Origin: Hydrogenophilales bacterium 28-61-23
GTDB taxonomy: Bacteria > Pseudomonadota > Gammaproteobacteria > Burkholderiales > Thiobacillaceae
Assembly (NCBI GenBank): GCA_002281555.1
Contig: NCGJ01000002.1
Span: forward strand, 372,001-436,000
Reading direction: 5' to 3'
DNA length: 64,000 bases
A program made the translations under genes and the position numbers. Shown here piece after piece: positions 1-64,000 of this stretch. Below the pieces are notes generated by a model that worked only from the letters and a program-made list of their open reading frames with translations, was not told where the DNA came from and did not search any database. The stretch's first letter is position 1. Each line of letters starts with the position of its first letter.

Positions 1-513
1 AGCAATTCCAGTGTGGGCAGCTATGGCCCAACCACTACGTTGCCTCATGTGTTCGATCCGTTCGCGGACCCCTATGGCAATGCCTTCAGCACCTATCCCT
101 GTGGAACTTCCGCATGTTCCAGCTTGTGGGACGGCACGCATGCGCTGCTGAACACCGGCAATAACCAGTCGGCCTACTATGGTAATTCCAGCGCCTGGGG
201 CGACCTGGAATTCAGCTTTACGGGCGGCGTGACTCAAGTCGGCTTCAGCCTGCAGCAGAACGAGTACGCAGTGAATATTTATCTCAACGGCAGTCTTTTC
301 ACCACAATCGCCAGCAACGGCGGCGCGCGTACTGGCTACTTCCGTATCGACAGCCTGACGCCGATTACTTCGATGAAGCTGGATGGTTACTACCCCGATG
401 CCTGGGTGGTGGATCACATGGCCTTCACCCCCGCCGTCCCCGAGCCTGAAACCTACGCCCTGATGCTGGCCGGCCTCGGCCTGGTCGGTTTTGCAGCACG
501 TCGCCGTACTTGA
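1..513 (+). CDS. PEP-CTERM sorted exoprotein, 5' end missing
   Basis: The frame is open from base 1, so the gene starts upstream of the window; the GTG at 13 is probably internal. The visible part is a Ser/Gly/Tyr-rich, beta-strand-like passenger with no family I recognise. The last 25 residues are a PEP-CTERM tail: VPEPE, then a hydrophobic stretch ending GFAARRR and one more residue. In PEP-CTERM proteins this tail is recognised by an inner-membrane exosortase, and the cleaved protein is released to the surface or matrix. It is the first of seven closely spaced PEP-CTERM genes on this strand. No signal peptide is visible because the start lies outside. Confidence 0.85.
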   Translation, partial: SNSSVGSYGPTTTLPHVFDPFADPYGNAFSTYPCGTSACSSLWDGTHALLNTGNNQSAYYGNSSAWGDLEFSFTGGVTQVGFSLQQNEYAVNIYLNGSLFTTIASNGGARTGYFRIDSLTPITSMKLDGYYPDAWVVDHMAFTPAVPEPETYALMLAGLGLVGFAARRRT

Positions 514-543
514 TTCGCCTAACCCCACTCAAAGGAACCGACT

Positions 544-1386
544 GTGAACTCCATCCCCCGTGCTCTGCCCCTGCTGGCCGCGTTGCTGATGCTGACCCCT
601 GGCGCCCACGCCGCCACCGCCAGCCATGGCGGCTACACCGCCACCGACGCCATTGCCTTCCAGTGGACCGAACTGGCCGCCGGCTACAACGCGCCGATCG
701 CCGGGGCGACACGGATTCTGGGCAATAACGACGACAGCGCCAGCGCCGCGATCGACCTGGGCTTCAACTTCACGTTCTTCGGCCAGACCTACAGCCAGGC
801 CTACATCAGTTCCAACGGCCTGCTGACCTTCGGCGGCGGCACGACCAACAACAACAACGCCAACAACTACGCGTTGGGCGACTACATGAATTTCTCCACC
901 CAGCCAATGATCGCGGCGGCCTGGGATGACTGGACCACCACCTACTCCGGAACCGACGGGGTGTATTACGCGACCCAGGGCAACGCCGGCAGCAAGTCTT
1001 TTGTCGTGGAGTGGCGCAACACCAAGAAATACGACACCGCCAGCAACAGCAACTCCAGCCCGGTCACTTTCGAAGCGGTGCTGTACGAAGGCTCCAACGC
1101 CATCCTGTTCAGCTATCTGGATATGGAGACTGGCGGCAGTTCGGTTAACCCCGACGCATCGCGCGGCGCCACGGCCACGACCGGCATACGCGACGTCAAT
1201 GCCTACGCAAACGGCAACTATCTACAGTGGTCGCACGACCAGATGGTGTTGCTCGACCACACCTCGGTGTTGATTACGCCCGTTCCCGAGGCCGACACCT
1301 ACGCCCTGATGCTGCTCGGCATTGGGCTGGTGGGCCTGGCCACGCGCCGTCGCCATCCTCGCAATGCCAATCTCGGCCTGACCTGA
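544..1386 (+). CDS. PEP-CTERM protein with nidogen-like passenger
   Basis: Protein of 280 residues starting at GTG 544, with AGGAA about 7 bases upstream. Residues 1-23 are a signal peptide (hydrophobic core, AHA cleavage site). The passenger has an FNFTFFG element and a SSNGLLTFGG element, resembling the beta-rich NIDO-type extracellular domain; this is by eye. The tail is VPEADTYALMLLGIGLVGL followed by three basic residues, so it has PEA where the canonical motif is PEP. A ten-residue extension follows the basic cluster and contains ANL, which recurs in the next two genes. It lies 30 bases after the previous gene and is probably in the same operon. Expected role: exported, exosortase-processed matrix or surface protein. 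Confidence 0.82.
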   Translation: MNSIPRALPLLAALLMLTPGAHAATASHGGYTATDAIAFQWTELAAGYNAPIAGATRILGNNDDSASAAIDLGFNFTFFGQTYSQAYISSNGLLTFGGGTTNNNNANNYALGDYMNFSTQPMIAAAWDDWTTTYSGTDGVYYATQGNAGSKSFVVEWRNTKKYDTASNSNSSPVTFEAVLYEGSNAILFSYLDMETGGSSVNPDASRGATATTGIRDVNAYANGNYLQWSHDQMVLLDHTSVLITPVPEADTYALMLLGIGLVGLATRRRHPRNANLGLT

Positions 1387-1399
1387 CCAGGAACCTCCC

Positions 1400-2182
1400 A
1401 TGCCCCTACCTTTCCGCCTCCTCGCCCCGCTGCTCGCGGCCGGGCTCGCCCTGTCACCCGCCGCCTGGGCGAGCGGGGAAGCGCACCTCTACCTGCTCGA
1501 CCACTCGCTGAACGATGTGATGGGCGGGCCCAGCCTGGTTGCGCTGGGCGGCAGCATCACCGCGACCGGCTACCAGTTCGCCACCAAGCAGGGGCTCAGC
1601 CTGTCCAACGTGCTGACCGACAGCGATTACAGCATCGACATGTCGTTCAGTTTCTCCGCACTTAGCGCCTACCGCAGGATTCTTGAATTCAAGGGTCTGA
1701 CCTCGGACAACGGCCTCTACACCCGGAGCGATGCGGGTGCGTCAACGGCCGCGCTCAACTTTTACCGTGGTACAAGCTATGCGCCGCCTTTTGTTGAAGG
1801 CGCCGCACAGGTGTTCGCGCTCGACACCCCGGCGCGGGTCACGCTCACCCGCGACAACGCGGGCGTGGTCGCGGGCTATGTGAACGGCGTCGCCCAGTTC
1901 GCCTTCAACGACAGCACGGGGCAGGCCCTGTTCAGCGGCCCGAATGCCATCGCCTATTTCTTCCAGGACGAGCATGCCTCCGGCGTTGAAGACCCCACCG
2001 GCACAGTCAGCTACATCCGCATCTACGACACCGCGCTGAGCGGCGCCCAGGTTGCCGCGCTGGCCGCGCCCGTGCCCGAGGCCGACACCTACGCCTTGAT
2101 GCTGCTCGGCATCGGGCTGGTCGGCTTCATCGCGCGGCGCCGCGAGCCTAGCGGAAAACTCTACGCAAATCTTGATAGGTGA
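1400..2182 (+). CDS. PEP-CTERM protein with LamG-like passenger
   Basis: 260 residues, ATG start 13 bases after the previous stop, AGGAA upstream. Residues 1-25 are a signal peptide. The passenger (about 26-220) looks like a concanavalin/LamG fold: it has the sequence ATGYQFATKQGLSLS near the start and SYIRIYDTALSGAQVAAL before the tail, typical of LamG domains that bind glycans. The tail is VPEADTYALMLLGIGLVGF, then ARRR and a further 12 residues containing ANL. The PEA variant replaces PEP. The passenger differs from that of its neighbours while the tail is almost identical in DNA to the flanking genes. Probably an exported carbohydrate-interacting surface protein; the LamG call is by pattern only. 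Confidence 0.82.
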   Translation: MPLPFRLLAPLLAAGLALSPAAWASGEAHLYLLDHSLNDVMGGPSLVALGGSITATGYQFATKQGLSLSNVLTDSDYSIDMSFSFSALSAYRRILEFKGLTSDNGLYTRSDAGASTAALNFYRGTSYAPPFVEGAAQVFALDTPARVTLTRDNAGVVAGYVNGVAQFAFNDSTGQALFSGPNAIAYFFQDEHASGVEDPTGTVSYIRIYDTALSGAQVAALAAPVPEADTYALMLLGIGLVGFIARRREPSGKLYANLDR

Positions 2183-2186
2183 TCCG

Positions 2187-2942
2187 ATGCAACGCCACGT
2201 CCTTTCCTTCTCCTCCGCCCTGGTATTTGCCTTGGCCAGCGCCGAAGCCGGCGCGGCGATCAACCTGGATTTCAACAGCCTCCCCTCCGCGCAGGGCTGG
2301 TCTTACATTGGCCTGAATACCTCGGCGCCTAACGAAAGCAGCGTGTTTTCGGTGAGCGGCGGGGTGCTGACCCAGAACACGATAGGGGTCGTCTCCTATG
2401 CGCCGAGTTCGAACCGCTACAACCTGTTCGATGCATTGACCCCGGGGCTGGATTACACGCTGGAAGTGCGCGCGCAACTGTTCCAGGAACAGGTTTACGA
2501 CGCCAACAACCACTGGGCTTTTGGCGCGGGTTTCTTCGATGGCACCGGCCACGCCTATGGCTTCAGCCTTGGCGACGCGGGCGTGAAAACCGATTGGGGC
2601 TACTACGCCGGCGTCGATACGCACGTCACACACACCTACCGTCTGGTCAGCCACGCAACCGGGGTTAATGCGGGTAGCGCGGAGCTGTGGATCGACGGCG
2701 CGTTCATCAGCAGTGGCAATGTGGGGAACTACGGTTCCTGCGCGCCGCTGGGCAACCTGTGCAACAGCGTTTATCTGGGCGATGGCACCAGCGGCCCCAA
2801 CGCCAGCGGCAATTACTACTCGTTCAGCATGGCGCCCGTGCCCGAGGCCGACAGCTACGCCCTGATGCTGCTTGGCATCGGGCTGGTCGGTTTCATCGCG
2901 CGTCGCCGTAACGCAAATCTTCCCGGAAAACTGCCCGCATGA
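2187..2942 (+). CDS. PEP-CTERM protein, LamG/DUF-like passenger
   Basis: 251 residues. I chose ATG 2187 because AGGTGAT lies 6 bases upstream and the signal peptide (residues 1-24) begins there; an in-frame TTG at 2172 is less likely. The passenger begins INLDFNSLPSAQGWSYIG and contains ARVQ/ELWIDG-type strands (SAELWIDGAFISSG), a pattern of extracellular jelly-roll domains, but I do not assign a family. The tail is VPEADSYALMLLGIGLVGF, ARRR and ten more residues including ANL. It starts 4 bases after the upstream stop and overlaps the downstream gene by 4 bases (ATGA), so translation of these genes is probably coupled. Confidence 0.82.
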   Translation: MQRHVLSFSSALVFALASAEAGAAINLDFNSLPSAQGWSYIGLNTSAPNESSVFSVSGGVLTQNTIGVVSYAPSSNRYNLFDALTPGLDYTLEVRAQLFQEQVYDANNHWAFGAGFFDGTGHAYGFSLGDAGVKTDWGYYAGVDTHVTHTYRLVSHATGVNAGSAELWIDGAFISSGNVGNYGSCAPLGNLCNSVYLGDGTSGPNASGNYYSFSMAPVPEADSYALMLLGIGLVGFIARRRNANLPGKLPA

Positions 2943-3652
2943 AATCGACCTTGCTTTCCCTTTTGCTTGCCACCGGCTTGTCGGCAGGCGGTGCCCAAGC
3001 CAGTTTTACGCTGTTCAATGACCAAGCCGCGTTCCTGTCGGCGACCGGCGCCGCCAGCGCGACCGGGGCGTTGCCCGATCTGGGGCTGGTTCCCTCATTC
3101 GGGTCGGCCAGCGTGGGGCAGGTGATTTTTTCCGATCCCGATGGCCAGGGGGGATTCTTTATCGGGGGCGCAAGCTACTGGGCGGGCATTCCCAATTTCG
3201 ATTGGACAACCCGCTACGCGGGCAATGAACTCGCCATCAACCACATCGAAAACCTGAATGTTTTCTTTGCCGCCCCGGTCTATTCCGCGGGATTCGATTT
3301 CGTCGAGCCCGGCGCCCTGGATGTGCAAAGCCCTTATGCAAACGACGGCGACTATCCCTATGTGGATTCCGTTTTTTCGGTGACGCTCAAACTGGGCGCA
3401 AGCCACGTATCCGAATTCTCGTTCAATGCCCCCGACAACTTGGCCAGCTTCGTCGGCGTCTGGTCGGACGCCGCGTTTGACCGCATGGAAATCCGTGAGA
3501 CGACCGGCGGCATCGAAGACGACTACTTCGGCCAGTTCTACACAGGCGCCGTGGCCGCCCCCGTCCCCGAAGCAAACACCTACGTCCTGATGCTGCTTGG
3601 CATCGGGCTGGTGGGTTTCATCGCGCGTCGCCGCGCCAGCGCCGCCGTCTAA
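2939..3652 (+). CDS. PEP-CTERM protein, unknown passenger
   Basis: 237 residues, starting at the ATG of an ATGA overlap with the previous stop. The signal peptide is MKSTLLSLLLATGLSAGG and ends AQA at about residue 21; the next two genes start with almost the same peptide. The passenger starts SFTLFNDQAAFLSATG, the opening typical of PEP-CTERM proteins with an IDFE-like beta-sandwich, and contains an AGFDFVEPG element. The tail is VPEANTYVLMLLGIGLVGF, then ARRR and five residues. It belongs to the PEA sub-group of tails. Exported and exosortase-processed by inference; molecular function unknown. Confidence 0.82.
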   Translation: MKSTLLSLLLATGLSAGGAQASFTLFNDQAAFLSATGAASATGALPDLGLVPSFGSASVGQVIFSDPDGQGGFFIGGASYWAGIPNFDWTTRYAGNELAINHIENLNVFFAAPVYSAGFDFVEPGALDVQSPYANDGDYPYVDSVFSVTLKLGASHVSEFSFNAPDNLASFVGVWSDAAFDRMEIRETTGGIEDDYFGQFYTGAVAAPVPEANTYVLMLLGIGLVGFIARRRASAAV

Positions 3653-3673
3653 TCCTCTCGGAGAACCACGCTC

Positions 3674-4831
3674 ATGAAATCGACCCTGCTTTCCCTGACG
3701 CTTGCCGCTGCTTTGTCGGCCGGCTCGACCAATGCGGCCACCTACTCCGTGACCAACCTTGGCCTCTACCCCAACAACGGCGCAAGTGCGCTGGCTGTCA
3801 ATAACGTTGGTGAAATGGGCGGATTCAGCACTGTGGGATTGACCGGCACGAAGCAGGCTTTTTTCGCCAGCGGCGTGCCCAACATCACCATCACCAATCT
3901 CCACACCCAGGGCGGTAGCCTGCTGGGCGGGGCGAGCGGCAGTTATGCCGCTGGCATCAACGAAGCTGGCCAGGTGGTCGGCCAGGCGCTGCGCGGCGAT
4001 TGGTCTGCCTATGTCCCCTTCATCTCGACCAATGCCGGAACCATGGTCGAGATCAGCCCGCTGGGCGGTACAGGCGGTACCGCGAGGGACATCAATAACG
4101 CCGGACAGGTGGTGGGCGGCGCGTACACGGCGGGCAACACCGCCAACCACGCCTATGTCTACAACACCAGCAACGCCACGGCGACCGACATCGGCGCGCA
4201 GATTATCGGGAGCACGACCAGCGAAGCCCGAGGCATCAACGATGCCGGACAGGTGGCGGGGTCTTACTACACGCCCGCCTATGCGCAACGCGCCTTTTTT
4301 TATGATGGCGGCAGCGTGACCAGCATCGCCACGCCGGGCGGCGGCAATGCTTATGCCACAGGTATCAACGATTCCGGCAGCGTGGTGGGCTCTTACTACA
4401 CCGGCGCTTATCCGAATATTGAACAGCGGTCTTTTCTCTACCACGGTGCCAACCTGACCGACCTGGGCGAGCTCTACGCCGCGGGCCGCCATGTCGAGGC
4501 CAACGGGATCAACAACACCGGACAGATCGTGGGTTGGGCGGATTCGACAAACTTGTTCGGCCAGTCGGCCTTTCTCTATCAGAACGGCGTGATGACCGAC
4601 CTCAACACGCTGATCGATCCGGCGTCGGGCTGGCTTCTGGTGAATGCCTATGCCATCAGCAATGCCGGCTACATCGTGGGTTCGGCGGTCGATAGCACCT
4701 ACGGCAGAACCGGCGCCGTGGTGATCCTGGCCCCCGCGGTTCTTAATCCCGTTCCCGAACCTGAAACATACGCCCTGATGCTGGCCGGGCTGGGTTTGGT
4801 GGGCTTCGCGGCACGGCGTAAACGCAACTGA
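3674..4831 (+). CDS. PEP-CTERM protein with HAF repeats
   Basis: 385 residues, ATG 3674 with GGAG 11 bases upstream. Residues 1-21 are a signal peptide (MKSTLLSLTLAAALSAG..). The passenger is built of six or seven repeats of about 45 residues with the core GINxxGQVVG or GINDSGSVVGS followed by an aromatic RAFFY/SFLYH strand. This is the pattern of the HAF-family extracellular repeats (TIGR02913), thought to form a beta-propeller. The tail is VPEPETYALMLAGLGLVGF plus AARRKRN, i.e. the canonical PEP form, as in the first and last genes of the array. It starts 21 bases after the previous gene. The HAF family has no defined activity. Confidence 0.87.
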   Translation: MKSTLLSLTLAAALSAGSTNAATYSVTNLGLYPNNGASALAVNNVGEMGGFSTVGLTGTKQAFFASGVPNITITNLHTQGGSLLGGASGSYAAGINEAGQVVGQALRGDWSAYVPFISTNAGTMVEISPLGGTGGTARDINNAGQVVGGAYTAGNTANHAYVYNTSNATATDIGAQIIGSTTSEARGINDAGQVAGSYYTPAYAQRAFFYDGGSVTSIATPGGGNAYATGINDSGSVVGSYYTGAYPNIEQRSFLYHGANLTDLGELYAAGRHVEANGINNTGQIVGWADSTNLFGQSAFLYQNGVMTDLNTLIDPASGWLLVNAYAISNAGYIVGSAVDSTYGRTGAVVILAPAVLNPVPEPETYALMLAGLGLVGFAARRKRN

Positions 4832-4842
4832 ACGGAATCCCT

Positions 4843-5588
4843 GTGAAATCGACCCTGCTTGTACTCTTGCTTGTCTCCAGCGGCCTGGCCGGCGTCGCCC
4901 AGGCGGGCGTCACCGCGTTCGCCAGTAACCCGCCGGCAATTCCATCGACTGGACGAACCGGATCGCCAGTCTCGGCGGTGCGGTCAACACCGACATCGAT
5001 TTCGAAACGCATCCGCTGGGCGCTCTGCAATCTGATTTCTATGCCGGCATCGGCGTGAATATGGCGCTGTCCGGTGGCGCGCTCACATTCAACGCGGTCT
5101 ATGACTACCGCAACGACTATGACGGCACGGAGTACGGCTACGGCCCGAATTCGGGTGCCGAAGGCGCAGCCGCCGAATCACGCGCCTACAGCGCCTACAA
5201 CCCGTCCGGTTCCTGGTCGTTGACCCTGAATTTTGACCAGGCCGTATTGGGCGCGGGCCTGTTCGTGATCGATCTGTTCTATGGACTGGGCGATCGGACA
5301 GTTACGTTGTCCGCCTACGACGGCACCCATGGCAGCGGTAATCTGCTGGCCACCGCCAGCGCGCCCAACTACAACTACCAGCTTTACAACAAGCTGTTCC
5401 TGGGCGTGGCCAACGACAGCGCTACGCCAAGCATCCGCTCTGTCGTCTTCACCAACCCGTATCCCTATTACGGCGATGGCATTGCCCTGGATGACATCCG
5501 TGTGGCTGCCGTCCCCGAACCCGAAACCTATGCCCTGATGCTGGCCGGCCTCGGTCTGGTCGGTTTCGTCGCACGTCGGCGCGCTTGA
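4843..5588 (+). pseudogene. PEP-CTERM protein gene with a frameshift
   Basis: The GTG at 4843 opens a reading frame with an intact signal peptide (MKSTLLVLLLVSSGLAGVAQA) that runs into nonsense after about residue 30. The rest of a normal PEP-CTERM protein lies in another frame: it can be read from about 4935 (NSIDWTNRIASLGG) through 5588 and ends VPEPETYALMLAGLGLVGF plus VARRRA. The frame changes between about 4926 and 4937, where the downstream frame has a TAA at 4926. One missing base (or two extra) explains it. Either the gene is broken, or the assembly has an error, since the downstream frame has no decay. The passenger has a LxLNFDQAVLGAGLFVID element seen in many PEP-CTERM proteins. 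Confidence 0.75.
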
Positions 5589-5605
5589 TCTGCCAGGCGC
5601 CCACC

Positions 5606-5636
5606 GAAAAAGCCGGGCGCGTCCCGGCTTTTTCTT
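5606..5636 (+). terminator. Rho-independent terminator of the PEP-CTERM array
   Basis: AAAAAGCCGGG and CCCGGCTTTTT form an 11-bp stem with a five-base loop, followed by TCTTTTA. It lies 18 bases after the last PEP-CTERM stop, so it probably ends the array transcript. Confidence 0.85.
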
Positions 5637-5706
5637 TTAGTTCAAGCGGCACGGTAAACTTCAGCCCAGTTTTCCCCCTTCGATCCGCTCCGGGAGTCGC
5701 CCTGTG

Positions 5707-6138
5707 ATGAATCTGCGTAAATCCCTTCGTTTGTTGCCACTTGTCGCGGTTCTCCCGCTCACCGGTTGTATCCAGGATTCGGCGTCGTATGTCCTGCCCG
5801 GGAAAGATCATGCCGTCACCCTGGTACGCAACCAGACCTGGTTCTGGCTGGACACGTTCGATCTCGAAGTCATTGCGCTGCGCTTGCCGGAATGCAATGG
5901 CGGCATCACGGTCGAAGCGGTGCCGCTCGAAGAAAAAATCTCGTTCTACAAAGCGCCGGACGAGTATCCGGAGCCGATCTTCCTGCTCCAGACCGACAAG
6001 CGGCTGTATGCGATCAGCACGCAGTCCTGCCAGGTACAGCTGTTCAAGGAAACGCCGGCCAATCTGGGTGAAAAGCTCGGCCAGTTCTATGAGAAAGACG
6101 GCAAGTTCCAGTTTGTCGCCGACAAGAAAGCGGGATAA
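5707..6138 (+). CDS. Small hypothetical lipoprotein
   Basis: 143 residues from ATG 5707 (a GTG lies immediately before, at 5704); GGGAG is about 10 bases upstream. Residues 1-20 are a type II signal peptide with lipobox LTGC, so Cys21 would be lipidated. The mature part is about 120 residues with two further cysteines (in PECNGG and QSCQVQ) that could form a disulfide. I recognise no family. The ubiD gene begins only 5 bases after its stop, so the two are probably co-transcribed, but nothing suggests a shared pathway. Aspartate does not follow the lipid Cys (Cys-Ile-Gln), which favours outer-membrane sorting by the Lol +2 rule. Confidence 0.7.
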
Positions 6139-6143
6139 ATCGC

Positions 6144-7637
6144 ATGCGTTATGCCGATCTGCGCGACTTCATCGCCCAACTTGAGGCGCGCGGCGAACTC
6201 AAGCGCATCACGGCCTTGGTCGACCCGAATCTGGAAATGACCGAGATCGGCGACCGCGTGCTGCGCGCCGGTGGCCCGGCTCTGTTATTCGAGAACCCGA
6301 AAGGCTCCGGTACGCAAACGCGTATGCCGGTGCTGACCAATCTGTTCGGCACGGTCAAACGCGTCGCGCTGGGCATGGGCGAGGAAGACCCGGCCCGCTT
6401 ACGCGAAATCGGCAAGCTGTTGGCGTTTCTGAAGGAACCGGAGCCGCCGCGCGGGCTGAAAGACGCCTGGGACAAGTGGCCGGTGTTGAAGCAGGTGCTC
6501 AATATGACGCCATCCGTGGTGCGCTCGCCGGCCTGCCAGGACATCGTCTGGGAAGGCAAGGATGTCGATCTGGCGCGGCTGCCGATCCAGACCTGCTGGC
6601 CGGGCGATATCGGCCCGCTGCTGACCTGGGGTCTGGTGGTGACGCAGGGGCCGCAGGGCTTGCCGACCTCGAAGCCGCGCCAGAATCTGGGCATCTATCG
6701 GCAACAGGTCATCGGTCCGAATAAACTGATCATGCGCTGGCTGGCGCATCGCGGCGGCGCGCTCGACTTCCGCGATTTCCAGGCCGCGTTCCCCGGCCAG
6801 CCGTTTCCGGTCGCGGTCGCCATCGGCGCCGATCCGGCCACGATCCTGGGCGCGGTGACGCCGGTGCCGGATTCGCTGTCGGAATACCAGTTCGCCGGTC
6901 TGTTGCGCGGCGCCAAGACGGAAGTCGCCAAAGCGTTGGGCTCCACGTTGCAGGTGCCGGCCAAGGCGGAAATCGTGCTGGAAGGCGTCATACACCCCGG
7001 CGAGACCGCGCTGGAAGGGCCGTTCGGCGACCACACCGGCTATTACAACGAGCAGGAAACCTTCCCGGTGTTCACCGTCGAGCGCATCACCTTGCGCCGC
7101 GACGCGATCTATCACTCCACCTACACCGGCAAGCCGCCGGACGAGCCGGCCATCCTCGGCCTGGCGCTGAACGAAGTGTTCGTGCCGCTGCTGCAAAAGC
7201 AGTTTCCCGAAATCACCGATTTCTATCTGCCGCCGGAAGGCTGCAGCTACCGCATGGCGGTGGTCAGCATGAAGAAGCAGTACCCCGGCCACGCCAAGCG
7301 GGTGATGTTCGGGGTGTGGAGTTTCCTGCGCCAGTTCATGTACACCAAGTTCATCCTGGTCACCGACGAGGACGTCAATGTGCGCGACTGGAACGAGGTC
7401 ATGTGGGCGCTGACCACCCGCGTCGACCCGGCGCGGGACACGCTGCTGGTGGAGAACACGCCGATCGACTATCTCGATTTCGCCAGCCCGGTGTCCGGAC
7501 TGGGCAGCAAGATGGGCATCGACGCGACCAACAAATGGCCGGGCGAGACGAGTCGTGAATGGGGCACGCCGATCGCCATGAGCGACGCGGTCAAACGCCG
7601 TGTCGACGCCCTCTGGCCGTCACTCGGCTTGGACTGA
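6144..7637 (+). CDS. ubiD: 4-hydroxy-3-polyprenylbenzoate decarboxylase
   Basis: 497 residues, the same length as E. coli UbiD, with good end-to-end family character: [21 protein letters not shown] at the N-terminus (first 20 residues typical), [14 protein letters not shown] in the middle and [10 protein letters not shown] at about 459. UbiD is a prenylated-FMN enzyme that removes the carboxylate from 3-polyprenyl-4-hydroxybenzoate in ubiquinone synthesis. It acts at the inner membrane face and needs cofactor made by UbiX, which is not in the window. ATG 6144 follows the lipoprotein stop by 5 bases. The alternative, another UbiD-family aromatic decarboxylase, is less likely given the length and conserved ends. 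Confidence 0.93.
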
Positions 7638-7654
7638 AAACATAGGCTGAAAAC

Positions 7655-8725
7655 ATGTCACAACAAGAACTGGCGCAATTCGTGCCGCTGGCGAATCTTT
7701 CCGACGACGCGTTGGAACAGGCGACCCGGCTGGCCAAACATATTTCGCTGGAATCTGGGCAGGCGTTGTTTCGCAAAGGTTCGATGGATGCGCACAGTTT
7801 CTATCTGCTGGCTGGCGAAGTCGCGCTCGATTCCGAGGACAGGAGCGCGCCGCTGCTGGTCAAGGCCGGCAGCGAAACCGCGCGGCATCCGCTGTCGCGC
7901 CTGAAGCCGCGGACTTATTCCTGTGTCGCCCGCACGCCGTGCCGGCTGGTCCGTTTTACCGATGACGACCTCGACCACTTGGTCGCGCGCGATCAAGCCA
8001 CCGCCTACGAGGTCACCGAATTCGATGGCGACGACCCGCAATGGATGTTCGATCTGTTGAGCAACCCCGCTTTCGCCGGGGTGCCGCCGGGCAATCTGCA
8101 TACCTTGTTCGGCCGCTTCGAAGCGGTTCCGGCCGAGGCCGGCCAGGTCATCCTGGAGCAAGGCGGGCCCGGCGATTACTACTATCTGATCCGTTCCGGC
8201 AGCGTTCGCGTCACCCGCAGCGCGGGCGACGGCAAGGTCATCACGCTGGCCGAACTGCAACCCGGCCAGGGTTTTGGCGAGGAAGCGCTGATCTCCGGCG
8301 AGCCGCGCAACGCCACCGTCACCATGCTGAACGCGGGCGAGTTGATGCGCTTGCCCGCCGCCGACTTCGACTCCCTGCTGCGCGAACCTCTGGTGCATCG
8401 GATCAACCTCGCCCAGGGCGCCGAGTTGATCAAACAGGGCGCGCAACTGATCGATGTGCGACTGGAAGCGGAATTCAAGGAAGGCAGCCTGAAAGGCAGC
8501 ATCAATCTGCCCCTGTATTTGTTGCGCTTGAAGGCCAACAACATGGATCGCAAGCGAACCTACATCCTGTTTTGCCAGAGCGGACGCCGCAGCGCCGCCG
8601 CCGCGTTCCTGCTGACCCAGCGCGGTTTCGACGCGCGCGTGCTGGATGGCGGGCTGGAGGCGCTTAGCAAGACCGGCCACAAACCCGCGCCCGCGACGCC
8701 GCATGACACGCAGCATAATAGTTGA
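7655..8725 (+). CDS. Cyclic-nucleotide-binding and rhodanese fusion protein
   Basis: 356 residues. Residues about 10-105 form a degenerate cNMP-binding-like domain and about 140-240 a better one: GDYYYLIRSGSVRVTR, then GFGEEALISGEPRNATV, the phosphate-binding cassette pattern. Residues about 255-340 are a rhodanese domain with IDVRLEAEF, and CQSGRRS holding the active-site Cys307. There is no helix-turn-helix, so it is not a CRP-type transcription factor. Rhodaneses move sulfane sulfur or act as redox/phosphatase-like folds; here activity may be gated by a cyclic nucleotide, which is inference. It lies 17 bases after ubiD, on the same strand, and is probably co-transcribed with it. Confidence 0.85.
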   Translation: MSQQELAQFVPLANLSDDALEQATRLAKHISLESGQALFRKGSMDAHSFYLLAGEVALDSEDRSAPLLVKAGSETARHPLSRLKPRTYSCVARTPCRLVRFTDDDLDHLVARDQATAYEVTEFDGDDPQWMFDLLSNPAFAGVPPGNLHTLFGRFEAVPAEAGQVILEQGGPGDYYYLIRSGSVRVTRSAGDGKVITLAELQPGQGFGEEALISGEPRNATVTMLNAGELMRLPAADFDSLLREPLVHRINLAQGAELIKQGAQLIDVRLEAEFKEGSLKGSINLPLYLLRLKANNMDRKRTYILFCQSGRRSAAAAFLLTQRGFDARVLDGGLEALSKTGHKPAPATPHDTQHNS

Positions 8726-8761
8726 TTACAATGGTCGGGTATTCAACTCAGGAGAACCAAG

Positions 8762-9367
8762 ATGTCCGCAGAACTGTTAACCGCCGCCGAGGCTGGCGAT
8801 AGCGCCAAGGTTGTCGAACTGCTCGCCGCCGGCGCCGATGTCCACGCGGTCGATGCCGAAGGCGCCACGGCCCTGCATCTGGCGGCCCACCAGGGCCATC
8901 TGGACACGGTCAAGGCGCTGCTCGCGGCTGGCGCCGATGCCAACGCCAAGGATGGCAAAGACTGGACGCCGATTTTCAAAGCCGCCTACAACCACGAGAA
9001 AGACTGCGGCTACGCGCCAGTGGTGCAAGTCCTGGTCGATGCCGGCGCGGATGTGAATGCGCGCATTTACTACGGACTGACCCCCTTGATGCTGGCCGCT
9101 GGCGGCGGCGAGGCGGCGGTATGCGAGGTGCTGCTGAATGCCGGCGCGGAAGTCAAAGCCACCAACGACGGCGGACGTACCGCGCTGGCGATGGTCAAGG
9201 AGCGCTTCTTCGTCGATGTCATCAACTTGCTGCACGATGCCGAAGGCTATGTCATGGAAACCGGCGATGGCGGCAGTCGCGGCGGCGTCTGCGGCACCAA
9301 AGACGCTAAAGGCGGACTCGCTTCGGAAGCCAAAGTGGTGAACTTCATGAAACGGCCGATGCATTGA
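8762..9367 (+). CDS. Ankyrin-repeat protein
   Basis: 201 residues; ATG 8762 has AGGAGA 8 bases upstream. Four to five ankyrin repeats fill residues 1-150: each has the TALHLAAHQGHLDTVKALL type helix pair followed by AGADxNAKD. Repeat three is longer (KAAYNHEKDCGYAPVV). The C-terminal 50 residues are Gly-rich and unassigned. No signal peptide is seen, so it is probably cytoplasmic and used for protein binding. It follows the rhodanese fusion by 36 bases and ends just before a strong hairpin terminator. Ankyrin proteins of this size are common next to catalase or redox genes, but nothing here identifies the partner. Confidence 0.85.
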   Translation: MSAELLTAAEAGDSAKVVELLAAGADVHAVDAEGATALHLAAHQGHLDTVKALLAAGADANAKDGKDWTPIFKAAYNHEKDCGYAPVVQVLVDAGADVNARIYYGLTPLMLAAGGGEAAVCEVLLNAGAEVKATNDGGRTALAMVKERFFVDVINLLHDAEGYVMETGDGGSRGGVCGTKDAKGGLASEAKVVNFMKRPMH

Positions 9368-9397
9368 TGCCGCTTCGGCCCGCTCGCGGGCCGATAT

Positions 9398-9435
9398 AAC
9401 GACAAAGGCCCGGCGATTGCCGGGCCTTTGTCGTT
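9398..9435. terminator. Bidirectional terminator between convergent genes
   Basis: A perfect 17-bp stem (9398-9414 with 9419-9435) with a four-base loop GATT and flanking A/T runs. It sits between the ankyrin gene (plus) and the helical-repeat gene (minus), so it can serve both. Confidence 0.85.
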
Positions 9436-9449
9436 GGATAAACGCTGGA

Positions 9450-11297
9450 TCAGTGCGCTTGTACGCCCGGGCCGAAGAACGTGTAGCCCATACGCATCTG
9501 GCGGCTGAGTTCGAAGCGCTTCTTGTCGGTCTCGCTGCTGAAACTGGCGGAGATGGCGCTGTAAGCCTTCTTGGCCCAGGCGCCATCCATCAGCAGGTCG
9601 GCCACGCCTTCGGCCCAACGCAGCTTGTCGTTGGTCGAAGCCAGATGACCGCCGCAGGCATCCATCAAGGGCACAATTTCGGAGGCCGGCAATTCATAAG
9701 CCTTGAGACGATTGGCCAGTTGCACGCACTGGTCGCCGCTGGCGCAGGACTCGGCGGCCTTGGCGAACAGCGCATTGGCGGCGGTGTTGTCGCCGATATC
9801 GCGATACAGCTTGGCGGTGTGCGCCAGCGCGTAGTGATCCTTGGCGCGGTTGGCGGCATCGTTAAGCAACTTGGCGGCCATGGCCGAGTCGCCCAGCGCG
9901 GTCTGCACGGTTTCAGCCATCTTGGTGTAGTCGTAGGCGCTGTCGCCCAGCGCGCGGCCCTCGGCATAAGCGCGCGCGCGCGACTTGCCGTATTCGGCAT
10001 CCATCATTTCGGTGGCGCAGGTCAGCACGATCTCGCGGAACCAGACGAAGTCGGCGGCGTTGGCCACGCTTTCGTCGAGTAGTTTGCCGAGCCATTCCTT
10101 GTCGCCCAGACGGTCGACGCCCAGGATCAGCGACTTGAAGCGGGCGAAATGGAAACCGCCTTCCGCGCGCATCTGGGTTTCCGCCAGGCCCAGAATTTTG
10201 CCGGCGTAGGCGCTGTCTTCCAGTTCGGCCATGATGCGATCGGACAAGGCGATGAACTGCTTGATCGTCTTGCACTTGGCTTCTTCGTTCTGCAACTCGG
10301 TGTATTTGGCCTGGTTGGCCTCGCGCTTGACCAGCTTGCCCTTGACCCGTTCGACGCGGACGCTATCGCTGGACAGGTGCTTCTCCACCGCGTCCACAAC
10401 TTTGCGCATGTCGAACAGATTGCCGACGGCTTCCTCGGCCTTGGTCAGCATCTCGGCGGCGCCGGCTGCATCGCCGGCGACAGCGCAGGCATCGGCCAAC
10501 TGGATCAGTTCATCGCTGGAGGTTGCCAGCGCGCCACCCTTGGCCAGCACGGCCTTGGCGAAGTCCGGGTTGCCAGCCGCGGCCGCCAGCACTTGCATCA
10601 GCGCGGTGAAGTCCTTGGCGGAGTCGAGCGCCTTGGCGTACAGCGCGCCGGCGGCGGCCGGGTCGATTTCGTTCATCGCGCCGGACAACGCGATCAGGTC
10701 GGCCGGGCTGCCGTATTTGGCCGCGCCCTCGTTGATCACCTCGACGCCCTTGGCCTTGTCGCTGGAAGCCACCAGCTTGGCGAGACGAGCGAAGTCGCCG
10801 GCGCGTCCGCACTTGGTCTTGATCTTGTCGATGATCTGGCCGAACAGCGCGGCGTCGTTCAACTCGGCAACCACGGCCGCCAGGCCATACAGTTCTTCGG
10901 TGGCGGAAACTTCCTTCAATGCGCCGGCCAGCGCCTTGGCGGCGGCGGCGGCATCGCCGAGCGCGAGCCACTGGCCCATGCCGACGGCCATTTTTTCACT
11001 GCCGTCCATGGCGAAATCGGCGCCCTGGCCGAGCATGTCCTTGGCCTTGCCGCCGTCACCCAGAGCCTGATAACCGATGGCCAGGGTCACGAAGTCCTTG
11101 GTGAACATGGCGTCGCCCGCGACCTTGTCGAGCGCGGCTTTCGCGCCGGCATCGCCGGTGAAGGCGGCGCTGTTCAACAGTTCCTTGGCGTAGCCCATAT
11201 CGGCCGGCGCTTCGAACGCATCGCGGGCGATGGCAAACAGCGCGGCGGCGCTGGTGCAGGCCGCGGCTTTGGCGGCGAGGGTTTCGCGGGTGGCCAT
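9450..11297 (-). CDS. Large alpha-helical repeat protein, unknown function
   Basis: 615 residues from ATG 11297, which has AAGGAG 9 bases upstream; a longer frame up to 11342 lacks such a site. The sequence is very rich in Ala, Asp, Lys and Leu, with recurring units of about 35 residues built like TPR/SEL1 helix pairs (for example YALAHTAKLYRDIGDNTAA and QLADACAVAGDAAGAAEML). There is no signal peptide, no membrane helix and no catalytic motif I recognise. The C-terminus ends in an aromatic/Gly segment (GYTFFGPGV). It is monocistronic by position: a terminator lies just downstream. Possibly an abundant soluble scaffold; function not assignable from the sequence. Confidence 0.75.
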   Translation of the reverse strand: MATRETLAAKAAACTSAAALFAIARDAFEAPADMGYAKELLNSAAFTGDAGAKAALDKVAGDAMFTKDFVTLAIGYQALGDGGKAKDMLGQGADFAMDGSEKMAVGMGQWLALGDAAAAAKALAGALKEVSATEELYGLAAVVAELNDAALFGQIIDKIKTKCGRAGDFARLAKLVASSDKAKGVEVINEGAAKYGSPADLIALSGAMNEIDPAAAGALYAKALDSAKDFTALMQVLAAAAGNPDFAKAVLAKGGALATSSDELIQLADACAVAGDAAGAAEMLTKAEEAVGNLFDMRKVVDAVEKHLSSDSVRVERVKGKLVKREANQAKYTELQNEEAKCKTIKQFIALSDRIMAELEDSAYAGKILGLAETQMRAEGGFHFARFKSLILGVDRLGDKEWLGKLLDESVANAADFVWFREIVLTCATEMMDAEYGKSRARAYAEGRALGDSAYDYTKMAETVQTALGDSAMAAKLLNDAANRAKDHYALAHTAKLYRDIGDNTAANALFAKAAESCASGDQCVQLANRLKAYELPASEIVPLMDACGGHLASTNDKLRWAEGVADLLMDGAWAKKAYSAISASFSSETDKKRFELSRQMRMGYTFFGPGVQAH

Positions 11298-11457
11298 GAG
11301 ATAACTCCTTGAGTTGGAAAGACGGGATAGAGGGGAAGACAAAATATCGCGCGATATTACCGACGCCTCCTCCCCTTGTCAGCGCGGCTTTGTTTATGGG
11401 TGCATGACGCGAATTTATGAAACCGATGGGCGCGCGCCGGATCGGATCGGACAGCGC

Positions 11458-11739
11458 TTATTCGGCTGCCTTGTGCTGGTTCTGCAAAGTGCGCATCACG
11501 GCGGCCACCATCGCTTCGATCTCATTGCCGTTGAAGCTGGGGTAGGTTGCCTGGAGTTGATTCATGGCCCGGTAAAGCCGGGTGCCGATAGGCAGTTCCG
11601 TGTTACGCAATACCGGTTCGAGCAGCACAAAGGCCGCGTCGTAGTGGACGCGTAACAGGAGATTGGTTCTACGTTCTACCGGGACTTGATGGGTGTGCGG
11701 TACGACTTGCGTATCCATGCGGGCTTCATCCATGGTCAT
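11458..11739 (-). CDS. Small conserved-looking hypothetical protein
   Basis: 93 residues from ATG 11739; ATG 11733 or 11718 are alternative starts and no strong ribosome site decides. The composition is ordinary for a globular soluble protein, with two amphipathic segments (NLLLRVHYDAAFVLLEPVL and EIEAMVAAVMRTLQNQH). No family recognised. It lies 68 bases downstream of the response-regulator gene on the same strand and could share its transcript. Confidence 0.5.
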   Translation of the reverse strand: MTMDEARMDTQVVPHTHQVPVERRTNLLLRVHYDAAFVLLEPVLRNTELPIGTRLYRAMNQLQATYPSFNGNEIEAMVAAVMRTLQNQHKAAE

Positions 11740-11807
11740 TATGTGTGCAAGTCGGCGAAGCTAACGCGCTGTCATTACAGCCCTGTGACGGGATGGAGGG
11801 TTCGGAT

Positions 11808-13451
11808 TCAACTCTCACCGAATGATTCGATGAGCCCGGGCAGACGTTCATAGTCGGGATATTTTTCTTTCAGCCTTTCCAGCGCCACCCTGGCCGCCGG
11901 CATGAATTCGGTCACGTTCTGGCCTTTCTGCCTGAGCGTGATGACCGTGGTCACCATGTTGGCCAACAACTGGGCGGTGAGATCGGGCGGCGTATGTTCC
12001 GCCAACTGCATGAACAGGATCATCGCTTCCTTGGTCTTGCTGGCGCGAAGCAGATTCAGTCCATCCAGGATGCGCGCTTTGGTTTTTGTGACTGCGCGCG
12101 CTTTGACGTCATCCAGCCAGCCGGCATCGCCCATTTCGGGTAACAGGGGGTGGCCGTTGGCCAATGCGGTTGCCGCCGCATCCGCGGCCATATCGCTGTG
12201 TCCAGCGGCCATGAGGGCCTCACTGACAAAAACGGCTTCCTTCGGGCCAGGCGTCAACCCGGCCAGCGCGCCGACGATAGTCTGCAAGCGGGCTTCCTTG
12301 TCGGCCAACAAATCCCGTCGCTTGGCCTTGATGCTTTCCGGCAGGGTTTCCAGCTCAACCTTTTCCTTTTCAACCTGCTTGGCCAGGGCATAGCCCTTGC
12401 TGGCCTGAACGCAGGCTGACTGTTTGGTCAGCGGGAATTCGGATTCAAACCGAACCGCGGTTGCGACCGCTTTGTCCGCCTGGCCGGACTTCACCAGGCC
12501 GCGCACCAATCTGGCGTGATCGGTGAAGTCTTGGGTGACGGCGAATTTGTTGGCGTCGACCACCTTTTCAGACCACTGCACGACACGGTTGTCTTCGCCG
12601 ATCTGTTCGGCGATCCGCGCGGTGGCGCGCATGCGATTGACTGTCGGCGAGTTGGCGCAGGCGGATTCAAGTATCGCCAGCGCCTTTTGCGGTTGTCCGG
12701 CTTTGACATAGGACTCGGCCAACACATCGATGGCATGTAAATACTTGGGCGACTCGGCAACCAGTTCCTCCAGCGTGGCAATCGCCGCTTCCGTCTGGTG
12801 CAAATGGGCCTGGATACGGGCAACCCCGAGCGCGGCCCAGGCGAACTGGTCTTGCAAGAGCTTGTAGTGGCTCAACGCCTTGACGTAATCGCCCTGATGG
12901 ATCAGCGAGTCGCCTTTCAAGCGTGCCGTATCCGCGCGAATTCCCTCGCGCTGGGCATAAGCGTCGACCAACGCAATCACGGCGTTATAGTTGCCCGCGT
13001 CGTATTGGTCGTAAATCGGTTTCAGGCCGGGCGTCTTTTTGTTGATGTCGCGTATGCCCAATTTGCGCTGGATTACCGGCAACAGGTGGGCGTACAGCTT
13101 GTCGGCGGTAAAGGGCTTAAGCAGATAGGCGTCCGGCGAGTGCTCGGCCACCTGGGCGACCGAGCCGTAGGCGGTTTCAGCGGTCACCATGATGGCCAAC
13201 GCGCTGCTGGCGATCAGTTGTTCCCCGCGCACCAGTTCGAGCAGTTGTTGCCCGTCCGTGGCGTCGCCCAGGTAGTAATCGAGCATCAGCAGATCGAATT
13301 TTTCGGCGCGCATTTTGGTGATGGCGACGGCGGCATTGGGCGCTTCGGTCACCTTGGCCACGCCTATGCTTGTGAGCTGCGCTTTCATCATCGAGCGCAT
13401 GCTCGCAAGATCATCGACTACCAACGCCCGCAGGTTGTACTCATGCAGCAT
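11808..13451 (-). CDS. Response regulator receiver domain fused to TPR-like repeats
   Basis: 547 residues from ATG 13451 (GGGAG 5 bases upstream; a TTG 12 bases earlier is unlikely). Residues 5-125 are a CheY-like receiver: acidic pocket D13-D14, phospho-acceptor D58 in LLMLDYYLG, switch T90 and K112 in LLKPF. Residues about 145-540 are helical TPR-type repeats (ALGVARIQAHLHQTEAAIATL, KALAILESACANSP). There is no DNA-binding or enzymatic output domain, so output is probably protein-protein contact controlled by phosphorylation. No histidine kinase is encoded nearby. The architecture resembles tetratricopeptide response regulators found in many Proteobacteria; the partner is unknown. Confidence 0.88.
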   Translation of the reverse strand: MLHEYNLRALVVDDLASMRSMMKAQLTSIGVAKVTEAPNAAVAITKMRAEKFDLLMLDYYLGDATDGQQLLELVRGEQLIASSALAIMVTAETAYGSVAQVAEHSPDAYLLKPFTADKLYAHLLPVIQRKLGIRDINKKTPGLKPIYDQYDAGNYNAVIALVDAYAQREGIRADTARLKGDSLIHQGDYVKALSHYKLLQDQFAWAALGVARIQAHLHQTEAAIATLEELVAESPKYLHAIDVLAESYVKAGQPQKALAILESACANSPTVNRMRATARIAEQIGEDNRVVQWSEKVVDANKFAVTQDFTDHARLVRGLVKSGQADKAVATAVRFESEFPLTKQSACVQASKGYALAKQVEKEKVELETLPESIKAKRRDLLADKEARLQTIVGALAGLTPGPKEAVFVSEALMAAGHSDMAADAAATALANGHPLLPEMGDAGWLDDVKARAVTKTKARILDGLNLLRASKTKEAMILFMQLAEHTPPDLTAQLLANMVTTVITLRQKGQNVTEFMPAARVALERLKEKYPDYERLPGLIESFGES

Positions 13452-13565
13452 GTGCTCTCCCAAAGTCTTTCATGGGTTTTAAAGAAAAAACGCAAATACG
13501 GACTTGTTCATTATGAGTCCGTTCAAGCCATTGATTCCGGGTTGATCGCATGTGGCGCGCCCGAC

Positions 13566-13751
13566 TCAAAGTACCAGCACCAGCCGTTCCAGCAGCAGCG
13601 CCAACAGCAGCAACGCCACCAGCGCCAGGCCGGCTTTCAGACCGAGTCCGGCGAAGCGCAGCCAGCGCGGATCCCGATTGATGGCGTAACCGAGCAGGCT
13701 GAGGATCAGCACCCCGCCGATGATGATCAGAAAGACGCGGATCGCCAGCAT
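13566..13751 (-). CDS. Small inner-membrane protein
   Basis: 61 residues with two hydrophobic helices (residues 3-21 and 37-60) separated by the basic loop INRDPRWLRFAGLG. Its ATG overlaps the lpxC stop by one base (TGATG), which suggests translational coupling to lpxC. The length and two-helix layout fit a small membrane protein of unknown role. I recognise no family. It would be the last gene of the dcw transcript if the hairpin before lpxC is not a full stop. Confidence 0.6.
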   Translation of the reverse strand: MLAIRVFLIIIGGVLILSLLGYAINRDPRWLRFAGLGLKAGLALVALLLLALLLERLVLVL

Positions 13752-14677
13752 CAGGCCGCCTGCGGGTAAAGATTGAGCAGCGCCGGCGGGGTGCTGGTTT
13801 CATGTTCGAACGTCGCCCATTCCCAGGCGCTGGCGTCTTCGGTCAGCGCGCGTAGTAAGCGGTTGTTGAGGCCGTGGCCGGATTTGTAGGCGCTGAACGC
13901 GCCCAGAATGGGGTGGCCGGTGAGGTAGAGATCGCCGACCGCATCGAGCACCTTGTGTTTGACGAATTCGTCGGCGTAGCGCAGGCCATCGCTGTTGAGC
14001 ACGCGGAATTCGTCCATCACGATGGCGTTATCGAGCGTGCCGCCGAGCGCCAGGCCGTGGCTGCGCAGATATTCCACCTCGTTCATGAAGCCGAAGGTGC
14101 GCGCGCGGCTGACTTCCTTTACATACGACTCGCGCGTCAGGTCGATATGCATTTCCTTGGCCGACTTGCGAAACACCGGATGATCGAAGTCGATGCTGAA
14201 CGACAGCGTGCAGCCTTCGTGCGGCTCGAATTGCGCCCATTTCAGCGTCTCCCCGGCGCCTTCCTCGATGCGCACGCTTTTCAGCACGCGCATGAAGCGC
14301 TTGGGCGCTTTCTGGGTTTCGATACCGGCGGATTGCAGCAGATAGACCCAGGGCGCGGCGGAGCCGTCCAGGATGGGTACTTCCGGGCCGTCGATATCGA
14401 TGAATACATTGTCGACGCCCAGCCCGGCGAGGGCGGACATCAGATGTTCGACCGTGGCGACTTTTGCGCCATTGCCTTCCAGCGCGGAACACAAACGGGT
14501 ATCGGTGACCCGCTCGGGCGCGACGACGAAATCGCACGCCGTCGGCAAATCGACGCGGCGAAACACGATGCCGGTTTCCGGCGGCGCCGGCCGCAAGGTC
14601 AAGTTCACCCGCTCGCCGGTATGGAGACCGACGCCGGTGGCGCGTACCTGTGTTTTGACGGTTCGTTGCCCGATCAT
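13751..14677 (-). CDS. lpxC: UDP-3-O-acyl-N-acetylglucosamine deacetylase
   Basis: 308 residues, close to E. coli LpxC (305). It removes the N-acetyl group from UDP-3-O-acyl-GlcNAc, the committed step of lipid A synthesis, in the cytoplasm. The zinc and catalytic residues are all visible: E77-H78 (VEHLMSAL), H241 and D245 (HKVLDAVGD), and H268 (SGHGLNN). It lies 168 bases after ftsZ, as in E. coli and most beta/gammaproteobacteria, and is followed at once by a small membrane protein. The presence of LpxC confirms a lipopolysaccharide-bearing outer membrane. Confidence 0.96.
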
Positions 14678-14716
14678 GGTGTGTTTAGTAACTCATTGAC
14701 GAATAAAGGGATTCTA

Positions 14717-14749
14717 GCGCGGACGGAAAGGAGGGGAATCCATCCGCGC
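14717..14749 (-). terminator. Hairpin between ftsZ and lpxC
   Basis: GCGCGGATGG and CCGTCCGCGC form a ten-base-pair stem (one G-U pair) with a 13-base loop on the minus strand. Only TAGAATCCCTTTATT follows, so the U-run is poor. It may attenuate read-through from ftsZ into lpxC or mark the lpxC leader. Confidence 0.4.
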
Positions 14750-14845
14750 CAGTTCCCGGTCATGCCTGTGACACGACGTGGCGCAAGGGTGACACGGGGC
14801 ATGCGCGCCCCGCACCAGTCAAGGCGCAGTCACGACCTCGCTCGA

Positions 14846-16036
14846 TCAATCCGCCTGTCTGCGCAGAAAGGCGGGAATGTCCAGCGTGTCGATGCCGGCC
14901 GATTGCGCCATGTCCGCGGCCGCTTGATTGCGGCGGGTGCGGATCGTGGTCGGGCTGTCGTAATCCCGCGACGGATCGTAACCGCCGCCGAAGCCGGTCG
15001 GGCCATCGGTGCCGGTCATCTGTGACGCATGCACCGGCTCGACGATCTTCATGATCGGCTTGGCCGCGCTGCCGCGCACCGGGTTGCCCAGGCCGGTGGC
15101 GACCATGGTCACGCGCAGGGTGGAACCCATCGCTTCGTCGAACGAGGTGCCGACGATGACGGTGGCTTCCTCGGCCGCGAAGCCCTGGATGGTATTCATC
15201 ACCTCGTAGTACTCCTCGATGGTCAGGCTGTCGTCGGAAGTGATGTTGACCAGCACGCCGCGCGCGCCCTTGAGATCGATGTTTTCCAGCAACGGGCTGG
15301 CCACGGCGGCTTCGGCGGCGACACGGGCGCGGTTTTCGCCCGAGGCGTCGGCGGAACCCATCATCGCCATGCCGATCTCGCCCATCACCGTCTTCACGTC
15401 GGCGAAATCGACGTTGATCATGCCCGGCTTGCTGATGATTTCAGAAATGCCGGAGACCGCGTTGTGCAGCACGTCGTTGGCGGCGATGAACGCATCGGTC
15501 AGTTTGGAGCCCGCGCCGAGCACGCTGATCAGTTTCTCGTTCGGAATCACGATCAGGCTGTCGACATGCTCGGACAAGGACTTCAGGCCGCTCTCGGCCG
15601 AGCGCATCCGCTTGCCTTCGAAGATGAACGGCTTGGTCACCACGGCCACGGCCAGGATGCCCAGGTCCTTGGCCACTTCCGCGACCACCGGCGCAGCGCC
15701 GGTGCCGGTGCCGCCGCCCATGCCGGCGGCGATGAACAGCATGTCGGCGCCGTCGATCAGCTCGGCGATGCGCTCGCGATCTTCCAGCGCCGCCTCGCGG
15801 CCGACCTCCCACTTGCCGCCGGCGCCCAGCCCCTTGGTGGCGGAATTGCCGATCTGCAATTGAATGCTGGCCTTGTTGCGGCGCAACGCCTGCGCGTCGG
15901 TGTTGATGGAGATGAACTCCACCCCGGTCATGCCCCGGGTGATCATGTGATCGACCGCGTTGCCGCCGCAGCCGCCAACGCCGATGACCTTGATCACGGC
16001 ATCCTGACTATTCATTTCTTCCAGTTCAAAAAGCAT
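14846..16036 (-). CDS. ftsZ: Cell division GTPase FtsZ
   Basis: 396 residues. FtsZ polymerises on GTP to form the Z-ring at the division site. Residues 107-113 are the tubulin signature GGGTGTG; the T7 synergy loop NVDFADVK begins at about 208; the conserved C-terminal peptide IDTLDIPAFLRRQ, which binds FtsA and ZipA, ends the protein. ATG 16036 is preceded by AAGGAGGG at ideal spacing, the strongest ribosome site in the cluster, as expected for an abundant protein. It lies 69 bases after ftsA. No insertion element is seen in this gene, in contrast to several mur genes upstream. Confidence 0.98.
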   Translation of the reverse strand: MLFELEEMNSQDAVIKVIGVGGCGGNAVDHMITRGMTGVEFISINTDAQALRRNKASIQLQIGNSATKGLGAGGKWEVGREAALEDRERIAELIDGADMLFIAAGMGGGTGTGAAPVVAEVAKDLGILAVAVVTKPFIFEGKRMRSAESGLKSLSEHVDSLIVIPNEKLISVLGAGSKLTDAFIAANDVLHNAVSGISEIISKPGMINVDFADVKTVMGEIGMAMMGSADASGENRARVAAEAAVASPLLENIDLKGARGVLVNITSDDSLTIEEYYEVMNTIQGFAAEEATVIVGTSFDEAMGSTLRVTMVATGLGNPVRGSAAKPIMKIVEPVHASQMTGTDGPTGFGGGYDPSRDYDSPTTIRTRRNQAAADMAQSAGIDTLDIPAFLRRQAD

Positions 16037-16105
16037 CTTTCATCCCTCCTTCAGTGACACAAATAAAACGACAAACACCGAGCCCGCCCCGGCATTCAAA
16101 AAACC

Positions 16106-17335
16106 TCAAAAATTCTGTTTGAACCACGACTTCATCTTTTCCATGACCTGGCCGAAGCTCGCGCCCTGCATGCGCGCGGCCTGATCGACCTCATGCCGTT
16201 CCAGCCCGACCAGCAGCAGGCCGACGCTGGTCGCGAAACGCGGATTGCGCACCCGCTCCGAGAAACCGCCGATGTACTCCGGCACGCCGACGCGCACCGG
16301 CATGTGGAACACCTCCTCGGCCAGTTCCACCATGCCGCGCATCAGGCTGGCGCCGCCGGTCAAGACCAGGCCGGACGAGATCTGCTCCTCGAAGCCGCTG
16401 CGGCGCAGTTCCGCCTGGACCAGGCTGTACAACTCCTCGACGCGCGGCTCGATCACTTCCGACAGCAATTGTTTGGACAGCATCCTCGGACCGCGCTCGC
16501 CGATGCCGGGAACCTCGATCATTTCCTTCGGATCGGCCAGCTGGCGCAGCGCGATGCCGTGCTGAATCTTCAAATCCTCGGCTTCGCGCGTCGGCGTGCG
16601 CAGGGTCTGCGCGATGTCGTTGGTGATCTGGTCGCCAGCGATGGGAATCACCGCCACATGCTGGATGGCGCCGCGCGTGAACACCGCGATGTCGGTGGTG
16701 CCGCCGCCGATGTCGACGATGCAGACGCCCAGATCCTTTTCGTCGTCGTTCAGCACGGCATGGCTGGAGGCGAGCGGTTGCAGCACCAGATCGCGCACTT
16801 CCAGGCCGCAGCGGCGCACGCATTTGACGATGTTCTGCGCCGCCGACACCGCGCCGGTGACGATATGCACCTTCACTTCCAGGCGCACGCCGGACATGCC
16901 GAGCGGCTCGCGCACGCCGTCCTGGCCGTCGATGATGAATTCCTGCGGCAATACGTGCAGCACCTGCTGGTCGGCCGGGATGTTGAGCGCGCGCGCGATT
17001 TCGATGACCCGGTCGACATCGGCCTGGGAAACCTCGCGGTCGCGGATCGGCAGCATGCCACTGGAGTTCTGCGCCTTGATATGGCTGCCGGCAATGCCGG
17101 TGTAGACTTGGGTGATCTTGCAATTGGCCATCAGCTCGGCTTCTTCCAGCGCGCGCTGGATCGCCGAGACCGTGGCCTCGATGTTGACCACGACGCCTTT
17201 CTTCAGCCCGCGCGACGGCGCCTGGCCCATGCCGATGATGTTGAGGCCGCCCTCGGGCATCGCCTCGCCGACCAGGGCGACGATCTTCGATGTGCCGATG
17301 TCCAGCCCGACGATCAGGTCTTTGCTTTCAGTCAT
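16106..17335 (-). CDS. ftsA: Cell division protein FtsA
   Basis: 409 residues from ATG 17335, which has GGAG 8 bases upstream; the frame extends nine codons further but with poorer context. FtsA is an actin-fold ATPase that anchors FtsZ to the inner membrane. Visible motifs are VGLDIGTSKIVALV (phosphate 1), GVCIVDIGGGTTDIAVF (phosphate 2) and LTGGASLMRGM (adenosine). The C-terminus KMKSWFKQNF is the amphipathic membrane-targeting helix. It starts 23 bases after ftsQ and precedes ftsZ, the usual order. Length is close to E. coli FtsA (420). Confidence 0.96.
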   Translation of the reverse strand: MTESKDLIVGLDIGTSKIVALVGEAMPEGGLNIIGMGQAPSRGLKKGVVVNIEATVSAIQRALEEAELMANCKITQVYTGIAGSHIKAQNSSGMLPIRDREVSQADVDRVIEIARALNIPADQQVLHVLPQEFIIDGQDGVREPLGMSGVRLEVKVHIVTGAVSAAQNIVKCVRRCGLEVRDLVLQPLASSHAVLNDDEKDLGVCIVDIGGGTTDIAVFTRGAIQHVAVIPIAGDQITNDIAQTLRTPTREAEDLKIQHGIALRQLADPKEMIEVPGIGERGPRMLSKQLLSEVIEPRVEELYSLVQAELRRSGFEEQISSGLVLTGGASLMRGMVELAEEVFHMPVRVGVPEYIGGFSERVRNPRFATSVGLLLVGLERHEVDQAARMQGASFGQVMEKMKSWFKQNF

Positions 17336-17358
17336 TTTTCGCGCTCCGCCCGACTTTT

Positions 17359-18123
17359 TCATACATGTTTGGTTTTCTTCATGGCTTGCTTGGTTTCAAC
17401 TTTCAGATGCGCCGGGCGCTGTCCGCTCGGTTCGCCGGCAAATCCGTTTGGATAACGCATATCGACGCGATGCAGCGGCCCCACCGCGGCGACCGCTTGC
17501 GGATAAAAACGGGTGAAGCGGGCCAAGCGCTCGCTCAGCCGTTCACGGCCCAGCTCGACATTGATCGTGTTTTTGCCGGCATCCGGACTCGACAGGCGCA
17601 CGCGCCAGGACAGGCGCGCGCTGACCACGATCTGTTCGACTTGCGCGCCGATCGGTTTGGCCAGCCCGGCGAATTCGCCGTAGCGACGCGCGACTTCCCG
17701 TTCCATGCCTTCCGGCGCGTACAGACGCGGCAGACCGGTCCAGGGCATCACCGGGAAAATCTCGCCATGCGTATTCAGTGTGGCGCGGTCGTTCCAGGCC
17801 GCCGCCGCCCGATGCTCGGTCAGTTCGACCACCAGACGTCCCGGCCAGATCCGGCGCAACTGGGCCTCGCGCACCCAGGGCAGACGTTCGAACCGGTCAT
17901 GCACGGTGTGCAGATCCATCGAGAAGAAACCGCCGGCCAGCGTGCGCGTCAATTGTCTGGCCGCGGCACGGGTGTCGGCATGGTTGGCGCCGACCACGCT
18001 GATCTGGCGGAACGGGAACATCTTCTCCAGCGCCGCGCGGCCCATGATCCACAGCGCGAACAGCAGGGTCGCGGCCAGGATCAAGCGGGTCACGCGCTTA
18101 AGCGCATCGGGGTTATTCCACAT
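17359..18123 (-). CDS. ftsQ: Cell division protein FtsQ
   Basis: 254 residues from ATG 18123, two bases after the ddl stop; an upstream extension of the frame is only the shadow of ddl. FtsQ is a bitopic inner-membrane protein that joins the divisome through FtsB and FtsL. Residues about 12-32 are the membrane helix; FRQISVVGANHADTRAAARQ begins the periplasmic POTRA domain, followed by LPWVREAQLRRIWPGRLVVE and the FtsQ beta domain. The C-terminus is Lys/Gln-rich. It lies between ddl and ftsA, the family's normal position. Confidence 0.94.
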   Translation of the reverse strand: MWNNPDALKRVTRLILAATLLFALWIMGRAALEKMFPFRQISVVGANHADTRAAARQLTRTLAGGFFSMDLHTVHDRFERLPWVREAQLRRIWPGRLVVELTEHRAAAAWNDRATLNTHGEIFPVMPWTGLPRLYAPEGMEREVARRYGEFAGLAKPIGAQVEQIVVSARLSWRVRLSSPDAGKNTINVELGRERLSERLARFTRFYPQAVAAVGPLHRVDMRYPNGFAGEPSGQRPAHLKVETKQAMKKTKHV

Positions 18124-18125
18124 GC

Positions 18126-19073
18126 TTAGCCCACATCGCACAGCTCCAGAATACGAATGCACAAATCGGCGAATTCGAGGCCATCGACGCGCGCCGCCAT
18201 CGGCGCCAGGCTGTGGCTGGTCATGCCGGGCGCGGTATTGGCCTCGAGCAGATAAGGGTTGCCGGCGTCGTCGAGCAGAAAATCGACCCGCGCCCAGCCG
18301 CGACAACCCAGCGCCCGATAGCCTTGCAAGGCGAGATCGCGCATCTGCGCTTCGCGCGCGTCGCTCAGGCCGCTCGGGCACAGATAGCGGGTGTCGTCGC
18401 GCGAGTACTTGGCTTCGTAGTCGTAAAACTCGGTCGCCGGCACGATGCGTATCGAGGGCAGGGCGCGTGCATCGGCACCCGTGCCGAGAATGGCGACGGT
18501 GAATTCGCCGCCGTTCATCGCGCGTTCCGCCAGTACCAGATTGTCGTGTTTGGCCGCTTCGGCGTAGGCGGCCGCGAGTTGGGCAACCACGTCGGCGGCG
18601 GCTTTGACCTTGACGATGCCGATGCTGGAACCCTCGCGCGCCGGTTTGACGAACAGCGGCAAACCCAGCTTGGCGATCACCGCGGCGAAATCGCTGTCCG
18701 CCGTCAGCACGGCGAACTCGGGGATGGGCAGGCCCAATGCCCGCCAGACCAGCTTGCTGCGCCATTTGTCCATCGCCAGCGCGGAAGCCAGCACGCCGCT
18801 ACCGGTGAACGGCAGGTTCATCAAGGTCAGCGCGCCTTGCAGACTGCCGTCCTCGCCGCCGCGTCCGTGCAGCGCGATGAACACGCGCTGGAAACCTTCG
18901 CTTTGCAGATCGGCCAGCGGGCGCGTCGCCGGGTCGAAGGCATGCGCGTCGACGCCTCGACTCTGCAAGGCGGCCAGCACCGCAGCGCCGCTGTTGAGCG
19001 AGACCTCGCGCTCCGCCGAGGTGCCGCCAAACATCACGGCGACCTTGCCGAAATTGTTTTCCGCCCGGTTCAC
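18126..19073 (-). CDS. ddl: D-alanine-D-alanine ligase
   Basis: 315 residues from GTG 19073, which overlaps the murB stop (GTGA); the longer open frame upstream is murB shadow. It is an ATP-grasp ligase that joins two D-Ala for the peptidoglycan pentapeptide. Visible are [17 protein letters not shown] at the N-terminus, the [11 protein letters not shown] substrate loop, the [17 protein letters not shown]-binding strand and [14 protein letters not shown] near the end with metal-binding Glu and Asn. Length fits DdlB (about 306). The position between murB and ftsQ is that of ddlB in E. coli-type clusters. Confidence 0.95.
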
Positions 19074-20116
19074 AGTTTCTCTCCCACGATGCGCACTTCC
19101 CGCACCAGCTTGATGCCGAATTTCGCCTCGACCTGCGCTTGTATCTTGTCGATCAGGTGTTCGATGTCGGCAGCGCTGGCGCCACCCAGATTGACGATGA
19201 AATTGGCGTGTTTTTCCGAAATCTGCGCGCCGCCCCGTTTTTCGCCCTTCAAGGTGCAGGCTTCGATCAGACGCGCGGCGAAATCGCCGGGCGGATTGCG
19301 GAAAATCGAACCGGCGTTGGGCAGGCTGAGCGGCTGGCTGGCGATGCGCTTTTCCAGCAGTTGCTTGATATCGACGCGCGCTTTCTCGCCATCGCCGCGC
19401 GGGAACGTGAACCAGGCGCCGACAAACCATTCTTGCCGGACTATTTCTTCGCCCGGTTCGACATGGCGGTAGCTGACCCGATATTCCTTCGGCGAGCGGC
19501 GGTGGATTTGTCCAAGACGATCCACCGTCAGCACCTGCGTGACGAATTCCCAGGTTTCATGGCCGTAACAGCCCGCGTTCATGGCCAGCGCACCGCCCAC
19601 CGTGCCGGGTATGCCGGCGAGAAATTCCGCGCCGACCAGATTCTGCGACGCGGCGAAGCGCGCCACCTTCGGGCTGGCGACGCCCGCTTCGGCGTAGATC
19701 ACGCCGAACGGGCTGGCCGCATCGCTGCCGTTGCTGTCCGCCGCCGGGCCGTCCCAAGGCGGACATTGCGCCCCCTCGGGGGGCAGCGAGCTGTTATTGC
19801 GAGCGTGGGGGTTGTTTGTTCTGCGTTGCTCCAGATCAATCCGCCGCAAAGCGCCATGCAGATGGATCACGGTGCCGCGCAAACCGCCGTCGCGCACGAG
19901 CAGATTGCTGCCCAGGCCGATGAAATGGACGGGCTCATCCTTGTCCAGTGTCTTCAGAAACGCGCACAGATCGGCCAGATCGACTGGCGTGTACAAGCGA
20001 TCCGCCTTGCCGCCCGCGCGCCAGCTGGTATAGCAGCTCATGTCGGCATTGAGCAGCAGCTCGCCCTGGGTGCCGGGCACTTTCCTCGGCGGATCGAGAT
20101 ATTCGGCGACGATCAT
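19070..20116 (-). CDS. murB: UDP-N-acetylenolpyruvoylglucosamine reductase, with an inserted segment
   Basis: 348 residues from ATG 20116 (ATGA overlap with murC). MurB reduces the enolpyruvyl group of UDP-GlcNAc-enolpyruvate using FAD and NADPH. Seen are the FAD-binding [11 protein letters not shown], the [10 protein letters not shown]-type segment [19 protein letters not shown], and [10 protein letters not shown] with the catalytic Ser, then EKHANFIVN. Between LRRIDLEQ and [12 protein letters not shown] lies a run of about 40 residues, rich in Asn, Pro and Ser, that the family lacks; its DNA is a palindromic repeat also found in murF and ftsI. The insert is in frame and falls in what should be a surface loop, so the enzyme is probably active. 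Confidence 0.93.
19742..19817 (+). repeat. Palindromic repeat element, copy 1 (inside murB)
   Basis: About 76 bases. The first 51 match the copy in murF at all but one position, including the hairpin GCCCCCTCGGGGGGC and the lead CCGGGCCGTCCCAAGGCG; a short variable spacer then leads to GAGCGTGGGGG and TGTT. It runs antisense to murB and is translated there as [18 protein letters not shown]. Resembles REP-like repeats of other Burkholderiales, from memory. Confidence 0.85.
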
Positions 20117-21531
20117 GCGGCGGCTCCGCTTTTGCCCACGCCCACGCCCAGCGCGGCCAGTCGCGCCGGCGTCTGCCCGATAGAACCGGCGCCCATGCAC
20201 AGCACGACATCGCCATCCTGGATGAAATCCGCCAGCGTGGCGGGCAGATCGTTGATGTCGGCGACAAAGACCGGCTCGACCTTGCCGGCGACGCGCGCCG
20301 CGCGTGCCAGGCTGCGGCCGTCGGCGGCGACGATGGGTTGCTCGCTGGCGGCATAGACTTCGGTCAGCAGCACCGCATCGGCCAACGACAGGACTTGCAC
20401 GAAGTCCTCGAACAGATCGCGCGTGCGGGTGTAGCGATGCGGCTGGAACGCCAGCACCAGGCGGCGGCCGGGGAAGGCGCCGCGCGCCGCGTTGAGGGTG
20501 GCGCGCATTTCGACCGGGTGATGGCCGTAGTCGTCGACCAAGGTGAAGGTTCTGCCATGCTCCAACGCAATGTCGCCATAGCGCTGGAAGCGGCGGCCGA
20601 CGCCGCTGAATCCGGCCAGCGCCTTCTGCACGGCGGCATCCGGCACCTGCAGTTCCCACGCCACGGCGATGGCGGCGAGCGCATTCAGCACGTTGTGCAG
20701 GCCGGGCAGATTCAGCGTCACGTCGATGCGCGAGCGCACGCCGTTGCGCACGGCGGTGAACTTCATGCGACCGTCTTCGGCGCGGATATCGACCGCCTGG
20801 ATCATGCAGTCGTCGCTGGTGCCGTAGGTCATCACCGGTTTGGTGATGCGCGGCAGCAAGGCGCGCACGTTGGGGTCGTCGGCGCACACCACCGCCATGC
20901 CCCAGAACGGCAAACGGTGCAGGAATTCGACGAAGGCCGATTTCAGTTTCTCGAAATCGTGGCCGTAGGTTTCCATGTGGTCGGCGTCGATATTGGTGAC
21001 GATCGACAAGACCGGGCTCAGATGCAGGAATGAGGCGTCCGATTCGTCCGCTTCCGCCACCAGCCATTCGCCGGTGCCCAGTCGCGCATTGGCGCCGGCC
21101 GCCAGCAACTTGCCGCCGATGACGAAAGTCGGGTCCATGCCGGCTTCGTTCAGCACGCTGGCGATCAGGCTGGTCGTGGTGGTCTTGCCGTGTGTGCCGG
21201 CGATGGCGATGCCCTGTTTGAAACGCATCAACTCGGCCAGCATCATCGCCCGCGCCACGACCGGGATATGCGCCGCGCGCGCGGCCCGCACTTCCGGGTT
21301 GTCCTCCTTGATCGCGCTGGAAATGACCAGCACATCGGCGCCCGCCACATGCTCGGCGGCATGGCCCTGAAACACGCTGGCGCCCATGCCGGTCAGGCGC
21401 TGCGTCACGGCGTTGTCGGCCGCATCGCTGCCGGACACCTGATAGCCCAGATTGAGCAGGACTTCGGCGATGCCGCTCATGCCGGCGCCGCCGATGCCGA
21501 CGAAATGGATGCGACGGACTTTATGTTTCAT
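20113..21531 (-). CDS. murC: UDP-N-acetylmuramate--L-alanine ligase
   Basis: 472 residues. MurC adds L-Ala to UDP-MurNAc using ATP, the first peptide step of the wall precursor. The N-terminus [22 protein letters not shown] is the Rossmann-like substrate-binding domain; [10 protein letters not shown] at about 111-120 is the ATP loop; [14 protein letters not shown] carries the metal-binding acid; DDYGHHPVE and [12 protein letters not shown] are MurC-specific. Its ATG overlaps the murG stop (ATGA), and its stop overlaps murB. The length is close to E. coli (491). No insert is visible. Confidence 0.97.
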
Positions 21532-22646
21532 GACGCCAACTCCTTGCAGATCGCGGCGACGCGTGCCGTGGCTTCCGGTTTCGCCAGCGCGCGCGCCTTG
21601 ACCGCGCGGGCCAGCAGTTCGTCCCGCTTCAGGCCGGCCAGCCAGTGCGCCAGGCTTTCTGCGCTGAGCTCGCGCTGTTGCATCAACCAGGCCGCGCCGG
21701 CATCGGACAGAAAACGGGCATTCGCGCTCTGGTGGTCATCCACCGCGAACGGGAAGGGCACGAACAGCGCGGCGCAGCCGGCGGCGGCGATTTCGGCCAC
21801 TGTCAACGCGCCGGCGCGGCAGATCACTACGTCGGCCCAGGCATAGGCCTCGGCCATGTCGCCGATGAAAGTCAGGCAGTCGGCCTCGACGTTGGCGACG
21901 GCATAGTTGGTTTTGAGAACTTCCAGATGCTTCGCGCCGGACTGGTGCCGGACTTGTGGACGCTGCTCGGAGGACAGTTGCGCCAAGGCCTGCGGGATCA
22001 GTTCATTCAGTGCCTGCGCGCCCAGGCTGCCGCCGACCACCAGCAGGCGCAGCGGGCCGACGCGGCCAGCAAAACGGCTGGCGGGGTCGGGCAGGGCGGC
22101 GATCTCGGGACGCACCGGGTTGCCGACCCATTCGCTATCGACCTTGCGACAGGGCAGCGGCATATCGTTGCCATTCTTGAACGCCGCCGGTAAGCCCAGC
22201 AGCACGCGATCGGCCAGGCAGGCCAGCAGCCGATTGGTCAGCCCGGCGATGGCGTTCTGTTCGTGGATGACCAGCGGCTTGCCGAGCAGGCTGGCCATCA
22301 TGCCGCCGGGAAACGCGACGTAGCCGCCGAGGCCCAGCGCGACATCCGGCCGCACGCGGAAAATTGCGCTAGCCGCCTGCCAGAACGCTGCGAGCAGATT
22401 GGCCGGCAGCAGCAGCTTGGTCAGCAGGCTCTTGCCGCGCACGCCGGCGACCCGCACCCAGGCCATCTCGAAGCCTTTTTCCACCGCCAGCCTGGCTTCC
22501 ATGCCGGCCTTCGTGCCCAGCCAGACCACGCGCCAGCCCTCGCCGCGCAGGGCTTCCGCCACCGCCAGCGCCGGCATGACATGGCCGCCGGTGCCGCCGG
22601 CCATGATCAGCAGGGTTCGTGGTTGGGCGTTCATATTGGCGCTCAC
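21528..22646 (-). CDS. murG: UDP-GlcNAc:lipid I N-acetylglucosaminyltransferase
   Basis: 372 residues if it starts at GTG 22646, which overlaps the ftsW stop (GTGA); ATG 22634 would give 368. MurG transfers GlcNAc to lipid I to make lipid II on the cytoplasmic face of the inner membrane. Characteristic are [17 protein letters not shown] (N-terminal Gly loop), [25 protein letters not shown] and [16 protein letters not shown] with the donor-binding residues. The gene sits between ftsW and murC, the standard order. Confidence 0.97.
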
Positions 22647-23860
22647 GCTTTGCCGCCCTCGTTATAAGGACGCCGGATGCGCGCGGCGGACGAACTGCCG
22701 ACGGCTCCGCTGCCCTTCATCAGGCTGCGGTTTTCGAAATCCACCCGCAGCAACACGGCCAGCGCCAGACAGTTGGCGACGATGCCGGAGCCGCCGTAGC
22801 TCATCAGCGGCAGCGTCAGGCCTTTGGTCGGCAGCAGGCCGAGATTGACGCCCATGTTGATGAACGATTGCACGCCCATCCAGACGCCGACCCCCTGCGC
22901 GACCAGCGCGGCGTAGTTGCGGCCCATCAGGCCGGCCTGCCAGCCGATGGAGAACGCGCGCCAGGTCAGCCAGGCGAACAGGCCAATGATGGTCAGCACG
23001 CCGATCAGGCCGAGCTCTTCGCCGGTCACCGCGAGCAGGAAGTCGGTGTAGGCCTCGGGCAGGTAGAACAGTTTTTCGACGCTGTCGCCCAGCCCGACGC
23101 CGGTGAGCTCGCCGCTGCCAAGCGCGATCAGCGCGTGCGAGAGTTGATAACCGGCGTTGTAGGGATCGGCCCAGGGGTTGAGATAGCTGGTGACGCGCGC
23201 CAGCCGGTAGGGCGAAAGCACCACCAGCATGACGAAGCCGACCGCCAGCAGCACGATCAGACCGAGAAACAGGCGCGCATTGAGGCCGCCCAGGAACAGG
23301 ATGGCGAGCGCGATGCAGACGATGACCACGAACGCGCCGAAGTCGGGTTCGACCAGCAGCAATCCGCCCAGGAACAGCATGACCAGGAACATCGGCAGAA
23401 AACCCTTTTGCAGGCTCTGCATGTGTGCGGCCTTGCGCACGGTGTAATCGGCCGCGTAGAGAATGGTGGCGAACTTCATCAATTCGGAAGGCTGGAAATT
23501 GCCCAGCGGACCGAGCGGAATCCAGCGCCGGCTGCCGTTGACTTCGCGCCCGATGAACGGCACCAGCACCATGACCAGGGCGATTGCGCCGATGACGAAC
23601 AGGATGGGCGCGATTTTTTGCCAGGTATCGGTCGGAATCTGCAGCGCGGCATAGCCGGCGCCCAGGCCGATGACCAGATACATGGCATGGCGGATCAGAT
23701 AGAACATCGGCTGATTCGCGGCCGATTTGGCTTCGGCGGTGGCGATCGAGGCGGAATAGACCATGACCAGGCCGATCATCAGCAAGCCCAGCGCCGCGAA
23801 GACCAGACCCCAGTCATACGGGGTCAGTCCGGTGCGCTTGAGGGCGGCGTTATGAAACAT
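22643..23860 (-). CDS. ftsW: Lipid II polymerase of the divisome, FtsW
   Basis: 405 residues, SEDS-family membrane protein with about ten hydrophobic helices. FtsW polymerises lipid II into septal glycan with FtsI. I see [13 protein letters not shown] after the first helices, the loop [19 protein letters not shown], the conserved [20 protein letters not shown] region holding the catalytic Asp, and the C-terminal [20 protein letters not shown]. The ATG lies inside the murD end (11-base overlap). The last 25 residues are Ser/Ala/Arg-rich cytoplasmic tail. Confidence 0.97.
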
Positions 23861-25409
23861 GCAGCCCCCCCCTGCGTTCCCGAGTGCGCCGTTCTTCGCC
23901 TTGAATCTCGATGCTGCGGATACGTCGATCCTGCCGACGCCGGCTCACGCCGCCGATCTGCTTCAGGGTTTCCACCGCCTTCAGCACGCCGATGGCCGCG
24001 ATGAACACTTCGGCGCGGTGCGCGTAATTGCGGAACATGTCCCAACTGGCGCAGGCCGGAGACAACAGGATGGCGTCGCCCGGCTGAGACAGATCGAAGG
24101 CCAGATCGACCGCTTCCTCCATGCTCTCGGCCCGATGCACCGGACAGGCATCGCCAATGGCCTCGGCCACGAGCGGCCCGTCGCGCCCGATCTGCACCAC
24201 GGCGCGGGCGTTCTTCACCGCGCCTTGCATCGGCGAGAAATCCTGGCCCTTGCCGTCGCCGCCGGCGATCAGCACGACCGGAACGCTAAATCCGAGCAGC
24301 GCGGCGACGGTGGCGCCGACGTTGGTGCCCTTGGAATCGTCGTAGAACGCGCGGCTGTTGATTTCGGCGACAAACTGGACTCGATGCGGCAGGCCTTCGA
24401 AAGTCTTCAGGGCCGGAATCAGTCCGTCATAAGGCAGCGGAGCCGTTGGCGGCTCTGCCGCATTACGGCTCCGGCGTCCTTCTTGCGAGGGCAGACCGAT
24501 GGCGCGGCATAAGGCCAGCGCGGCGAGCGCGTTGGCGGCATTGTGCAGACCGGCGATAGGCAGTTTGTCGACCGGCAACAGGGTTTCCTCGCCCTCGGCC
24601 AGCCAGAGGCGATCTTTGCGCCGGGTCAGGCCGTAAGAAACGGGTGAAGGGTGTGCGCTCATCTCGATGCTGAAAGTCGAAATGGCGCGGCCCGGCAAGG
24701 CCATCGCCATCGACATCGGGTCATCGCGGTTCAGCACTTGGACACCCGAGCCGGCAAACACCCGCGCCTTCGCCGCCGCGTAATCGTCCAGACCGGCATA
24801 GCGATCCATGTGATCCTGCGAGATGTTCAGCACGGTGGCGGCATCCGGATGCAGGCTGGATGTGGTTTCCAGCTGGAAACTGGACAGTTCCAGCACCCAT
24901 ACATCGGGGTCTTTGCCCAAGGTCTCCCTGTTGTCGAGCGCTTCCAGCACCGGCAGGCCGATATTGCCGGCGACGACGGTATCGAGGCCGACTGCCGCGC
25001 ACAAATGGCCGACCAGGCTGGTGACGGTGCTTTTGCCATTCGAGCCGGTGATGGCGATGACCTTGGAGCGGCTGTGCTTGATAGCCCGCGCGAACAGTTC
25101 GACATCGCCCGCGACATCCTTGCCGGCGGCGATGGCGCGCTGGATTTCAGGCGTCGCCAGCGCCACGCCGGGGCTGACCACGATCAGATCGGCCCAGTCG
25201 AAGTCGGCTGCCTGGAAACCGCCCAAAGTCAGCGGCACTTCCGGGAAGGCTTCGCGCAGATGCTGGGCATGCGGCGGCTCGTCGCGCGTATCGGTGGCGC
25301 GCACGCTGGCATCGTGTTCGAGCAGCCAGCGCACGCAGGACGCGCCGGTATCGCCCAGGCCGACGACCAGGGCCTTGACGTTGGAGAAGCTGGAAGCCTG
25401 CCGATTCAT
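23850..25409 (-). CDS. murD: UDP-N-acetylmuramoyl-L-alanine--D-glutamate ligase, enlarged
   Basis: 519 residues, about 80 longer than E. coli MurD (438). MurD adds D-Glu to UDP-MurNAc-Ala. Visible are [16 protein letters not shown], the ATP loop TGSNGKST at 121-128, [20 protein letters not shown] and [12 protein letters not shown]. Two departures: residues about 309-328 ([20 protein letters not shown]) interrupt the normal run from LCRAIGLP to [14 protein letters not shown], and their DNA is a nested hairpin; and residues about 482-519 are an Arg-rich tail ([15 protein letters not shown]) beyond the usual end, running over a C8 tract just before the ftsW start. Both keep the frame. Confidence 0.94.
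24439..24472 (+). repeat. Nested palindrome inside murD
   Basis: GGAGCCGT (24439-24446) pairs with ACGGCTCC (24465-24472), and GCGGC with GCCGC sits inside it around a three-base loop. It accounts for the core of the extra segment of MurD. It is a different sequence from the murB/murF/ftsI element. Confidence 0.75.
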
Positions 25410-25415
25410 GCCGGT

Positions 25416-26501
25416 TTACCTCAGCTTCAGCGAAGCCAGCCCGATGAGCACCAGCATCATCGAGATGATCCAGAAACGGACGACGACCTGGGTTTCCTTC
25501 CAGCCCTTCTTTTCGAAGTGGTGGTGGATCGGGGCCATCAAAAACACCCGTTTGCCGCGCAACTTGAACGAACCGACCTGCACCATCACCGAGATGGCCT
25601 CGGCGACGAACACGCCGCCCATGATGAACAGCACGATTTCCTGGCGCACGATGACCGCCACCACGCCGAGACCGGCGCCCAGAGCCAGCGCGCCGACGTC
25701 GCCCATGAATACCTCGGCCGGATAGGCGTTGAACCAGAGAAAGGCCAGCCCGGCGCCGACCAGCGCGGCGCAGAACACGACCAGTTCGCCCGCGCCCGGA
25801 ATGTGCGGCAGGCCGAGATATTTGGAAAACACGGCGTGGCCGGCGACGTAGGCGAAGATGGCCAGCGCGCCGGCGACCATGACTGTGGGCAGGATGGCGA
25901 GGCCGTCGGCGCCGTCGGTCAGATTGACCGCGTTGCTGGTGCCGACGATGACGAAGTAGGCCAGCACGACGAAGCCGGTGACGCCCAGCGGCATCACGAT
26001 GTGCTTGAAGAACGGCACGATCAGTTCGGTCTGCGCCGGCAGATGCGCCGACCAGGCCAGCCAGGCCGCGATGGCGGCGGCGATGACCGACTGCCAGAAA
26101 TATTTCCAGCGCGAGGCGAGGCCGCGCGGATTCTTTTCCACCACTTTGCGCCAGTCGTCGACCCAGCCGATGGCGCCGAAACCGACCAGCGTGAGCAGCG
26201 AAATCCAGACGTAGCGGTTGGTCAGATCGGCCCACAACAGCGTGGTGATGGTGATCGAGGCGAGGATCAACGCGCCGCCCATGGTCGGCGTGCCGGCCTT
26301 GACCAGATGCGTTTGCGGGCCGTCGTCGCGCACCGGTTGGCCGACTTTCAGCTCGGTCAGCTTGCGGATCATGGCCGGGCCGAGCACGAAGGAGATCAGC
26401 AGCGCGGTCAGCGCGGCCAGCACCCCGCGCAGCGTGATGTACTGGAACACGTTGAAGGCGCGGATATCGTGGCCTAGCCACTGGGCGAGCATCAAGAGCA
26501 T
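25416..26501 (-). CDS. mraY: Phospho-N-acetylmuramoyl-pentapeptide transferase
   Basis: 361 residues (E. coli 360), about ten membrane helices. MraY moves phospho-MurNAc-pentapeptide to undecaprenyl phosphate to make lipid I. Family landmarks are [12 protein letters not shown] near residue 70, [10 protein letters not shown] with the catalytic Asp pair, [33 protein letters not shown] and [16 protein letters not shown] 26501 overlaps the end of murF by ten bases. murD follows six bases after its stop. Confidence 0.98.
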
Positions 26502-27931
26502 ATTTGCTCCTCTATGAAAGACTTCACGACCCGTTCCATCTGCATGAAGCGGGAGCCTTTCACCAGCACCGTGACAGGCCCGCCGCCGGGCCGTCCCAAG
26601 GCGGGCATTGCGCCCCCTCGGGGGGCAGCGAGGGGGGGGGCCGAGCGTGGGGGCTGTTCATCCGCGAGGGCGCATTCGATCTCGGCCAGCAATTCCTCGA
26701 TACGCTCGAAATGCATGGCCGAGTTTTCCGCCAAACCCGCGCCAAAGCCTTGCACCGTATGCACCGACATCTCACCCAGACAGAGCAGCCGGTCGATGCC
26801 GGCGGCGCGGGCTTGTTCGCCGACCTCTCGATGCAGATTCGCCGCGTCCGGCCCGAGTTCGCCCATGTCGCCCAGCACCAGAATGCGCTGACCCGGTCGC
26901 GCCGCCAGCACCTGGATGGCGGCCAGGACGGAATCGGGATTGGCGTTGTAGGTGTCGTCGATCAACGTCGCGCCCAGGATGCAGGCGTGCGCTTGTAAAC
27001 GGCCCTTGACGCCGTCGTAGGCGGCGAGGCCGCGCTGGATCGCATCGGTGGAAACGCCCAGCGCCAGCGCCAACGAGGCGGCGGCGGCGGCGTTGCGCAG
27101 GTTGTGATCGCCGGGAACTTGCAGATTGATTTCGATCCGGCCAGCCGGGGTTTCCAGCGCGCCGGCTTGAATCCGCACATCCGCGTTCTCGGCAAAACCG
27201 AAGCTCATCACCTTGTGGCCGCCAGCCAGGCCGCGCCACATCTGCGCATGCGGGTCGTCGGCGTTGACGATGGCGATGCCGCCCGCCTTCAGGCCGGCGT
27301 AGATTTCGCCCTTGGCGCGGGCGACCGCTTCGACACTGCCCAGACCTTCCAGGTGCGCGCGCAGCGCGTTGTTGACCAGCGCGACATCGGGGCGGGCGAT
27401 CTGGGTCAGGTAGGCGATTTCGCCGGGATGGTTCATGCCCATTTCGATCGCGGCGTAACGATGTCGCGGTGTCAGTTTCAATAGCGTCAGCGGCATGCCG
27501 ATGTCGTTGTTGAGGTTGCCGGCGGTAGCCAGCACGCAGTCCTTGCCAACCTCCGCGCCGACTTCGGCGGCCAGAATGGCGGCGAGCATTTCCTTCACCG
27601 TGGTCTTGCCGTTGCTGCCGGTGATGGCGGCAACTTTGGCCGGCATGCGAGCGCGATGCCAGGCGGCGAGACGGCCGAGCGCCTGTAAGGTGTCGTCGAC
27701 GACCAGAGCCGGGCCGACCTTCAGTTGTGCCGATGCCGCCACCATCACCGCCGCCGCGCCTTGTTCCAGCGCCTTGGCGGCAAATTTGTGGCCGTCGAAA
27801 CGCGGGCCTTTCAATGCCACGAACAGACAACCCGCCGGCAGGTCGCGGCTATCGGTGGAGACCGCCGTGATCGCCACGTCGGCGCCGACGGCTTGCGCTT
27901 GAATGGCCAGTGCGGCTTCATGCAGATGCAT
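26492..27931 (-). CDS. murF: UDP-MurNAc-tripeptide--D-alanyl-D-alanine ligase, with an insert near the C-terminus
   Basis: 479 residues from ATG 27931 (AGGA 6 bases upstream), overlapping murE by 14 bases. MurF adds D-Ala-D-Ala to the UDP-MurNAc tripeptide. Landmarks: [18 protein letters not shown] (N-terminal substrate domain), [13 protein letters not shown] at 103-115 (ATP loop), [20 protein letters not shown] and [11 protein letters not shown]. Residues about 425-451, between ECALAD and [11 protein letters not shown], are an Ala/Pro/Gly/Arg-rich insert encoded by the same palindromic repeat as in murB, but read in a different frame ([17 protein letters not shown]). The insert includes a run of nine C in the coding strand. 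Confidence 0.95.
26582..26658 (+). repeat. Palindromic repeat element, copy 2 (inside murF)
   Basis: Nearly identical to the murB copy over the first 51 bases, then nine G, CC and GAGCGTGGGGGCTGTTC. Same orientation as copy 1, antisense to murF. The G9 run at 26632-26640 is a possible slippage site. Confidence 0.85.
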
Positions 27932-29609
27932 GCGAATTCCTTGTTTGATTGGCTGACCGCGCGGCCAGCGCCAGACGGGCTTCCGCGAGATCGGAAAACG
28001 GGTGTTTGACGCCGTGAATTTCCTGGTAGTCCTCGTGTCCCTTGCCGGCGAGCACGACGATGTCTTCCGGGGCGGCATTCAGAATCGCGGCGCCGATGGC
28101 GGCGCGGCGGTCGAGCATGACGCTTACTGTGCAAGTCGCGCAGCGACTCTTGCCGCTCCCCTCGCCCGCAAGCGGGACAGCCGGAGACTTGGCTGACGTT
28201 TCTGGGCAGCCTAGTCGGTCGGCTGGTGGTTCCATCAGAGGGGCTGGGGGACAGCCAGAGACTTGGCTGACGTCTTTTGGCAGCCTAGTCGGTGGGCTGG
28301 TAGTTTCATCAGAGGGAGGCGGCATGCCAGCGAGGATGCCCGCGACGATCTGGGCCGGATCTTCGTTGCGCGGGTTGTCGCTGGTGACGATGGCTTGGTC
28401 GGCGTGCGCCGCGACGGCCGCGCCCATCAGCGGACGCTTGCCGGTATCGCGGCCGCCGCCGCAGCCGAACACGCAAATCAGGCGGCCCGTGGTCAGCGGT
28501 TTCAGCGCGGTCAGCACCTTGTCCAGCGCGTCCGGCGTGTGCGCGAAGTCGACGATGACGGTGGGTACGTCCGGGTCTGCGCCAAGCTCCGTTTCGACCC
28601 GTTGCATGCGTCCGGCGACCGGCCGCAATTGCTCAAGCGCGCTCAAGGCGGCGGCCATCGGCACGTCGCTGACCAGCAATGCGCCGAGCACCGCGAGCAG
28701 GTTGTAGGCGTTGAACTCACCCAGCAAAGGCGAGACCAACTCGCCGCGCCCCCAGGGCGAGGCGATGTCCAGACGCAGACCAAGCCGGTCGGCATGGCAA
28801 TGCTCGGCGCGCAGGTCGCCGGATTTGAGGCCGTAGCTGAGCACTTGCGCCGGGCCTGTTTTTAACTGTTCAACCAGGGCCGCGCCGAGTTCGTCATCCG
28901 CGTTGAGCACCGCCGCCTTCAGGCCCGGCCACTGGAACAAGCGCGCTTTGGCGGCGGCGTAGCTGGCCATGTCGCCGTGGTAATCGAGATGGTCGCGCGA
29001 CAGATTGGTGAACACAGCGACATCGAAGGCGACGCCTTCGACGCGGCCCTGGTCGAGTCCGTGCGAGGAGACTTCCATCGCCACGCCGGCCGCGCCCATG
29101 TCGCGGTATTCGGCCAGCAGTGCCTGCAGGCTGACCGCGTCCGGCGTGGTGTGGCTTGCTGTCACCAATTGGCCGGGGAAGCCGTTGCCGAGGGTGCCGA
29201 TGGCGGCGGTCTTGCGACCCAGGCCGGTAAAGGACGCGGCCAGCCATTGCGCGACCGAGGTCTTGCCGTTGGTGCCGGTGATGCCGGTCATCCATAACGA
29301 TTCCGAAGGCTGCCCGTACCAGGCCGCCGCCAGCGCCGCCGCGCGGGCTTTCAGGTTGGCGACGGGCAGATGCGGCGACCGCCATTCTTCTTGCCAGGCA
29401 AACCCTTCCGGTTCCCACGCGATAGCCGCCGCGCCGGCATGGATGGCGCTGGCGATGTGGCTGCGGCCGTCATGCGCCGCGCCGGGATAGGCGAGAAAGA
29501 TGTCGTCCGGGCCGATGAGGCGGCTGTCGGCGCCGATGCCGCGTGCCGTCGGGGCGAGTCCGCGCAGGATGGCGACCAGTTCGCGTGCGCTTGCCATGGC
29601 GTTGTTCAT
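27918..29609 (-). CDS. murE: UDP-MurNAc-dipeptide--meso-diaminopimelate ligase, with a 65-residue insert
   Basis: 563 residues, about 65 more than E. coli MurE (495). MurE adds the third residue of the wall peptide. Seen are ITGTNGKTSVAQWLAAS at 110-126 (ATP loop), ASHTTPDAVSLQ, HLDYHGDM with metal/phosphate contacts and DNPRNEDP at 411-418, the motif that selects meso-diaminopimelate rather than lysine. Then LAGM is followed by about 65 Pro/Ser/Thr-rich residues (430-494) before VMLDRRAAIGAAI and AGKGHEDYQ resume the family. The insert's DNA contains two copies of a 74-base tandem repeat. ATG 29609 overlaps the ftsI stop (ATGA). Confidence 0.95.
   Translation of the reverse strand: MNNAMASARELVAILRGLAPTARGIGADSRLIGPDDIFLAYPGAAHDGRSHIASAIHAGAAAIAWEPEGFAWQEEWRSPHLPVANLKARAAALAAAWYGQPSESLWMTGITGTNGKTSVAQWLAASFTGLGRKTAAIGTLGNGFPGQLVTASHTTPDAVSLQALLAEYRDMGAAGVAMEVSSHGLDQGRVEGVAFDVAVFTNLSRDHLDYHGDMASYAAAKARLFQWPGLKAAVLNADDELGAALVEQLKTGPAQVLSYGLKSGDLRAEHCHADRLGLRLDIASPWGRGELVSPLLGEFNAYNLLAVLGALLVSDVPMAAALSALEQLRPVAGRMQRVETELGADPDVPTVIVDFAHTPDALDKVLTALKPLTTGRLICVFGCGGGRDTGKRPLMGAAVAAHADQAIVTSDNPRNEDPAQIVAGILAGMPPPSDETTSPPTRLPKDVSQVSGCPPAPLMEPPADRLGCPETSAKSPAVPLAGEGSGKSRCATCTVSVMLDRRAAIGAAILNAAPEDIVVLAGKGHEDYQEIHGVKHPFSDLAEARLALAARSANQTRNSHASA
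28176..28323 (+). repeat. 74-bp tandem repeat inside murE
   Basis: Two units (28176-28249 and 28250-28323), each starting GACAGCC and containing GAGACTTGGCTGACGT, GGCAGCCTAGTCGGT and ATCAGAGGG, with roughly 90% identity by eye. The period is not a multiple of three, so the two units are translated in different frames of MurE. Confidence 0.85.
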
Positions 29610-31477
29610 GTCGCCCTCGCTGGAGGGACGCCGGTTCCAACCGGTGGCAGAGAGACCAACGGCACATCCGCCTCCGGTACCACTGGCACCATGGGTGCTT
29701 CGCCGGGCGGCGCGCTGGTGCGGTCGAACGGAGCGTCGGGCGGCAGCGCCATGAAACGCAGCGCGCCGGCCATCACTTTCGAGAAAACGGGGGCCGCGAT
29801 CAGGCCGCCGTAGTACTCGCGGCCGTTCGGTTCGTCGATCATCACCGCCACGACCAGGCGCGGGTCGGAGGCGGGGGCGAGGCCGACGAATGAGCTGATA
29901 TAGGCTTTTCCGTCGTAACTGCCATTGATGAATTTGTGCGCGGTGCCGGTCTTGCCGGCGACGCGATAGCCGGCGACGCGCGCCATCGGGGCGGTGCCGC
30001 CATCCTGTGTCACCAGCTCGAGCATGTGCAGGATCTGCGCCGAGGCCGCCGCGCTCATGACGCGCGTGCCGGTGGCGGCGCCTTCGCGGCGCAGAACCGT
30101 GATCTGTGGCATGACGCCGTTATTGGCGAAAGCGGTGTAGGCGTGCGCCAGTTGCAACAGGCTGAGCGACAAACCGTGGCCGAACGCCATTGTGGCTTTT
30201 TCGATCGGCCGCCAGGTGCCATAGGGACGCAGTCGTCCGCTGACTTCGCCCAGCATGCCGGATTTCGGCGGCGCGCCGAGTCCGGCGCGCGACAACAGGC
30301 GCCAGTAATCCTCGCTACGGGTTTCCAGCGCGATTTTGGCGACGGCGACGTTGCTGGACACCTGAATGGCCTGGCCCAGGGTCATGACGCCTTTGGGGTG
30401 GGTGTCGGTGATTTTCTTGTCGCCGATGATGAACCAGCCCGGGCCGGTGTCGATGACCGAGTCGGGCCGCACCACGCCGGCATCCAGCGCCGCCGCGACG
30501 AACAGAGGTTTCATCGTCGAGCCGGGCTCGAAGGTGTCGGTCACCGCCCGGTTGCGCAGGCGTTCGGCCGCGAACGTGGCGCGGCTGTTGGGATTGAAGC
30601 CGGGCGTGTTGGCCATCGCCAGAATCTCGCCGGTGCGTGCATCCAGCACCACGACCGAGCCGGCGCGGGCGTTGTTGAGGGCGACCGCGTCGTTGAGTTC
30701 GCGATAGGCCAGATATTGAATGTGCTGGTTCAGCGCGAGCGCCAGATCGCGGCCCGGTTTGGGCGATTTCAGCCGTTCCAGCACTTCCACCACATTGCCG
30801 GGCCTATCCTTTACCACGCGCTGCGCGCCGGCCTCGCCGGTCAGCCAGGACTGATAGGCCAGTTCCAGGCCTTCCTGGCCGTTGTCTTCGATATCGGTGA
30901 TGCCGAGCACATGGCTGGTGACTTCGCCCGCCGGATAGTAGCGGCGGTACGCCGGCTTGCTGTACAGACCGACGATCTTGAGCGCTTTGGCCTGCTCGGC
31001 CTTGGTCGGTTCCAGCAGGCGTTCGAGGTAGACGAAACCTTTCCGCTTGTCGGCGAACAGGCGCGCGATCTGGTCCGGGTTTTTGTCCAGGATGTGCGCC
31101 AAGGCCTGAATTTGGCTGGCGCTCGGGTTGGCTTGCTTGGGGTTGATCCAGAGTGTTTCGACCGGCGTGCTCACCGCCAGCGGTTCGCCGCGCCGGTCGG
31201 TGATCATGCCGCGATAGGCGGGAATCGGCGCGATGCGCTGAGCGCGTTTTTCACCCTGGTCGGTGAGGAATTCGCTTTGCCAGACTTGTAGATATACCGC
31301 GCGTGCCGAAAGCGCGGCAAAGCCGGCGAACAGCAAACCGAGCGTCAGGCGCGCGCGCCAGCGTTGCAGGTCGAGCCGAAGCAGCGGATGCATGTTGCCG
31401 GGCCGACCCAAGGCGCGCTTTGCGCCGCCTCGAGGCGCGGTGGCGCGCGGCGGCGGTTCAAATGCGGGCTGGCTCAT
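29606..31477 (-). CDS. ftsI: Septal peptidoglycan transpeptidase FtsI (PBP3)
   Basis: 623 residues from ATG 31477 (ATGA overlap with ftsL). FtsI crosslinks septal peptidoglycan. The short cytoplasmic tail precedes a membrane helix (about 42-62); the PBP dimerisation domain follows, and the transpeptidase domain has the acyl-Ser S320 in STMK, SSN at 374-376 and KTG at 509-511. Residues 10-27 of the tail (RATAPRGGAKRALGRPG) are encoded by a diverged copy of the murB/murF palindromic repeat. ATG 31393 lies just after that repeat and could be the ancestral or real start (595 residues); no clear ribosome site favours it. The Pro-rich C-terminus extends past the usual end. Confidence 0.96.
   Translation of the reverse strand: MSQPAFEPPPRATAPRGGAKRALGRPGNMHPLLRLDLQRWRARLTLGLLFAGFAALSARAVYLQVWQSEFLTDQGEKRAQRIAPIPAYRGMITDRRGEPLAVSTPVETLWINPKQANPSASQIQALAHILDKNPDQIARLFADKRKGFVYLERLLEPTKAEQAKALKIVGLYSKPAYRRYYPAGEVTSHVLGITDIEDNGQEGLELAYQSWLTGEAGAQRVVKDRPGNVVEVLERLKSPKPGRDLALALNQHIQYLAYRELNDAVALNNARAGSVVVLDARTGEILAMANTPGFNPNSRATFAAERLRNRAVTDTFEPGSTMKPLFVAAALDAGVVRPDSVIDTGPGWFIIGDKKITDTHPKGVMTLGQAIQVSSNVAVAKIALETRSEDYWRLLSRAGLGAPPKSGMLGEVSGRLRPYGTWRPIEKATMAFGHGLSLSLLQLAHAYTAFANNGVMPQITVLRREGAATGTRVMSAAASAQILHMLELVTQDGGTAPMARVAGYRVAGKTGTAHKFINGSYDGKAYISSFVGLAPASDPRLVVAVMIDEPNGREYYGGLIAAPVFSKVMAGALRFMALPPDAPFDRTSAPPGEAPMVPVVPEADVPLVSLPPVGTGVPPARAT
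31396..31445 (+). repeat. Palindromic repeat element, diverged copy 3 (5' end of ftsI)
   Basis: Aligns with copies 1 and 2 over CCGGGCCGnCCCAAGGCG, TTGCGCCnCCTCG and GGnGC, with several substitutions and no clear right end. Same orientation as the other two, antisense to the gene. The hairpin is kept in changed form (GCGCCGCCTCGAGGCGC). Confidence 0.7.
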
Positions 31478-31761
31478 GGCTGCACCGCTTTCTGTGCCGA
31501 GTTTTGTTGCAGTACATAGATGCGGCCCGGCTCGGGAATCACCATGTGCAGACGACCGCGCGCGACTTCCTCGACCCGGTTGTGCATCAGCCAAGTGGAT
31601 ATCTCCAGTTGCAGCTGGCCCCACTCGACATCGAGACCGCGGGCATGGGCTTGCTCCGCTTGCAGCGCCACAAACAATTTGCGCGCCTGATGGCGCGCGG
31701 AGACGACGGAGATGGCGGCCGCCACCAACACCAGGGTCAGGATCAGGTTCAGCTTGACCAT
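31474..31761 (-). CDS. ftsL: Cell division protein FtsL
   Basis: 95 residues: membrane helix at about 5-24 ([18 protein letters not shown]), then a periplasmic coiled-coil region ([20 protein letters not shown]) and a family-typical ending with [15 protein letters not shown]. FtsL bridges FtsB/FtsQ to FtsW/FtsI in the divisome. It overlaps the rsmH end by 13 bases and the ftsI start by 4. Size and position between rsmH and ftsI are standard. Confidence 0.94.
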
Positions 31762-32765
31762 TTGCCCTGCTTTCCCGATTTTTCCTGTTCCCAGCCGGCT
31801 TCATGCGTACGCTCGGCCACGCGCATGGTCGCGCTGCGCGCGCGCGGATTGGCCGAGCATTCGAAATAGTCCGGCTTGATCGCACGACCGACGAGTTGCA
31901 AACGGCCGCCGCGCAATGCGTCGGCGGTCACGGGAATCTCGGGTGGAACCCGCTCCCCTTCCGCTTCGCTACGCATGAACCGTTTCGTCATTCGATCTTC
32001 CAAAGAGTGAAAACTGATTACCACCAGCCGCCCGCCCGGTTTCAGGGCCGCGACCGCCCGCGGCAACGCCGCTTCGATTTCCTCAAGCTCGCGGTTAATG
32101 AAAATCCGCACAGCTTGAAAGGTGCGCGTCGCCGGGTCCTGGCCGCGCTCACGTGTGCGCACGGCAGTGGCGACGATGCTGGCCAACTGTCGGGTCGTGG
32201 TGATTGGAGTGAGCGCGCGCGCCGCAACAAGCGCCCGCGCAACCTGTCTAGCAAACCGCTCCTCGCCATAGTTCCAGACAACTTGGGCAATCTCCTTTTC
32301 TTCCGCCTGGTTCAGCCAGTCGGCGGCGGTAAGCCCCGAACTGGTATCCATGCGCATATCGAGCGGAGCATCGAAACGAAAACTGAAGCCCCGCTCGGCC
32401 TCGTCCAGTTGCGGGCTGGACACGCCCAAATCGAACAACACGCCATCCACCGAATCGACTTGCAGGTCGCGCAGCACTTCGGCCAAGGCCGAAAACGCCG
32501 CATGCACCACCTTCAACCGCCCATCTTTCATCTCCGCCGCCGCGGCCACGGCCTGCGGGTCGCGATCCAGCGCGATCAATCTGCCGGTCGGGCCTAGCCG
32601 GGCCAGAATCTCCCGGCTGTGTCCGCCGCGCCCGAAAGTGGCATCGACGTAGATGCCATCCGGACGAACATTCAGCGCATCCACCGCCCCTTGCAGCAGG
32701 ACGGAGACATGTTTTGCCGCCTCGCCATGCTCGCCGCCGGACTGTGGGGGCTGTTCCTCGCTCAC
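31749..32765 (-). CDS. rsmH: 16S rRNA m4C1402 methyltransferase
   Basis: 338 residues from GTG 32765, which overlaps the mraZ stop (GTGA). RsmH (MraW) N4-methylates C1402 of 16S rRNA with S-adenosylmethionine. [14 protein letters not shown] starts the conserved region; [14 protein letters not shown] is the SAM loop; then [30 protein letters not shown] and [18 protein letters not shown]. About 16 residues before KHVSVLL ([16 protein letters not shown]) are extra compared with E. coli; they contain a 13-base match to the right end of the murF repeat. The C-terminal [13 protein letters not shown] is typical, with 25 extra residues. Confidence 0.95.
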
Positions 32766-33238
32766 AGCGAGAAGCCCTTGAGTTCCTCCGGCAAGGTGCC
32801 ATCGCGCGCGGCACTGTTGAGCATGTCCGGCAATTGCGCGGAAGCGTCGAACTTGGCCTGCCAGGCGGCCTCCTGCCAGACCTGGAATTTGTTGCCCTGA
32901 CCGACCAGCACGACGGACTTTTCCAGCTGCGCGAACTTGCGCAGCAGGGGCGGAATCAGGATGCGGCCCGCGCTGTCCGGCTCCACTTCCTCGGCCGAGC
33001 CGACCACCACGAACTTCAATTGCTGCGTCAGCGGATGGAAGCCGGGCAGGCTGTTGATCTGGCGCTCCAGCGCCTCGAACTCGGGCAGGGGATAAAGCAG
33101 GAGACAGCCATTGGTTGGGTCGGCGGTGAGCATCAGATGGGCGCCGCATTGCTCGGCCAAACGCTCGCGATAGCGCGCCGGGACGGCCAATCGCCCCTTC
33201 CCGTCTAGCGCTAACTGCGTTGAACCCCGAAATGCCAC
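32762..33238 (-). CDS. mraZ: Transcriptional regulator MraZ
   Basis: 158 residues from GTG 33238, preceded by GGTGGAG; a longer open frame upstream has no such site. MraZ is an AbrB-like (SpoVT) protein with two swapped-hairpin domains, each with the DxxGRxxIP signature: [15 protein letters not shown] and [15 protein letters not shown]. It binds TGGGN repeats in its own promoter and represses the dcw cluster in E. coli. Such repeats are present just upstream (33273-33297). First gene of the operon, as usual. Confidence 0.96.
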
Positions 33239-33272
33239 ACTCCACCCCCGCCGCACACAAAATGACACAAAC

Positions 33273-33297
33273 ACACACAGAAACCCACTTATCCCCA
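33273..33297 (-). promoter_or_regulatory. Candidate MraZ operator
   Basis: On the minus strand: TGGGG, five bases, TGGGT, five bases, TGTGT (a weaker third). This matches the TGGGN-N5-TGGGN-N5 arrangement known for MraZ in E. coli. It lies just downstream of the promoter -10, so binding would block initiation. Another TGGGG lies at 33315-33319 inside the spacer. Confidence 0.7.
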
Positions 33298-33326
33298 CTA
33301 TAGTTAAACCAAATCCCCACCGTCAA
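33297..33326 (-). promoter_or_regulatory. Sigma70 promoter of the dcw operon
   Basis: TTGACG (-35, 33321-33326) and TATAGT (-10, 33297-33302) with an 18-base spacer on the minus strand, about 60 bases before the mraZ start. Both hexamers are one or two bases from consensus. Confidence 0.7.
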
Positions 33327-33413
33327 GCCGAAAAACTGGATTTTTTTAATGGCATCAATGACTTAGAGCGTGTCGAATGCCAAAATACTCAATTGAAATC
33401 GAGTGATATGCGC

Positions 33414-33440
33414 GCAACTTAAAGTCGAACATTAAGTTGC
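33414..33440. repeat. Inverted repeat between rnpB and mraZ
   Basis: GCAACTTAA (33414-33422) and TTAAGTTGC (33432-33440) form a perfect 9-bp dyad with a nine-base loop in an AT-rich gap. It has no U-run on either strand, so it is more likely a protein-binding site or a weak rnpB 3' structure than a terminator. Confidence 0.45.
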
Positions 33441-33512
33441 GGCTGAAAATCGACGGAAATGGGGCACCGAGGCGGATAGCGGGCCGCGACGGTGGAATCA
33501 CTGGGGGGAGGT

Positions 33513-34023
33513 GGAGTTGGCCGATAAGCCGGGTTCTGTCGTGGGCAGCCATTCATCTGGGACGATGGTCGCCCATCGCCTCAAGCAGCCTACCCGCAGG
33601 CTTCGGCGGGCCGCCGATGTCCGAAGACGTGCCTGCCTATTTGGCCTTGCTCCGAGTGGGGTTTACCTTGCCGTCCGTGTTGCCACGTCCGCGGTGAGCT
33701 CTTACCTGACCTGCCTTGCGGCAAGCCCGAACACCCTCGCGGATGTTCGGGCCCACTTACCGGCAGGCCCGAATCCTCTTGCGAGTCTTCGCGCCATTTC
33801 AACCTTGCCTGATCCGTCTCCTGGCGGGGGTCTCCCCCTACAAGGGGACTTTGCCGCTTTGCAGCGTCAAAGTCCGGGCCATCGGCGGTATCTTTTCTGT
33901 TGCACTTTCCGTCGCCTTGGGTCTTTCGACTTATAGCGCCCAGGCGTTACCTGGCACTCTGCCCTGTGGAGCCCGGACTTTCCTCCACGCGGCGAACCGC
34001 GCAGCGGCTGCCTGGCCAACTCC
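33513..34023 (-). ncRNA. rnpB: RNase P RNA, enlarged
   Basis: The catalytic RNA of RNase P, which trims tRNA 5' leaders. Minus strand. The ends GGAGTTGGCC and GGCCAACTCC pair as P1. Conserved regions are clear: GAGGAAAGTCCGGGCTCC near the 5' end, AACAG and GATGGCC, GGAGCAAGGCCAAATAGG, GGGTAGGCTGCTTGAGG and, near the 3' end, CGACAGAACCCGGCTTATC. Length is about 511 nt; class A RNAs are usually 340-400. The extra length lies in the P12 region (about 33808-33880, long GC hairpins) and the P13 region (about 33708-33790, with a GCCCGAACA/TGTTCGGGC hairpin). The core is intact, so it should function. Boundaries are from P1 pairing. Confidence 0.92.
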
Positions 34024-34030
34024 GGCTTGG

Positions 34031-34036
34031 AGTATA
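34031..34036 (-). promoter_or_regulatory. -10 element of rnpB
   Basis: TATACT on the minus strand, ending 7 bases before the GG of the P1 helix, so transcription would begin at the RNA 5' end. No good -35 at 17 bases. Confidence 0.55.
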
Positions 34037-34239
34037 GGGGCTTGATCGGATGATAAGAGGACTAAACCTTGGCGCGGCGGTTTGGGCGGTGGTTTGTGCC
34101 GATGATAAGGCGGCACTCAGTACTTGATTGGTTGAGAGTGCGGTTATAGTGTGCGCGCTGAATTCTGATCGTGTCTTACGCCAGCCCCACGCTTCGGAGC
34201 GAAGTGACACTCAACTGATTACTCTAGGTAAGGACGCAC

Positions 34240-37008
34240 ATGCATCTCCCTCGATATCACAGCCACAAAGCTATTGTCGTAGCGCTGGCCTTGACTCTGG
34301 CCGCGTGCGGCAAATCCCCGGAGGAACATTATCAACAGGCACAAGGACTAGAGCAGAAGGCCGACTACAAGGCCGCGGTTATCGAACTGAAGACCGTCCT
34401 GCAGAAACAACCCAACAATCGGGAAGCGCGTTTGCTGCTAGGCAGGGTTCTAGTTAAGAACGGAGCTTATGCGGAGGCCGAGAAAGAGCTGAGCAAGGCG
34501 CGCAGCTTGGGCGTTCCAGATGATCAGATCATCCCGGAATTGGCCAGGGTTTATGTCAGTCTGGGCGAACCCCAGAAAGCGCTGGATCTGGGCGTTCCAG
34601 CGACTGGCCTGAGCGCTCAGGCCCTCGCCAAGCTTCAAACCACACGGGCCGGGGCACAAATGACCCTCGGTAAACGGGCCGATGCGGAAAAATCCATAGT
34701 CGCGGCTATCCAAGCCGACCCCAAGCAACCCGAACTCCTGTTGATACGGGCAAAACTGGCTCTCATGGACAAGCAAAAGGACCAGGCCGGAAAGCTGATC
34801 GATGAGTCTCTCCAACAAGACCCCAAGTTTGTCGAGGCGCTCTACCTCAAGGCTGATCTGATTAAGTCGGAAAACAAGCCCGATGAGGCAATCAAGGTTT
34901 GCCAGCAGATTCTGACCATTGACCCATCCCAGTTCCGCGCCCATCTCGCAATTTCAAATTTGCTCTCGAGCAAGGGTGACATCGATGCTGCGGAAAAGGC
35001 CCTCCAGGCCGCCGAAAAATCCGCCGGTAATTCGCCCATGGTCAGATATGCCCGGGGCGTGTTTGAACTCCGGCGCGGCAAGCTCGACCAGGCCAGCAGC
35101 GCGCTGCTCGATGTGCTGCGTGTCATACCCGACCACTTGGCCACCGCCTTGGCTTATGCCATGGCGAGCTATGGTTTGGGAAACTACGAACAAAGCATCA
35201 AGTACACAAACAAGGTGCTCGCCGCGGAGCCGAACAACCTCATTGCCACCAAGATTCTCGCCGGCAACCTACTGAAAACAGGAGACGTCACGGGGGCGCT
35301 GAAAATAATTGATCCCTTGATGGCCAAGCACCCTGATGACGCCAGGGTACTGGCATTGGCCGGCGAGGCCCACCTCCAGACCAAGGATTACATCAAGGCC
35401 ATGGCCTACCTGGACAAGGCCGCCGAACTGGAGCCTGAGAACATCACGATCAAGACGCGTCGAGCGGCGGGGCACCTGGCCACGGGAGAAAACGACGAGG
35501 CCATGGCCGATCTGGAGCAAGCCGCCAGTCTTAGCGTCAAACCCGGCCAGGCGGATATGGCTCTGGTCATGCTGCGTTTGAAAGGCAAGCAATATGACAA
35601 GGCTCTCCAGGCCATTGCCAATCTAGAGAAGAAAATGCCCGACAATCCAGTCACCCACAACCTGCGCGCCGCCGCCCTGATGGGCAAACAGGATAGGGTC
35701 GGAGCACGCAAGGCCTTGGAACAGGCTATAGCTATCCAGCCCACTTTTTTCCCGGCTGTGACGAATCTGGCTCGCCTCGATATTCAGGAAAAGAAGTATG
35801 ACTCCGCGCGCAAGCGCTATGAGGAGGTTCTTGTAAAGGATAAAACCAACTTGGACGCCATGATGGCGTTGGCGGAAATGGCGGATGCCACCAAAAACGA
35901 CAAGGAAATGATCATGTGGCTGGAGAAGGCCGCGCAGTCAAATCCAGGCGCCATGCCTCCGCGGCTGATGCTGGTTCGCTACCATCTTGCCAAGAAAGAC
36001 CCCAGGAAGGCGCTGTCGTTGGCGAATGAAATGGTGAGTGCCAATCCAGGCCGCCTAGAAGCAATGGAAATGCTGGGCGCCGCACAATTGGCGAGCGGCG
36101 ATCAAGCCAATGCGATCTCAACCCTGGTCAAGGCCACGCAAATGGCCCCGCAATCGCCCGATGTCTTTTTCAGGCTCGGGCAGGTTCAACTGACCACACA
36201 ACACCAGGCAGATGCGCGCAAGAGCTTCGAAAAGGTGTTGTCCTTCAATGTGGAGCACCGCCAGGCGCTGGATACGCTCATTCAAATGGATTTGTCCGAC
36301 AAGAAACCCGACGCCGCGTTGAGCAGGGTGCGTCAGTTCCAGGCCAAATTCCCCAATTCACCTGTCGGCTACGATCGCGAAGGGGCCATCCTGATGTCCC
36401 AACGGCAGTACGCCCAATCGGTTAAGGCTTATGAGCAGGCCATCGCCCGTGGCGCGGACTCGGGAAGCGCGATCTCGCTGCATCGAGCCCTGGTCGCGGC
36501 GGGGGGTAACCAGGCTGCGGAGCTGAAGCTCTCAGCTTGGCTGAAAGCCCATCCCAAGGATATTGCCGTTCGTGCCTATGCCGCTGAATTCAGGATGATG
36601 GCTGGTCAGAATGCGGCCGCCATCGTCCTTTATGAAGATCTCCTGCGCCAGGCGCCGGAAAGCCCGGTCATGCTCAACAACTTGGCTGTGTTGTATCAGC
36701 GTGTGAAGGATAAACGCGCTCTAGCCACAGCGGAACAAGCCTATAAAAAGACCCCTGGACACCCGGCAACCCAGGATACCCTGGGCTGGATATTGCTTGA
36801 ACAGGGACAAGCGGCGCGCGCTGTCGAACTGCTGCGCAAGGCAATTGAAAAAGTCCCGAAGGCGGACAGTGTGCGTTACCACTATGCGGTGGCTTTGGCG
36901 CGCACCGGCAAACAACAACAGGCCAAAAATGAGCTTGATGCCCTGCTCAAAAGCAATCGTGCATTCCCCGAAATTGAAGAGGCCAAAGCCTTCTTCGCAA
37001 AAATGTGA
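34240..37008 (+). CDS. prsT: PEP-CTERM system TPR-repeat lipoprotein PrsT
   Basis: 922 residues; ATG 34240 has AGGTAAGGA upstream. Residues 1-22 are a lipoprotein signal with lipobox LAAC (Cys23). The rest is about 20 TPR-like units (EEHYQQAQGLEQKADYKAAV, REARLLLGRVLVKNGAYAEA, and later NNLAVLYQRVKDKRALATAE). This matches the PrsT family (TIGR02917), a large TPR lipoprotein found with exosortase A and its EPS genes. Its role is unknown; probably periplasmic scaffolding of EPS or protein export. Here it stands apart from any exosortase and is followed by two ABC permeases 100 bases on. +2 is Gly, allowing outer-membrane sorting. Confidence 0.92.
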   Translation: MHLPRYHSHKAIVVALALTLAACGKSPEEHYQQAQGLEQKADYKAAVIELKTVLQKQPNNREARLLLGRVLVKNGAYAEAEKELSKARSLGVPDDQIIPELARVYVSLGEPQKALDLGVPATGLSAQALAKLQTTRAGAQMTLGKRADAEKSIVAAIQADPKQPELLLIRAKLALMDKQKDQAGKLIDESLQQDPKFVEALYLKADLIKSENKPDEAIKVCQQILTIDPSQFRAHLAISNLLSSKGDIDAAEKALQAAEKSAGNSPMVRYARGVFELRRGKLDQASSALLDVLRVIPDHLATALAYAMASYGLGNYEQSIKYTNKVLAAEPNNLIATKILAGNLLKTGDVTGALKIIDPLMAKHPDDARVLALAGEAHLQTKDYIKAMAYLDKAAELEPENITIKTRRAAGHLATGENDEAMADLEQAASLSVKPGQADMALVMLRLKGKQYDKALQAIANLEKKMPDNPVTHNLRAAALMGKQDRVGARKALEQAIAIQPTFFPAVTNLARLDIQEKKYDSARKRYEEVLVKDKTNLDAMMALAEMADATKNDKEMIMWLEKAAQSNPGAMPPRLMLVRYHLAKKDPRKALSLANEMVSANPGRLEAMEMLGAAQLASGDQANAISTLVKATQMAPQSPDVFFRLGQVQLTTQHQADARKSFEKVLSFNVEHRQALDTLIQMDLSDKKPDAALSRVRQFQAKFPNSPVGYDREGAILMSQRQYAQSVKAYEQAIARGADSGSAISLHRALVAAGGNQAAELKLSAWLKAHPKDIAVRAYAAEFRMMAGQNAAAIVLYEDLLRQAPESPVMLNNLAVLYQRVKDKRALATAEQAYKKTPGHPATQDTLGWILLEQGQAARAVELLRKAIEKVPKADSVRYHYAVALARTGKQQQAKNELDALLKSNRAFPEIEEAKAFFAKM

Positions 37009-37110
37009 TCGGCCGGCTTATCCGACACGTGTAGCCGAAACATCAGTGCGAACGATTCATCCCTTGAGATTGGATCTATTGTGATGGGCACGGGCATTTT
37101 CACGGTGTAT

Positions 37111-38325
37111 ATGGTCGATCTTCGGCTCGCGCTACGTAACATCCTGCGACAACGCCGGCGCAGCGCCTTGGCTATCCTTGCGATTGGCTTCGGTGTCATC
37201 GCCATGATGCTTGCCGGCGGCTTTATCGAGTGGATTTTCTGGGCCGCAAGGGAGGGTACCGCGGTAACCCAGATCGGTCATATTCAGGTGGTCAAGCCAG
37301 GCTACTATGAGAATGGAAGGGCCGATCCTTTTGCCTATCTGTTGCCTCAACAAGCGCCCGCGCTCACTTCCCTGAAAAATACGCCCGGAGTCCGCTCGAT
37401 CACGCCTCGGCTGGATTTCAACGGACTCATAAGCCGCGGGGAGAACACGCTAACCTTCCTCGCGAAAGGGGTTGATCCCGTTGCGGATCCGGCGCTGCGT
37501 TACTTGATTATTCCTGATGGGCAGCGGCTTATGCCCGGCGATCCGGACGGCATCCTGATCGGTACTGGCTTGGCGACCAATCTGGGGGTCAAGGTGGGCG
37601 ACAAGGTTGTGCTCCTCTCAGGTACAAAAACAGGCGGCATCAACGCTGTCGAGGCAAGGATTCAGGGTCTGGCATCGACTTCCATGAAAGCCTATGACGA
37701 CTCCATGTTGTGGCTGCCCATAGCCATGGCGCGGCAATTGCTGCGTGTTTCCGGTGCCCATACCTGGGTTGTCTCCCTGCGGGATTCCAGCCTGACCGAG
37801 GCCGTGTTCGGCAAGTTGCAGACCGACCCCGCGCTAAAATCCTTTGAGATCACCCCTTGGACCAAACTAGCGGATTTCTACAATAAGACCGTCGAGTTGC
37901 TCACCCGACAGATCAATGTGGTCAAGCTGATCATCTCTACCATCATTCTACTCAGCATCAGCAACACCATGACTATGAGCGTCATGGAGCGGACAGTGGA
38001 GATCGGTACAGCCATGGCCTTGGGGGTTCGGCGAAGGCGCATCCTGGGCCTATTTCTGACCGAGGGCGCGCTACTGGGCGCCATTGGCGGGCTCTGCGGG
38101 GTGGCGATCGGATATCTCTTGGCCATGCTCATTTCCTATGTGGGTATTCCCATGCCGCCCTCGCCCGGCATGTCGCGGGGTTTCACCGCGGCCATCATCA
38201 TCACCCCCAGTATCGTCTGGCAGGCTCTGCTGCTTTCGGTGATGACCACCCTCATCGCCAGCGTCTACCCGGCCTGGCGGGCATCGAAACTGGTCATCGT
38301 CGACGCTTTGCGTCACAACCGCTGA
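37111..38325 (+). CDS. ABC transporter permease, LolC/E-MacB type (first)
   Basis: 404 residues from ATG 37111 (VDLRLALRNILRQRRRS is the usual family opening); ATG 37084 or GTG 37081 add about ten residues. One membrane helix near residues 20-42, a large periplasmic domain (45-260), then three helices (about 265-400) with SISNTMTMSVMERTVEIGTAMALGVRR, the FtsX-family signature that contacts the ATPase. LolCDE and MacB homologues extract or push lipids, lipoproteins or hydrophobic compounds away from the inner membrane. The partner permease follows 12 bases on; the likely ATPase is at 41086-41838 on the other strand. Confidence 0.88.
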   Translation: MVDLRLALRNILRQRRRSALAILAIGFGVIAMMLAGGFIEWIFWAAREGTAVTQIGHIQVVKPGYYENGRADPFAYLLPQQAPALTSLKNTPGVRSITPRLDFNGLISRGENTLTFLAKGVDPVADPALRYLIIPDGQRLMPGDPDGILIGTGLATNLGVKVGDKVVLLSGTKTGGINAVEARIQGLASTSMKAYDDSMLWLPIAMARQLLRVSGAHTWVVSLRDSSLTEAVFGKLQTDPALKSFEITPWTKLADFYNKTVELLTRQINVVKLIISTIILLSISNTMTMSVMERTVEIGTAMALGVRRRRILGLFLTEGALLGAIGGLCGVAIGYLLAMLISYVGIPMPPSPGMSRGFTAAIIITPSIVWQALLLSVMTTLIASVYPAWRASKLVIVDALRHNR

Positions 38326-38337
38326 GGAATACGGCAA

Positions 38338-39549
38338 ATGTGGAAGCTCGCCCTGCGCAATGTGTTTCGCCACAAGGGCCGCACGGCCATGACCCTGCTG
38401 GTCATCATCATTGGCGTGGTGGGGTTGATTTTGAGTGGCGGCTTCGTGCATGACATCTTCAAGCAGCTTGCGGAAGTGCTGATCCATTCGCAATCCGGTC
38501 ATCTGCAGGTCTCGCGCAACGGCTATTTTGCGAGCGGCACGCGTAGCCCGGAGAAATTTCTGATCGGCGACCCCGAACCGCTGCGAGCGGCGATCGCCGC
38601 CAAACCGGGTGTGCGGGATGTCATGGGTAGATTGTATTTCGCAGGCCTGCTCAACAATGGCCGCTCAGACCTGCCGATCCTTGGCGAAGGGGTCGAACCC
38701 GCGCGCGAGAGCAAGCTCGGCAGCAGTGTCGTCATCAAGCAGGGGCGCGCGCTCGAGGACAAGGACGCATACGGCATCATGATCGGTCATGGGCTGGCGC
38801 TTACCCTGAAACTCAAGCCCGGGGATTGGACGACGCTGGTGATCAACACGCCGGATGGCGCCCTCAACAGTCTGGAATTCCAGGTGGTCGGGGTGTTCCA
38901 GACCTTCTCCAAGGACTATGACGCGCGCGCCGTGCGCATCCCGCTGCCGGCGGCTCAGGAGCTTCTGGCCACACAGGGCGTCAATACCCTGGTGGTGTCA
39001 TTACAGCACACGCTGGATACCGGCCTGGTCGCGTCGGCGCTGGGCAAGCAGTTGGCCCCCGATGGACTGGAGGTGAAAACCTGGCTGGAACTCAATGAGT
39101 TCTATACACAGACAGTGGAAATGTACGACGCCCAGTTTGGGGTATTGCGCATCATCATTCTGCTCATGGTGCTGCTGAGTGTCGCCAATAGCGTCAACAT
39201 GAGCGTATTCGAGCGCGTCGGAGAATTTGGCACCATGATGGCTTTAGGCAATCGTGGTCGACGCATTTTTGCTTTGATCCTCATGGAGAACCTGATTATC
39301 GGTTTGATAGGTGCTTCGATAGGCGTTGCATTAGGCAGCCTGCTGGCCGTCGCGATTTCCGCCATCGGCATTCCGATGCCGCCACCGCCCAATTCCGATC
39401 TGCCCTACACCGCGCACATCCTGATCATCCCCTCGGTGATCGCGCTGGCTTTTGCGGTCGGGCTGATCGCCACGGTCGCTGCCTCGCTGCTACCGGCGCT
39501 GAGAGTACGGCGTATCCCTGTGGTGGATGCGCTGCGCCAGTCCATTTAG
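38338..39549 (+). CDS. ABC transporter permease, LolC/E-MacB type (second)
   Basis: 403 residues, same layout as the upstream permease but only moderately similar: helix 1 (TLLVIIIGVVGLILSGGF), periplasmic domain, and three C-terminal helices with SVANSVNMSVFERVGEFGTMMALGNRGRR. Two different FtsX-type permeases side by side indicate a heterodimer, as in LolCE. The gene ends 22 bases before the convergent barrel gene. The substrate is not shown by the sequence; the neighbouring LolA-like protein and barrel suggest an envelope-spanning lipid or lipoprotein route. Confidence 0.88.
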   Translation: MWKLALRNVFRHKGRTAMTLLVIIIGVVGLILSGGFVHDIFKQLAEVLIHSQSGHLQVSRNGYFASGTRSPEKFLIGDPEPLRAAIAAKPGVRDVMGRLYFAGLLNNGRSDLPILGEGVEPARESKLGSSVVIKQGRALEDKDAYGIMIGHGLALTLKLKPGDWTTLVINTPDGALNSLEFQVVGVFQTFSKDYDARAVRIPLPAAQELLATQGVNTLVVSLQHTLDTGLVASALGKQLAPDGLEVKTWLELNEFYTQTVEMYDAQFGVLRIIILLMVLLSVANSVNMSVFERVGEFGTMMALGNRGRRIFALILMENLIIGLIGASIGVALGSLLAVAISAIGIPMPPPPNSDLPYTAHILIIPSVIALAFAVGLIATVAASLLPALRVRRIPVVDALRQSI

Positions 39550-39571
39550 ACAACGGACGCCGAATCGGGCG

Positions 39572-41089
39572 TCAGAAGTCATGACGCAATTCCGCATAGA
39601 TTCGATCCCGGCCATTGAATTGGCCAAACAAACCTGTTGGCGGGCCATGAAACACATCCGCGCCCAGGCTGAGTTTCCAATTGGGCTGGAATGCCCAACC
39701 CAGCCTGGGCCGCAGTAGCCAATCTGTGCGGTTCAGGCTGCTGATCAACAAGGCTTCGGCCTCCCAGCCACGACCGAATTTGTGGTTGATCAACAGGGAG
39801 GCGCCATTTTCGTGCTGTTCCGGGATGATATGGGGATTGTGGTCAAGATAGATGCGCTGGAACAGCTGGGTATTGATCCGGGTATCGCTGGCCAGATTGA
39901 AATCAAAACCCAATACCCAGTCCACGGTGTCTTGAACGGCCACACCGTCCGGATCGGTGATATCGGTAACACTGTATTTGCGGCCGTCGGTATAAATGAC
40001 CTCGCCCTTGAGCACGAAGGGACCCATGTCCTTGGCCAGCGTCCCGCCTGTCTGCCAGATCCGGTCGTGGCGGGGGCGGTAGACAAAGGTCGGGCCGGCG
40101 ACGATATCCCGGTAGAAGGTGGCCATGGAATCCGTACTGCGGTAATAGAAGCCTGCCACATCCCAACCATTGATCAGCTTCGAAAAGCGTGCGCCGTAAT
40201 TGGTATTGTCCAGGCCGATGCCGGGCTTGGACTCGGAAGCGAAAGCAGCTGTCACGCCCGGCGGCGTTGGTGGATATGGATAGAACTCGGCACCGGGCTT
40301 GCCGATCCGGTCATAGCTAGGCAAGGGTATCCAGATCAGCTCGGCGTGGAAATCATCGCTGAAATATTCGGCCCGCGCCGCCCATTGGGGAATGCGCAGG
40401 GTTTGAAAGTCGGGCAGAACGAACTCGCGCAAATCCTTGGCCGAAACCACATCGGCGAAGAACAACCCAACCATCTCGCCCCACACCACATGTTGTCGGC
40501 CAACCCGCCAATCCAAAGCGCCGGTCGTGAAATCCAGATAGGTCTCGCGCAGTTCCAATTCGGCGCGCTGGTCATCGCGCACCGCCTTGGAGTAATAATC
40601 GGTCAGGTCGTAGACCAGGTTGTAATTTATACGTCCGCTTATCTTCCAGCGCATGCCCTGGGAAAAGCCGCCCGATTTGCCCAATTCCAGGCGCCCCATC
40701 ATCTTGGACCAGTGCTCTGGATCGGAGTAACTGTATGCCAGCTCCGTCTGCATGAAACCTCGCCAGGATGGTGGAGGGGCTTCCTCTTTAATTTTAAGGA
40801 GGGGCATGTCTGCGTCTGCCAGAAGCGCGTCCCTGGATCCCGCCAAATCATCCCGTTTGGCGACACCTGTTTCGGTCTCCTTGCCATCCTTTGGCTCCAG
40901 CGCGAAAAGATCGTCCTTCGATGCTGGCAAGCCGTCGTTCGCCTTCGATACGGGCTTGCCCGCGGATTCCTTGGCGGGTTCGATATCGAACAGGGCATCC
41001 TTGCTCACTGGTGCTTCGTCCGCCTTGACATCCTGAACAAGCCAGCTCCCGGCAAAACAGCAGATCGCAACCAATAATTTTGTATTCAT
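39572..41089 (-). CDS. Outer-membrane beta-barrel protein, DUF1302-like
   Basis: 505 residues. Signal peptide 1-23 (ends VKA), then an acidic/Lys linker with three copies of a short motif (SKDALFDIEP, SKDDLFALEP, SRDALLAD), then a barrel from about residue 105 ending in Phe (LRHDF), the outer-membrane insertion signal. LDWRVGRQHVVWGEMVGLFFAD and SAKDLREFVLPDF match DUF1302 proteins, which accompany lipid exporters of the RND/LolA type. It overlaps the ATPase gene (ATGA), so both are made together. Likely the outer-membrane end of the transport route; channel activity is not shown. Confidence 0.8.
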   Translation of the reverse strand: MNTKLLVAICCFAGSWLVQDVKADEAPVSKDALFDIEPAKESAGKPVSKANDGLPASKDDLFALEPKDGKETETGVAKRDDLAGSRDALLADADMPLLKIKEEAPPPSWRGFMQTELAYSYSDPEHWSKMMGRLELGKSGGFSQGMRWKISGRINYNLVYDLTDYYSKAVRDDQRAELELRETYLDFTTGALDWRVGRQHVVWGEMVGLFFADVVSAKDLREFVLPDFQTLRIPQWAARAEYFSDDFHAELIWIPLPSYDRIGKPGAEFYPYPPTPPGVTAAFASESKPGIGLDNTNYGARFSKLINGWDVAGFYYRSTDSMATFYRDIVAGPTFVYRPRHDRIWQTGGTLAKDMGPFVLKGEVIYTDGRKYSVTDITDPDGVAVQDTVDWVLGFDFNLASDTRINTQLFQRIYLDHNPHIIPEQHENGASLLINHKFGRGWEAEALLISSLNRTDWLLRPRLGWAFQPNWKLSLGADVFHGPPTGLFGQFNGRDRIYAELRHDF

Positions 41090-41838
41090 GCCGCCTCCCC
41101 TTGTGTTTTGACGGAACTGGACGGCGGCCTGACCGACTTCCAGTGATCGCTAACCTTCACCCCCAGCATGGCGACGCGCCCATCCTCAATGCGGATAAGG
41201 CGGTCGGCCATGGCCATCACGCGTCGGTCGTGGGTGGAGAAGATGAAGGTCGTGCCGTAATGACGGTTGATGTCCTTCATCAGCGCCAGAATGCTCGATC
41301 CGGTCTTGCTATCCAAGTTCGCGGTGGGCTCGTCGGCCAACACGATGCGCGGCTTGATCGCCAAGGCGCGGGCAATGGCCACGCGTTGGCGCTGGCCTCC
41401 GCTAAGCTGGTTGGGTTTGTTATCGGCGTATTTTTCCAGTCCCACCACGGACAGGAATTTGGCCACCCGCTTGCGCCGTTCTTCACGACTCACCTCGGGC
41501 AGATGCAGCAGGGGGTATTCCACGTTTTCGGAAGCTGTCAGCACAGGGAAAAGATTGAAGTTTTGAAAGATGAATCCGGTGGTGCGCGCGCGCAAATCGG
41601 CGAGGGTATCGGGTGAGCGCCCGGTGACCTCGACATCGTCTATGTACACCTTGCCTTGGGTCGGGTTATCGATGCAACCGATGATGTTGAGCAGTGTGGT
41701 CTTGCCGCTGCCGGAGGGGCCGGCGATGGCCAGGAACACGCCTTCTTCGAAAGAGAGTGTGATATCGTCCAACGCGGTAATCGTCTGTTCCCCAAGCTGG
41801 TACTTCTTGGTCACCCCTTCCACTCGCACCAAACTCAT
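41086..41838 (-). CDS. ABC transporter ATP-binding protein, LolD-like
   Basis: 250 residues from ATG 41838 (GGGAG 7 bases upstream). Walker A GPSGSGKTTLLN, Q-loop FIFQNFNLFPVLTA, signature LSGGQRQRVAIARALA, Walker B IVLADEPTANLDS and H-loop STHDRR are intact. The close match to LolD/MacB ATPases, and the absence of another ATPase, make it the motor for the two permeases at 37.1-39.5 kb. It is transcribed in the opposite direction, with the barrel gene downstream, and its start is only 36 bases from the divergent LolA-like gene. Confidence 0.93.
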   Translation of the reverse strand: MSLVRVEGVTKKYQLGEQTITALDDITLSFEEGVFLAIAGPSGSGKTTLLNIIGCIDNPTQGKVYIDDVEVTGRSPDTLADLRARTTGFIFQNFNLFPVLTASENVEYPLLHLPEVSREERRKRVAKFLSVVGLEKYADNKPNQLSGGQRQRVAIARALAIKPRIVLADEPTANLDSKTGSSILALMKDINRHYGTTFIFSTHDRRVMAMADRLIRIEDGRVAMLGVKVSDHWKSVRPPSSSVKTQGEAA

Positions 41839-41874
41839 GGGTGTTCTCCCGCAGCGCCGCAAATTGACAGAGAG

Positions 41875-42660
41875 ATGGCTAATATGTCCATGACGACTCT
41901 TCCTTTCATTCGCCGTGTATCCGCTTGTATTGTCTGCGCATTACTCGCCTGCGGCCCAGCCTGGGCAGGTACCTTGCAAGAAGATGATTCGCGTGCCCGG
42001 AACATCCTTGAGAAGGCCGATGAAATCCGCTTCCCGTCTGAGGGCTTCCAGGTGGATGTTAACATCGACAGCGCTACAGCCGATGGCAACGTGGAGAAAC
42101 GGAAATACCGGATCCTATCGAAAGGCAATGAAAGCACCGTTGTCATGGTGCTGGAGCCGGCTTCCGAGCGAGGCCAGATTATGCTCATGAAAGGCCGAGA
42201 TCTCTGGGTCTTCATGCCCAACGTCTCGCAACCGATTCGACTCGGTTTAGCTCAGCGGTTGACCGGTCAGGTTGCCAATGGCGATTTGGCGCGCGCCAAT
42301 TTCTCCGGCGACTACACCCCGCGCCTGCTGCGTAGCGAAACAATCAGTGGTCAAGAACACTATGTGCTGGAACTGCTGGCCATCGACCGAAGCGTAACCT
42401 ACCACCGGGTACTGCTCTGGGTGAACAAAGCCAACTACCGACCGCACAAGGCGGAGTTTTATTCCCTATCCAACCGCCTGATGAAAACCTGCAGCTACGA
42501 GGGCTACGAATCCATGGCTGGCCTGCGCCGCCCAACCAAGTTGGTCATGGAGGATGCACTAAGGGCCGGAGAGCACTCGGTGCTCGATTACCAGAGCATG
42601 AAATTACGCGACCTGCCGGACAAGATATTTACCAAGGACTATCTCAAGAAGCTGCAGTGA
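41875..42660 (+). CDS. Periplasmic LolA-like (outer membrane lipoprotein-sorting) protein
   Basis: 261 residues from ATG 41875 (alternatives 41884 and 41890 fit the same frame). A signal peptide ends ACGPAWA at about residue 32. The mature part matches the COG2834/LolA-like group: EKADEIRFPSEGF, a run of antiparallel strands, KGRDLWVFMPNVSQPIRLG and YHRVLLWVNKANYRPHKAEFY. Such proteins have a LolA-type hydrophobic cradle and occur with lipid exporters and DUF1302 barrels. It starts the plus-strand set LolA-like, glycosyltransferase, GMC oxidoreductase. Probably ferries a lipid or lipoprotein across the periplasm. Confidence 0.85.
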   Translation: MANMSMTTLPFIRRVSACIVCALLACGPAWAGTLQEDDSRARNILEKADEIRFPSEGFQVDVNIDSATADGNVEKRKYRILSKGNESTVVMVLEPASERGQIMLMKGRDLWVFMPNVSQPIRLGLAQRLTGQVANGDLARANFSGDYTPRLLRSETISGQEHYVLELLAIDRSVTYHRVLLWVNKANYRPHKAEFYSLSNRLMKTCSYEGYESMAGLRRPTKLVMEDALRAGEHSVLDYQSMKLRDLPDKIFTKDYLKKLQ

Positions 42661-42703
42661 CTGTCCGCCAGACCTCCCAAGCACAGGCCCTGTGGATGAG
42701 CGC

Positions 42704-43921
42704 ATGACCCCCCGTCCCACGATTCTTTTCATGGCCGATGCCGTCACTCTGGCCCACTTGGCGCGGCCGATAGCGCTTGCGCAAGGCCTGGATAAAACCA
42801 AATTCAATGTGGTCCTGGCCTGCGACCCGCGGCACCAGAAATTCCTCGATGGCCTGCCCTTCCCGATACGCGCCATCAAAACTCAGAGCAGTGATAAGTT
42901 TCTGCGCGCGGCGGCGCATGGCAGCCCTCTCTACGACACCCGGACTCTGCGCGACTATACGCGCGAGGATTTGTCCTTGTTGGAGGATATTCGGCCTGCG
43001 GCGGTCGTGGGCGACCACCGACTGTCCTTGGCGGTCAGTGCCAGGGTTGCCAAGGTTCCCTACCTGGGCATCACCAATGCCTACTGGAGTCCATACGCCG
43101 ATTCGTTCACACCCTTGCCGGAGTTGCCGATAAACCGGTGGTTGGGTATCAAGGCTGCACAATCCATATTCAACCTGGTCTGGCCGATGGCCGCCGCCTA
43201 CCATTCCTTGCCCCTGAATCGAGTGCGGCGCGACTATGGGCTGCCCGGTTTGGGCTGGGATTGGCGCCACCCCTATACGGACGCCGACCGCACCCTCTAT
43301 GCCGATGCCCGTGAACTGGTGCCGACTCGGGGGCTGCCCGCCACCCATGCCTATCTGGGATATATCGCATGGTCGCCCCCGGTTGACCTGCCGCCTTGGT
43401 GGCAAGAACTGCCCACAGACCGCCCTGTGATCTATGCCACCCTGGGCAGTTCAGGCCATCCCGGACTGCTCGATATGGTGTTGCAAGCCCTGGCCGACTT
43501 GCCCGTCACCGTGATTGCAACAACCGCGGGCAAGGCGACGCTGGGTACATTGCCAAGCAATGTGTATGTGATCGACTACGCGCCCGGTGACAAGCTGGCG
43601 GCGCGGGCCGACCTGATGATCTGCAACGGTGGCAGCCTGACCGTCTATCAGGCACTGGCGGCCGGGAAGCCTTTGATCGGGATTCCGGCGCACATGGATC
43701 AACATCTGAGCATGCATTACGTGGTAAAGGCGGGGGTTGGCGTACTAGTGCGCAGTGAACAAATGAACAGCCAAACGTTGCGCGCCGCAGTGCAACGGCT
43801 GCTGTCGGACGACGACGCGCGTGACCGGGCTCGGTCCCTGGCGCGATCGATTTCCGCTTACGCCCCCGCGCAACGTTTGAGCGAAATCCTGGAGGAAGTG
43901 ACCGCACATGTCGCGCGCTGA
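42704..43921 (+). CDS. GT1-family glycosyltransferase
   Basis: 405 residues from ATG 42704; GTG 42692 adds four. GT-B fold: N-terminal acceptor domain (FMADAVTLAHLARPIALAQG) and C-terminal nucleotide-sugar domain with YATLGSSGHP and the UGT-like signature CNGGSLTVYQALAAGKP followed by IPAHMDQHLSM. Enzymes of this group put sugars on lipids, carotenoids, macrolides or sterol-like acceptors. No signal peptide. It overlaps the GMC gene by 14 bases, so glycosylation and oxidation probably act on one product. Neither the sugar nor the acceptor can be told from the sequence. Confidence 0.88.
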   Translation: MTPRPTILFMADAVTLAHLARPIALAQGLDKTKFNVVLACDPRHQKFLDGLPFPIRAIKTQSSDKFLRAAAHGSPLYDTRTLRDYTREDLSLLEDIRPAAVVGDHRLSLAVSARVAKVPYLGITNAYWSPYADSFTPLPELPINRWLGIKAAQSIFNLVWPMAAAYHSLPLNRVRRDYGLPGLGWDWRHPYTDADRTLYADARELVPTRGLPATHAYLGYIAWSPPVDLPPWWQELPTDRPVIYATLGSSGHPGLLDMVLQALADLPVTVIATTAGKATLGTLPSNVYVIDYAPGDKLAARADLMICNGGSLTVYQALAAGKPLIGIPAHMDQHLSMHYVVKAGVGVLVRSEQMNSQTLRAAVQRLLSDDDARDRARSLARSISAYAPAQRLSEILEEVTAHVAR

Positions 43922-46052
43922 AGAAATCGCTCAACAACACTGGGATTATCTGGTTGTGGGCACCGGGGTGGGGGGCGCCACGCTGGGCCACGCTCTCGCC
44001 AAGAAGGGCAAGCGCGTGCTCTTTCTGGAGAAGGGGCGCGCGCCCTTCCGTCATGGCGACACCCTGCGGGGTGTCTATCCCGAGTTGAGCTTTCCCGCAT
44101 CCGCGGCCCCCTCCGCCCACCATGCTCCCCTCCTGGCTCGCTCCGGTCGCTATTACGAAGAAATACAGGATGGCCGACGCGCTTTCGTGCCCTTCATCGG
44201 CTGTGGCACCGGAGGCTCCAGCGCCCTCTATGGCATGGCCATGGAACGTTTCTTTCCCGCCGACTTCGAGCCGCGGAGGAGTTTTCCCGATGCGGCCGAC
44301 TCGACACTGCCGATTGCGTGGCCGATCGGATACCAGGATCTGGCGCCTTGGTATCAGCGGGCGGAGGAGTTGTACCGGGTGCGGGGTGGACGCGATCCAC
44401 TACGGCCTGATAGCCCGAATCTGTTGTCCCCGCCGCCGCTCAGCCCACGCAATGCCGAGTTGCATGCCCATTTCCAGCATCAGGGACTGCATCCCTACCA
44501 ACTCCCGCTGGCCTGCGAATCCGTCCCGGATTGCGAATCCTGCCAAGGCTACCTCTGCGCCCGCGATTGCAAGAACGACGCCGGCCGCATCTGCCTCGAA
44601 CCCGCCGTGCGCGAACATGGAGCCGCGCTGCTGGACGAATGCGAGGTGTTGGAACTGGAGGCGACGCCGGACCGGGTTACGGGGGTTGTCTGTCGCCACC
44701 AGGGGCGCACCCTTATCCTGCATGCCGATCAGGTCGTCCTTGCGGCCGGCGCCCTGAATACACCTGCTCTGCTGTTGCGCTCCAAGTCCAAGCACTGGCC
44801 GCTTGGATTGGCAAACTCTTCCGGATTGGTCGGTCGAAACCTGATGCGCCATGGCGTCGATCTCTACCTGGTTTTCACCCGCGCGGGTGGCGAAAATCGA
44901 TTCAAGGAGATCGGCCTGAGTGATTTCTACCACTCAGACGGCTCCAAGTTGGGCACCCTGCAATCCTTCGGCCTGCTACCGCCCGCGCCTGTCCTGGCCG
45001 CCAGCTTGGCCAAGGATTTGCACGACGCGGCGCCATGGGCGTCACCCTTGTTCGGGCTGGTGCGCCCCTTCGTGCGCGGCGTGCTGTCCCGTCTATTCAA
45101 GCGCGGTGTCCTGCTCGCCGCCATCATTGAAGACTTGCCTTATGCGGACAATCGGGTACTGCCAGGCCCCCCCCTTGGAATCGACTACCGCCTGCATCCC
45201 CATGACCTGGCCAGGATCCGCGCCTTCAGGCTTCGGGTTGCCAAGTCGCTCAAACCTTATCGATTTCTCGCCCTGCGCCAGGCGGAGAAAAATTCCATGC
45301 TGGCCCATGTCTGCGGTACCTGCCGCTTCGGCGAAGACCCGGCTACCAGCGTCCTCGACCCGTACAACCGCGCCCACGGCATCCACAACCTTTATGTGGT
45401 GGATAGCGCCTTCTTTCCATCCAGCGGCGGCACCAACCCGGCCCTGACCATCGCCGCCAACGCCCTGCGCGTGGCGGAACATCTGCTGATCCGCGAGGCC
45501 GAACCAGATGGAGGCACACCCAACATGCAAGCCCCCCCACCACCAGCCATGACCATGACCGAAACCACCTCGCGCATCCAGCGTCTCTCCCTCCTACGCA
45601 TGACTTTGCACACCGAGATCATCATCGATGCAAGTCCGAGACGCATCTGGGATGTGCTAACCGACTTTCCCGGCTACCAAGATTGGAATCAATCTATCCC
45701 CCATGCGGAAGGTGAAGCCAGGGCGGGAACCCTGCTCCGCGTGGTGATCGAATGGCCTGGCCTGAAATCGAGCCCTTACGAACTGGAAGTGTTGGACGCG
45801 CAGCCTGAGCGGGAATTACGCTGGCTGGGCCACTTTGGCAAAACCGGACTCATGGATGGGGATCACCGATTCGTGATCGAGCCGATTGGAAGCGAGCGCG
45901 CGAAGGTCATCCAGTCGGAACATTTCGCTGGCTGGCTGGTGCCCTTCTTCGCTCCCTGGCTGAGAAAGAACATCCTCAGCGGGTTTGAACAGATGAACGT
46001 TGCGCTAAAAAAGAAAGCGGAAAGCGCCGTCAGCGATCTGGGCACTTCATAG
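43908..46052 (+). CDS. GMC-family oxidoreductase fused to an SRPBCC domain
   Basis: 714 residues. The N-terminal FAD-binding loop is DYLVVGTGVGGATLGHALAK (13-32). A Cys-rich segment (CESCQGYLCARDCKNDAG, near 210) suggests a metal or disulfide site as in some bacterial GMC enzymes. H467 in AHVCGTCRFG and N510 in GGTNPALTIAAN fit the GMC active-site pair. GMC enzymes oxidise alcohols (cholesterol, choline, sugars). Residues about 530-560 are a Pro/Met-rich linker and 565-710 a SRPBCC (START-like) ligand-binding domain beginning IIIDASPRRIWDVLTDFPGY. The fusion is in frame without a stop. The SRPBCC pocket may present a hydrophobic substrate. No signal peptide. Confidence 0.88.
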   Translation: MSRAEEIAQQHWDYLVVGTGVGGATLGHALAKKGKRVLFLEKGRAPFRHGDTLRGVYPELSFPASAAPSAHHAPLLARSGRYYEEIQDGRRAFVPFIGCGTGGSSALYGMAMERFFPADFEPRRSFPDAADSTLPIAWPIGYQDLAPWYQRAEELYRVRGGRDPLRPDSPNLLSPPPLSPRNAELHAHFQHQGLHPYQLPLACESVPDCESCQGYLCARDCKNDAGRICLEPAVREHGAALLDECEVLELEATPDRVTGVVCRHQGRTLILHADQVVLAAGALNTPALLLRSKSKHWPLGLANSSGLVGRNLMRHGVDLYLVFTRAGGENRFKEIGLSDFYHSDGSKLGTLQSFGLLPPAPVLAASLAKDLHDAAPWASPLFGLVRPFVRGVLSRLFKRGVLLAAIIEDLPYADNRVLPGPPLGIDYRLHPHDLARIRAFRLRVAKSLKPYRFLALRQAEKNSMLAHVCGTCRFGEDPATSVLDPYNRAHGIHNLYVVDSAFFPSSGGTNPALTIAANALRVAEHLLIREAEPDGGTPNMQAPPPPAMTMTETTSRIQRLSLLRMTLHTEIIIDASPRRIWDVLTDFPGYQDWNQSIPHAEGEARAGTLLRVVIEWPGLKSSPYELEVLDAQPERELRWLGHFGKTGLMDGDHRFVIEPIGSERAKVIQSEHFAGWLVPFFAPWLRKNILSGFEQMNVALKKKAESAVSDLGTS

Positions 46053-46061
46053 CACGGATGA

Positions 46062-46730
46062 TCAGTCCGCCGCGCCTTTCAGCCGCATGGCGGGAACGCC
46101 ACCCCAGATCTCGCCGGCGGGCACTTCGGTGCCAGCCTTGAGTACCGATCCCGGTAGCACGACCGCGCTCGCGCCGATCTTCACCCCGGGCATCAAGATA
46201 CAACCCACCCCCACCGTGGCCCCTTTGCCCACGCGTACCTCGCGCAGGACAAAACGGTCCCCAGCCATGGCGTGAGCGGTGACGATGCAGCCCTCGCCGA
46301 GCACGCAGTTATCCTCCAGCACGGTCAGGCGGGGATCGAGGATCTTGCCCGCTACCGCCACCTGGCCGCCGACACGGGCGCCGAACAGGGCGTAGAAGGC
46401 CGGACGGGCAAACACAGGGAAGAACAGGGACATGGCCACCTTGCCCAGTTCGCTGACCACGTGCTGCACTTTCCAGAGGGTGAATTGGGGGTGGTCTGTG
46501 TCATAGTCACCTGGCCGCATAGGTTGCCAGATGGACAGCAATCCCAGGAATAGAGCGGTAAATCCGCCATAACCATAGGCAAACAAGAAAAACAGGGCGA
46601 TCGGTGCAAGGGAGGGGCCCAAGACGGAAACCAGCCAGCTCTGAAGCAAGAAAAGCAGGAGCAGCGTGGTGGCGAGTACCAGCCCGATCAGGGCGGCGGA
46701 GTACAGATAATCCTTGGCATCGGTCTTCAT
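46062..46730 (-). CDS. Membrane-linked left-handed beta-helix acyltransferase
   Basis: 222 residues. Two membrane helices lie at about 10-34 and 40-66, then a hexapeptide-repeat domain (about 115-215) with coils such as ILDPRLTVLEDNCVLGEGCIVTA and VGKGATVGVGCILMPGVKIGA. The last part, LKAGTEVPAGEIWGGVPAMRL, is the usual end of the acetyl/acyltransferase family. It is convergent with the GMC gene, 9 bases from its stop. It could acylate a sugar or lipid intermediate of the same pathway at the inner membrane. The transferred group is unknown. Confidence 0.82.
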   Translation of the reverse strand: MKTDAKDYLYSAALIGLVLATTLLLLFLLQSWLVSVLGPSLAPIALFFLFAYGYGGFTALFLGLLSIWQPMRPGDYDTDHPQFTLWKVQHVVSELGKVAMSLFFPVFARPAFYALFGARVGGQVAVAGKILDPRLTVLEDNCVLGEGCIVTAHAMAGDRFVLREVRVGKGATVGVGCILMPGVKIGASAVVLPGSVLKAGTEVPAGEIWGGVPAMRLKGAAD

Positions 46731-46758
46731 GGCCGGATGCTACCGGACGGATAGGCAA

Positions 46759-46788
46759 AGAAAAAGGGGCCCTGAGGCCCCTTTTTAC
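46759..46788 (-). terminator. Rho-independent terminator of the PEP-CTERM gene
   Basis: AAAAAGGGGCC and GGCCCCTTTTT form an 11-bp stem with loop CTGA, followed on the minus strand by CTTTGCC. It lies 22 bases after the PEP-CTERM stop and before the acyltransferase gene, so these two genes are separate units. Confidence 0.85.
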
Positions 46789-46810
46789 CAACCAGGGTGT
46801 CGCAGCGTGC

Positions 46811-47722
46811 TTAGGCGGCGCGACGACGCTGGCTGAAGCCCAGACCAACCAAGCCCAGGCCCAGCAGAGCCAGAGTTGCCGGCTCGGGAACGGCCTTGGT
46901 CAAGTTGACGTTGGCATCGGCGCGGATGGTTTTACCCGCATCGGAGGCAACGGAAGTCCAGCCGTTGGCTGCGTCAAAGAAGTTGACGGTCTGGAAACCC
47001 GTGCCTTGGTTAACACCAAACTGCAGGGTGGTCGAGGAGGTATAACCGTTGGGCGCATCCGGCAGGAAACCGGCCGCATCGGCGACGTTCGCGGGATCGT
47101 CAACGCCAACTTTGGCGAAGCTCAGCGGGCCGTTGATTGTGGCATTGCCGCTAGCGGTGATGCCGTCGGTAACGAAGACGTTCGGCAGGGTGGCGCCGAT
47201 GCTGCCGTCGATGATCAGCATGCCGTCGGTGTAGCCCGTACCGGCCAGGATGCCAGCCGCGCTGTTGATGAAGGTGCCGCCCAAGCTGGCATCGTCATAA
47301 AACATGCTGACGCGGCCACCAGCCAGGGGCTGGAGAATAGCCATGCCAGGAACGGCGAAAGTAACGATTTCCTGGAACACGGCGGCCACGGTCAGCTGAT
47401 AGGTGCCGCTGGCATTCGAAGCCCAGTTCAGATTGGGGGATGCAACGCCGGTATTGAAGGCATTGACAACGCCTTGATAGTAGGTGGTGACGATGTCACC
47501 GGCAACGACGGTCGTGCCCGTGGGGCTGAGCTGGGTGCTGCCTTTGAAGAAGGCGGCTGAACCTTGGGAGTAGACATCAACGCCGTCGATGTTGAGTAGA
47601 ACGCCGTCATTGAAGATGCCGCCGTTGCTGGTATTGAAGTTGCCGGTCCACAGCGCGGCTTGAGCGCCACCGGAAACCAGACCAGCCAGGGCGAGAGCCA
47701 GAATAGTGAGATTGGATTTCAT
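46811..47722 (-). CDS. PEP-CTERM protein, flocculation-protein-like
   Basis: 303 residues; ATG 47722 with AAAGGAAT upstream. Signal peptide 1-22 (ends AQA). The passenger is Asn/Gly/Thr-rich with GSAAFFKGSTQLSPTG and TGTTVVAGDIVTTYYQGVV, reminiscent of the flocculation-associated PEP-CTERM protein of Zoogloea; I am unsure of that match. The tail VPEPATLALLGLGLVGLGF plus SQRRRAA differs from the tails in the 0-5.6 kb array (ATLALLGLG rather than TYALML). It has its own sigma54-type promoter and terminator, unlike the array genes. Expected to be exported, cut by an exosortase and placed in the matrix or on the surface. Confidence 0.88.
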   Translation of the reverse strand: MKSNLTILALALAGLVSGGAQAALWTGNFNTSNGGIFNDGVLLNIDGVDVYSQGSAAFFKGSTQLSPTGTTVVAGDIVTTYYQGVVNAFNTGVASPNLNWASNASGTYQLTVAAVFQEIVTFAVPGMAILQPLAGGRVSMFYDDASLGGTFINSAAGILAGTGYTDGMLIIDGSIGATLPNVFVTDGITASGNATINGPLSFAKVGVDDPANVADAAGFLPDAPNGYTSSTTLQFGVNQGTGFQTVNFFDAANGWTSVASDAGKTIRADANVNLTKAVPEPATLALLGLGLVGLGFSQRRRAA

Positions 47723-47787
47723 TTTGATTCCTTTCGTTTAATTGATAACTGTTTAACGCTCGCCCTGAAAGGCTTGCTCATCATAAA

Positions 47788-47802
47788 GCAATACCCATGC
47801 CA
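47788..47802 (-). promoter_or_regulatory. Sigma54 (-24/-12) promoter
   Basis: TGGCATG GGTA TTGC on the minus strand, followed by TT, matches TGGCACG-N4-TTGC at all but one base, with GG and GC exactly ten bases apart. It is 66 bases before the PEP-CTERM start. PEP-CTERM genes in related bacteria are driven by sigma54 and the activator PrsR. Confidence 0.8.
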
Positions 47803-47939
47803 CTTTTCTTTTGTCGTCAATAACTGATTGTATTTAAAGGAATCTAATTCTGATTTGGGCTGTGTAACCGGGTTCGCCTCTTGGGTAAGCAGGGGGAGTG
47901 TTAAAAATACCGACAGACTTCTAGCTTCTATCATCACGC

Positions 47940-47956
47940 GAATCCTGTGTGGATTC
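47940..47956. promoter_or_regulatory. Candidate enhancer (activator) site
   Basis: GAATCC, TGTGT, GGATTC: a perfect 6-bp dyad with a five-base spacer about 140 bases upstream of the sigma54 promoter, the distance expected for an upstream activator sequence. The activator is not identified. The surrounding gene-free stretch (47723-48135) holds no ORF I can support. Confidence 0.45.
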
Positions 47957-48081
47957 CGCGCTTGGAGTTCTGGTGGTGTATGCCGTAATGAGAACGGCCA
48001 TCCGAGTTGACTTGAGCGCATTAATCCGCAGCTGTGGTCGGTTTCGGTTCATGGGGCTGCAAGCCTCGTAAACTTTCCCGA

Positions 48082-48105
48082 CTTGAGACGAACTCGAGTC
48101 TCAAG
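48082..48105. repeat. Inverted repeat after the flavin oxidase gene
   Basis: CTTGAGAC and GTCTCAAG form an 8-bp stem with an eight-base loop, 31 bases after the oxidase stop (minus strand). No U-run follows, so it is at most a weak terminator. Confidence 0.4.
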
Positions 48106-48135
48106 AAGCCAATGCGTCGCCCAAAGGCGGGCGGG

Positions 48136-49794
48136 CTACGCGTCGCGTGAACCGCTTATGCCATAACGGCCCGGCGCCAGAATGTTGTCCGGGTCGAGCG
48201 CGGCCTTGAAACGGTTGTTCAGGTCGAGCAACTCGGGCGACAACTCGAACACCCGCCCCCAACCGCCCAGTCCGCACCGGTACTGCTGATAACCCTGGGT
48301 CTGCATCACGGTGATGAGATCGTTGTAAAGCTGGTTGGCTCGCTCCACCTCCGCCGCGTCCTCCTTGTCGTAAATGATCGACATCAGACAGATGATCGAA
48401 CGCGGGTTCATCAGCAATTGGGCGATCCAGAAATCAAAGCCCTGCTCGACGAAACGTTCCCGGCAGGCGTCCAGAAATGGCAGCACATCTTCCTTGGTGA
48501 ACGGCAGGATGGGCGCGAACCAGATGAGGCCGACATGGTCGCGCGCCGGGTTGGCGTCCAGCTCGGGCCGGAGGCCGCGATAACGGTAATAGGCGTGTTT
48601 GACGAAGTGATGGCTGGGGATGCCCTGCAAAATGCCATGCACATGAGGCGCGGCCTCCATGACATGCAGGGTGGTGCCCAAGATGGCCTCGCTGGCACGC
48701 CTGAGCCAGGGCCAGCGCCGAGCCCAGCTCAGCAGGAGCTTCAGATAGCCGACACGGGCATCGGAGAGGAAGATGAGCTTGCCGTAGCGCCCCAGAGCCT
48801 TGCGCAACAGGGCGCGCTGTATCCTAACCTGTGCCCGGGTGCCATACACCCCGCCGGCGCAGCTCCATTCGGCAATGCGATATTTACGCCGCAAGTCGGC
48901 AAGATCCTCCTTGGTCAGGCTTCCTTTCTGAGTGACCTTTTCTTCGCTGCGCTGGGTGAGCAGAGTAAGGGTGACAAAGTCGTTGATCATATGCATCTTG
49001 GCGGTGATCACGCCCTTCAAGGCCAGGTCGAGGAAGGCGTCGAATACCTGGGGGACGTGGCGTTCATCATGCACTTCATAGACAAAGGAGTTGTAGGCCT
49101 CCGGCTCTGGCATGAGCCAGATACCGGCCTGCGTAACGATGCCCAGGTTGGACTGGGTGAACATGCCTTCCATATAGGGACCGATACCCCATTTGTGGGT
49201 GTGCCAGGTCTTCAGCCCTTGCAGGGCGCCGCCAGTTCGGATCCGCTCACCGGTCGGCAACACCACCTCCAGGCCGCAGAGATTGCCGAAATGGTCGCCG
49301 TAGGGCGTCTCGCCGATACCGCGGTCGAGGGCATTGCCGATGACGCTGCCGTTGGTCGGGCCATCGGTGCAGTCCATCCACAGTTTGTAGCCGTGCTCTT
49401 TCAAATAGGTGTTGAACTGCAGATAGGTGACGCCGGGCTCAATGACCGCATAGGCCAGCTTTTCGTTGACCTCCAGGATACGGTTCATCCGTGTGAGGAG
49501 CATGACCAGCGCGCCATGCTCGGGTGCCAGGGTGGCGCCATAACCTTGATTGATGCCGCCGCTGAATGGCCACAGAGGAATCTTGAACTGCCGCGCGATA
49601 TGGACGATCCGCGCCACTTCCTCGGCATTGTCCGGAAAGACCACGGCGGCGCAGAGGCTCTGCCAGGGAATCGTGCAGCGGGAGTAGCGCTCCAGTTCCG
49701 GTGCGGAGGTGAGGACATGCTCGGCGCCGATGGCGGCCCGAAGCTGATCGATCATGGCGTCGGGGAGCGTGTGGGTTTGTTCAGGCAAGGTCAT
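48136..49794 (-). CDS. FAD-linked oxidase of the vanillyl-alcohol oxidase / p-cresol dehydrogenase group
   Basis: 552 residues from ATG 49794, which has ACGGAGG 9 bases upstream; an in-frame extension to 49851 lacks a site. The N-terminal PCMH-type FAD domain has IPLWPFSGGINQGYGATLAP and YAVIEPGVTYLQFNTYLKEH; DGPTNGSVIGNALDRGIGETP binds the isoalloxazine. The C-terminal domain ends YRCGLGGWGRVFELSPELLD...FKAALDPDNILAPGRYG. The VAO group oxidises phenolic or other alcohol/amine substrates, in some members with covalent flavin. No signal peptide is seen. It follows the reductase/ligase genes after 171 bases, in which I see only short imperfect repeats. Confidence 0.88.
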   Translation of the reverse strand: MTLPEQTHTLPDAMIDQLRAAIGAEHVLTSAPELERYSRCTIPWQSLCAAVVFPDNAEEVARIVHIARQFKIPLWPFSGGINQGYGATLAPEHGALVMLLTRMNRILEVNEKLAYAVIEPGVTYLQFNTYLKEHGYKLWMDCTDGPTNGSVIGNALDRGIGETPYGDHFGNLCGLEVVLPTGERIRTGGALQGLKTWHTHKWGIGPYMEGMFTQSNLGIVTQAGIWLMPEPEAYNSFVYEVHDERHVPQVFDAFLDLALKGVITAKMHMINDFVTLTLLTQRSEEKVTQKGSLTKEDLADLRRKYRIAEWSCAGGVYGTRAQVRIQRALLRKALGRYGKLIFLSDARVGYLKLLLSWARRWPWLRRASEAILGTTLHVMEAAPHVHGILQGIPSHHFVKHAYYRYRGLRPELDANPARDHVGLIWFAPILPFTKEDVLPFLDACRERFVEQGFDFWIAQLLMNPRSIICLMSIIYDKEDAAEVERANQLYNDLITVMQTQGYQQYRCGLGGWGRVFELSPELLDLNNRFKAALDPDNILAPGRYGISGSRDA

Positions 49795-49965
49795 GACCAA
49801 CCTCCGTGGTTGTGATTCGATATATTTTGGCACCAACAACTCGCATGGCACTAACAGGCGCGGTGATATTGTGACGAGGCCCAGCCCGAGAAGCGCCGGA
49901 ATCCAGCTAGATCAAGACGCTGGATCACGGTTTCCGCCGTGGGGGGGCGAGAACGCGGTTTTTCT

Positions 49966-51099
49966 CTAGGCCTTGGTTCCGTGCCGCGCGTCCAGGTAGT
50001 AACCAAGCACGCGCGGCAGGTAGTCCTCGGGCCGAGGTAGCGTCAGATTCCGACTGCTCAGCCAGGCCGAGTAGGCGGGGTTGCCGAAGCCTTGCTGGTC
50101 GGCGAGGTAGTCGAGGTAGATGGGCAGGGTGGCCAGGGACTTGCGCTGTTGCTCGGGCGCCAGCCTGGTGGCCAGGCGTGCAAGGGCGGCAAACCAGCTA
50201 CGCGGCAGGCTGATGCCGGGGGGCACGCTCAGGCTTTGGCGCTTGAAGGCGTTACGTACCACCCCCTTGAGTTCCTCCAGGCGCGGGGACTGCTCGGCGC
50301 CGGTGCAGAGGTGGAAGATGCGTCCCGCTGTCTGGGCGTCGCCGCTGGAGGCGACGATGGCTTCGGCCACCCAGTTCACCGGGATGACGTCGAGACGCAC
50401 GTCGCCGAAGTCGGGAAACAGGCCAAGCGTCTTGCGCCCGGACAGGAATTCGCAGATGAAATAGAAGATCTGGAAGTGGATGATGCGCCCATCGCGCGCA
50501 TCGCCGATCACCATGCTCGGACGATGCACGGTCACCGGCAGGTCTTCGTCGGCGATGGCGGCGCGGACAATCGCCTCGGCCTCGAATTTGGCTTGTTCGT
50601 AGGTGTTATGGAACGCGGGTGCCTCGTCCATCCAGGCCTCCGGCAGTACGCCGGGGCGCTTGCCGGCCACGCCCAGGGTGCTGACGAACTCGACCTTGCG
50701 CAGGTGTCCGGCACTGGCGATGTCGCGCGCCAACCCCAGTATTTGATGAGTCGAGCCCACCGCCGAACGGCGCGCGCCCTCCAGGGGCAGGTTCATGCGC
50801 ACGGTGCCCGCGCAGTGCAGGACATGGCTGCACTCGGCCACCAAGCCCGCGTATTGCGGTTCGCCGAGACCGAATTGCGGCGCTGCGGCGTCCCCGCGCA
50901 AGGCCTTGATGCGTGCCTGCTTGTCAAAGTCTTCCGCCCAACCCCAGAAGCGGATCAACTCGTCCAGCCGCTGCGCCAGGCTGGCATCGGAATCCGCCCG
51001 CAGCAGCAATCTGACCTCGGCGTCAGGTTCGGCCATGAGCAGCGGAACAATGGCGCTGCCCACCGCGCCGGTGCCGCCGGTGAGAAAGTAGGTGCTCAT
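49966..51099 (-). CDS. Thioester-reductase-like short-chain dehydrogenase
   Basis: 377 residues. The N-terminal Rossmann loop is GGTGAVGSAIV (8-18), then RLLLRADSDASLAQRL, as in thioester-reductase/male-sterility NAD-binding domains; the catalytic pair lies in YEQAKFEAEA. These enzymes reduce fatty acyl or aryl thioesters to aldehydes or alcohols. The ATG overlaps the stop of the acyl-CoA ligase gene by four bases, so the ligase very likely supplies its acyl thioester. It lacks an attached carrier protein, and none is encoded nearby, so CoA is the probable carrier. Product identity is inference. Confidence 0.85.
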   Translation of the reverse strand: MSTYFLTGGTGAVGSAIVPLLMAEPDAEVRLLLRADSDASLAQRLDELIRFWGWAEDFDKQARIKALRGDAAAPQFGLGEPQYAGLVAECSHVLHCAGTVRMNLPLEGARRSAVGSTHQILGLARDIASAGHLRKVEFVSTLGVAGKRPGVLPEAWMDEAPAFHNTYEQAKFEAEAIVRAAIADEDLPVTVHRPSMVIGDARDGRIIHFQIFYFICEFLSGRKTLGLFPDFGDVRLDVIPVNWVAEAIVASSGDAQTAGRIFHLCTGAEQSPRLEELKGVVRNAFKRQSLSVPPGISLPRSWFAALARLATRLAPEQQRKSLATLPIYLDYLADQQGFGNPAYSAWLSSRNLTLPRPEDYLPRVLGYYLDARHGTKA

Positions 51100-52877
51100 G
51101 AGATCTCCAGAACCAGACAGTGGGAGTGTTCGGTGGATCGCGCCAGCGCAAGGTAGAGCGTGTCGAGATCGGCGCTGTATTTGTCTTCAATGCCGCCGCG
51201 GCGCAGTTTCAGGTTGCTGGTCAGTTCACCGCCGGAAATGCTGAAGCTGCGCCGGGTAAGCAGGACGCCGGCCGGCCTTTGAGAGGCCGGCAGCGAGGCG
51301 CAGGCGGTGGCCACGTCGCGACCGATGGCTTCCAGCAGGCTTGGCGGCGGCGCCTCGCCAGTTCGCGCATCGGGCAGGGATTCCGTGTTGAGGCTGAGCA
51401 GGGCGACCGGCACCGGCCGGTTGCGGCCGAACAGGACTGCGTGCTCGACATAAGCCAGTTGCTTGAGAGCAGCCTCCACCGGGGTTGGCGCGACTCGACG
51501 GCCGGTGGAGGTTTTGAAGATTTCCGATTTGCGCCCGGTCAGCCAGACGTAGCCATCCGCATCGACACGGGCGTAGTCCCCGGTGTGCAGATAGGCCTCC
51601 GCATCCAGGGGGCTGTCGATGTCGGCGGCGCCGCAATATCCGGTGAACACGCCCGTGCCCCGCACCAGCAATTCCCCGTCTTCAGCCAGTCTGATCTGGT
51701 TGCCGGGCAGCGGTTTGCCGACACTGCCAAAGCGGTAGGCATCGGGGCTGTTGATGGCGATCGGCACGACGCATTCGCTGATGCCGTAAGCCTCCAGCAC
51801 AAGCCAGCCCAGGCCATGCAGCTTTTCCAGGAGCCAGGGCGGCATGGGCGCCGAGCCGCTGACCATGAATTTCAGATTCTGCCCCATCATGCCGCGTAGC
51901 CGGCGCAGGACAAGGTGCTCGGCCAAGGCGTGCGCCGCGCCGAGCAGCGGCCCCGGGTCGTTGCCTTCCCGCCGCGCTTTTTGAAAGCGCTCGCCAATAG
52001 CCCAGGCTAGCCGCACCGCGCGCCGGACGGGCGGCGGGCGTTTGGCCACCTCCGCCTGGATGCCGGCATACAGTTTTTCGTAGAAACGGGGCACGCCGAT
52101 GAATAAGGCGGGGTGGATTTCCGGTAATCGATGGATTATTTCAGCCGGCGATTCGACAAAGTAGCTTTGCGCGCCGGACATGATGGCGCACAGGTTGATG
52201 ATGCGCTGGAACAGGTTGGACATGGGCAGCCAGCAGGCGAGCCGCGCATCTTCCCGGATGCCCGGGAAGCGCGCGAGGATGGCCGCGCCGGCCTGGCAGA
52301 GTTGGCGATGGCTATATGCGATGCCTTTCGGCTGCCCGGTGCTGCCGGAAGTAAAGATGATGGTGGCGGTTTGGTCTGGCTCCACTGTCGGCCAGGATGG
52401 ATCCGCGTCCGCCGCATGTGTGAGCAATTCAGGCAGCGAGAGAATGTCGGTCGAACGGGCTGGCTCCAAGGCGACCACAACGACAGGCGCTTCGGGCAAC
52501 AATCCCTTCAGTTCTTCGAACTGTTTGTGTGTGGCAAGAAAAAGCGCCCGAGGCCGGACTGTGTGCAAAATGTGGCGAATGTTCTCTGGCGCGTCGTGCG
52601 CATCTACGCCTACCACCACGCCACCGATCGACTGTATGGCAATCTGGCAGTATTCCCATTCGGGAAGCGTCGGCATCATCATGGCGACGCTATCGCCGGG
52701 ACGCAGACCCAGGCGCGCCAGATGGGCGGAAAGAGCGCGAACCCGGCTGATGGCCTCATCCCAACTCACGCTTGCCCAGCCCCCGGCCATCGAACGCCGC
52801 CAGTAGGCGGGCTGATCTGGCGCCTGCCCAGCTCGGGCCTGAAGCCAGTGCGGTACGGTATCGAGCCGAGCTTGCAT
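51096..52877 (-). CDS. Acyl-CoA synthetase (AMP-forming), long-chain type
   Basis: 593 residues. Adenylation motifs are clear: TATIIFTSGSTGQPKGIAYS (A3 loop), EAYGISECVVPIAI (A5), YLHTGDYARVDADGYVWLTG and RKSEIFKTSTGRRVAP (A7/A8), and SGGELTSNLKLRR with the Lys expected in long-chain ligases. It activates a fatty or related acid with ATP and CoA. It overlaps the PP-loop gene stop by one base and the reductase start by four: a three-gene coupled unit. Membrane-attached or cytoplasmic; no signal peptide. Chain length or aryl preference is not decidable by eye. Confidence 0.9.
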   Translation of the reverse strand: MQARLDTVPHWLQARAGQAPDQPAYWRRSMAGGWASVSWDEAISRVRALSAHLARLGLRPGDSVAMMMPTLPEWEYCQIAIQSIGGVVVGVDAHDAPENIRHILHTVRPRALFLATHKQFEELKGLLPEAPVVVVALEPARSTDILSLPELLTHAADADPSWPTVEPDQTATIIFTSGSTGQPKGIAYSHRQLCQAGAAILARFPGIREDARLACWLPMSNLFQRIINLCAIMSGAQSYFVESPAEIIHRLPEIHPALFIGVPRFYEKLYAGIQAEVAKRPPPVRRAVRLAWAIGERFQKARREGNDPGPLLGAAHALAEHLVLRRLRGMMGQNLKFMVSGSAPMPPWLLEKLHGLGWLVLEAYGISECVVPIAINSPDAYRFGSVGKPLPGNQIRLAEDGELLVRGTGVFTGYCGAADIDSPLDAEAYLHTGDYARVDADGYVWLTGRKSEIFKTSTGRRVAPTPVEAALKQLAYVEHAVLFGRNRPVPVALLSLNTESLPDARTGEAPPPSLLEAIGRDVATACASLPASQRPAGVLLTRRSFSISGGELTSNLKLRRGGIEDKYSADLDTLYLALARSTEHSHCLVLEIS

Positions 52878-53962
52878 CAGGATGCTGGCCGGCGCAGCAG
52901 AGGGGGGTCGTAAGCTCCCTCTGGCAGGTTGATATGCAAATCTTCATCGCTCAGATCAAGCCACTTCATGCAGCGGCTAACCTCCCGGCCAAGCAGAACG
53001 CGGCGACGGATCATGAAGTCGACCAGCGGGGCCATTACCTGCCAATAGGCAAGGCTGGCCTTGCCCTCGCGAATCAGCGCGGAGAACTCCGGTGCATACG
53101 GGTTGTAGTTGAAGTGCTTGAGGTCGGAATACATCATCAGCCAATTGATCGGGTAGTTGCTGAGGATGGGGCTGGCATGGCGGCCACGCTTCACCAGGCC
53201 AAGCTCGGTCACTTTTCTCATGACTTCGTTTTGATCGTAATCCCAGGCGTGATAGGGCGCGAGATAGCGTGGAAAGCGCGTGTCGGCGGGCAGCAGCAGT
53301 GGGTTGTAGAAACGGCCTAGTTCATTGTCGCTGAATTCTCCGCATGTCTTGAGATGCGGCGGCGTCCAGTCTTCCTCGCGGATGAGCCGTGGGGAAAACT
53401 CGTAGAGCATGCGTTGCGGGTCGGGTTGGCCGGGTGAGTAGCCCGCGAGGATCAGCGGGATGTCCTTCTCGATGGCCAGACGTATCGCGTCGCCTTCGAA
53501 CAGGGGGGCATAGACATAGGATACGGTATAGACGGCACCGCGCGCTTCCTGGTTTTTCAGGAGATAGCGCAGCAGTTTCCGGACGAACGCCGGCGCGGGT
53601 GAGAGGACAACGTGGTCAATGTCCAGGCGGGCCAGCGCCGTGCGGATGTTGCTCCAGGCCACGGCCGGGAGATCGATGTCGGTCGTGTAGGCCAACACCC
53701 TGAGTCCGTACTCCACTTTAAGTTTGTACAGCAGGTAGACGCTGTCCTTGCCGCCGCTAAGGGGCACCAGACAGTCATAGCCACCGCGTCCGCTATTGCG
53801 GCTGGCACGCAAAGTCTGTTCGAGGTCCTCGCGATGCGCCGCGTCGGGGGTCGTCAGTGAATGCACGGAGCTTGGCGCGCGGCAAAAGCCGCAGAGGCCA
53901 TCGGGGCCGATCCGGGAATCGGGCACCGCCTCCGGCAGCAGGCAGGCTTTACACTTTTTCAT
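52877..53962 (-). CDS. PP-loop ATPase, N-acetyl-sugar amidotransferase-like
   Basis: 361 residues. The N-terminus has two CxxC-like knuckles (CKACLLPE, CGFCRAP) that probably bind zinc; the PP-loop is LVPLSGGKDSVYLLYKL. This layout is that of the WbpG/Pseudomonas-type N-acetyl sugar amidotransferases and related ExsB-like enzymes, which adenylate a carboxyl or carbonyl group and substitute nitrogen or sulfur. No glutaminase (HisH-like) partner is encoded beside it. It is the first gene of the unit with acyl-CoA ligase and reductase; that context suggests action on the same small-molecule pathway. Reaction not assigned. Confidence 0.8.
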   Translation of the reverse strand: MKKCKACLLPEAVPDSRIGPDGLCGFCRAPSSVHSLTTPDAAHREDLEQTLRASRNSGRGGYDCLVPLSGGKDSVYLLYKLKVEYGLRVLAYTTDIDLPAVAWSNIRTALARLDIDHVVLSPAPAFVRKLLRYLLKNQEARGAVYTVSYVYAPLFEGDAIRLAIEKDIPLILAGYSPGQPDPQRMLYEFSPRLIREEDWTPPHLKTCGEFSDNELGRFYNPLLLPADTRFPRYLAPYHAWDYDQNEVMRKVTELGLVKRGRHASPILSNYPINWLMMYSDLKHFNYNPYAPEFSALIREGKASLAYWQVMAPLVDFMIRRRVLLGREVSRCMKWLDLSDEDLHINLPEGAYDPPLLRRPAS

Positions 53963-53965
53963 GAT

Positions 53966-54153
53966 GTCGCTCCCGATAGCGGTATCCAGAATTTAACTGG
54001 GTGAAGAACTGGACATGCTTGCGGTTGAAGATGTCGAGATCGGCAACGTTCAATTTTCCGACGCCTAGCCGGGCGAGTGTGAGCAGGCTGGCTTGTCCTT
54101 GCTTGACCCAAGCCGATGTTGCCGGAAAAGGCAGTTTGGTAATTGAAGTCCAT
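53966..54153 (-). pseudogene. Decayed ThiF/MoeB-family adenylyltransferase remnant
   Basis: The minus-strand frame starting at ATG 54153 gives MDFNYQTAFSGNIG, the usual N-terminus of HesA/MoeB/ThiF proteins in this family. The frame then shifts by one base and continues WVKQGQ, SLLTLARLGVGKLNVADLDIF, NRK. The last segment is the typical helix and strand after the ThiF GxGGxG loop, which itself is missing. So there is a frameshift, an internal loss of the nucleotide loop and loss of the C-terminal two thirds. The remnant starts 5 bases after the FeeM-like gene stop, as expected for a coupled gene. No functional product is likely. Confidence 0.6.
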
Positions 54154-54158
54154 ACGGG

Positions 54159-54857
54159 TCAGCCTCGTGCGATACGCGCCAGAATGACGCGTTCTTCGTG
54201 CGGAGACATGAAGTAAGGGTAAAGCGAACGTTCCTGGCGCGAGAGCTCCGGGTGGCCGGCGAATTTTTCAATCATCTGCGTTCCGTAGTTGGCCGCATCC
54301 AGTCGAAGCAGGAGCGCGGGCGCGCCGACGCGTGGACAAATCCGCTCGATGCCCAATGGTTGAAAGCCGAGCATGCGTTGGTAAAAAGCGACGTGGGAGG
54401 GATTCACTTCGATGACGATGTCGGTGTAACCCCAGATTTTTACGGCGTAGAGCGAGGCCACCTGAAACAGGCCGGCGATCATCCGTTTCGATGCGCCTTT
54501 GTGATCGATGGCGAGTTTGGTGAATTCACAAACGCGTAATCCCTGCTGCCTGAGCGAATCGACTTCTTGTTTGTAGAGTTCATCGACCAGCAATCCGGCT
54601 CCGGTGTCGAAGCCGACGGTAATCGTGCCGATGACTTCGTCGCCTTTATAGGTAGCCAATGTGATTCGTTCCGGGCAAACCTGTTGGCCAGACTGTGCGG
54701 TAACCTGGTAACCGACATCGCGATATCGTTTTTCGACCAGAAAGCGCGCCTCTCTCGTTCGACTGTCATCGTGAGCCAGCCGGATTTTGAAGGTGTCTTT
54801 TTTTACCGCACCCAAGCCATCGGACGCGTTTTCGGTTTGTGGTTCCGTGTTTATCAT
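54159..54857 (-). CDS. FeeM-like long-chain N-acyl amino acid synthase (GNAT)
   Basis: 232 residues from ATG 54857; the frame is open to GTG 54950 and either start lacks a strong ribosome site. The protein matches the FeeM/autoinducer-synthase-like acyltransferases seen near exosortase systems: KIRLAHDDSRTREARFLVEKRY, ATYKGDEVIGTITVGFDTG, VCEFTKLAIDHKGASKRMI, and EVNPSHVAFYQRMLGFQPLG. FeeM joins a long acyl chain from acyl-ACP to an amino acid. A decayed ThiF gene sits directly downstream. It is the first gene of the minus-strand set reading toward 49966, although the remnant separates it from the PP-loop gene. Confidence 0.8.
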   Translation of the reverse strand: MINTEPQTENASDGLGAVKKDTFKIRLAHDDSRTREARFLVEKRYRDVGYQVTAQSGQQVCPERITLATYKGDEVIGTITVGFDTGAGLLVDELYKQEVDSLRQQGLRVCEFTKLAIDHKGASKRMIAGLFQVASLYAVKIWGYTDIVIEVNPSHVAFYQRMLGFQPLGIERICPRVGAPALLLRLDAANYGTQMIEKFAGHPELSRQERSLYPYFMSPHEERVILARIARG

Positions 54858-55076
54858 GCCAACGTTTTGCAGTCGTGGCGGCGGCTCGACTACGGCAATG
54901 GTTCTTGCCCAAGTACGACTACCTCGACGCAGTCTTTCCATGATTCCCACTGTTACACCCTCACACTCTCAGGCTCTTTGAGCTCATAAAATGAATCTGC
55001 AAATTGACGCTCTTGGTAGTCGGTTTGACCGTATTGAAGCCCAGAGTTTACGGCACAGTCCTTTACAATCAACCCC

Positions 55077-55811
55077 ATGAAGATCGAATTGATAACCACG
55101 GAGGATCGCGGGCGCTACTTGGTCAGCCACGCTGCCGAAATTGAGCGAATCCTGCGTGAAGTGATGGACGATAAGAATATCGTCGCGCTCTATGGAGAAA
55201 ACAGTAAGCAGTTTCTGCTTTCCACGCTCGTTGCGATCGAACCTGAAAAAGGCTACCTGTTGTTTGAGCAAGGCGTCGATGAGGCGATGAATGCGGCATT
55301 GTTGAGTGGCAAAGAATGCACTTTTGCGTCGACTCACGATCAGGTTCATGTGCAGTTTTCCAGCGCGAGGATGGAATCGACAACTCTTGGCGCGGAGGCG
55401 GTATTTCGCGTGCCGATGCCGCGTGAACTTCTCCGCTTGCAGCGTCGCGAGTACTACCGTCTGGTCACCTCGGTAATCAATCCAGTGAAGTGCCTGATCA
55501 ACACCGGAGCCGGTTTGATGGAGTCCGTGGTGGTCGACATCAGCATCGGTGGCGTTGGCATCCTCGCGTATCCGGAAGATGGCCGGCTCAAGGCGGGGGA
55601 GGTCTTCCACGGATGCCGCATCACGTTGCCGGGTACCGGTGAATTCGCGGTGGGGCTTAACGTCTGTACGACGTTCGAAATTACCTTGAAAAATGGCCGG
55701 CTCACGCATCGGGCCGGCTGCCAGTTCATTGACTTGCCGCCCAGCGTGGAAACGGCGATCCAGCGCTACATCATCCAGGTAGACCGGGAACGACGCGCGC
55801 GCTACTCCTGA
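55077..55811 (+). CDS. YcgR-like c-di-GMP-binding PilZ protein
   Basis: 244 residues; the ATG follows TACAATC/ACCCC about 8 bases on, with no strong ribosome site. Residues 1-115 are a YcgR-N-like domain (FLLSTLVAIEPEKGYLLFE); 120-240 a PilZ domain with LQRREYYRL (the RxxxR ligand loop) and VVDISIGGVGIL (the D/NxSxxG motif). YcgR-type proteins bind c-di-GMP and brake flagellar motors or regulate EPS. It lies on the opposite strand to the FeeM-like gene, 126 bases from its frame's far end. No flagellar gene is in the window, so target is unknown. Confidence 0.88.
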   Translation: MKIELITTEDRGRYLVSHAAEIERILREVMDDKNIVALYGENSKQFLLSTLVAIEPEKGYLLFEQGVDEAMNAALLSGKECTFASTHDQVHVQFSSARMESTTLGAEAVFRVPMPRELLRLQRREYYRLVTSVINPVKCLINTGAGLMESVVVDISIGGVGILAYPEDGRLKAGEVFHGCRITLPGTGEFAVGLNVCTTFEITLKNGRLTHRAGCQFIDLPPSVETAIQRYIIQVDRERRARYS

Positions 55812-55841
55812 GTTTCAAGCTGCCGCGCGAAATGACTGGGT

Positions 55842-56861
<1,020 letters not shown>

Positions 56862-57005
56862 TCACTCCTGAAACGACGATGCCTAAATTGCCGGGGCGGC
56901 ACGGGAACCAATACTCGCGTCGCCCTCTCCATGCTTGCGGACGAATCGCTTCGTCTCCCGCTCCTTCTCCCTGAGCGGGTGTCTTGGCGCAATGCCAGGG
57001 CAGCT

Positions 57006-57641
57006 TTACCCGGCCACCGGAGGTTCCGAAACCTCCCTTAGAGCCGGGTTTTTTTTGGGCACGCCCAGCCAATCCCGCACGACGCCTTCGGCCTGATCGA
57101 CGCCGACCCTTTTCAAACTGGAAAATAATTGCACGGTGGCATTCATGCCCATTTTCTTGAGTTCGGCGCTGACGCTCAGCAAGGTCTGCGCGGCGGGGCC
57201 GCGCGAGAGCTTGTCGCTTTTTGAAAGCAACACGTGTACCGGTCGGCCGGATGGGCGAAACCACTCCAGCAGTGAGCGATCCAGCTCGGTCAGCGGGTGG
57301 CGGATATCCATGATGATGACCAGACCGGCGAGTTGCGTTCGGTCGGCCAGATAGCCGCCGATCAGCGCTTGCCAGACATGTTTCTGCGCTTTTGGCGCGC
57401 GCGCGTAGCCATAACCGGGCAAGTCGACCAGAAAACGGCCTTCATCGACGCGGAAGAAGTTCAAATGTTGCGTGCGACCGGGCATCTTGCTGACAAATGC
57501 AAGGCGTTTGTGATTGCACAGCGTATTGATCGCGCTGGATTTTCCGGCGTTGGAACGGCCAGCGAAGGCGACTTCGGCCAGGCTGTCAGCGGGAAGCTCG
57601 CGAATTTGCGCGACGGTAATATGGAAGGCGGCGTTGAGCAC
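57006..57641 (-). CDS. engB: Ribosome biogenesis GTP-binding protein
   Basis: 211 residues (E. coli YihA 210). EngB/YsxC is a TrmE-Era GTPase needed for large-subunit assembly. Seen are G1 GRSNAGKSSAIN, G2 near KMPGRTQ, G3 DLPGYGYA, G4 SKSD (LLSKSDKL) and G5-like VQLFSSLKRVG. The C-terminal 20 residues (KKNPALREVSEPPVAG) vary in the family. In betaproteobacteria engB lies beside a divergent cytochrome c4 gene, as here (95 bases apart). Name synonyms: ysxC, yihA. Confidence 0.95.
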   Translation of the reverse strand: MLNAAFHITVAQIRELPADSLAEVAFAGRSNAGKSSAINTLCNHKRLAFVSKMPGRTQHLNFFRVDEGRFLVDLPGYGYARAPKAQKHVWQALIGGYLADRTQLAGLVIIMDIRHPLTELDRSLLEWFRPSGRPVHVLLSKSDKLSRGPAAQTLLSVSAELKKMGMNATVQLFSSLKRVGVDQAEGVVRDWLGVPKKNPALREVSEPPVAG

Positions 57642-57736
57642 GGGAGGGCCACCGATTGAAAGGCTGGCACTATAGCAAACAGACCGCTAAAATGCCCCGA
57701 TTCCATTGCTGTTATTGCGGATTAAGGAGCTTTTAG

Positions 57737-58360
57737 ATGAAATCCCTCGCGTTATTGACTGGTCTGCTTTTTGCCGCTGTATCTTGGGCCAACCCCACGC
57801 CGGCGCCGGCGGCCAAAGGCGATGCCGCCAAAGCCCAAAAGATCGTCAATGACGTCTGCGGCGCGTGCCATAGCACTGACGGCAACAGCACCACGCCGGC
57901 TTATCCCGCATTGGCGGGACAACACCCCGAATACATCGCCAAGCAATTGGGCGAATTCAAATCCGGGGCGCGCAAAAATGCCATCATGGCGCCCAATGCC
58001 GCCACGCTTTCCAACGACGATATGCTCAATCTGGCCGCCTATTTCAGCGCTCAGCAGCCTAAGCCTCGTTTGGCCAAGGATGCCGCGCTGGCGGCGGAAG
58101 GCCAGAAAATCTACAAGGGCGGCAATGCGGGCAGCGGCGTTCCCGCTTGCGCATCGTGCCATGGCCCGGCGGGTTCCGGCATTCCGGTTCAATTCCCGCG
58201 CCTGGCTGGCCAGCATTCCAAATATGTGCTGTCTCAATTGAAAAACTTCCGCAGCGGCGACCGTATCAATGACGGTGGCAAGATGATGCAAGTCATCGCC
58301 CGCAAGATGACCGACCATGAAATGAAAGCCGTGGCCGAATACATCAACGGCTTGCGCTAA
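57737..58360 (+). CDS. Cytochrome c4, diheme
   Basis: 207 residues; AAGGAG is 9 bases before ATG 57737. Signal peptide 1-18 (ends WA). Two c-type domains: CGACH (41-45) with Met ligand around residue 84 (AIMAPN), and CASCH (138-142) with Met in GGKMMQV around 182. Cytochrome c4 is a periplasmic electron carrier that delivers electrons to terminal oxidases (often cbb3). A terminator follows directly. Divergent from engB, the common arrangement. Confidence 0.93.
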   Translation: MKSLALLTGLLFAAVSWANPTPAPAAKGDAAKAQKIVNDVCGACHSTDGNSTTPAYPALAGQHPEYIAKQLGEFKSGARKNAIMAPNAATLSNDDMLNLAAYFSAQQPKPRLAKDAALAAEGQKIYKGGNAGSGVPACASCHGPAGSGIPVQFPRLAGQHSKYVLSQLKNFRSGDRINDGGKMMQVIARKMTDHEMKAVAEYINGLR

Positions 58361-58375
58361 ACCCCAGCCGATCCG

Positions 58376-58402
58376 AAACGGCCCGCTTCAGGCGGGCCGT
58401 TT
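58376..58402 (+). terminator. Terminator after cytochrome c4
   Basis: AAACGGCCCGC and GCGGGCCGTTT form an 11-bp stem with a five-base loop, 16 bases after the stop. Confidence 0.8.
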
Positions 58403-58430
58403 GCATTTATAGCCGCCAATAAATCGCCCC

Positions 58431-60428
58431 ATGCTTTCAGGCCTCAACCCGCAGCAGCGCGAAGCTGTCAAATATCTGGATGGCCCGCTGCTCGTGCTGG
58501 CGGGCGCCGGGTCGGGCAAAACCCGCGTCATCACGCGCAAGATCGCGTATCTGGCTACCGAGTGCGGCATCGATGCGCGCCACATCGCCGCTATCACCTT
58601 CACCAATAAAGCGGCGCGCGAGATGCGCGAACGGGTGTCCGAGTTACTCCCGGGCCGGCAGGGCAAGGGGCTGACCGTGTCGACCTTTCACTCGTTGGGT
58701 CTGCAAATTTTGCGCCATGAGGCCAAACGTCTGGGCTACAAACCCCGCTTCTCGGTGCTGGATGCCGCCGATGCGCAGCAAATCCTGGCCGACATCCTGA
58801 AAACGACGGACAAGGCCGGTTTGCGCCAGGCCGCCAGCGTGGTTTCCAGTTGGAAGAATGCGCTGCTTTCCCCGCAAGCCGCCCTGCAAACGGTGGCGGA
58901 CGAGACCGAACGCCAGTTCGCGCTCGCCTACCAAGCCTATCAAGACACTTTGCGCGCCTATCAGGCGATGGATTTCGACGACCTTATTCGCCTGCCAGTC
59001 GAACTGTTCCGGCATCACGCCGAGGCGCTGGAAACCTGGCAAGGCCGCTTGCGTTACCTGTTGGTGGACGAATACCAGGACACCAACGGCGCGCAGTACG
59101 AATTGATGAAACTGCTGGCCGGCGTATCGGGCCGCTTCACCGCAGTGGGCGACGACGACCAGGCCATCTACGCCTGGCGCGGCGCGGATGTCGAGAATCT
59201 GCGCCGGCTGACCGAGGATTACCCCAGCCTCAAGATCATCCCGCTGACCCAGAACTACCGCTCCAGCCAGCGCATCTTGCGCGCCGCCAACAGCGTCATC
59301 CGCAACAACCCGCGTCTGCACGAAAAGAATTTATGGAGTGAGCACGGACTCGGCGACCACATCGAACTGCTGCAATGCCGCGATGATCGACATGAAGCGG
59401 AAACGGTCGCGTTGCGCATCTCCGCGCACAAATTCGAGTGTCGAACCCGCTTTGCCGACTACGCCATTCTGTATCGCGGCAACCACCAGGCCCGCTTGTT
59501 CGAGGAGGCTTTGCGCGAGGCCAAGATTCCTTATCAGCTTTCCGGCGGACAGTCTTTCTTCGACAAGGCCGAAATCAAGGATCTCACCGCCTACCTGCGC
59601 CTGATCGCCAATCAGGATGACGAGCCCGCATTCATCCGCGCGGTTACCACGCCTCGTCGCGGCATCGGCGCCGGCACTCTGGAAAAACTCGGCGATCACG
59701 CCGGGCAGCGTCATGTCAGCCTGTTCGAGGCCGTTTTCGAAGCCGGTTTTCAAGCTCAGCTTCCGGCTCGGCAACTGGAGCCGCTGATCGAGTTTTGCGA
59801 ATTCATCAATCGCATCGCCGGTCGCGCCGAAAAAGCGGCCGATGTGGAACCCGCCGGCCCGTTGCTGGAGGAACTACTTGCCGCGATTCAATATGAGGAA
59901 TGGCTGTACGAGACGGAAGACGATCGCGCCGCCAAGGCGAAATGGCTGAATGTGCGCGAGTTTGTCGGCTGGCTGACCAAGAAAGGCCAGGAAGACGGCA
60001 AAACGTTGATCGAGCTGACCCAGACCGTGGCATTAATGAATTTGCTCGAGGGGCGAGATAACGAGGAAGTCGACGCAGTTCGACTTTCCACCTTGCATGC
60101 CGCCAAGGGGCTTGAGTTTCCGCATGTCTATCTGGTCGGCGTCGAGGAAGAGCTTCTGCCGCATCGCGAGTGTCTGGACGGTGTGCGCCTGGAGGAGGAA
60201 AGACGCCTGATGTATGTCGGCATCACGCGCGCAAGACGCGGTCTGGTCATCAGCTGGTGCGCAAAACGCAAACGCGGCGGCGAGATCGCGTCGTGCGATC
60301 CTTCGCGTTTTCTGGACGAAATCGATCAGAGCGAGGTCAAACGCTCTGGATCGGCGCAAGAAAGCGGTGAAGCGAAAGAAGATGGCCGGCGTCGGCTTTC
60401 CGCGCTCAAGGCGATGCTGGCCAAATAA
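58431..60428 (+). CDS. rep: ATP-dependent DNA helicase Rep
   Basis: 665 residues (E. coli Rep 673). Superfamily 1A 3'-5' helicase that clears proteins ahead of replication forks. Motif I GAGSGKTRVITRKIAYL (about 25-41), Ia AITFTNKAAREMRERV, Ic TFHSLG, II DEYQDTN, III AVGDDDQAIYAWRGA, IV LTQNYRSSQRIL, V LSTLHAAKGLEFPHVYL and VI EERRLMYVGITRARR are all visible. Rep rather than UvrD is favoured by ITFTNKAAREMRERV next to FHSLGLQILR and by the short C-terminus. ATG 58431 has no strong ribosome site. The gene ends 17 bases before a terminator. Confidence 0.93.
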   Translation: MLSGLNPQQREAVKYLDGPLLVLAGAGSGKTRVITRKIAYLATECGIDARHIAAITFTNKAAREMRERVSELLPGRQGKGLTVSTFHSLGLQILRHEAKRLGYKPRFSVLDAADAQQILADILKTTDKAGLRQAASVVSSWKNALLSPQAALQTVADETERQFALAYQAYQDTLRAYQAMDFDDLIRLPVELFRHHAEALETWQGRLRYLLVDEYQDTNGAQYELMKLLAGVSGRFTAVGDDDQAIYAWRGADVENLRRLTEDYPSLKIIPLTQNYRSSQRILRAANSVIRNNPRLHEKNLWSEHGLGDHIELLQCRDDRHEAETVALRISAHKFECRTRFADYAILYRGNHQARLFEEALREAKIPYQLSGGQSFFDKAEIKDLTAYLRLIANQDDEPAFIRAVTTPRRGIGAGTLEKLGDHAGQRHVSLFEAVFEAGFQAQLPARQLEPLIEFCEFINRIAGRAEKAADVEPAGPLLEELLAAIQYEEWLYETEDDRAAKAKWLNVREFVGWLTKKGQEDGKTLIELTQTVALMNLLEGRDNEEVDAVRLSTLHAAKGLEFPHVYLVGVEEELLPHRECLDGVRLEEERRLMYVGITRARRGLVISWCAKRKRGGEIASCDPSRFLDEIDQSEVKRSGSAQESGEAKEDGRRRLSALKAMLAK

Positions 60429-60444
60429 CCGGTGCGTAGAAACA

Positions 60445-60471
60445 AAAAACGCGGCTCCAGGCCGCGTTTTT
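60445..60471. terminator. Bidirectional terminator between rep and cytochrome c5
   Basis: AAAAACGCGGC and GCCGCGTTTTT form an 11-bp stem with a five-base loop, between convergent genes. Confidence 0.82.
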
Positions 60472-60489
60472 GCTTTCTACCGTTGGCGT

Positions 60490-61302
60490 TTACTTGGTTG
60501 ATGCGGCTTTCGCTGGCGCCTTGGCGGCAGCCGGAATCGCCGATTTCGCTTGCGCAACCATGTAATCGACCGCCAGCTTGGTATCGGCATCGGACAGCTT
60601 CAGGTTGCCGCCCTTGGCCGGGCCGCCAAAACTACCGTTGATCGCCGCGTTGTAAAGATAGTCCTTGCCTTCCTTGAGCAAGGGCATCCAGGCCTTGGCA
60701 TCGGTCAGCTTCTGCGCGCCGGTTACGCCGGTGTCATGGCAATAGGCGCAGTTTTCAGCGTAAACCGTTTTGCCGCGAGCCAAATCGGCGGCGCTGGGCT
60801 CCACTTCTTTCTTCAGGACGGGTTCGAAATTGGCGCCGGCCGCATTGGTCATGTAGACAATGCCGCGTGCGACTTCCAGGTCGCTCAAATCTGGATCGCC
60901 GCCGCGCGCGGGCATCTTGTTGAAGCCTTTCAGGGCGTGGCTCAACAAAACCTCATAACCTTGCGCGTTACGCTTGCCCCAATCGGCTTTTTCTTTGAAT
61001 TTGGGCGAGCCCAAAGCACCGGAAGCGTGGCAGCCCGAGCAGATTTCGTTGTAAATCTGCTCACCGCTCAACTCAACTTTGGGAACATTGGGGTCAACGG
61101 CAAGCGACTGGCCGAACGACTGGATGCGTTCACGCACCACCTTGTCGGCGACTGGAGTCGGGTCAGGCTGGCCCATGTTTTTCTGGATACCAAGGAACAA
61201 CATCACAATCATGAAGATTGTTAAACCGGGCGCTATCAGGCCGCCTAGCGTGGCTGCGAGAAAGTCCTTCGGCGTCGTTTGGGTCATTTGATGATCGGAC
61301 AT
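60490..61302 (-). CDS. Membrane-anchored diheme cytochrome c (c5 type)
   Basis: 270 residues from ATG 61302 (AGGA upstream; the frame reaches 61320 with poorer context). Residues about 17-40 are an uncleaved membrane anchor (LGGLIAPGLTIFMIVMLFLG). CSGCH (88-92) and CAYCH (185-189) are two heme sites; RGIVYMTNAAG and KGGNLKLSD fit the c5 fold. Cytochrome c5 carries electrons to oxidases or to denitrification enzymes. The C-terminus is an Ala/Lys-rich tail. The anchor plus two heme domains resembles CycB/c5 proteins of betaproteobacteria. The 230 bases between its start and the tRNA hold no gene I support. Confidence 0.85.
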   Translation of the reverse strand: MSDHQMTQTTPKDFLAATLGGLIAPGLTIFMIVMLFLGIQKNMGQPDPTPVADKVVRERIQSFGQSLAVDPNVPKVELSGEQIYNEICSGCHASGALGSPKFKEKADWGKRNAQGYEVLLSHALKGFNKMPARGGDPDLSDLEVARGIVYMTNAAGANFEPVLKKEVEPSAADLARGKTVYAENCAYCHDTGVTGAQKLTDAKAWMPLLKEGKDYLYNAAINGSFGGPAKGGNLKLSDADTKLAVDYMVAQAKSAIPAAAKAPAKAASTK

Positions 61303-61530
61303 GGCACAAATCCTAGTCATAGTTAGCGAACCTGCTGATTATAAGGGTTTTATGCGGCCGTCCAAACGTTCACTGCGGCTTGAATGACGAAGACGACGAG
61401 GCTGCCGAAGTCGAACAGGATGGATTGGGCGCCAAGGGCAAGGACAGCGGAAAACACCTAAAAGTGTTACTATCTGTTTGATATTTATGGCGTTGCCAGG
61501 CTCGCATCGGCAACATCGCCTCCTAATAAT

Positions 61531-61607
61531 GCGGTCGTAGCTCAGATGGATAGAGTATCGGCCTCCGAAGCCGAGGGTCGTGGGTTCGAGTCCCGCCGAC
61601 CGCACCA
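61531..61607 (+). tRNA. tRNA-Arg (anticodon CCG)
   Basis: 77 bases with encoded CCA. Acceptor GCGGTCG pairs with CGACCGC; D-arm GCTC..GAGT; anticodon loop CTCCGAA with CCG at 61565-61567; T-arm GTGGGTTCGAGTCCCGC. Reads CGG codons. The DNA downstream up to the window edge has an unusual gene content, but I see no repeated tRNA 3' end and no integrase. Confidence 0.96.
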
Positions 61608-61716
61608 AATCAAGCGCTTAGCTTAATTTCAAGGAAAAACGCGTCCTTTGCCAAGGATGAAGCCTTGGATTCACCGTGCCTTGTTGTGCACAAGTATCGG
61701 CATCGCTGAAAGCGCC

Positions 61717-61754
61717 TCAGCCCCACTGACAGGCGCGCCTGTCAGTGGGGCTGA
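61717..61754. repeat. 38-bp perfect palindrome
   Basis: TCAGCCCCACTGACAGGCG joined to its exact complement with no loop, 110 bases after the tRNA and 22 bases after the stop of the minus-strand DUF302 gene. It may end that transcript, but no U-run follows on the minus strand. Confidence 0.7.
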
Positions 61755-61776
61755 ATTTACTCAAGCCCAGGCAAGT

Positions 61777-63264
61777 TCAGGGCAGCATTTTGTAGCTGAT
61801 CCGCGCGCCGGGATTCAGGGCGATGCCCGAATTGACCGTCAGCGCCGCCGCGACAACTTTCTGCAGGTCGCTCAGGATGGCGCCCGGGATGGGCGCGAAG
61901 GCGGCCTTCTCCTCCTCCGATATATCCGCGAACAGGGCGCTCAGCATGAAGTGCGGGTCCAGGTAGCTGACCACCAGGGTTTCCAGGCTGCCGTTGCCGT
62001 CCTGGTCGATGATCTGCACAGTGATCTCGCAGGGCAGGGCGGTCACGTGATGCAGGCCGGTGCTCATGGCCATCTTGGCGTACTTGGGCGAACAGGCCTC
62101 GATCACATGGTTGTTGCCGGGCAGGGTGAGCGGCGTGGCGCGCGCCGAACGCCAGCTCGAACCAGGGCTCAGGATGCTGTCCAGGGGCGTGCCATTGACG
62201 ACCGTCGGGTGCGTGCCCTGGGTCGGCGTGTTGTTGATGCTCATGGTGTTGATGATGGCCTGGGTCACCGCCGTGGACTCGGCCGCGCTGAACGCCGCGC
62301 CGTCGGCCTTGGTGTAGCCGATATGCAGATAGGGCGACTGGTAGGGCGAGTTGGCGACCACCTCGACCACCTGCTCCATGCTCCGGTATTTCGGCCCGAG
62401 CTGCTTGTCGACGACCTTGGTCTTGGCGTCGAACTCGGTCATGGCATGCAGCACGACCGCCCGGATCTCGGCCTTGACCTGGGGCGGCAGGTCGGCGATC
62501 GCCTCGGCGAAGGCCGGGTCGGCCATGTCCGCGCTGAACAGCACGTCGGTGAAGAACAGCGAGAAGATGGCGTTGGGGTCGAGCATGTCGACATAGATGT
62601 GCTCGTCGTCGTTCCAGATGGAGACCTCGCAGGGCAGCGCGGGGGTATGGCTGTAGCCGTTGACGATCTTCCGGTCGCCGACGATGGGCGAGACCCCCAG
62701 GGCCTGTTTGGCGTAGTGCTCGTTGCAGAAATCCAGCACGCTGGCCTTCTTGGTGTTGGCCGCAGTTACCGTGCCGTCCGCCAGATAGGCCGGGTCATTG
62801 GGGTCGATGGGCTCGGGCGAGGGGATTTCGATGATGGCCTGGCTGATTTCGGCATCCGTGCAGGTCTGGGTCTTGCGGCAGTTCAGGGAGGTGCCGCCCA
62901 GCACCCAGTCGTCGCCCTTGATGATGGTCGTGCCGAGCACGGCCGAGTCCTTGTAGCGGGCGACGTAATTGGCCAGGGCCAGGGCGGCGGCCTGCACCTT
63001 GGCGTAGGTGGCCTTGTGGTCGACCTGGCCATTTTCGTCCCGCACCACCGGCAGGCGCGCCACGCGGTTGTAGGGGGTGATGGTGGCGAAATCGTCATGC
63101 CCGTAACCGTGGCCATGGCCATGCCGGTGTTCGTGGCCATGGCCCGCGAGCGCCGGCTGCATGCTCATGGCCAGGCCCAGGACCGCCGTGCCGCACAGGG
63201 TTTTCCTGACCCAGCCCTTGCCGGGGGCCTGGGTTGGTTTTTTGTTATTGGATTTACGCTGCAT
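61777..63264 (-). CDS. Exported His-rich protein with two DUF302-like units
   Basis: 495 residues from ATG 63264, with GAGGAGA 10 bases upstream; the frame extends further but into a structured leader. Signal peptide 1-40 (ends ALA). Residues 41-57 are a metal-binding-type run with seven His (GHGHEHRHGHGHGYGH). Two related units follow, each with CxxxYAK, then LPCE and a DP turn: CNEHYAKQALG / LPCEVSIWNDD (near 210) / MLDP, and CSPKYAKMAMS / LPCEITVQ (near 410) / YLDP. This resembles DUF302, a small soluble domain linked to thiosulfate/sulfite and cytochrome genes. Probably periplasmic and metal-loaded. Function unknown. Confidence 0.78.
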   Translation of the reverse strand: MQRKSNNKKPTQAPGKGWVRKTLCGTAVLGLAMSMQPALAGHGHEHRHGHGHGYGHDDFATITPYNRVARLPVVRDENGQVDHKATYAKVQAAALALANYVARYKDSAVLGTTIIKGDDWVLGGTSLNCRKTQTCTDAEISQAIIEIPSPEPIDPNDPAYLADGTVTAANTKKASVLDFCNEHYAKQALGVSPIVGDRKIVNGYSHTPALPCEVSIWNDDEHIYVDMLDPNAIFSLFFTDVLFSADMADPAFAEAIADLPPQVKAEIRAVVLHAMTEFDAKTKVVDKQLGPKYRSMEQVVEVVANSPYQSPYLHIGYTKADGAAFSAAESTAVTQAIINTMSINNTPTQGTHPTVVNGTPLDSILSPGSSWRSARATPLTLPGNNHVIEACSPKYAKMAMSTGLHHVTALPCEITVQIIDQDGNGSLETLVVSYLDPHFMLSALFADISEEEKAAFAPIPGAILSDLQKVVAAALTVNSGIALNPGARISYKMLP

Positions 63265-63302
63265 TTCACTGTCTCCTCGGTTGATTGATGTCGCTTCGGG
63301 TG

Positions 63303-63418
63303 GGCGAGTCATGAATGCCCGGTTCCTGCCCGGGCCCGCCACTCTTCCCCTTCGTGGTGGCGGCCCGGCGCCGGGATTTCCCCATTCAGACACCCTGAAT
63401 GGCGTCCCATGACTCGCC
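63303..63418 (-). promoter_or_regulatory. Structured 5' leader of the DUF302 gene
   Basis: An 11-bp closing stem (GGCGAGTCATG at 63303-63313 with CATGACTCGCC at 63408-63418) encloses hairpins CCATTCAG/CTGAATGG, CCGCCAC/GTGGCGG, GCCCGG/CCGGGC and a self-complementary CCCGGCGCCGGG. It ends 38 bases before the start codon and the ribosome site. The layout is like a riboswitch or protein-binding leader; I know no family that matches. The rest of 63265-63615 is otherwise empty. Confidence 0.5.
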
Positions 63419-63615
63419 TCCGATGTCCAAATTAACAGTCCGGGAGGGGAATGCCAGTTACTTGTTCGTCGATATTCGTATGGATGCGTCGAGATTTATT
63501 CCGTTACGAATCAATGGGATATTTCGTCTAATCGGTGCGTTTCGACGAAAACGGACGGCGGGTGGGGCGGGAACGGCAAGGCGCCCGGTCGGGCGGCGCG
63601 AGGGAAGGGGACGGA

Positions 63616-64000
63616 TCAGTCCGCGGAGGGCTTGATACCCGAGATCAGCAGTCGGAAATCGCTCAGCGCCTGCTGGAGCTTCTTGCGCTCCAGGGTCGAT
63701 TTGCGGCCCAGCTGCTTGAGCACGAACTCGGCGGTATCGATGACCCGCTGGGTGCGAGGGTTCTTGGGGCAGGTCTCGATGTTCAGGTATTTGTCCAGGG
63801 TGCGGGTGGTGGGGGTCGACTTGTCGATATACACCGGCCAGATGCGGCTTTCCTCGGCCAGGTCCAGCTTGCTCTTGTCCAGGTCGTGTTCCCAGCAGGC
63901 CAGGGCGCAGAGCATGACATTGACTGTCTGTTCGCGGATGGCCGGCCGCTCGGGGCCGGATTCCGCGCCCTCGCCACCCAGCAGCTCGATGCTGGATGCC
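63616..64000 (-). CDS. Unknown protein, N-terminus outside the window
   Basis: The frame is open to the right edge; at least 128 residues are visible and ATG 63915 is probably internal. Visible text includes IELLGGEGAESGPERPAIRE, then VNVMLCALACWEHDLDKSKLDLAEESR, IWPVYIDKSTPTTRTLDKYLN and KNPRTQRVIDTAEFVL. Mostly helical and charged, no signal or membrane segment in the visible part. The ending DFRLLISGIKPSAD has no family I recognise. It ends 200 bases upstream of the DUF302 leader, on the same strand. A soluble regulatory protein is possible, not supported. Confidence 0.6.
   Translation of the reverse strand, partial: ASSIELLGGEGAESGPERPAIREQTVNVMLCALACWEHDLDKSKLDLAEESRIWPVYIDKSTPTTRTLDKYLNIETCPKNPRTQRVIDTAEFVLKQLGRKSTLERKKLQQALSDFRLLISGIKPSAD

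Follow-up and report, generated by a model that had tools for sequence, protein, structure and literature searches.

A LolCDE-like gene set tied to the exosortase XrtA, and a candidate export route for an N-acyl amino acid synthase-derived lipid

The window, the 64,000-nucleotide stretch of Hydrogenophilales bacterium 28-61-23 DNA that was analysed, encodes a set of proteins resembling the lipoprotein-sorting machinery LolCDE-LolA, together with PrsT and an outer-membrane barrel, raising the question of what such a set carries across the envelope. A preliminary description proposed the export of a glycosylated, oxidised lipid-like product by a route joined to PrsT, and all of the genes that it named between 34240 and 46730 were recovered there by profile matches. 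The gene set exceeds this interval, with more genes running rightward to 54950.

Gene content of the locus

PrsT, the TPR lipoprotein of the XrtA/PEP-CTERM system (34240..37008, plus strand; TIGR02917, 810.6 bits, cut-off 312.2), is followed on the same strand by LolC/E-like permease 1 (37081..38325) and LolC/E-like permease 2 (38338..39549), which both match PF02687 and PF12704 and share 39% identity. These are FtsX/MacB-type proteins with LolC/E as nearest kin in NCBIfam and the PDB, the closest PDB structure to permease 1 being LolE (E 5e-19), and both score far under the lolCE cut-off (TIGR02212, 110.3 and 86.8 against 362.45 bits). The minus strand encodes a DUF1302 outer-membrane barrel (39572..41089; PF06980, 45.1 bits, cut-off 23.2) and a LolD-like ABC ATPase (41086..41838; PF00005, 117.7 bits) that is under the LolD cut-off (TIGR02211, 213.3 against 307.75 bits). 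A LolA-like periplasmic carrier (41884..42660, plus strand; PF17131, 167.6 bits, cut-off 30) completes the set; its listed ORF begins upstream at 41656, however a signal-peptide-like N-terminus marks 41884 as the likely start.

The features shared with LolCDE-LolA are two different FtsX/MacB-type permeases, a LolD-like ATPase and a carrier of the LolA superfamily. The window set differs in the scores of its permeases and ATPase, which lie under the curated cut-offs, in its PF17131 carrier, in its DUF1302 barrel, and in the Pfam scan of 20 window ORFs (two spurious), which gave no match to a LolB model and none to an MMPL pump. It also coexists with a true LolCE elsewhere in the same genome (535.3 bits, contig C25), so that the permease pair is not the sole LolCE of this genome. 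The preliminary description was therefore right to separate the set from the essential Lol system and to regard it as an additional Lol-like set, bound to this cluster and equipped with a barrel of its own, having parts for the inner membrane, periplasm and outer membrane.

The carrier is an orthologue of NE2245, the protein of PDB structure 3BUU, which is listed among solved structures of mostly unknown function (PMC6394551). A profile of 51 homologues matches 3buu at E 4.4e-125, and the structure model of the carrier, which has the LolA-superfamily fold, superposes on 3buu_A with a TM of 0.93 (target length), an rmsd of 1.7 and 68% identity. The next match by E-value is Porphyromonas gingivalis LolA3 (9TP6; TM 0.76, target length, and 20% identity), while 3bk5 (TM 0.80) and 4z48 (0.79) are equally close to the carrier model. 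LolA3 is reported to interact only weakly with LolB of the same species, and the available portion of its report mentions no linked transporter (PMC13103446). The AF2 model of the barrel has low confidence over about 100 N-terminal residues and, among the matches listed, resembles OpdK (2y2x; VIA Z 23.1, rmsd 3.1 over 298 residues) and AlgE (4b61; Z 21.7, rmsd 4.8 over 325 residues). OprD-type porins and AlgE transport hydrophilic cargo, and this likeness counts against a lipid cargo.

Three accessory genes that the preliminary description placed between the transport genes instead come after the carrier: a GT1-type glycosyltransferase (42692..43921, plus strand; PF06722, PF00201), a GMC oxidoreductase fused to an SRPBCC domain (43908..46052, plus strand; PF00732, PF05199, PF10604), and a hexapeptide-repeat acyltransferase (46062..46730, minus strand; PF00132) with a hydrophobic N-terminus recognized from its sequence. 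All further genes are on the minus strand, beginning with a PepA-like PEP-CTERM surface protein (46811..47722; PF07589, 33.4 bits, cut-off 20.7) that scores slightly below the NF033554 cut-off (78.6 against 80 bits). A VAO/4-cresol-dehydrogenase-type flavoprotein follows (48136..49851; PDB 8s7s, E 1.6e-85; p-cresol methylhydroxylase 1dii, E 1.7e-75). Its FAD_binding_4 domain made it a candidate alkyl-DHAP synthase of ether-lipid synthesis. That assignment was discarded, since its similarity to alkyl-DHAP synthase is no stronger than E 1e-9, whereas VAO/4-cresol-dehydrogenase-type enzymes are matched at E 1e-62 to 1e-85. Next are a thioester-reductase-like protein (49966..51099; PF07993; MxaA 4u7w, E 6e-24; TIGR01746, 141.1 bits, under the cut-off of 213.35), a FadD-like acyl-AMP ligase (51096..52877; PF00501, 215.6 bits; NF038343, 272.5 bits, under the cut-off of 950) and an N-acetyl sugar amidotransferase-like protein (52877..53962; TIGR03573, 95.3 bits, below the cut-off of 203.2; 8wex, E 1.6e-7). 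The last gene encodes an N-acyl amino acid synthase (NAS) of the FeeM type (54159..54950; PF21926, 161.1 bits, cut-off 27; FeeM structure 2g0b, E 7.4e-12) with no TIGR03694 match. This likely cargo enzyme, which falls outside the interval of the preliminary description, is separated from the carrier by about 11 kb, and a second NAS of this genome is encoded on contig C7. The ThiF partner of the window NAS is lost; a ThiF/HesA-type gene fossil adjoins the NAS gene (54024..54098), its 25 residues sharing 64% identity with the neighbouring ThiF of another locus (L106). The fossil scores 37.7 bits, where the best of 200 shuffles reached 26.6, and PRK08223 also matches it at 22 bits.

Conservation of the transport genes and their link to XrtA

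In the order sample of 150 genomes, the barrel and permease 2 (each at E <= 1e-130) occur in the identical 16 genomes, and the carrier is found in 15 of them and in one further genome (G005). These identical and near-identical profiles place the co-location beyond chance. Carrier and permease 2 were searched for in their own right here, as a reverse test of counts from 103 loci that were picked by their barrel and in which co-occurrence is therefore conditional on the barrel. The order sample supplied 15 of the 103 loci, a named scan its best 80 out of 297 relatives, a second, class sample seven, and the window the last one, as a 22.9 kb slice; weaker barrel matches were excluded, and one class-sample genome with a strong barrel (G348) is also absent. 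At least three genomes are counted twice (L047/L080, L048/L123 and L049/L113, with identical or equally placed barrels), and many loci end at contig ends. Using custom HMMs with their own score limits, permease 1 was identified in 74 of the 103 loci and the ATPase in 99, or 97 when its limit is raised from 150 to 300 bits. All five core genes are present in 56 of the 75 long loci (at least 17 kb), and in 54 of 72 after removal of the three known duplicates. The permease pair, ATPase, carrier and barrel form one conserved gene unit, and the same core genes stand together in other genomes. In genome G111, the permease pair is located about 18 kb from XrtA, on another contig than the barrel and carrier. 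At E <= 1e-3 the barrel matches 35 order genomes, 19 of them weakly; three weak-barrel order loci (L062-L064, stretches of 9 to 20 kb) contain none of the other window genes, and 13 class-sample loci with intermediate barrels (L187-L199) contain no permease of the LolC/E-like kind.

The five-gene set is found only in XrtA-positive genomes of the two samples, including its own genome (333.3 bits, contig C29, cut-off 208). All 16 barrel-positive order genomes encode XrtA, against 24 of the 134 others (p 4.6e-11), as do all eight strong-barrel genomes of the class sample when the window's own genome is left aside, against 42 of 265 others (p 7.8e-7). With the 16 order genomes spread over 10 families, these p-values overstate independence. 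Counted with its own genome, the class sample holds nine strongly barrel-positive genomes, all with XrtA. The strong barrel is absent from 24 of the 40 XrtA-positive order genomes and from 42 of the 51 in the class sample, and therefore is not needed for exosortase work generally. The XrtA/PEP-CTERM exosortase system, with PrsK, PrsR and PrsT, dates from a 2006 description whose main text does not use the terms ABC transporter or permease (Haft 2006, PMC1569441); PrsT and PEP-CTERM proteins lie in or near the present locus.

NAS, the tailoring slot and an RND variant

Genes for NAS have been linked to PEP-CTERM/exosortase (Craig 2011, as reported in papers citing it), and this known association is confirmed in the order sample, where NAS is present in all 16 barrel-positive genomes against 23 of the 134 others. 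Among XrtA-positive order genomes, NAS is found in 16 of 16 with the barrel and in 19 of 24 without it (p 0.07), those 19 holding both XrtA and NAS with the barrel absent. This difference is not significant, and the distribution of NAS may track that of XrtA instead of the transporter. NAS and transporter are often close: of the 39 loci holding both NAS and carrier, 19 have them less than 1 kb apart, seven of the 12 barrel-positive genomes with a TIGR03694 NAS have it no more than 10 kb away from the barrel, and NAS is inside 34 of the 75 long loci by custom models, or 36 when a third NAS group is counted.

A variable tailoring slot accompanies these genes, in which ThiF/nitroreductase and its alternatives are mutually exclusive. 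The 75 long loci divide into 40 with ThiF, 16 with the alternatives, none with both and 19 with neither (p 4.7e-7), and the 72 without duplicates into 38, 16, none and 18. Parsimony on a quick barrel tree, the topology of which is uncertain (no mixture model; weak support for 22 of the 70 inner branches), gives at least 11 switches between the two. A single chain spanning NAS, ThiF and nitroreductase is represented by the NCBIfam model PRK14852, and carboxylate activation and reduction is the chemistry that we infer for both tailoring types.

Four weak-barrel genomes (G049, G050, G095 and G135) were fetched as loci L145 to L148 because of a nearby NAS. In three of them (L146, L147 and L148), NAS and ThiF stand with a PF17131 carrier, a DUF1302-like barrel and an MMPL pump, an RND pump thus replacing the ABC pair while the types of carrier and barrel are retained, which suggests that the two transporters are interchangeable. 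One of the three, G135, has no XrtA match. HMM matches mark the fourth locus (L145, G050) as a possible RND variant, and the custom core-gene models matched nothing in L149-L152, L154 and L156.

Candidate export route and alternative readings

With about even confidence, the set is read here as a dedicated trans-envelope export route for a NAS-derived lipid, belonging to the XrtA exosortase/exopolysaccharide surface system. NAS would couple a fatty acyl chain to an amino acid, and the variable module would then alter the head of this lipid by means of ThiF/nitroreductase, a VAO-type phenol oxidase, or the ligase and thioester reductase; in the window, GT1, GMC and the acyltransferase may also belong to this presumed tailoring module. 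We infer outward transport of a lipid cargo, putatively this NAS product, in which the permease pair and ATPase would extract it from the inner membrane, as LolCDE does lipoproteins, and the LolA-like carrier would receive it from them. A putative hand-over to the DUF1302 barrel would follow, allowing the barrel to put the product in or on the outer membrane next to the PEP-CTERM surface protein. Weighing against this reading, besides the porin-like barrel, are the non-significant tie of NAS to the barrel among XrtA-positive genomes, the long loci in which the NAS models match nothing, the XrtA-negative RND variant, the split locus of G111 and, in the window's own genome, the distance between NAS and carrier, the lost ThiF and the second NAS elsewhere. 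The literature searched yielded no description of a route by which the NAS product might be exported. A five-gene set tied to XrtA and often beside NAS opens a direct test by knock-out and lipidomics, and 3BUU, an orphan structure of the PDB, gains a system and a testable candidate cargo.

A second lipoprotein-sorting Lol system, dedicated to a small number of exosortase-associated clients (PrsT, for example), is unlikely. It would account for permeases that are closest to LolE/LolC among solved structures and for the LolA-superfamily fold of the carrier, however the genome already has LolCE, no LolB model matched among the scanned cluster proteins, and the NAS/ThiF cassette stands with an RND pump in other genomes. 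PrsT adjoins the set in the window, as the preliminary description stressed, and neighbours it in 26 of the 103 loci; it was not found in the other 77, though many loci are incomplete at contig ends, and the tie to XrtA is the firmer one.

The exported cargo could instead be XrtA-processed PEP-CTERM proteins joined to a lipid from the NAS pathway, although this too seems improbable. The presence of XrtA in every strong-barrel genome is consistent with it, as is a PEP-CTERM-like ORF in 64 of the 103 loci against one of 16 control loci, these being the only controls for a home-made C-terminal motif rule. A family scan covered 65 of 68 such ORFs (two very short and one very long were omitted), 58 matching THxN and 55 floc-PepA models, in part via their common C-terminus. 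Against this reading are the many XrtA-positive genomes without a strong barrel and the replacement of the ABC pair by RND pumps elsewhere. Such RND pumps are not known as protein exporters. A related and rather improbable extension of the NAS-lipid reading is that the lipid would be the anchor for XrtA-attached PEP-CTERM proteins, the Lol-like route carrying either the lipid or the lipid-joined protein surfaceward. If true, it would fill two gaps in the Gram-negative exosortase pathway, the anchor and the export step, and the tailoring slot would vary the anchor between species.

Similar in some parts is AmeABCD of Castellaniella defragrans, which shares a DUF1302 outer-membrane protein (AmeA) and a periplasmic protein of the DUF1329/LolA superfamily (AmeB), and in addition has the HAE3 RND pump AmeD, the extra periplasmic protein AmeC and monoterpene substrates (PMC6394551). 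Carriers of the RND-type loci likewise match PF17131 and, weakly, DUF1329. A hydrophobe tolerance or efflux system of this kind is nevertheless quite unlikely for the window set, which has an ABC pair where an RND pump would be expected and an exosortase context, being tied to XrtA, NAS and PEP-CTERM genes.

Export specifically of a lipid glycosylated by GT1 and oxidised by GMC, as originally proposed, is very unlikely. The GT1 and GMC genes adjoin the carrier in the window and recur jointly with the hexapeptide gene in L075 and L133, however GT1 is present in 16 of the 103 loci and GMC in four, the latter count possibly being low because its model was built from one sequence. A glycosylated, oxidised lipid is therefore not the general product, and these genes are accessories that contribute at most a local decoration. 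Inward transport of hydrophobic compounds is highly improbable given that the window's neighbour genes look biosynthetic and that LolCDE-type transporters are known as exporters, although in Thalassolituus a protein with MMPL and LolA-like domains rises on long-chain alkane, as does the porin-like product of the gene next to it.

Sigma-54-like sites are not enriched in the window, which has 29 matches where shuffled sequences give an expectation of 40.9. Control of the transport genes by sigma-54 finds no support, the sole well-placed site (47787..47802, minus strand, with one mismatch to the motif) being located 65 bp upstream of the PEP-CTERM gene.

Gene content of the locus and the five-gene unit

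The locus lies in a 3.5 Mb genome and opens on the positive strand with prsT (from 34240), followed by two FtsX/MacB-type permeases, permease 1 and permease 2. Genes for a DUF1302 barrel and then a LolD-like ATPase lie on the strand opposite to the permeases and are followed, in order, by those for a PF17131 LolA-like carrier, a GT1 glycosyltransferase and a GMC oxidoreductase with SRPBCC domain; the strand is reversed again at a hexapeptide acyltransferase gene. The run of genes extends past the originally described set (34240-46730) to 54950, its right-hand part encoding in order a PEP-CTERM protein, a VAO-type flavoprotein, a thioester-reductase-like protein, an acyl ligase, an amidotransferase-like protein and a FeeM-type N-acyl amino acid synthase (NAS). 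The next recognised long gene beyond the NAS, identified by eye from sequence, is one that we take to be hemB (55842-56855), and hemB likewise lies beside the NAS in related loci. A sigma-54-like site (47787-47802, minus strand) precedes the PEP-CTERM gene by 65 bp, which agrees with the sigma-54 motif reported in Haft 2006 (PMC1569441) for the upstream regions of PEP-CTERM genes.

The permease pair, ATPase, carrier and barrel are one unit. The barrel's distribution is split, with 16 of the 150 sampled genomes of the order matching at E ≤ 1e-130 and the next best at 2.3e-34. Exactly these 16 genomes carry permease 2 at the same threshold (best elsewhere 7.1e-79), and 15 of them, plus one further genome, G005, have the carrier. 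In one of the 16, G092, the carrier is a fragment at a contig end; in another, G126, which is 78% complete, no carrier was found. We also compared 103 loci chosen by barrel, in which the ATPase occurs in 99, the carrier in 95, and permeases 1 and 2 in 74 each; among the best 80 of 297 relatives from a named scan, the closest barrels come from Thiobacillus, Sulfuriferula and other Betaproteobacteria. Of the 75 loci that span 17 kb or more, 56 hold all five core genes, 5 hold four, 13 three and 1 two. Gene order varies from locus to locus, and in some genomes the parts are dispersed, as in G111, where barrel and carrier share one contig and the permease pair, about 18 kb from the exosortase gene xrtA, lies on another. 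In the class sample, where a strong barrel was defined as E ≤ 1e-110, all five genes occur in six of the seven strong loci (L180-L183, L185 and L186); in the seventh, L184, permease 1 is at the locus edge and permease 2 was not found within the locus.

Relation to Lol systems and to the proposed product

The preliminary description held that this cluster is not the essential Lol system, which is borne out by a separate LolCE on contig C25 of the same genome, scoring 535.3 bits in a TIGR02212 search versus 109.2 and 85.2 bits for the cluster permeases; the pair is thus not the genome's sole LolCE. The carrier model is closest to 3BUU (NE2245 of Nitrosomonas europaea; TM 0.93 by target length, 68% identity), followed by 9tp6 (Porphyromonas gingivalis LolA3), 3bk5 and 4z48 at TM 0.76 to 0.80, with true LolA below these at about 0.5. 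NE2245 is not mentioned in the literature searched; N. europaea is counted as PEP-CTERM positive in Haft 2006 (PMC1569441). The barrel model, confident beyond residue 102, has its closest structural matches in OprD/Occ porins (2y2x, Z 23.1, rmsd 3.1 over 298 residues) and AlgE (4b61, Z 21.7, rmsd 4.8 over 325 residues).

Export of a glycosylated, oxidised lipid-like product had also been proposed, with a search for the gene set in other genomes as the check. The core five do recur, while GT1 is present in only 16 of the 103 loci and GMC in 4; these two are local decorations, and the proposed product is therefore at best a local variant rather than a general one. No account of an export route built from the core genes was found in the literature searched, whose coverage leaves subscription journals mostly outside.

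Further Lol-like genes were observed. On contig C19 of the same genome (110000-121922; L204, 11.9 kb), a LolC-like permease (171.9 bits to lolCE) adjoins a LolD-like ATPase, and the locus models found no carrier or barrel there. Second-tier carriers (E 1e-50 to 1e-38) adjoin a LolC-like permease (E 1e-79 to 1e-49) at G058:C3, G115:C7, G023:C31, G077:C3, G129:C27, G037:C14, G024:C14 and G029:C17, and probably represent another Lol-like system.

Association with XrtA, PEP-CTERM proteins and N-acyl amino acid synthases

XrtA exceeds its cut-off in all 16 barrel-positive genomes of the order versus 24 of the 134 others, and in 9/9 strong-barrel genomes of the class sample (8/8 without the window's own genome, versus 42/265); intermediate-barrel genomes are mixed in this respect. 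Permease 1, permease 2 and the XrtA exopolysaccharide export gene are consecutive on one strand in 19 of 95 loci. A PEP-CTERM-like ORF occurs in 64 of the 103 loci (68 ORFs altogether) versus 1 of 16 control loci, and the THxN and floc-PepA models match 58 and 55, respectively, of 65 PEP-CTERM-like proteins at E ≤ 1e-5, partly via the common C-terminus.

NAS genes, called by TIGR03694 over cut-off or by a FeeM domain scoring more than 80 bits (a threshold chosen for this analysis), are likewise present in 16/16 barrel-positive genomes of the order versus 23/134 others. Among XrtA-positive genomes of the order this tie is not significant (16/16 versus 19/24), and the argument for NAS therefore rests on physical neighbourhood. 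Of the 12 barrel-positive order genomes having a TIGR03694 NAS, 7 have it no more than 10 kb from the barrel. NAS is present in 34 of the 75 long loci (36 counting a third NAS group), and of the 39 loci with both NAS and carrier, 19 have them at most 1 kb apart. Carrier and TIGR03694-type NAS are same-strand neighbours, an arrangement resembling a single operon, in L126, L127, L133-L136, L139 and L143, from Nitrosospira and Accumulibacter among others. A carrier also adjoins a NAS at G005:C53, in a genome with no barrel or permease 2 match, perhaps as a remnant or through incomplete assembly.

Alternative tailoring genes and a pump variant

Three proteins align along the 989 positions of NCBIfam model PRK14852, namely the window NAS at 22-215, the ThiF of a neighbour at 314-779 and a nitroreductase-like neighbour at 619-795, suggesting that they also exist as a single fused protein. 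ThiF and its alternatives, a VAO-type oxidase or a ligase/reductase/amidotransferase, are mutually exclusive in the tailoring slot: ThiF is present in 40 of the 75 loci, an alternative in 16, both in none and neither in 19, with at least 11 switches on a quick barrel tree. The window locus is of the alternative type and retains a fossil of a ThiF/HesA-type gene (54024-54098, minus strand) flanked by the amidotransferase-like gene and the NAS, corresponding to the position at which ThiF adjoins NAS in L074, L076 and L080. No ThiF of this type exceeds the cut-off in this genome (best 89.9 bits versus 266); it therefore seems that the locus swapped its tailoring step and kept its transporter.

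In L146, L147 and L148, NAS and ThiF are accompanied by an MMPL/RND pump, a carrier of the PF17131 kind and a barrel that has diverged (46 to 56 bits against the barrel model); the 20 kb stretches examined gave no match to either permease of the pair. As the pump differs while carrier and barrel remain of the same kinds, we take this variant to favour a small, lipid-like cargo over lipoproteins. XrtA exceeds its cut-off in the genomes of L146 (G095) and L148 (G049), and that of L147 (G135) has no XrtA match. In L149-L152, L154 and L156, where the models of the core genes (permeases, ATPase, carrier and barrel) gave no match, NAS and ThiF lie close together.
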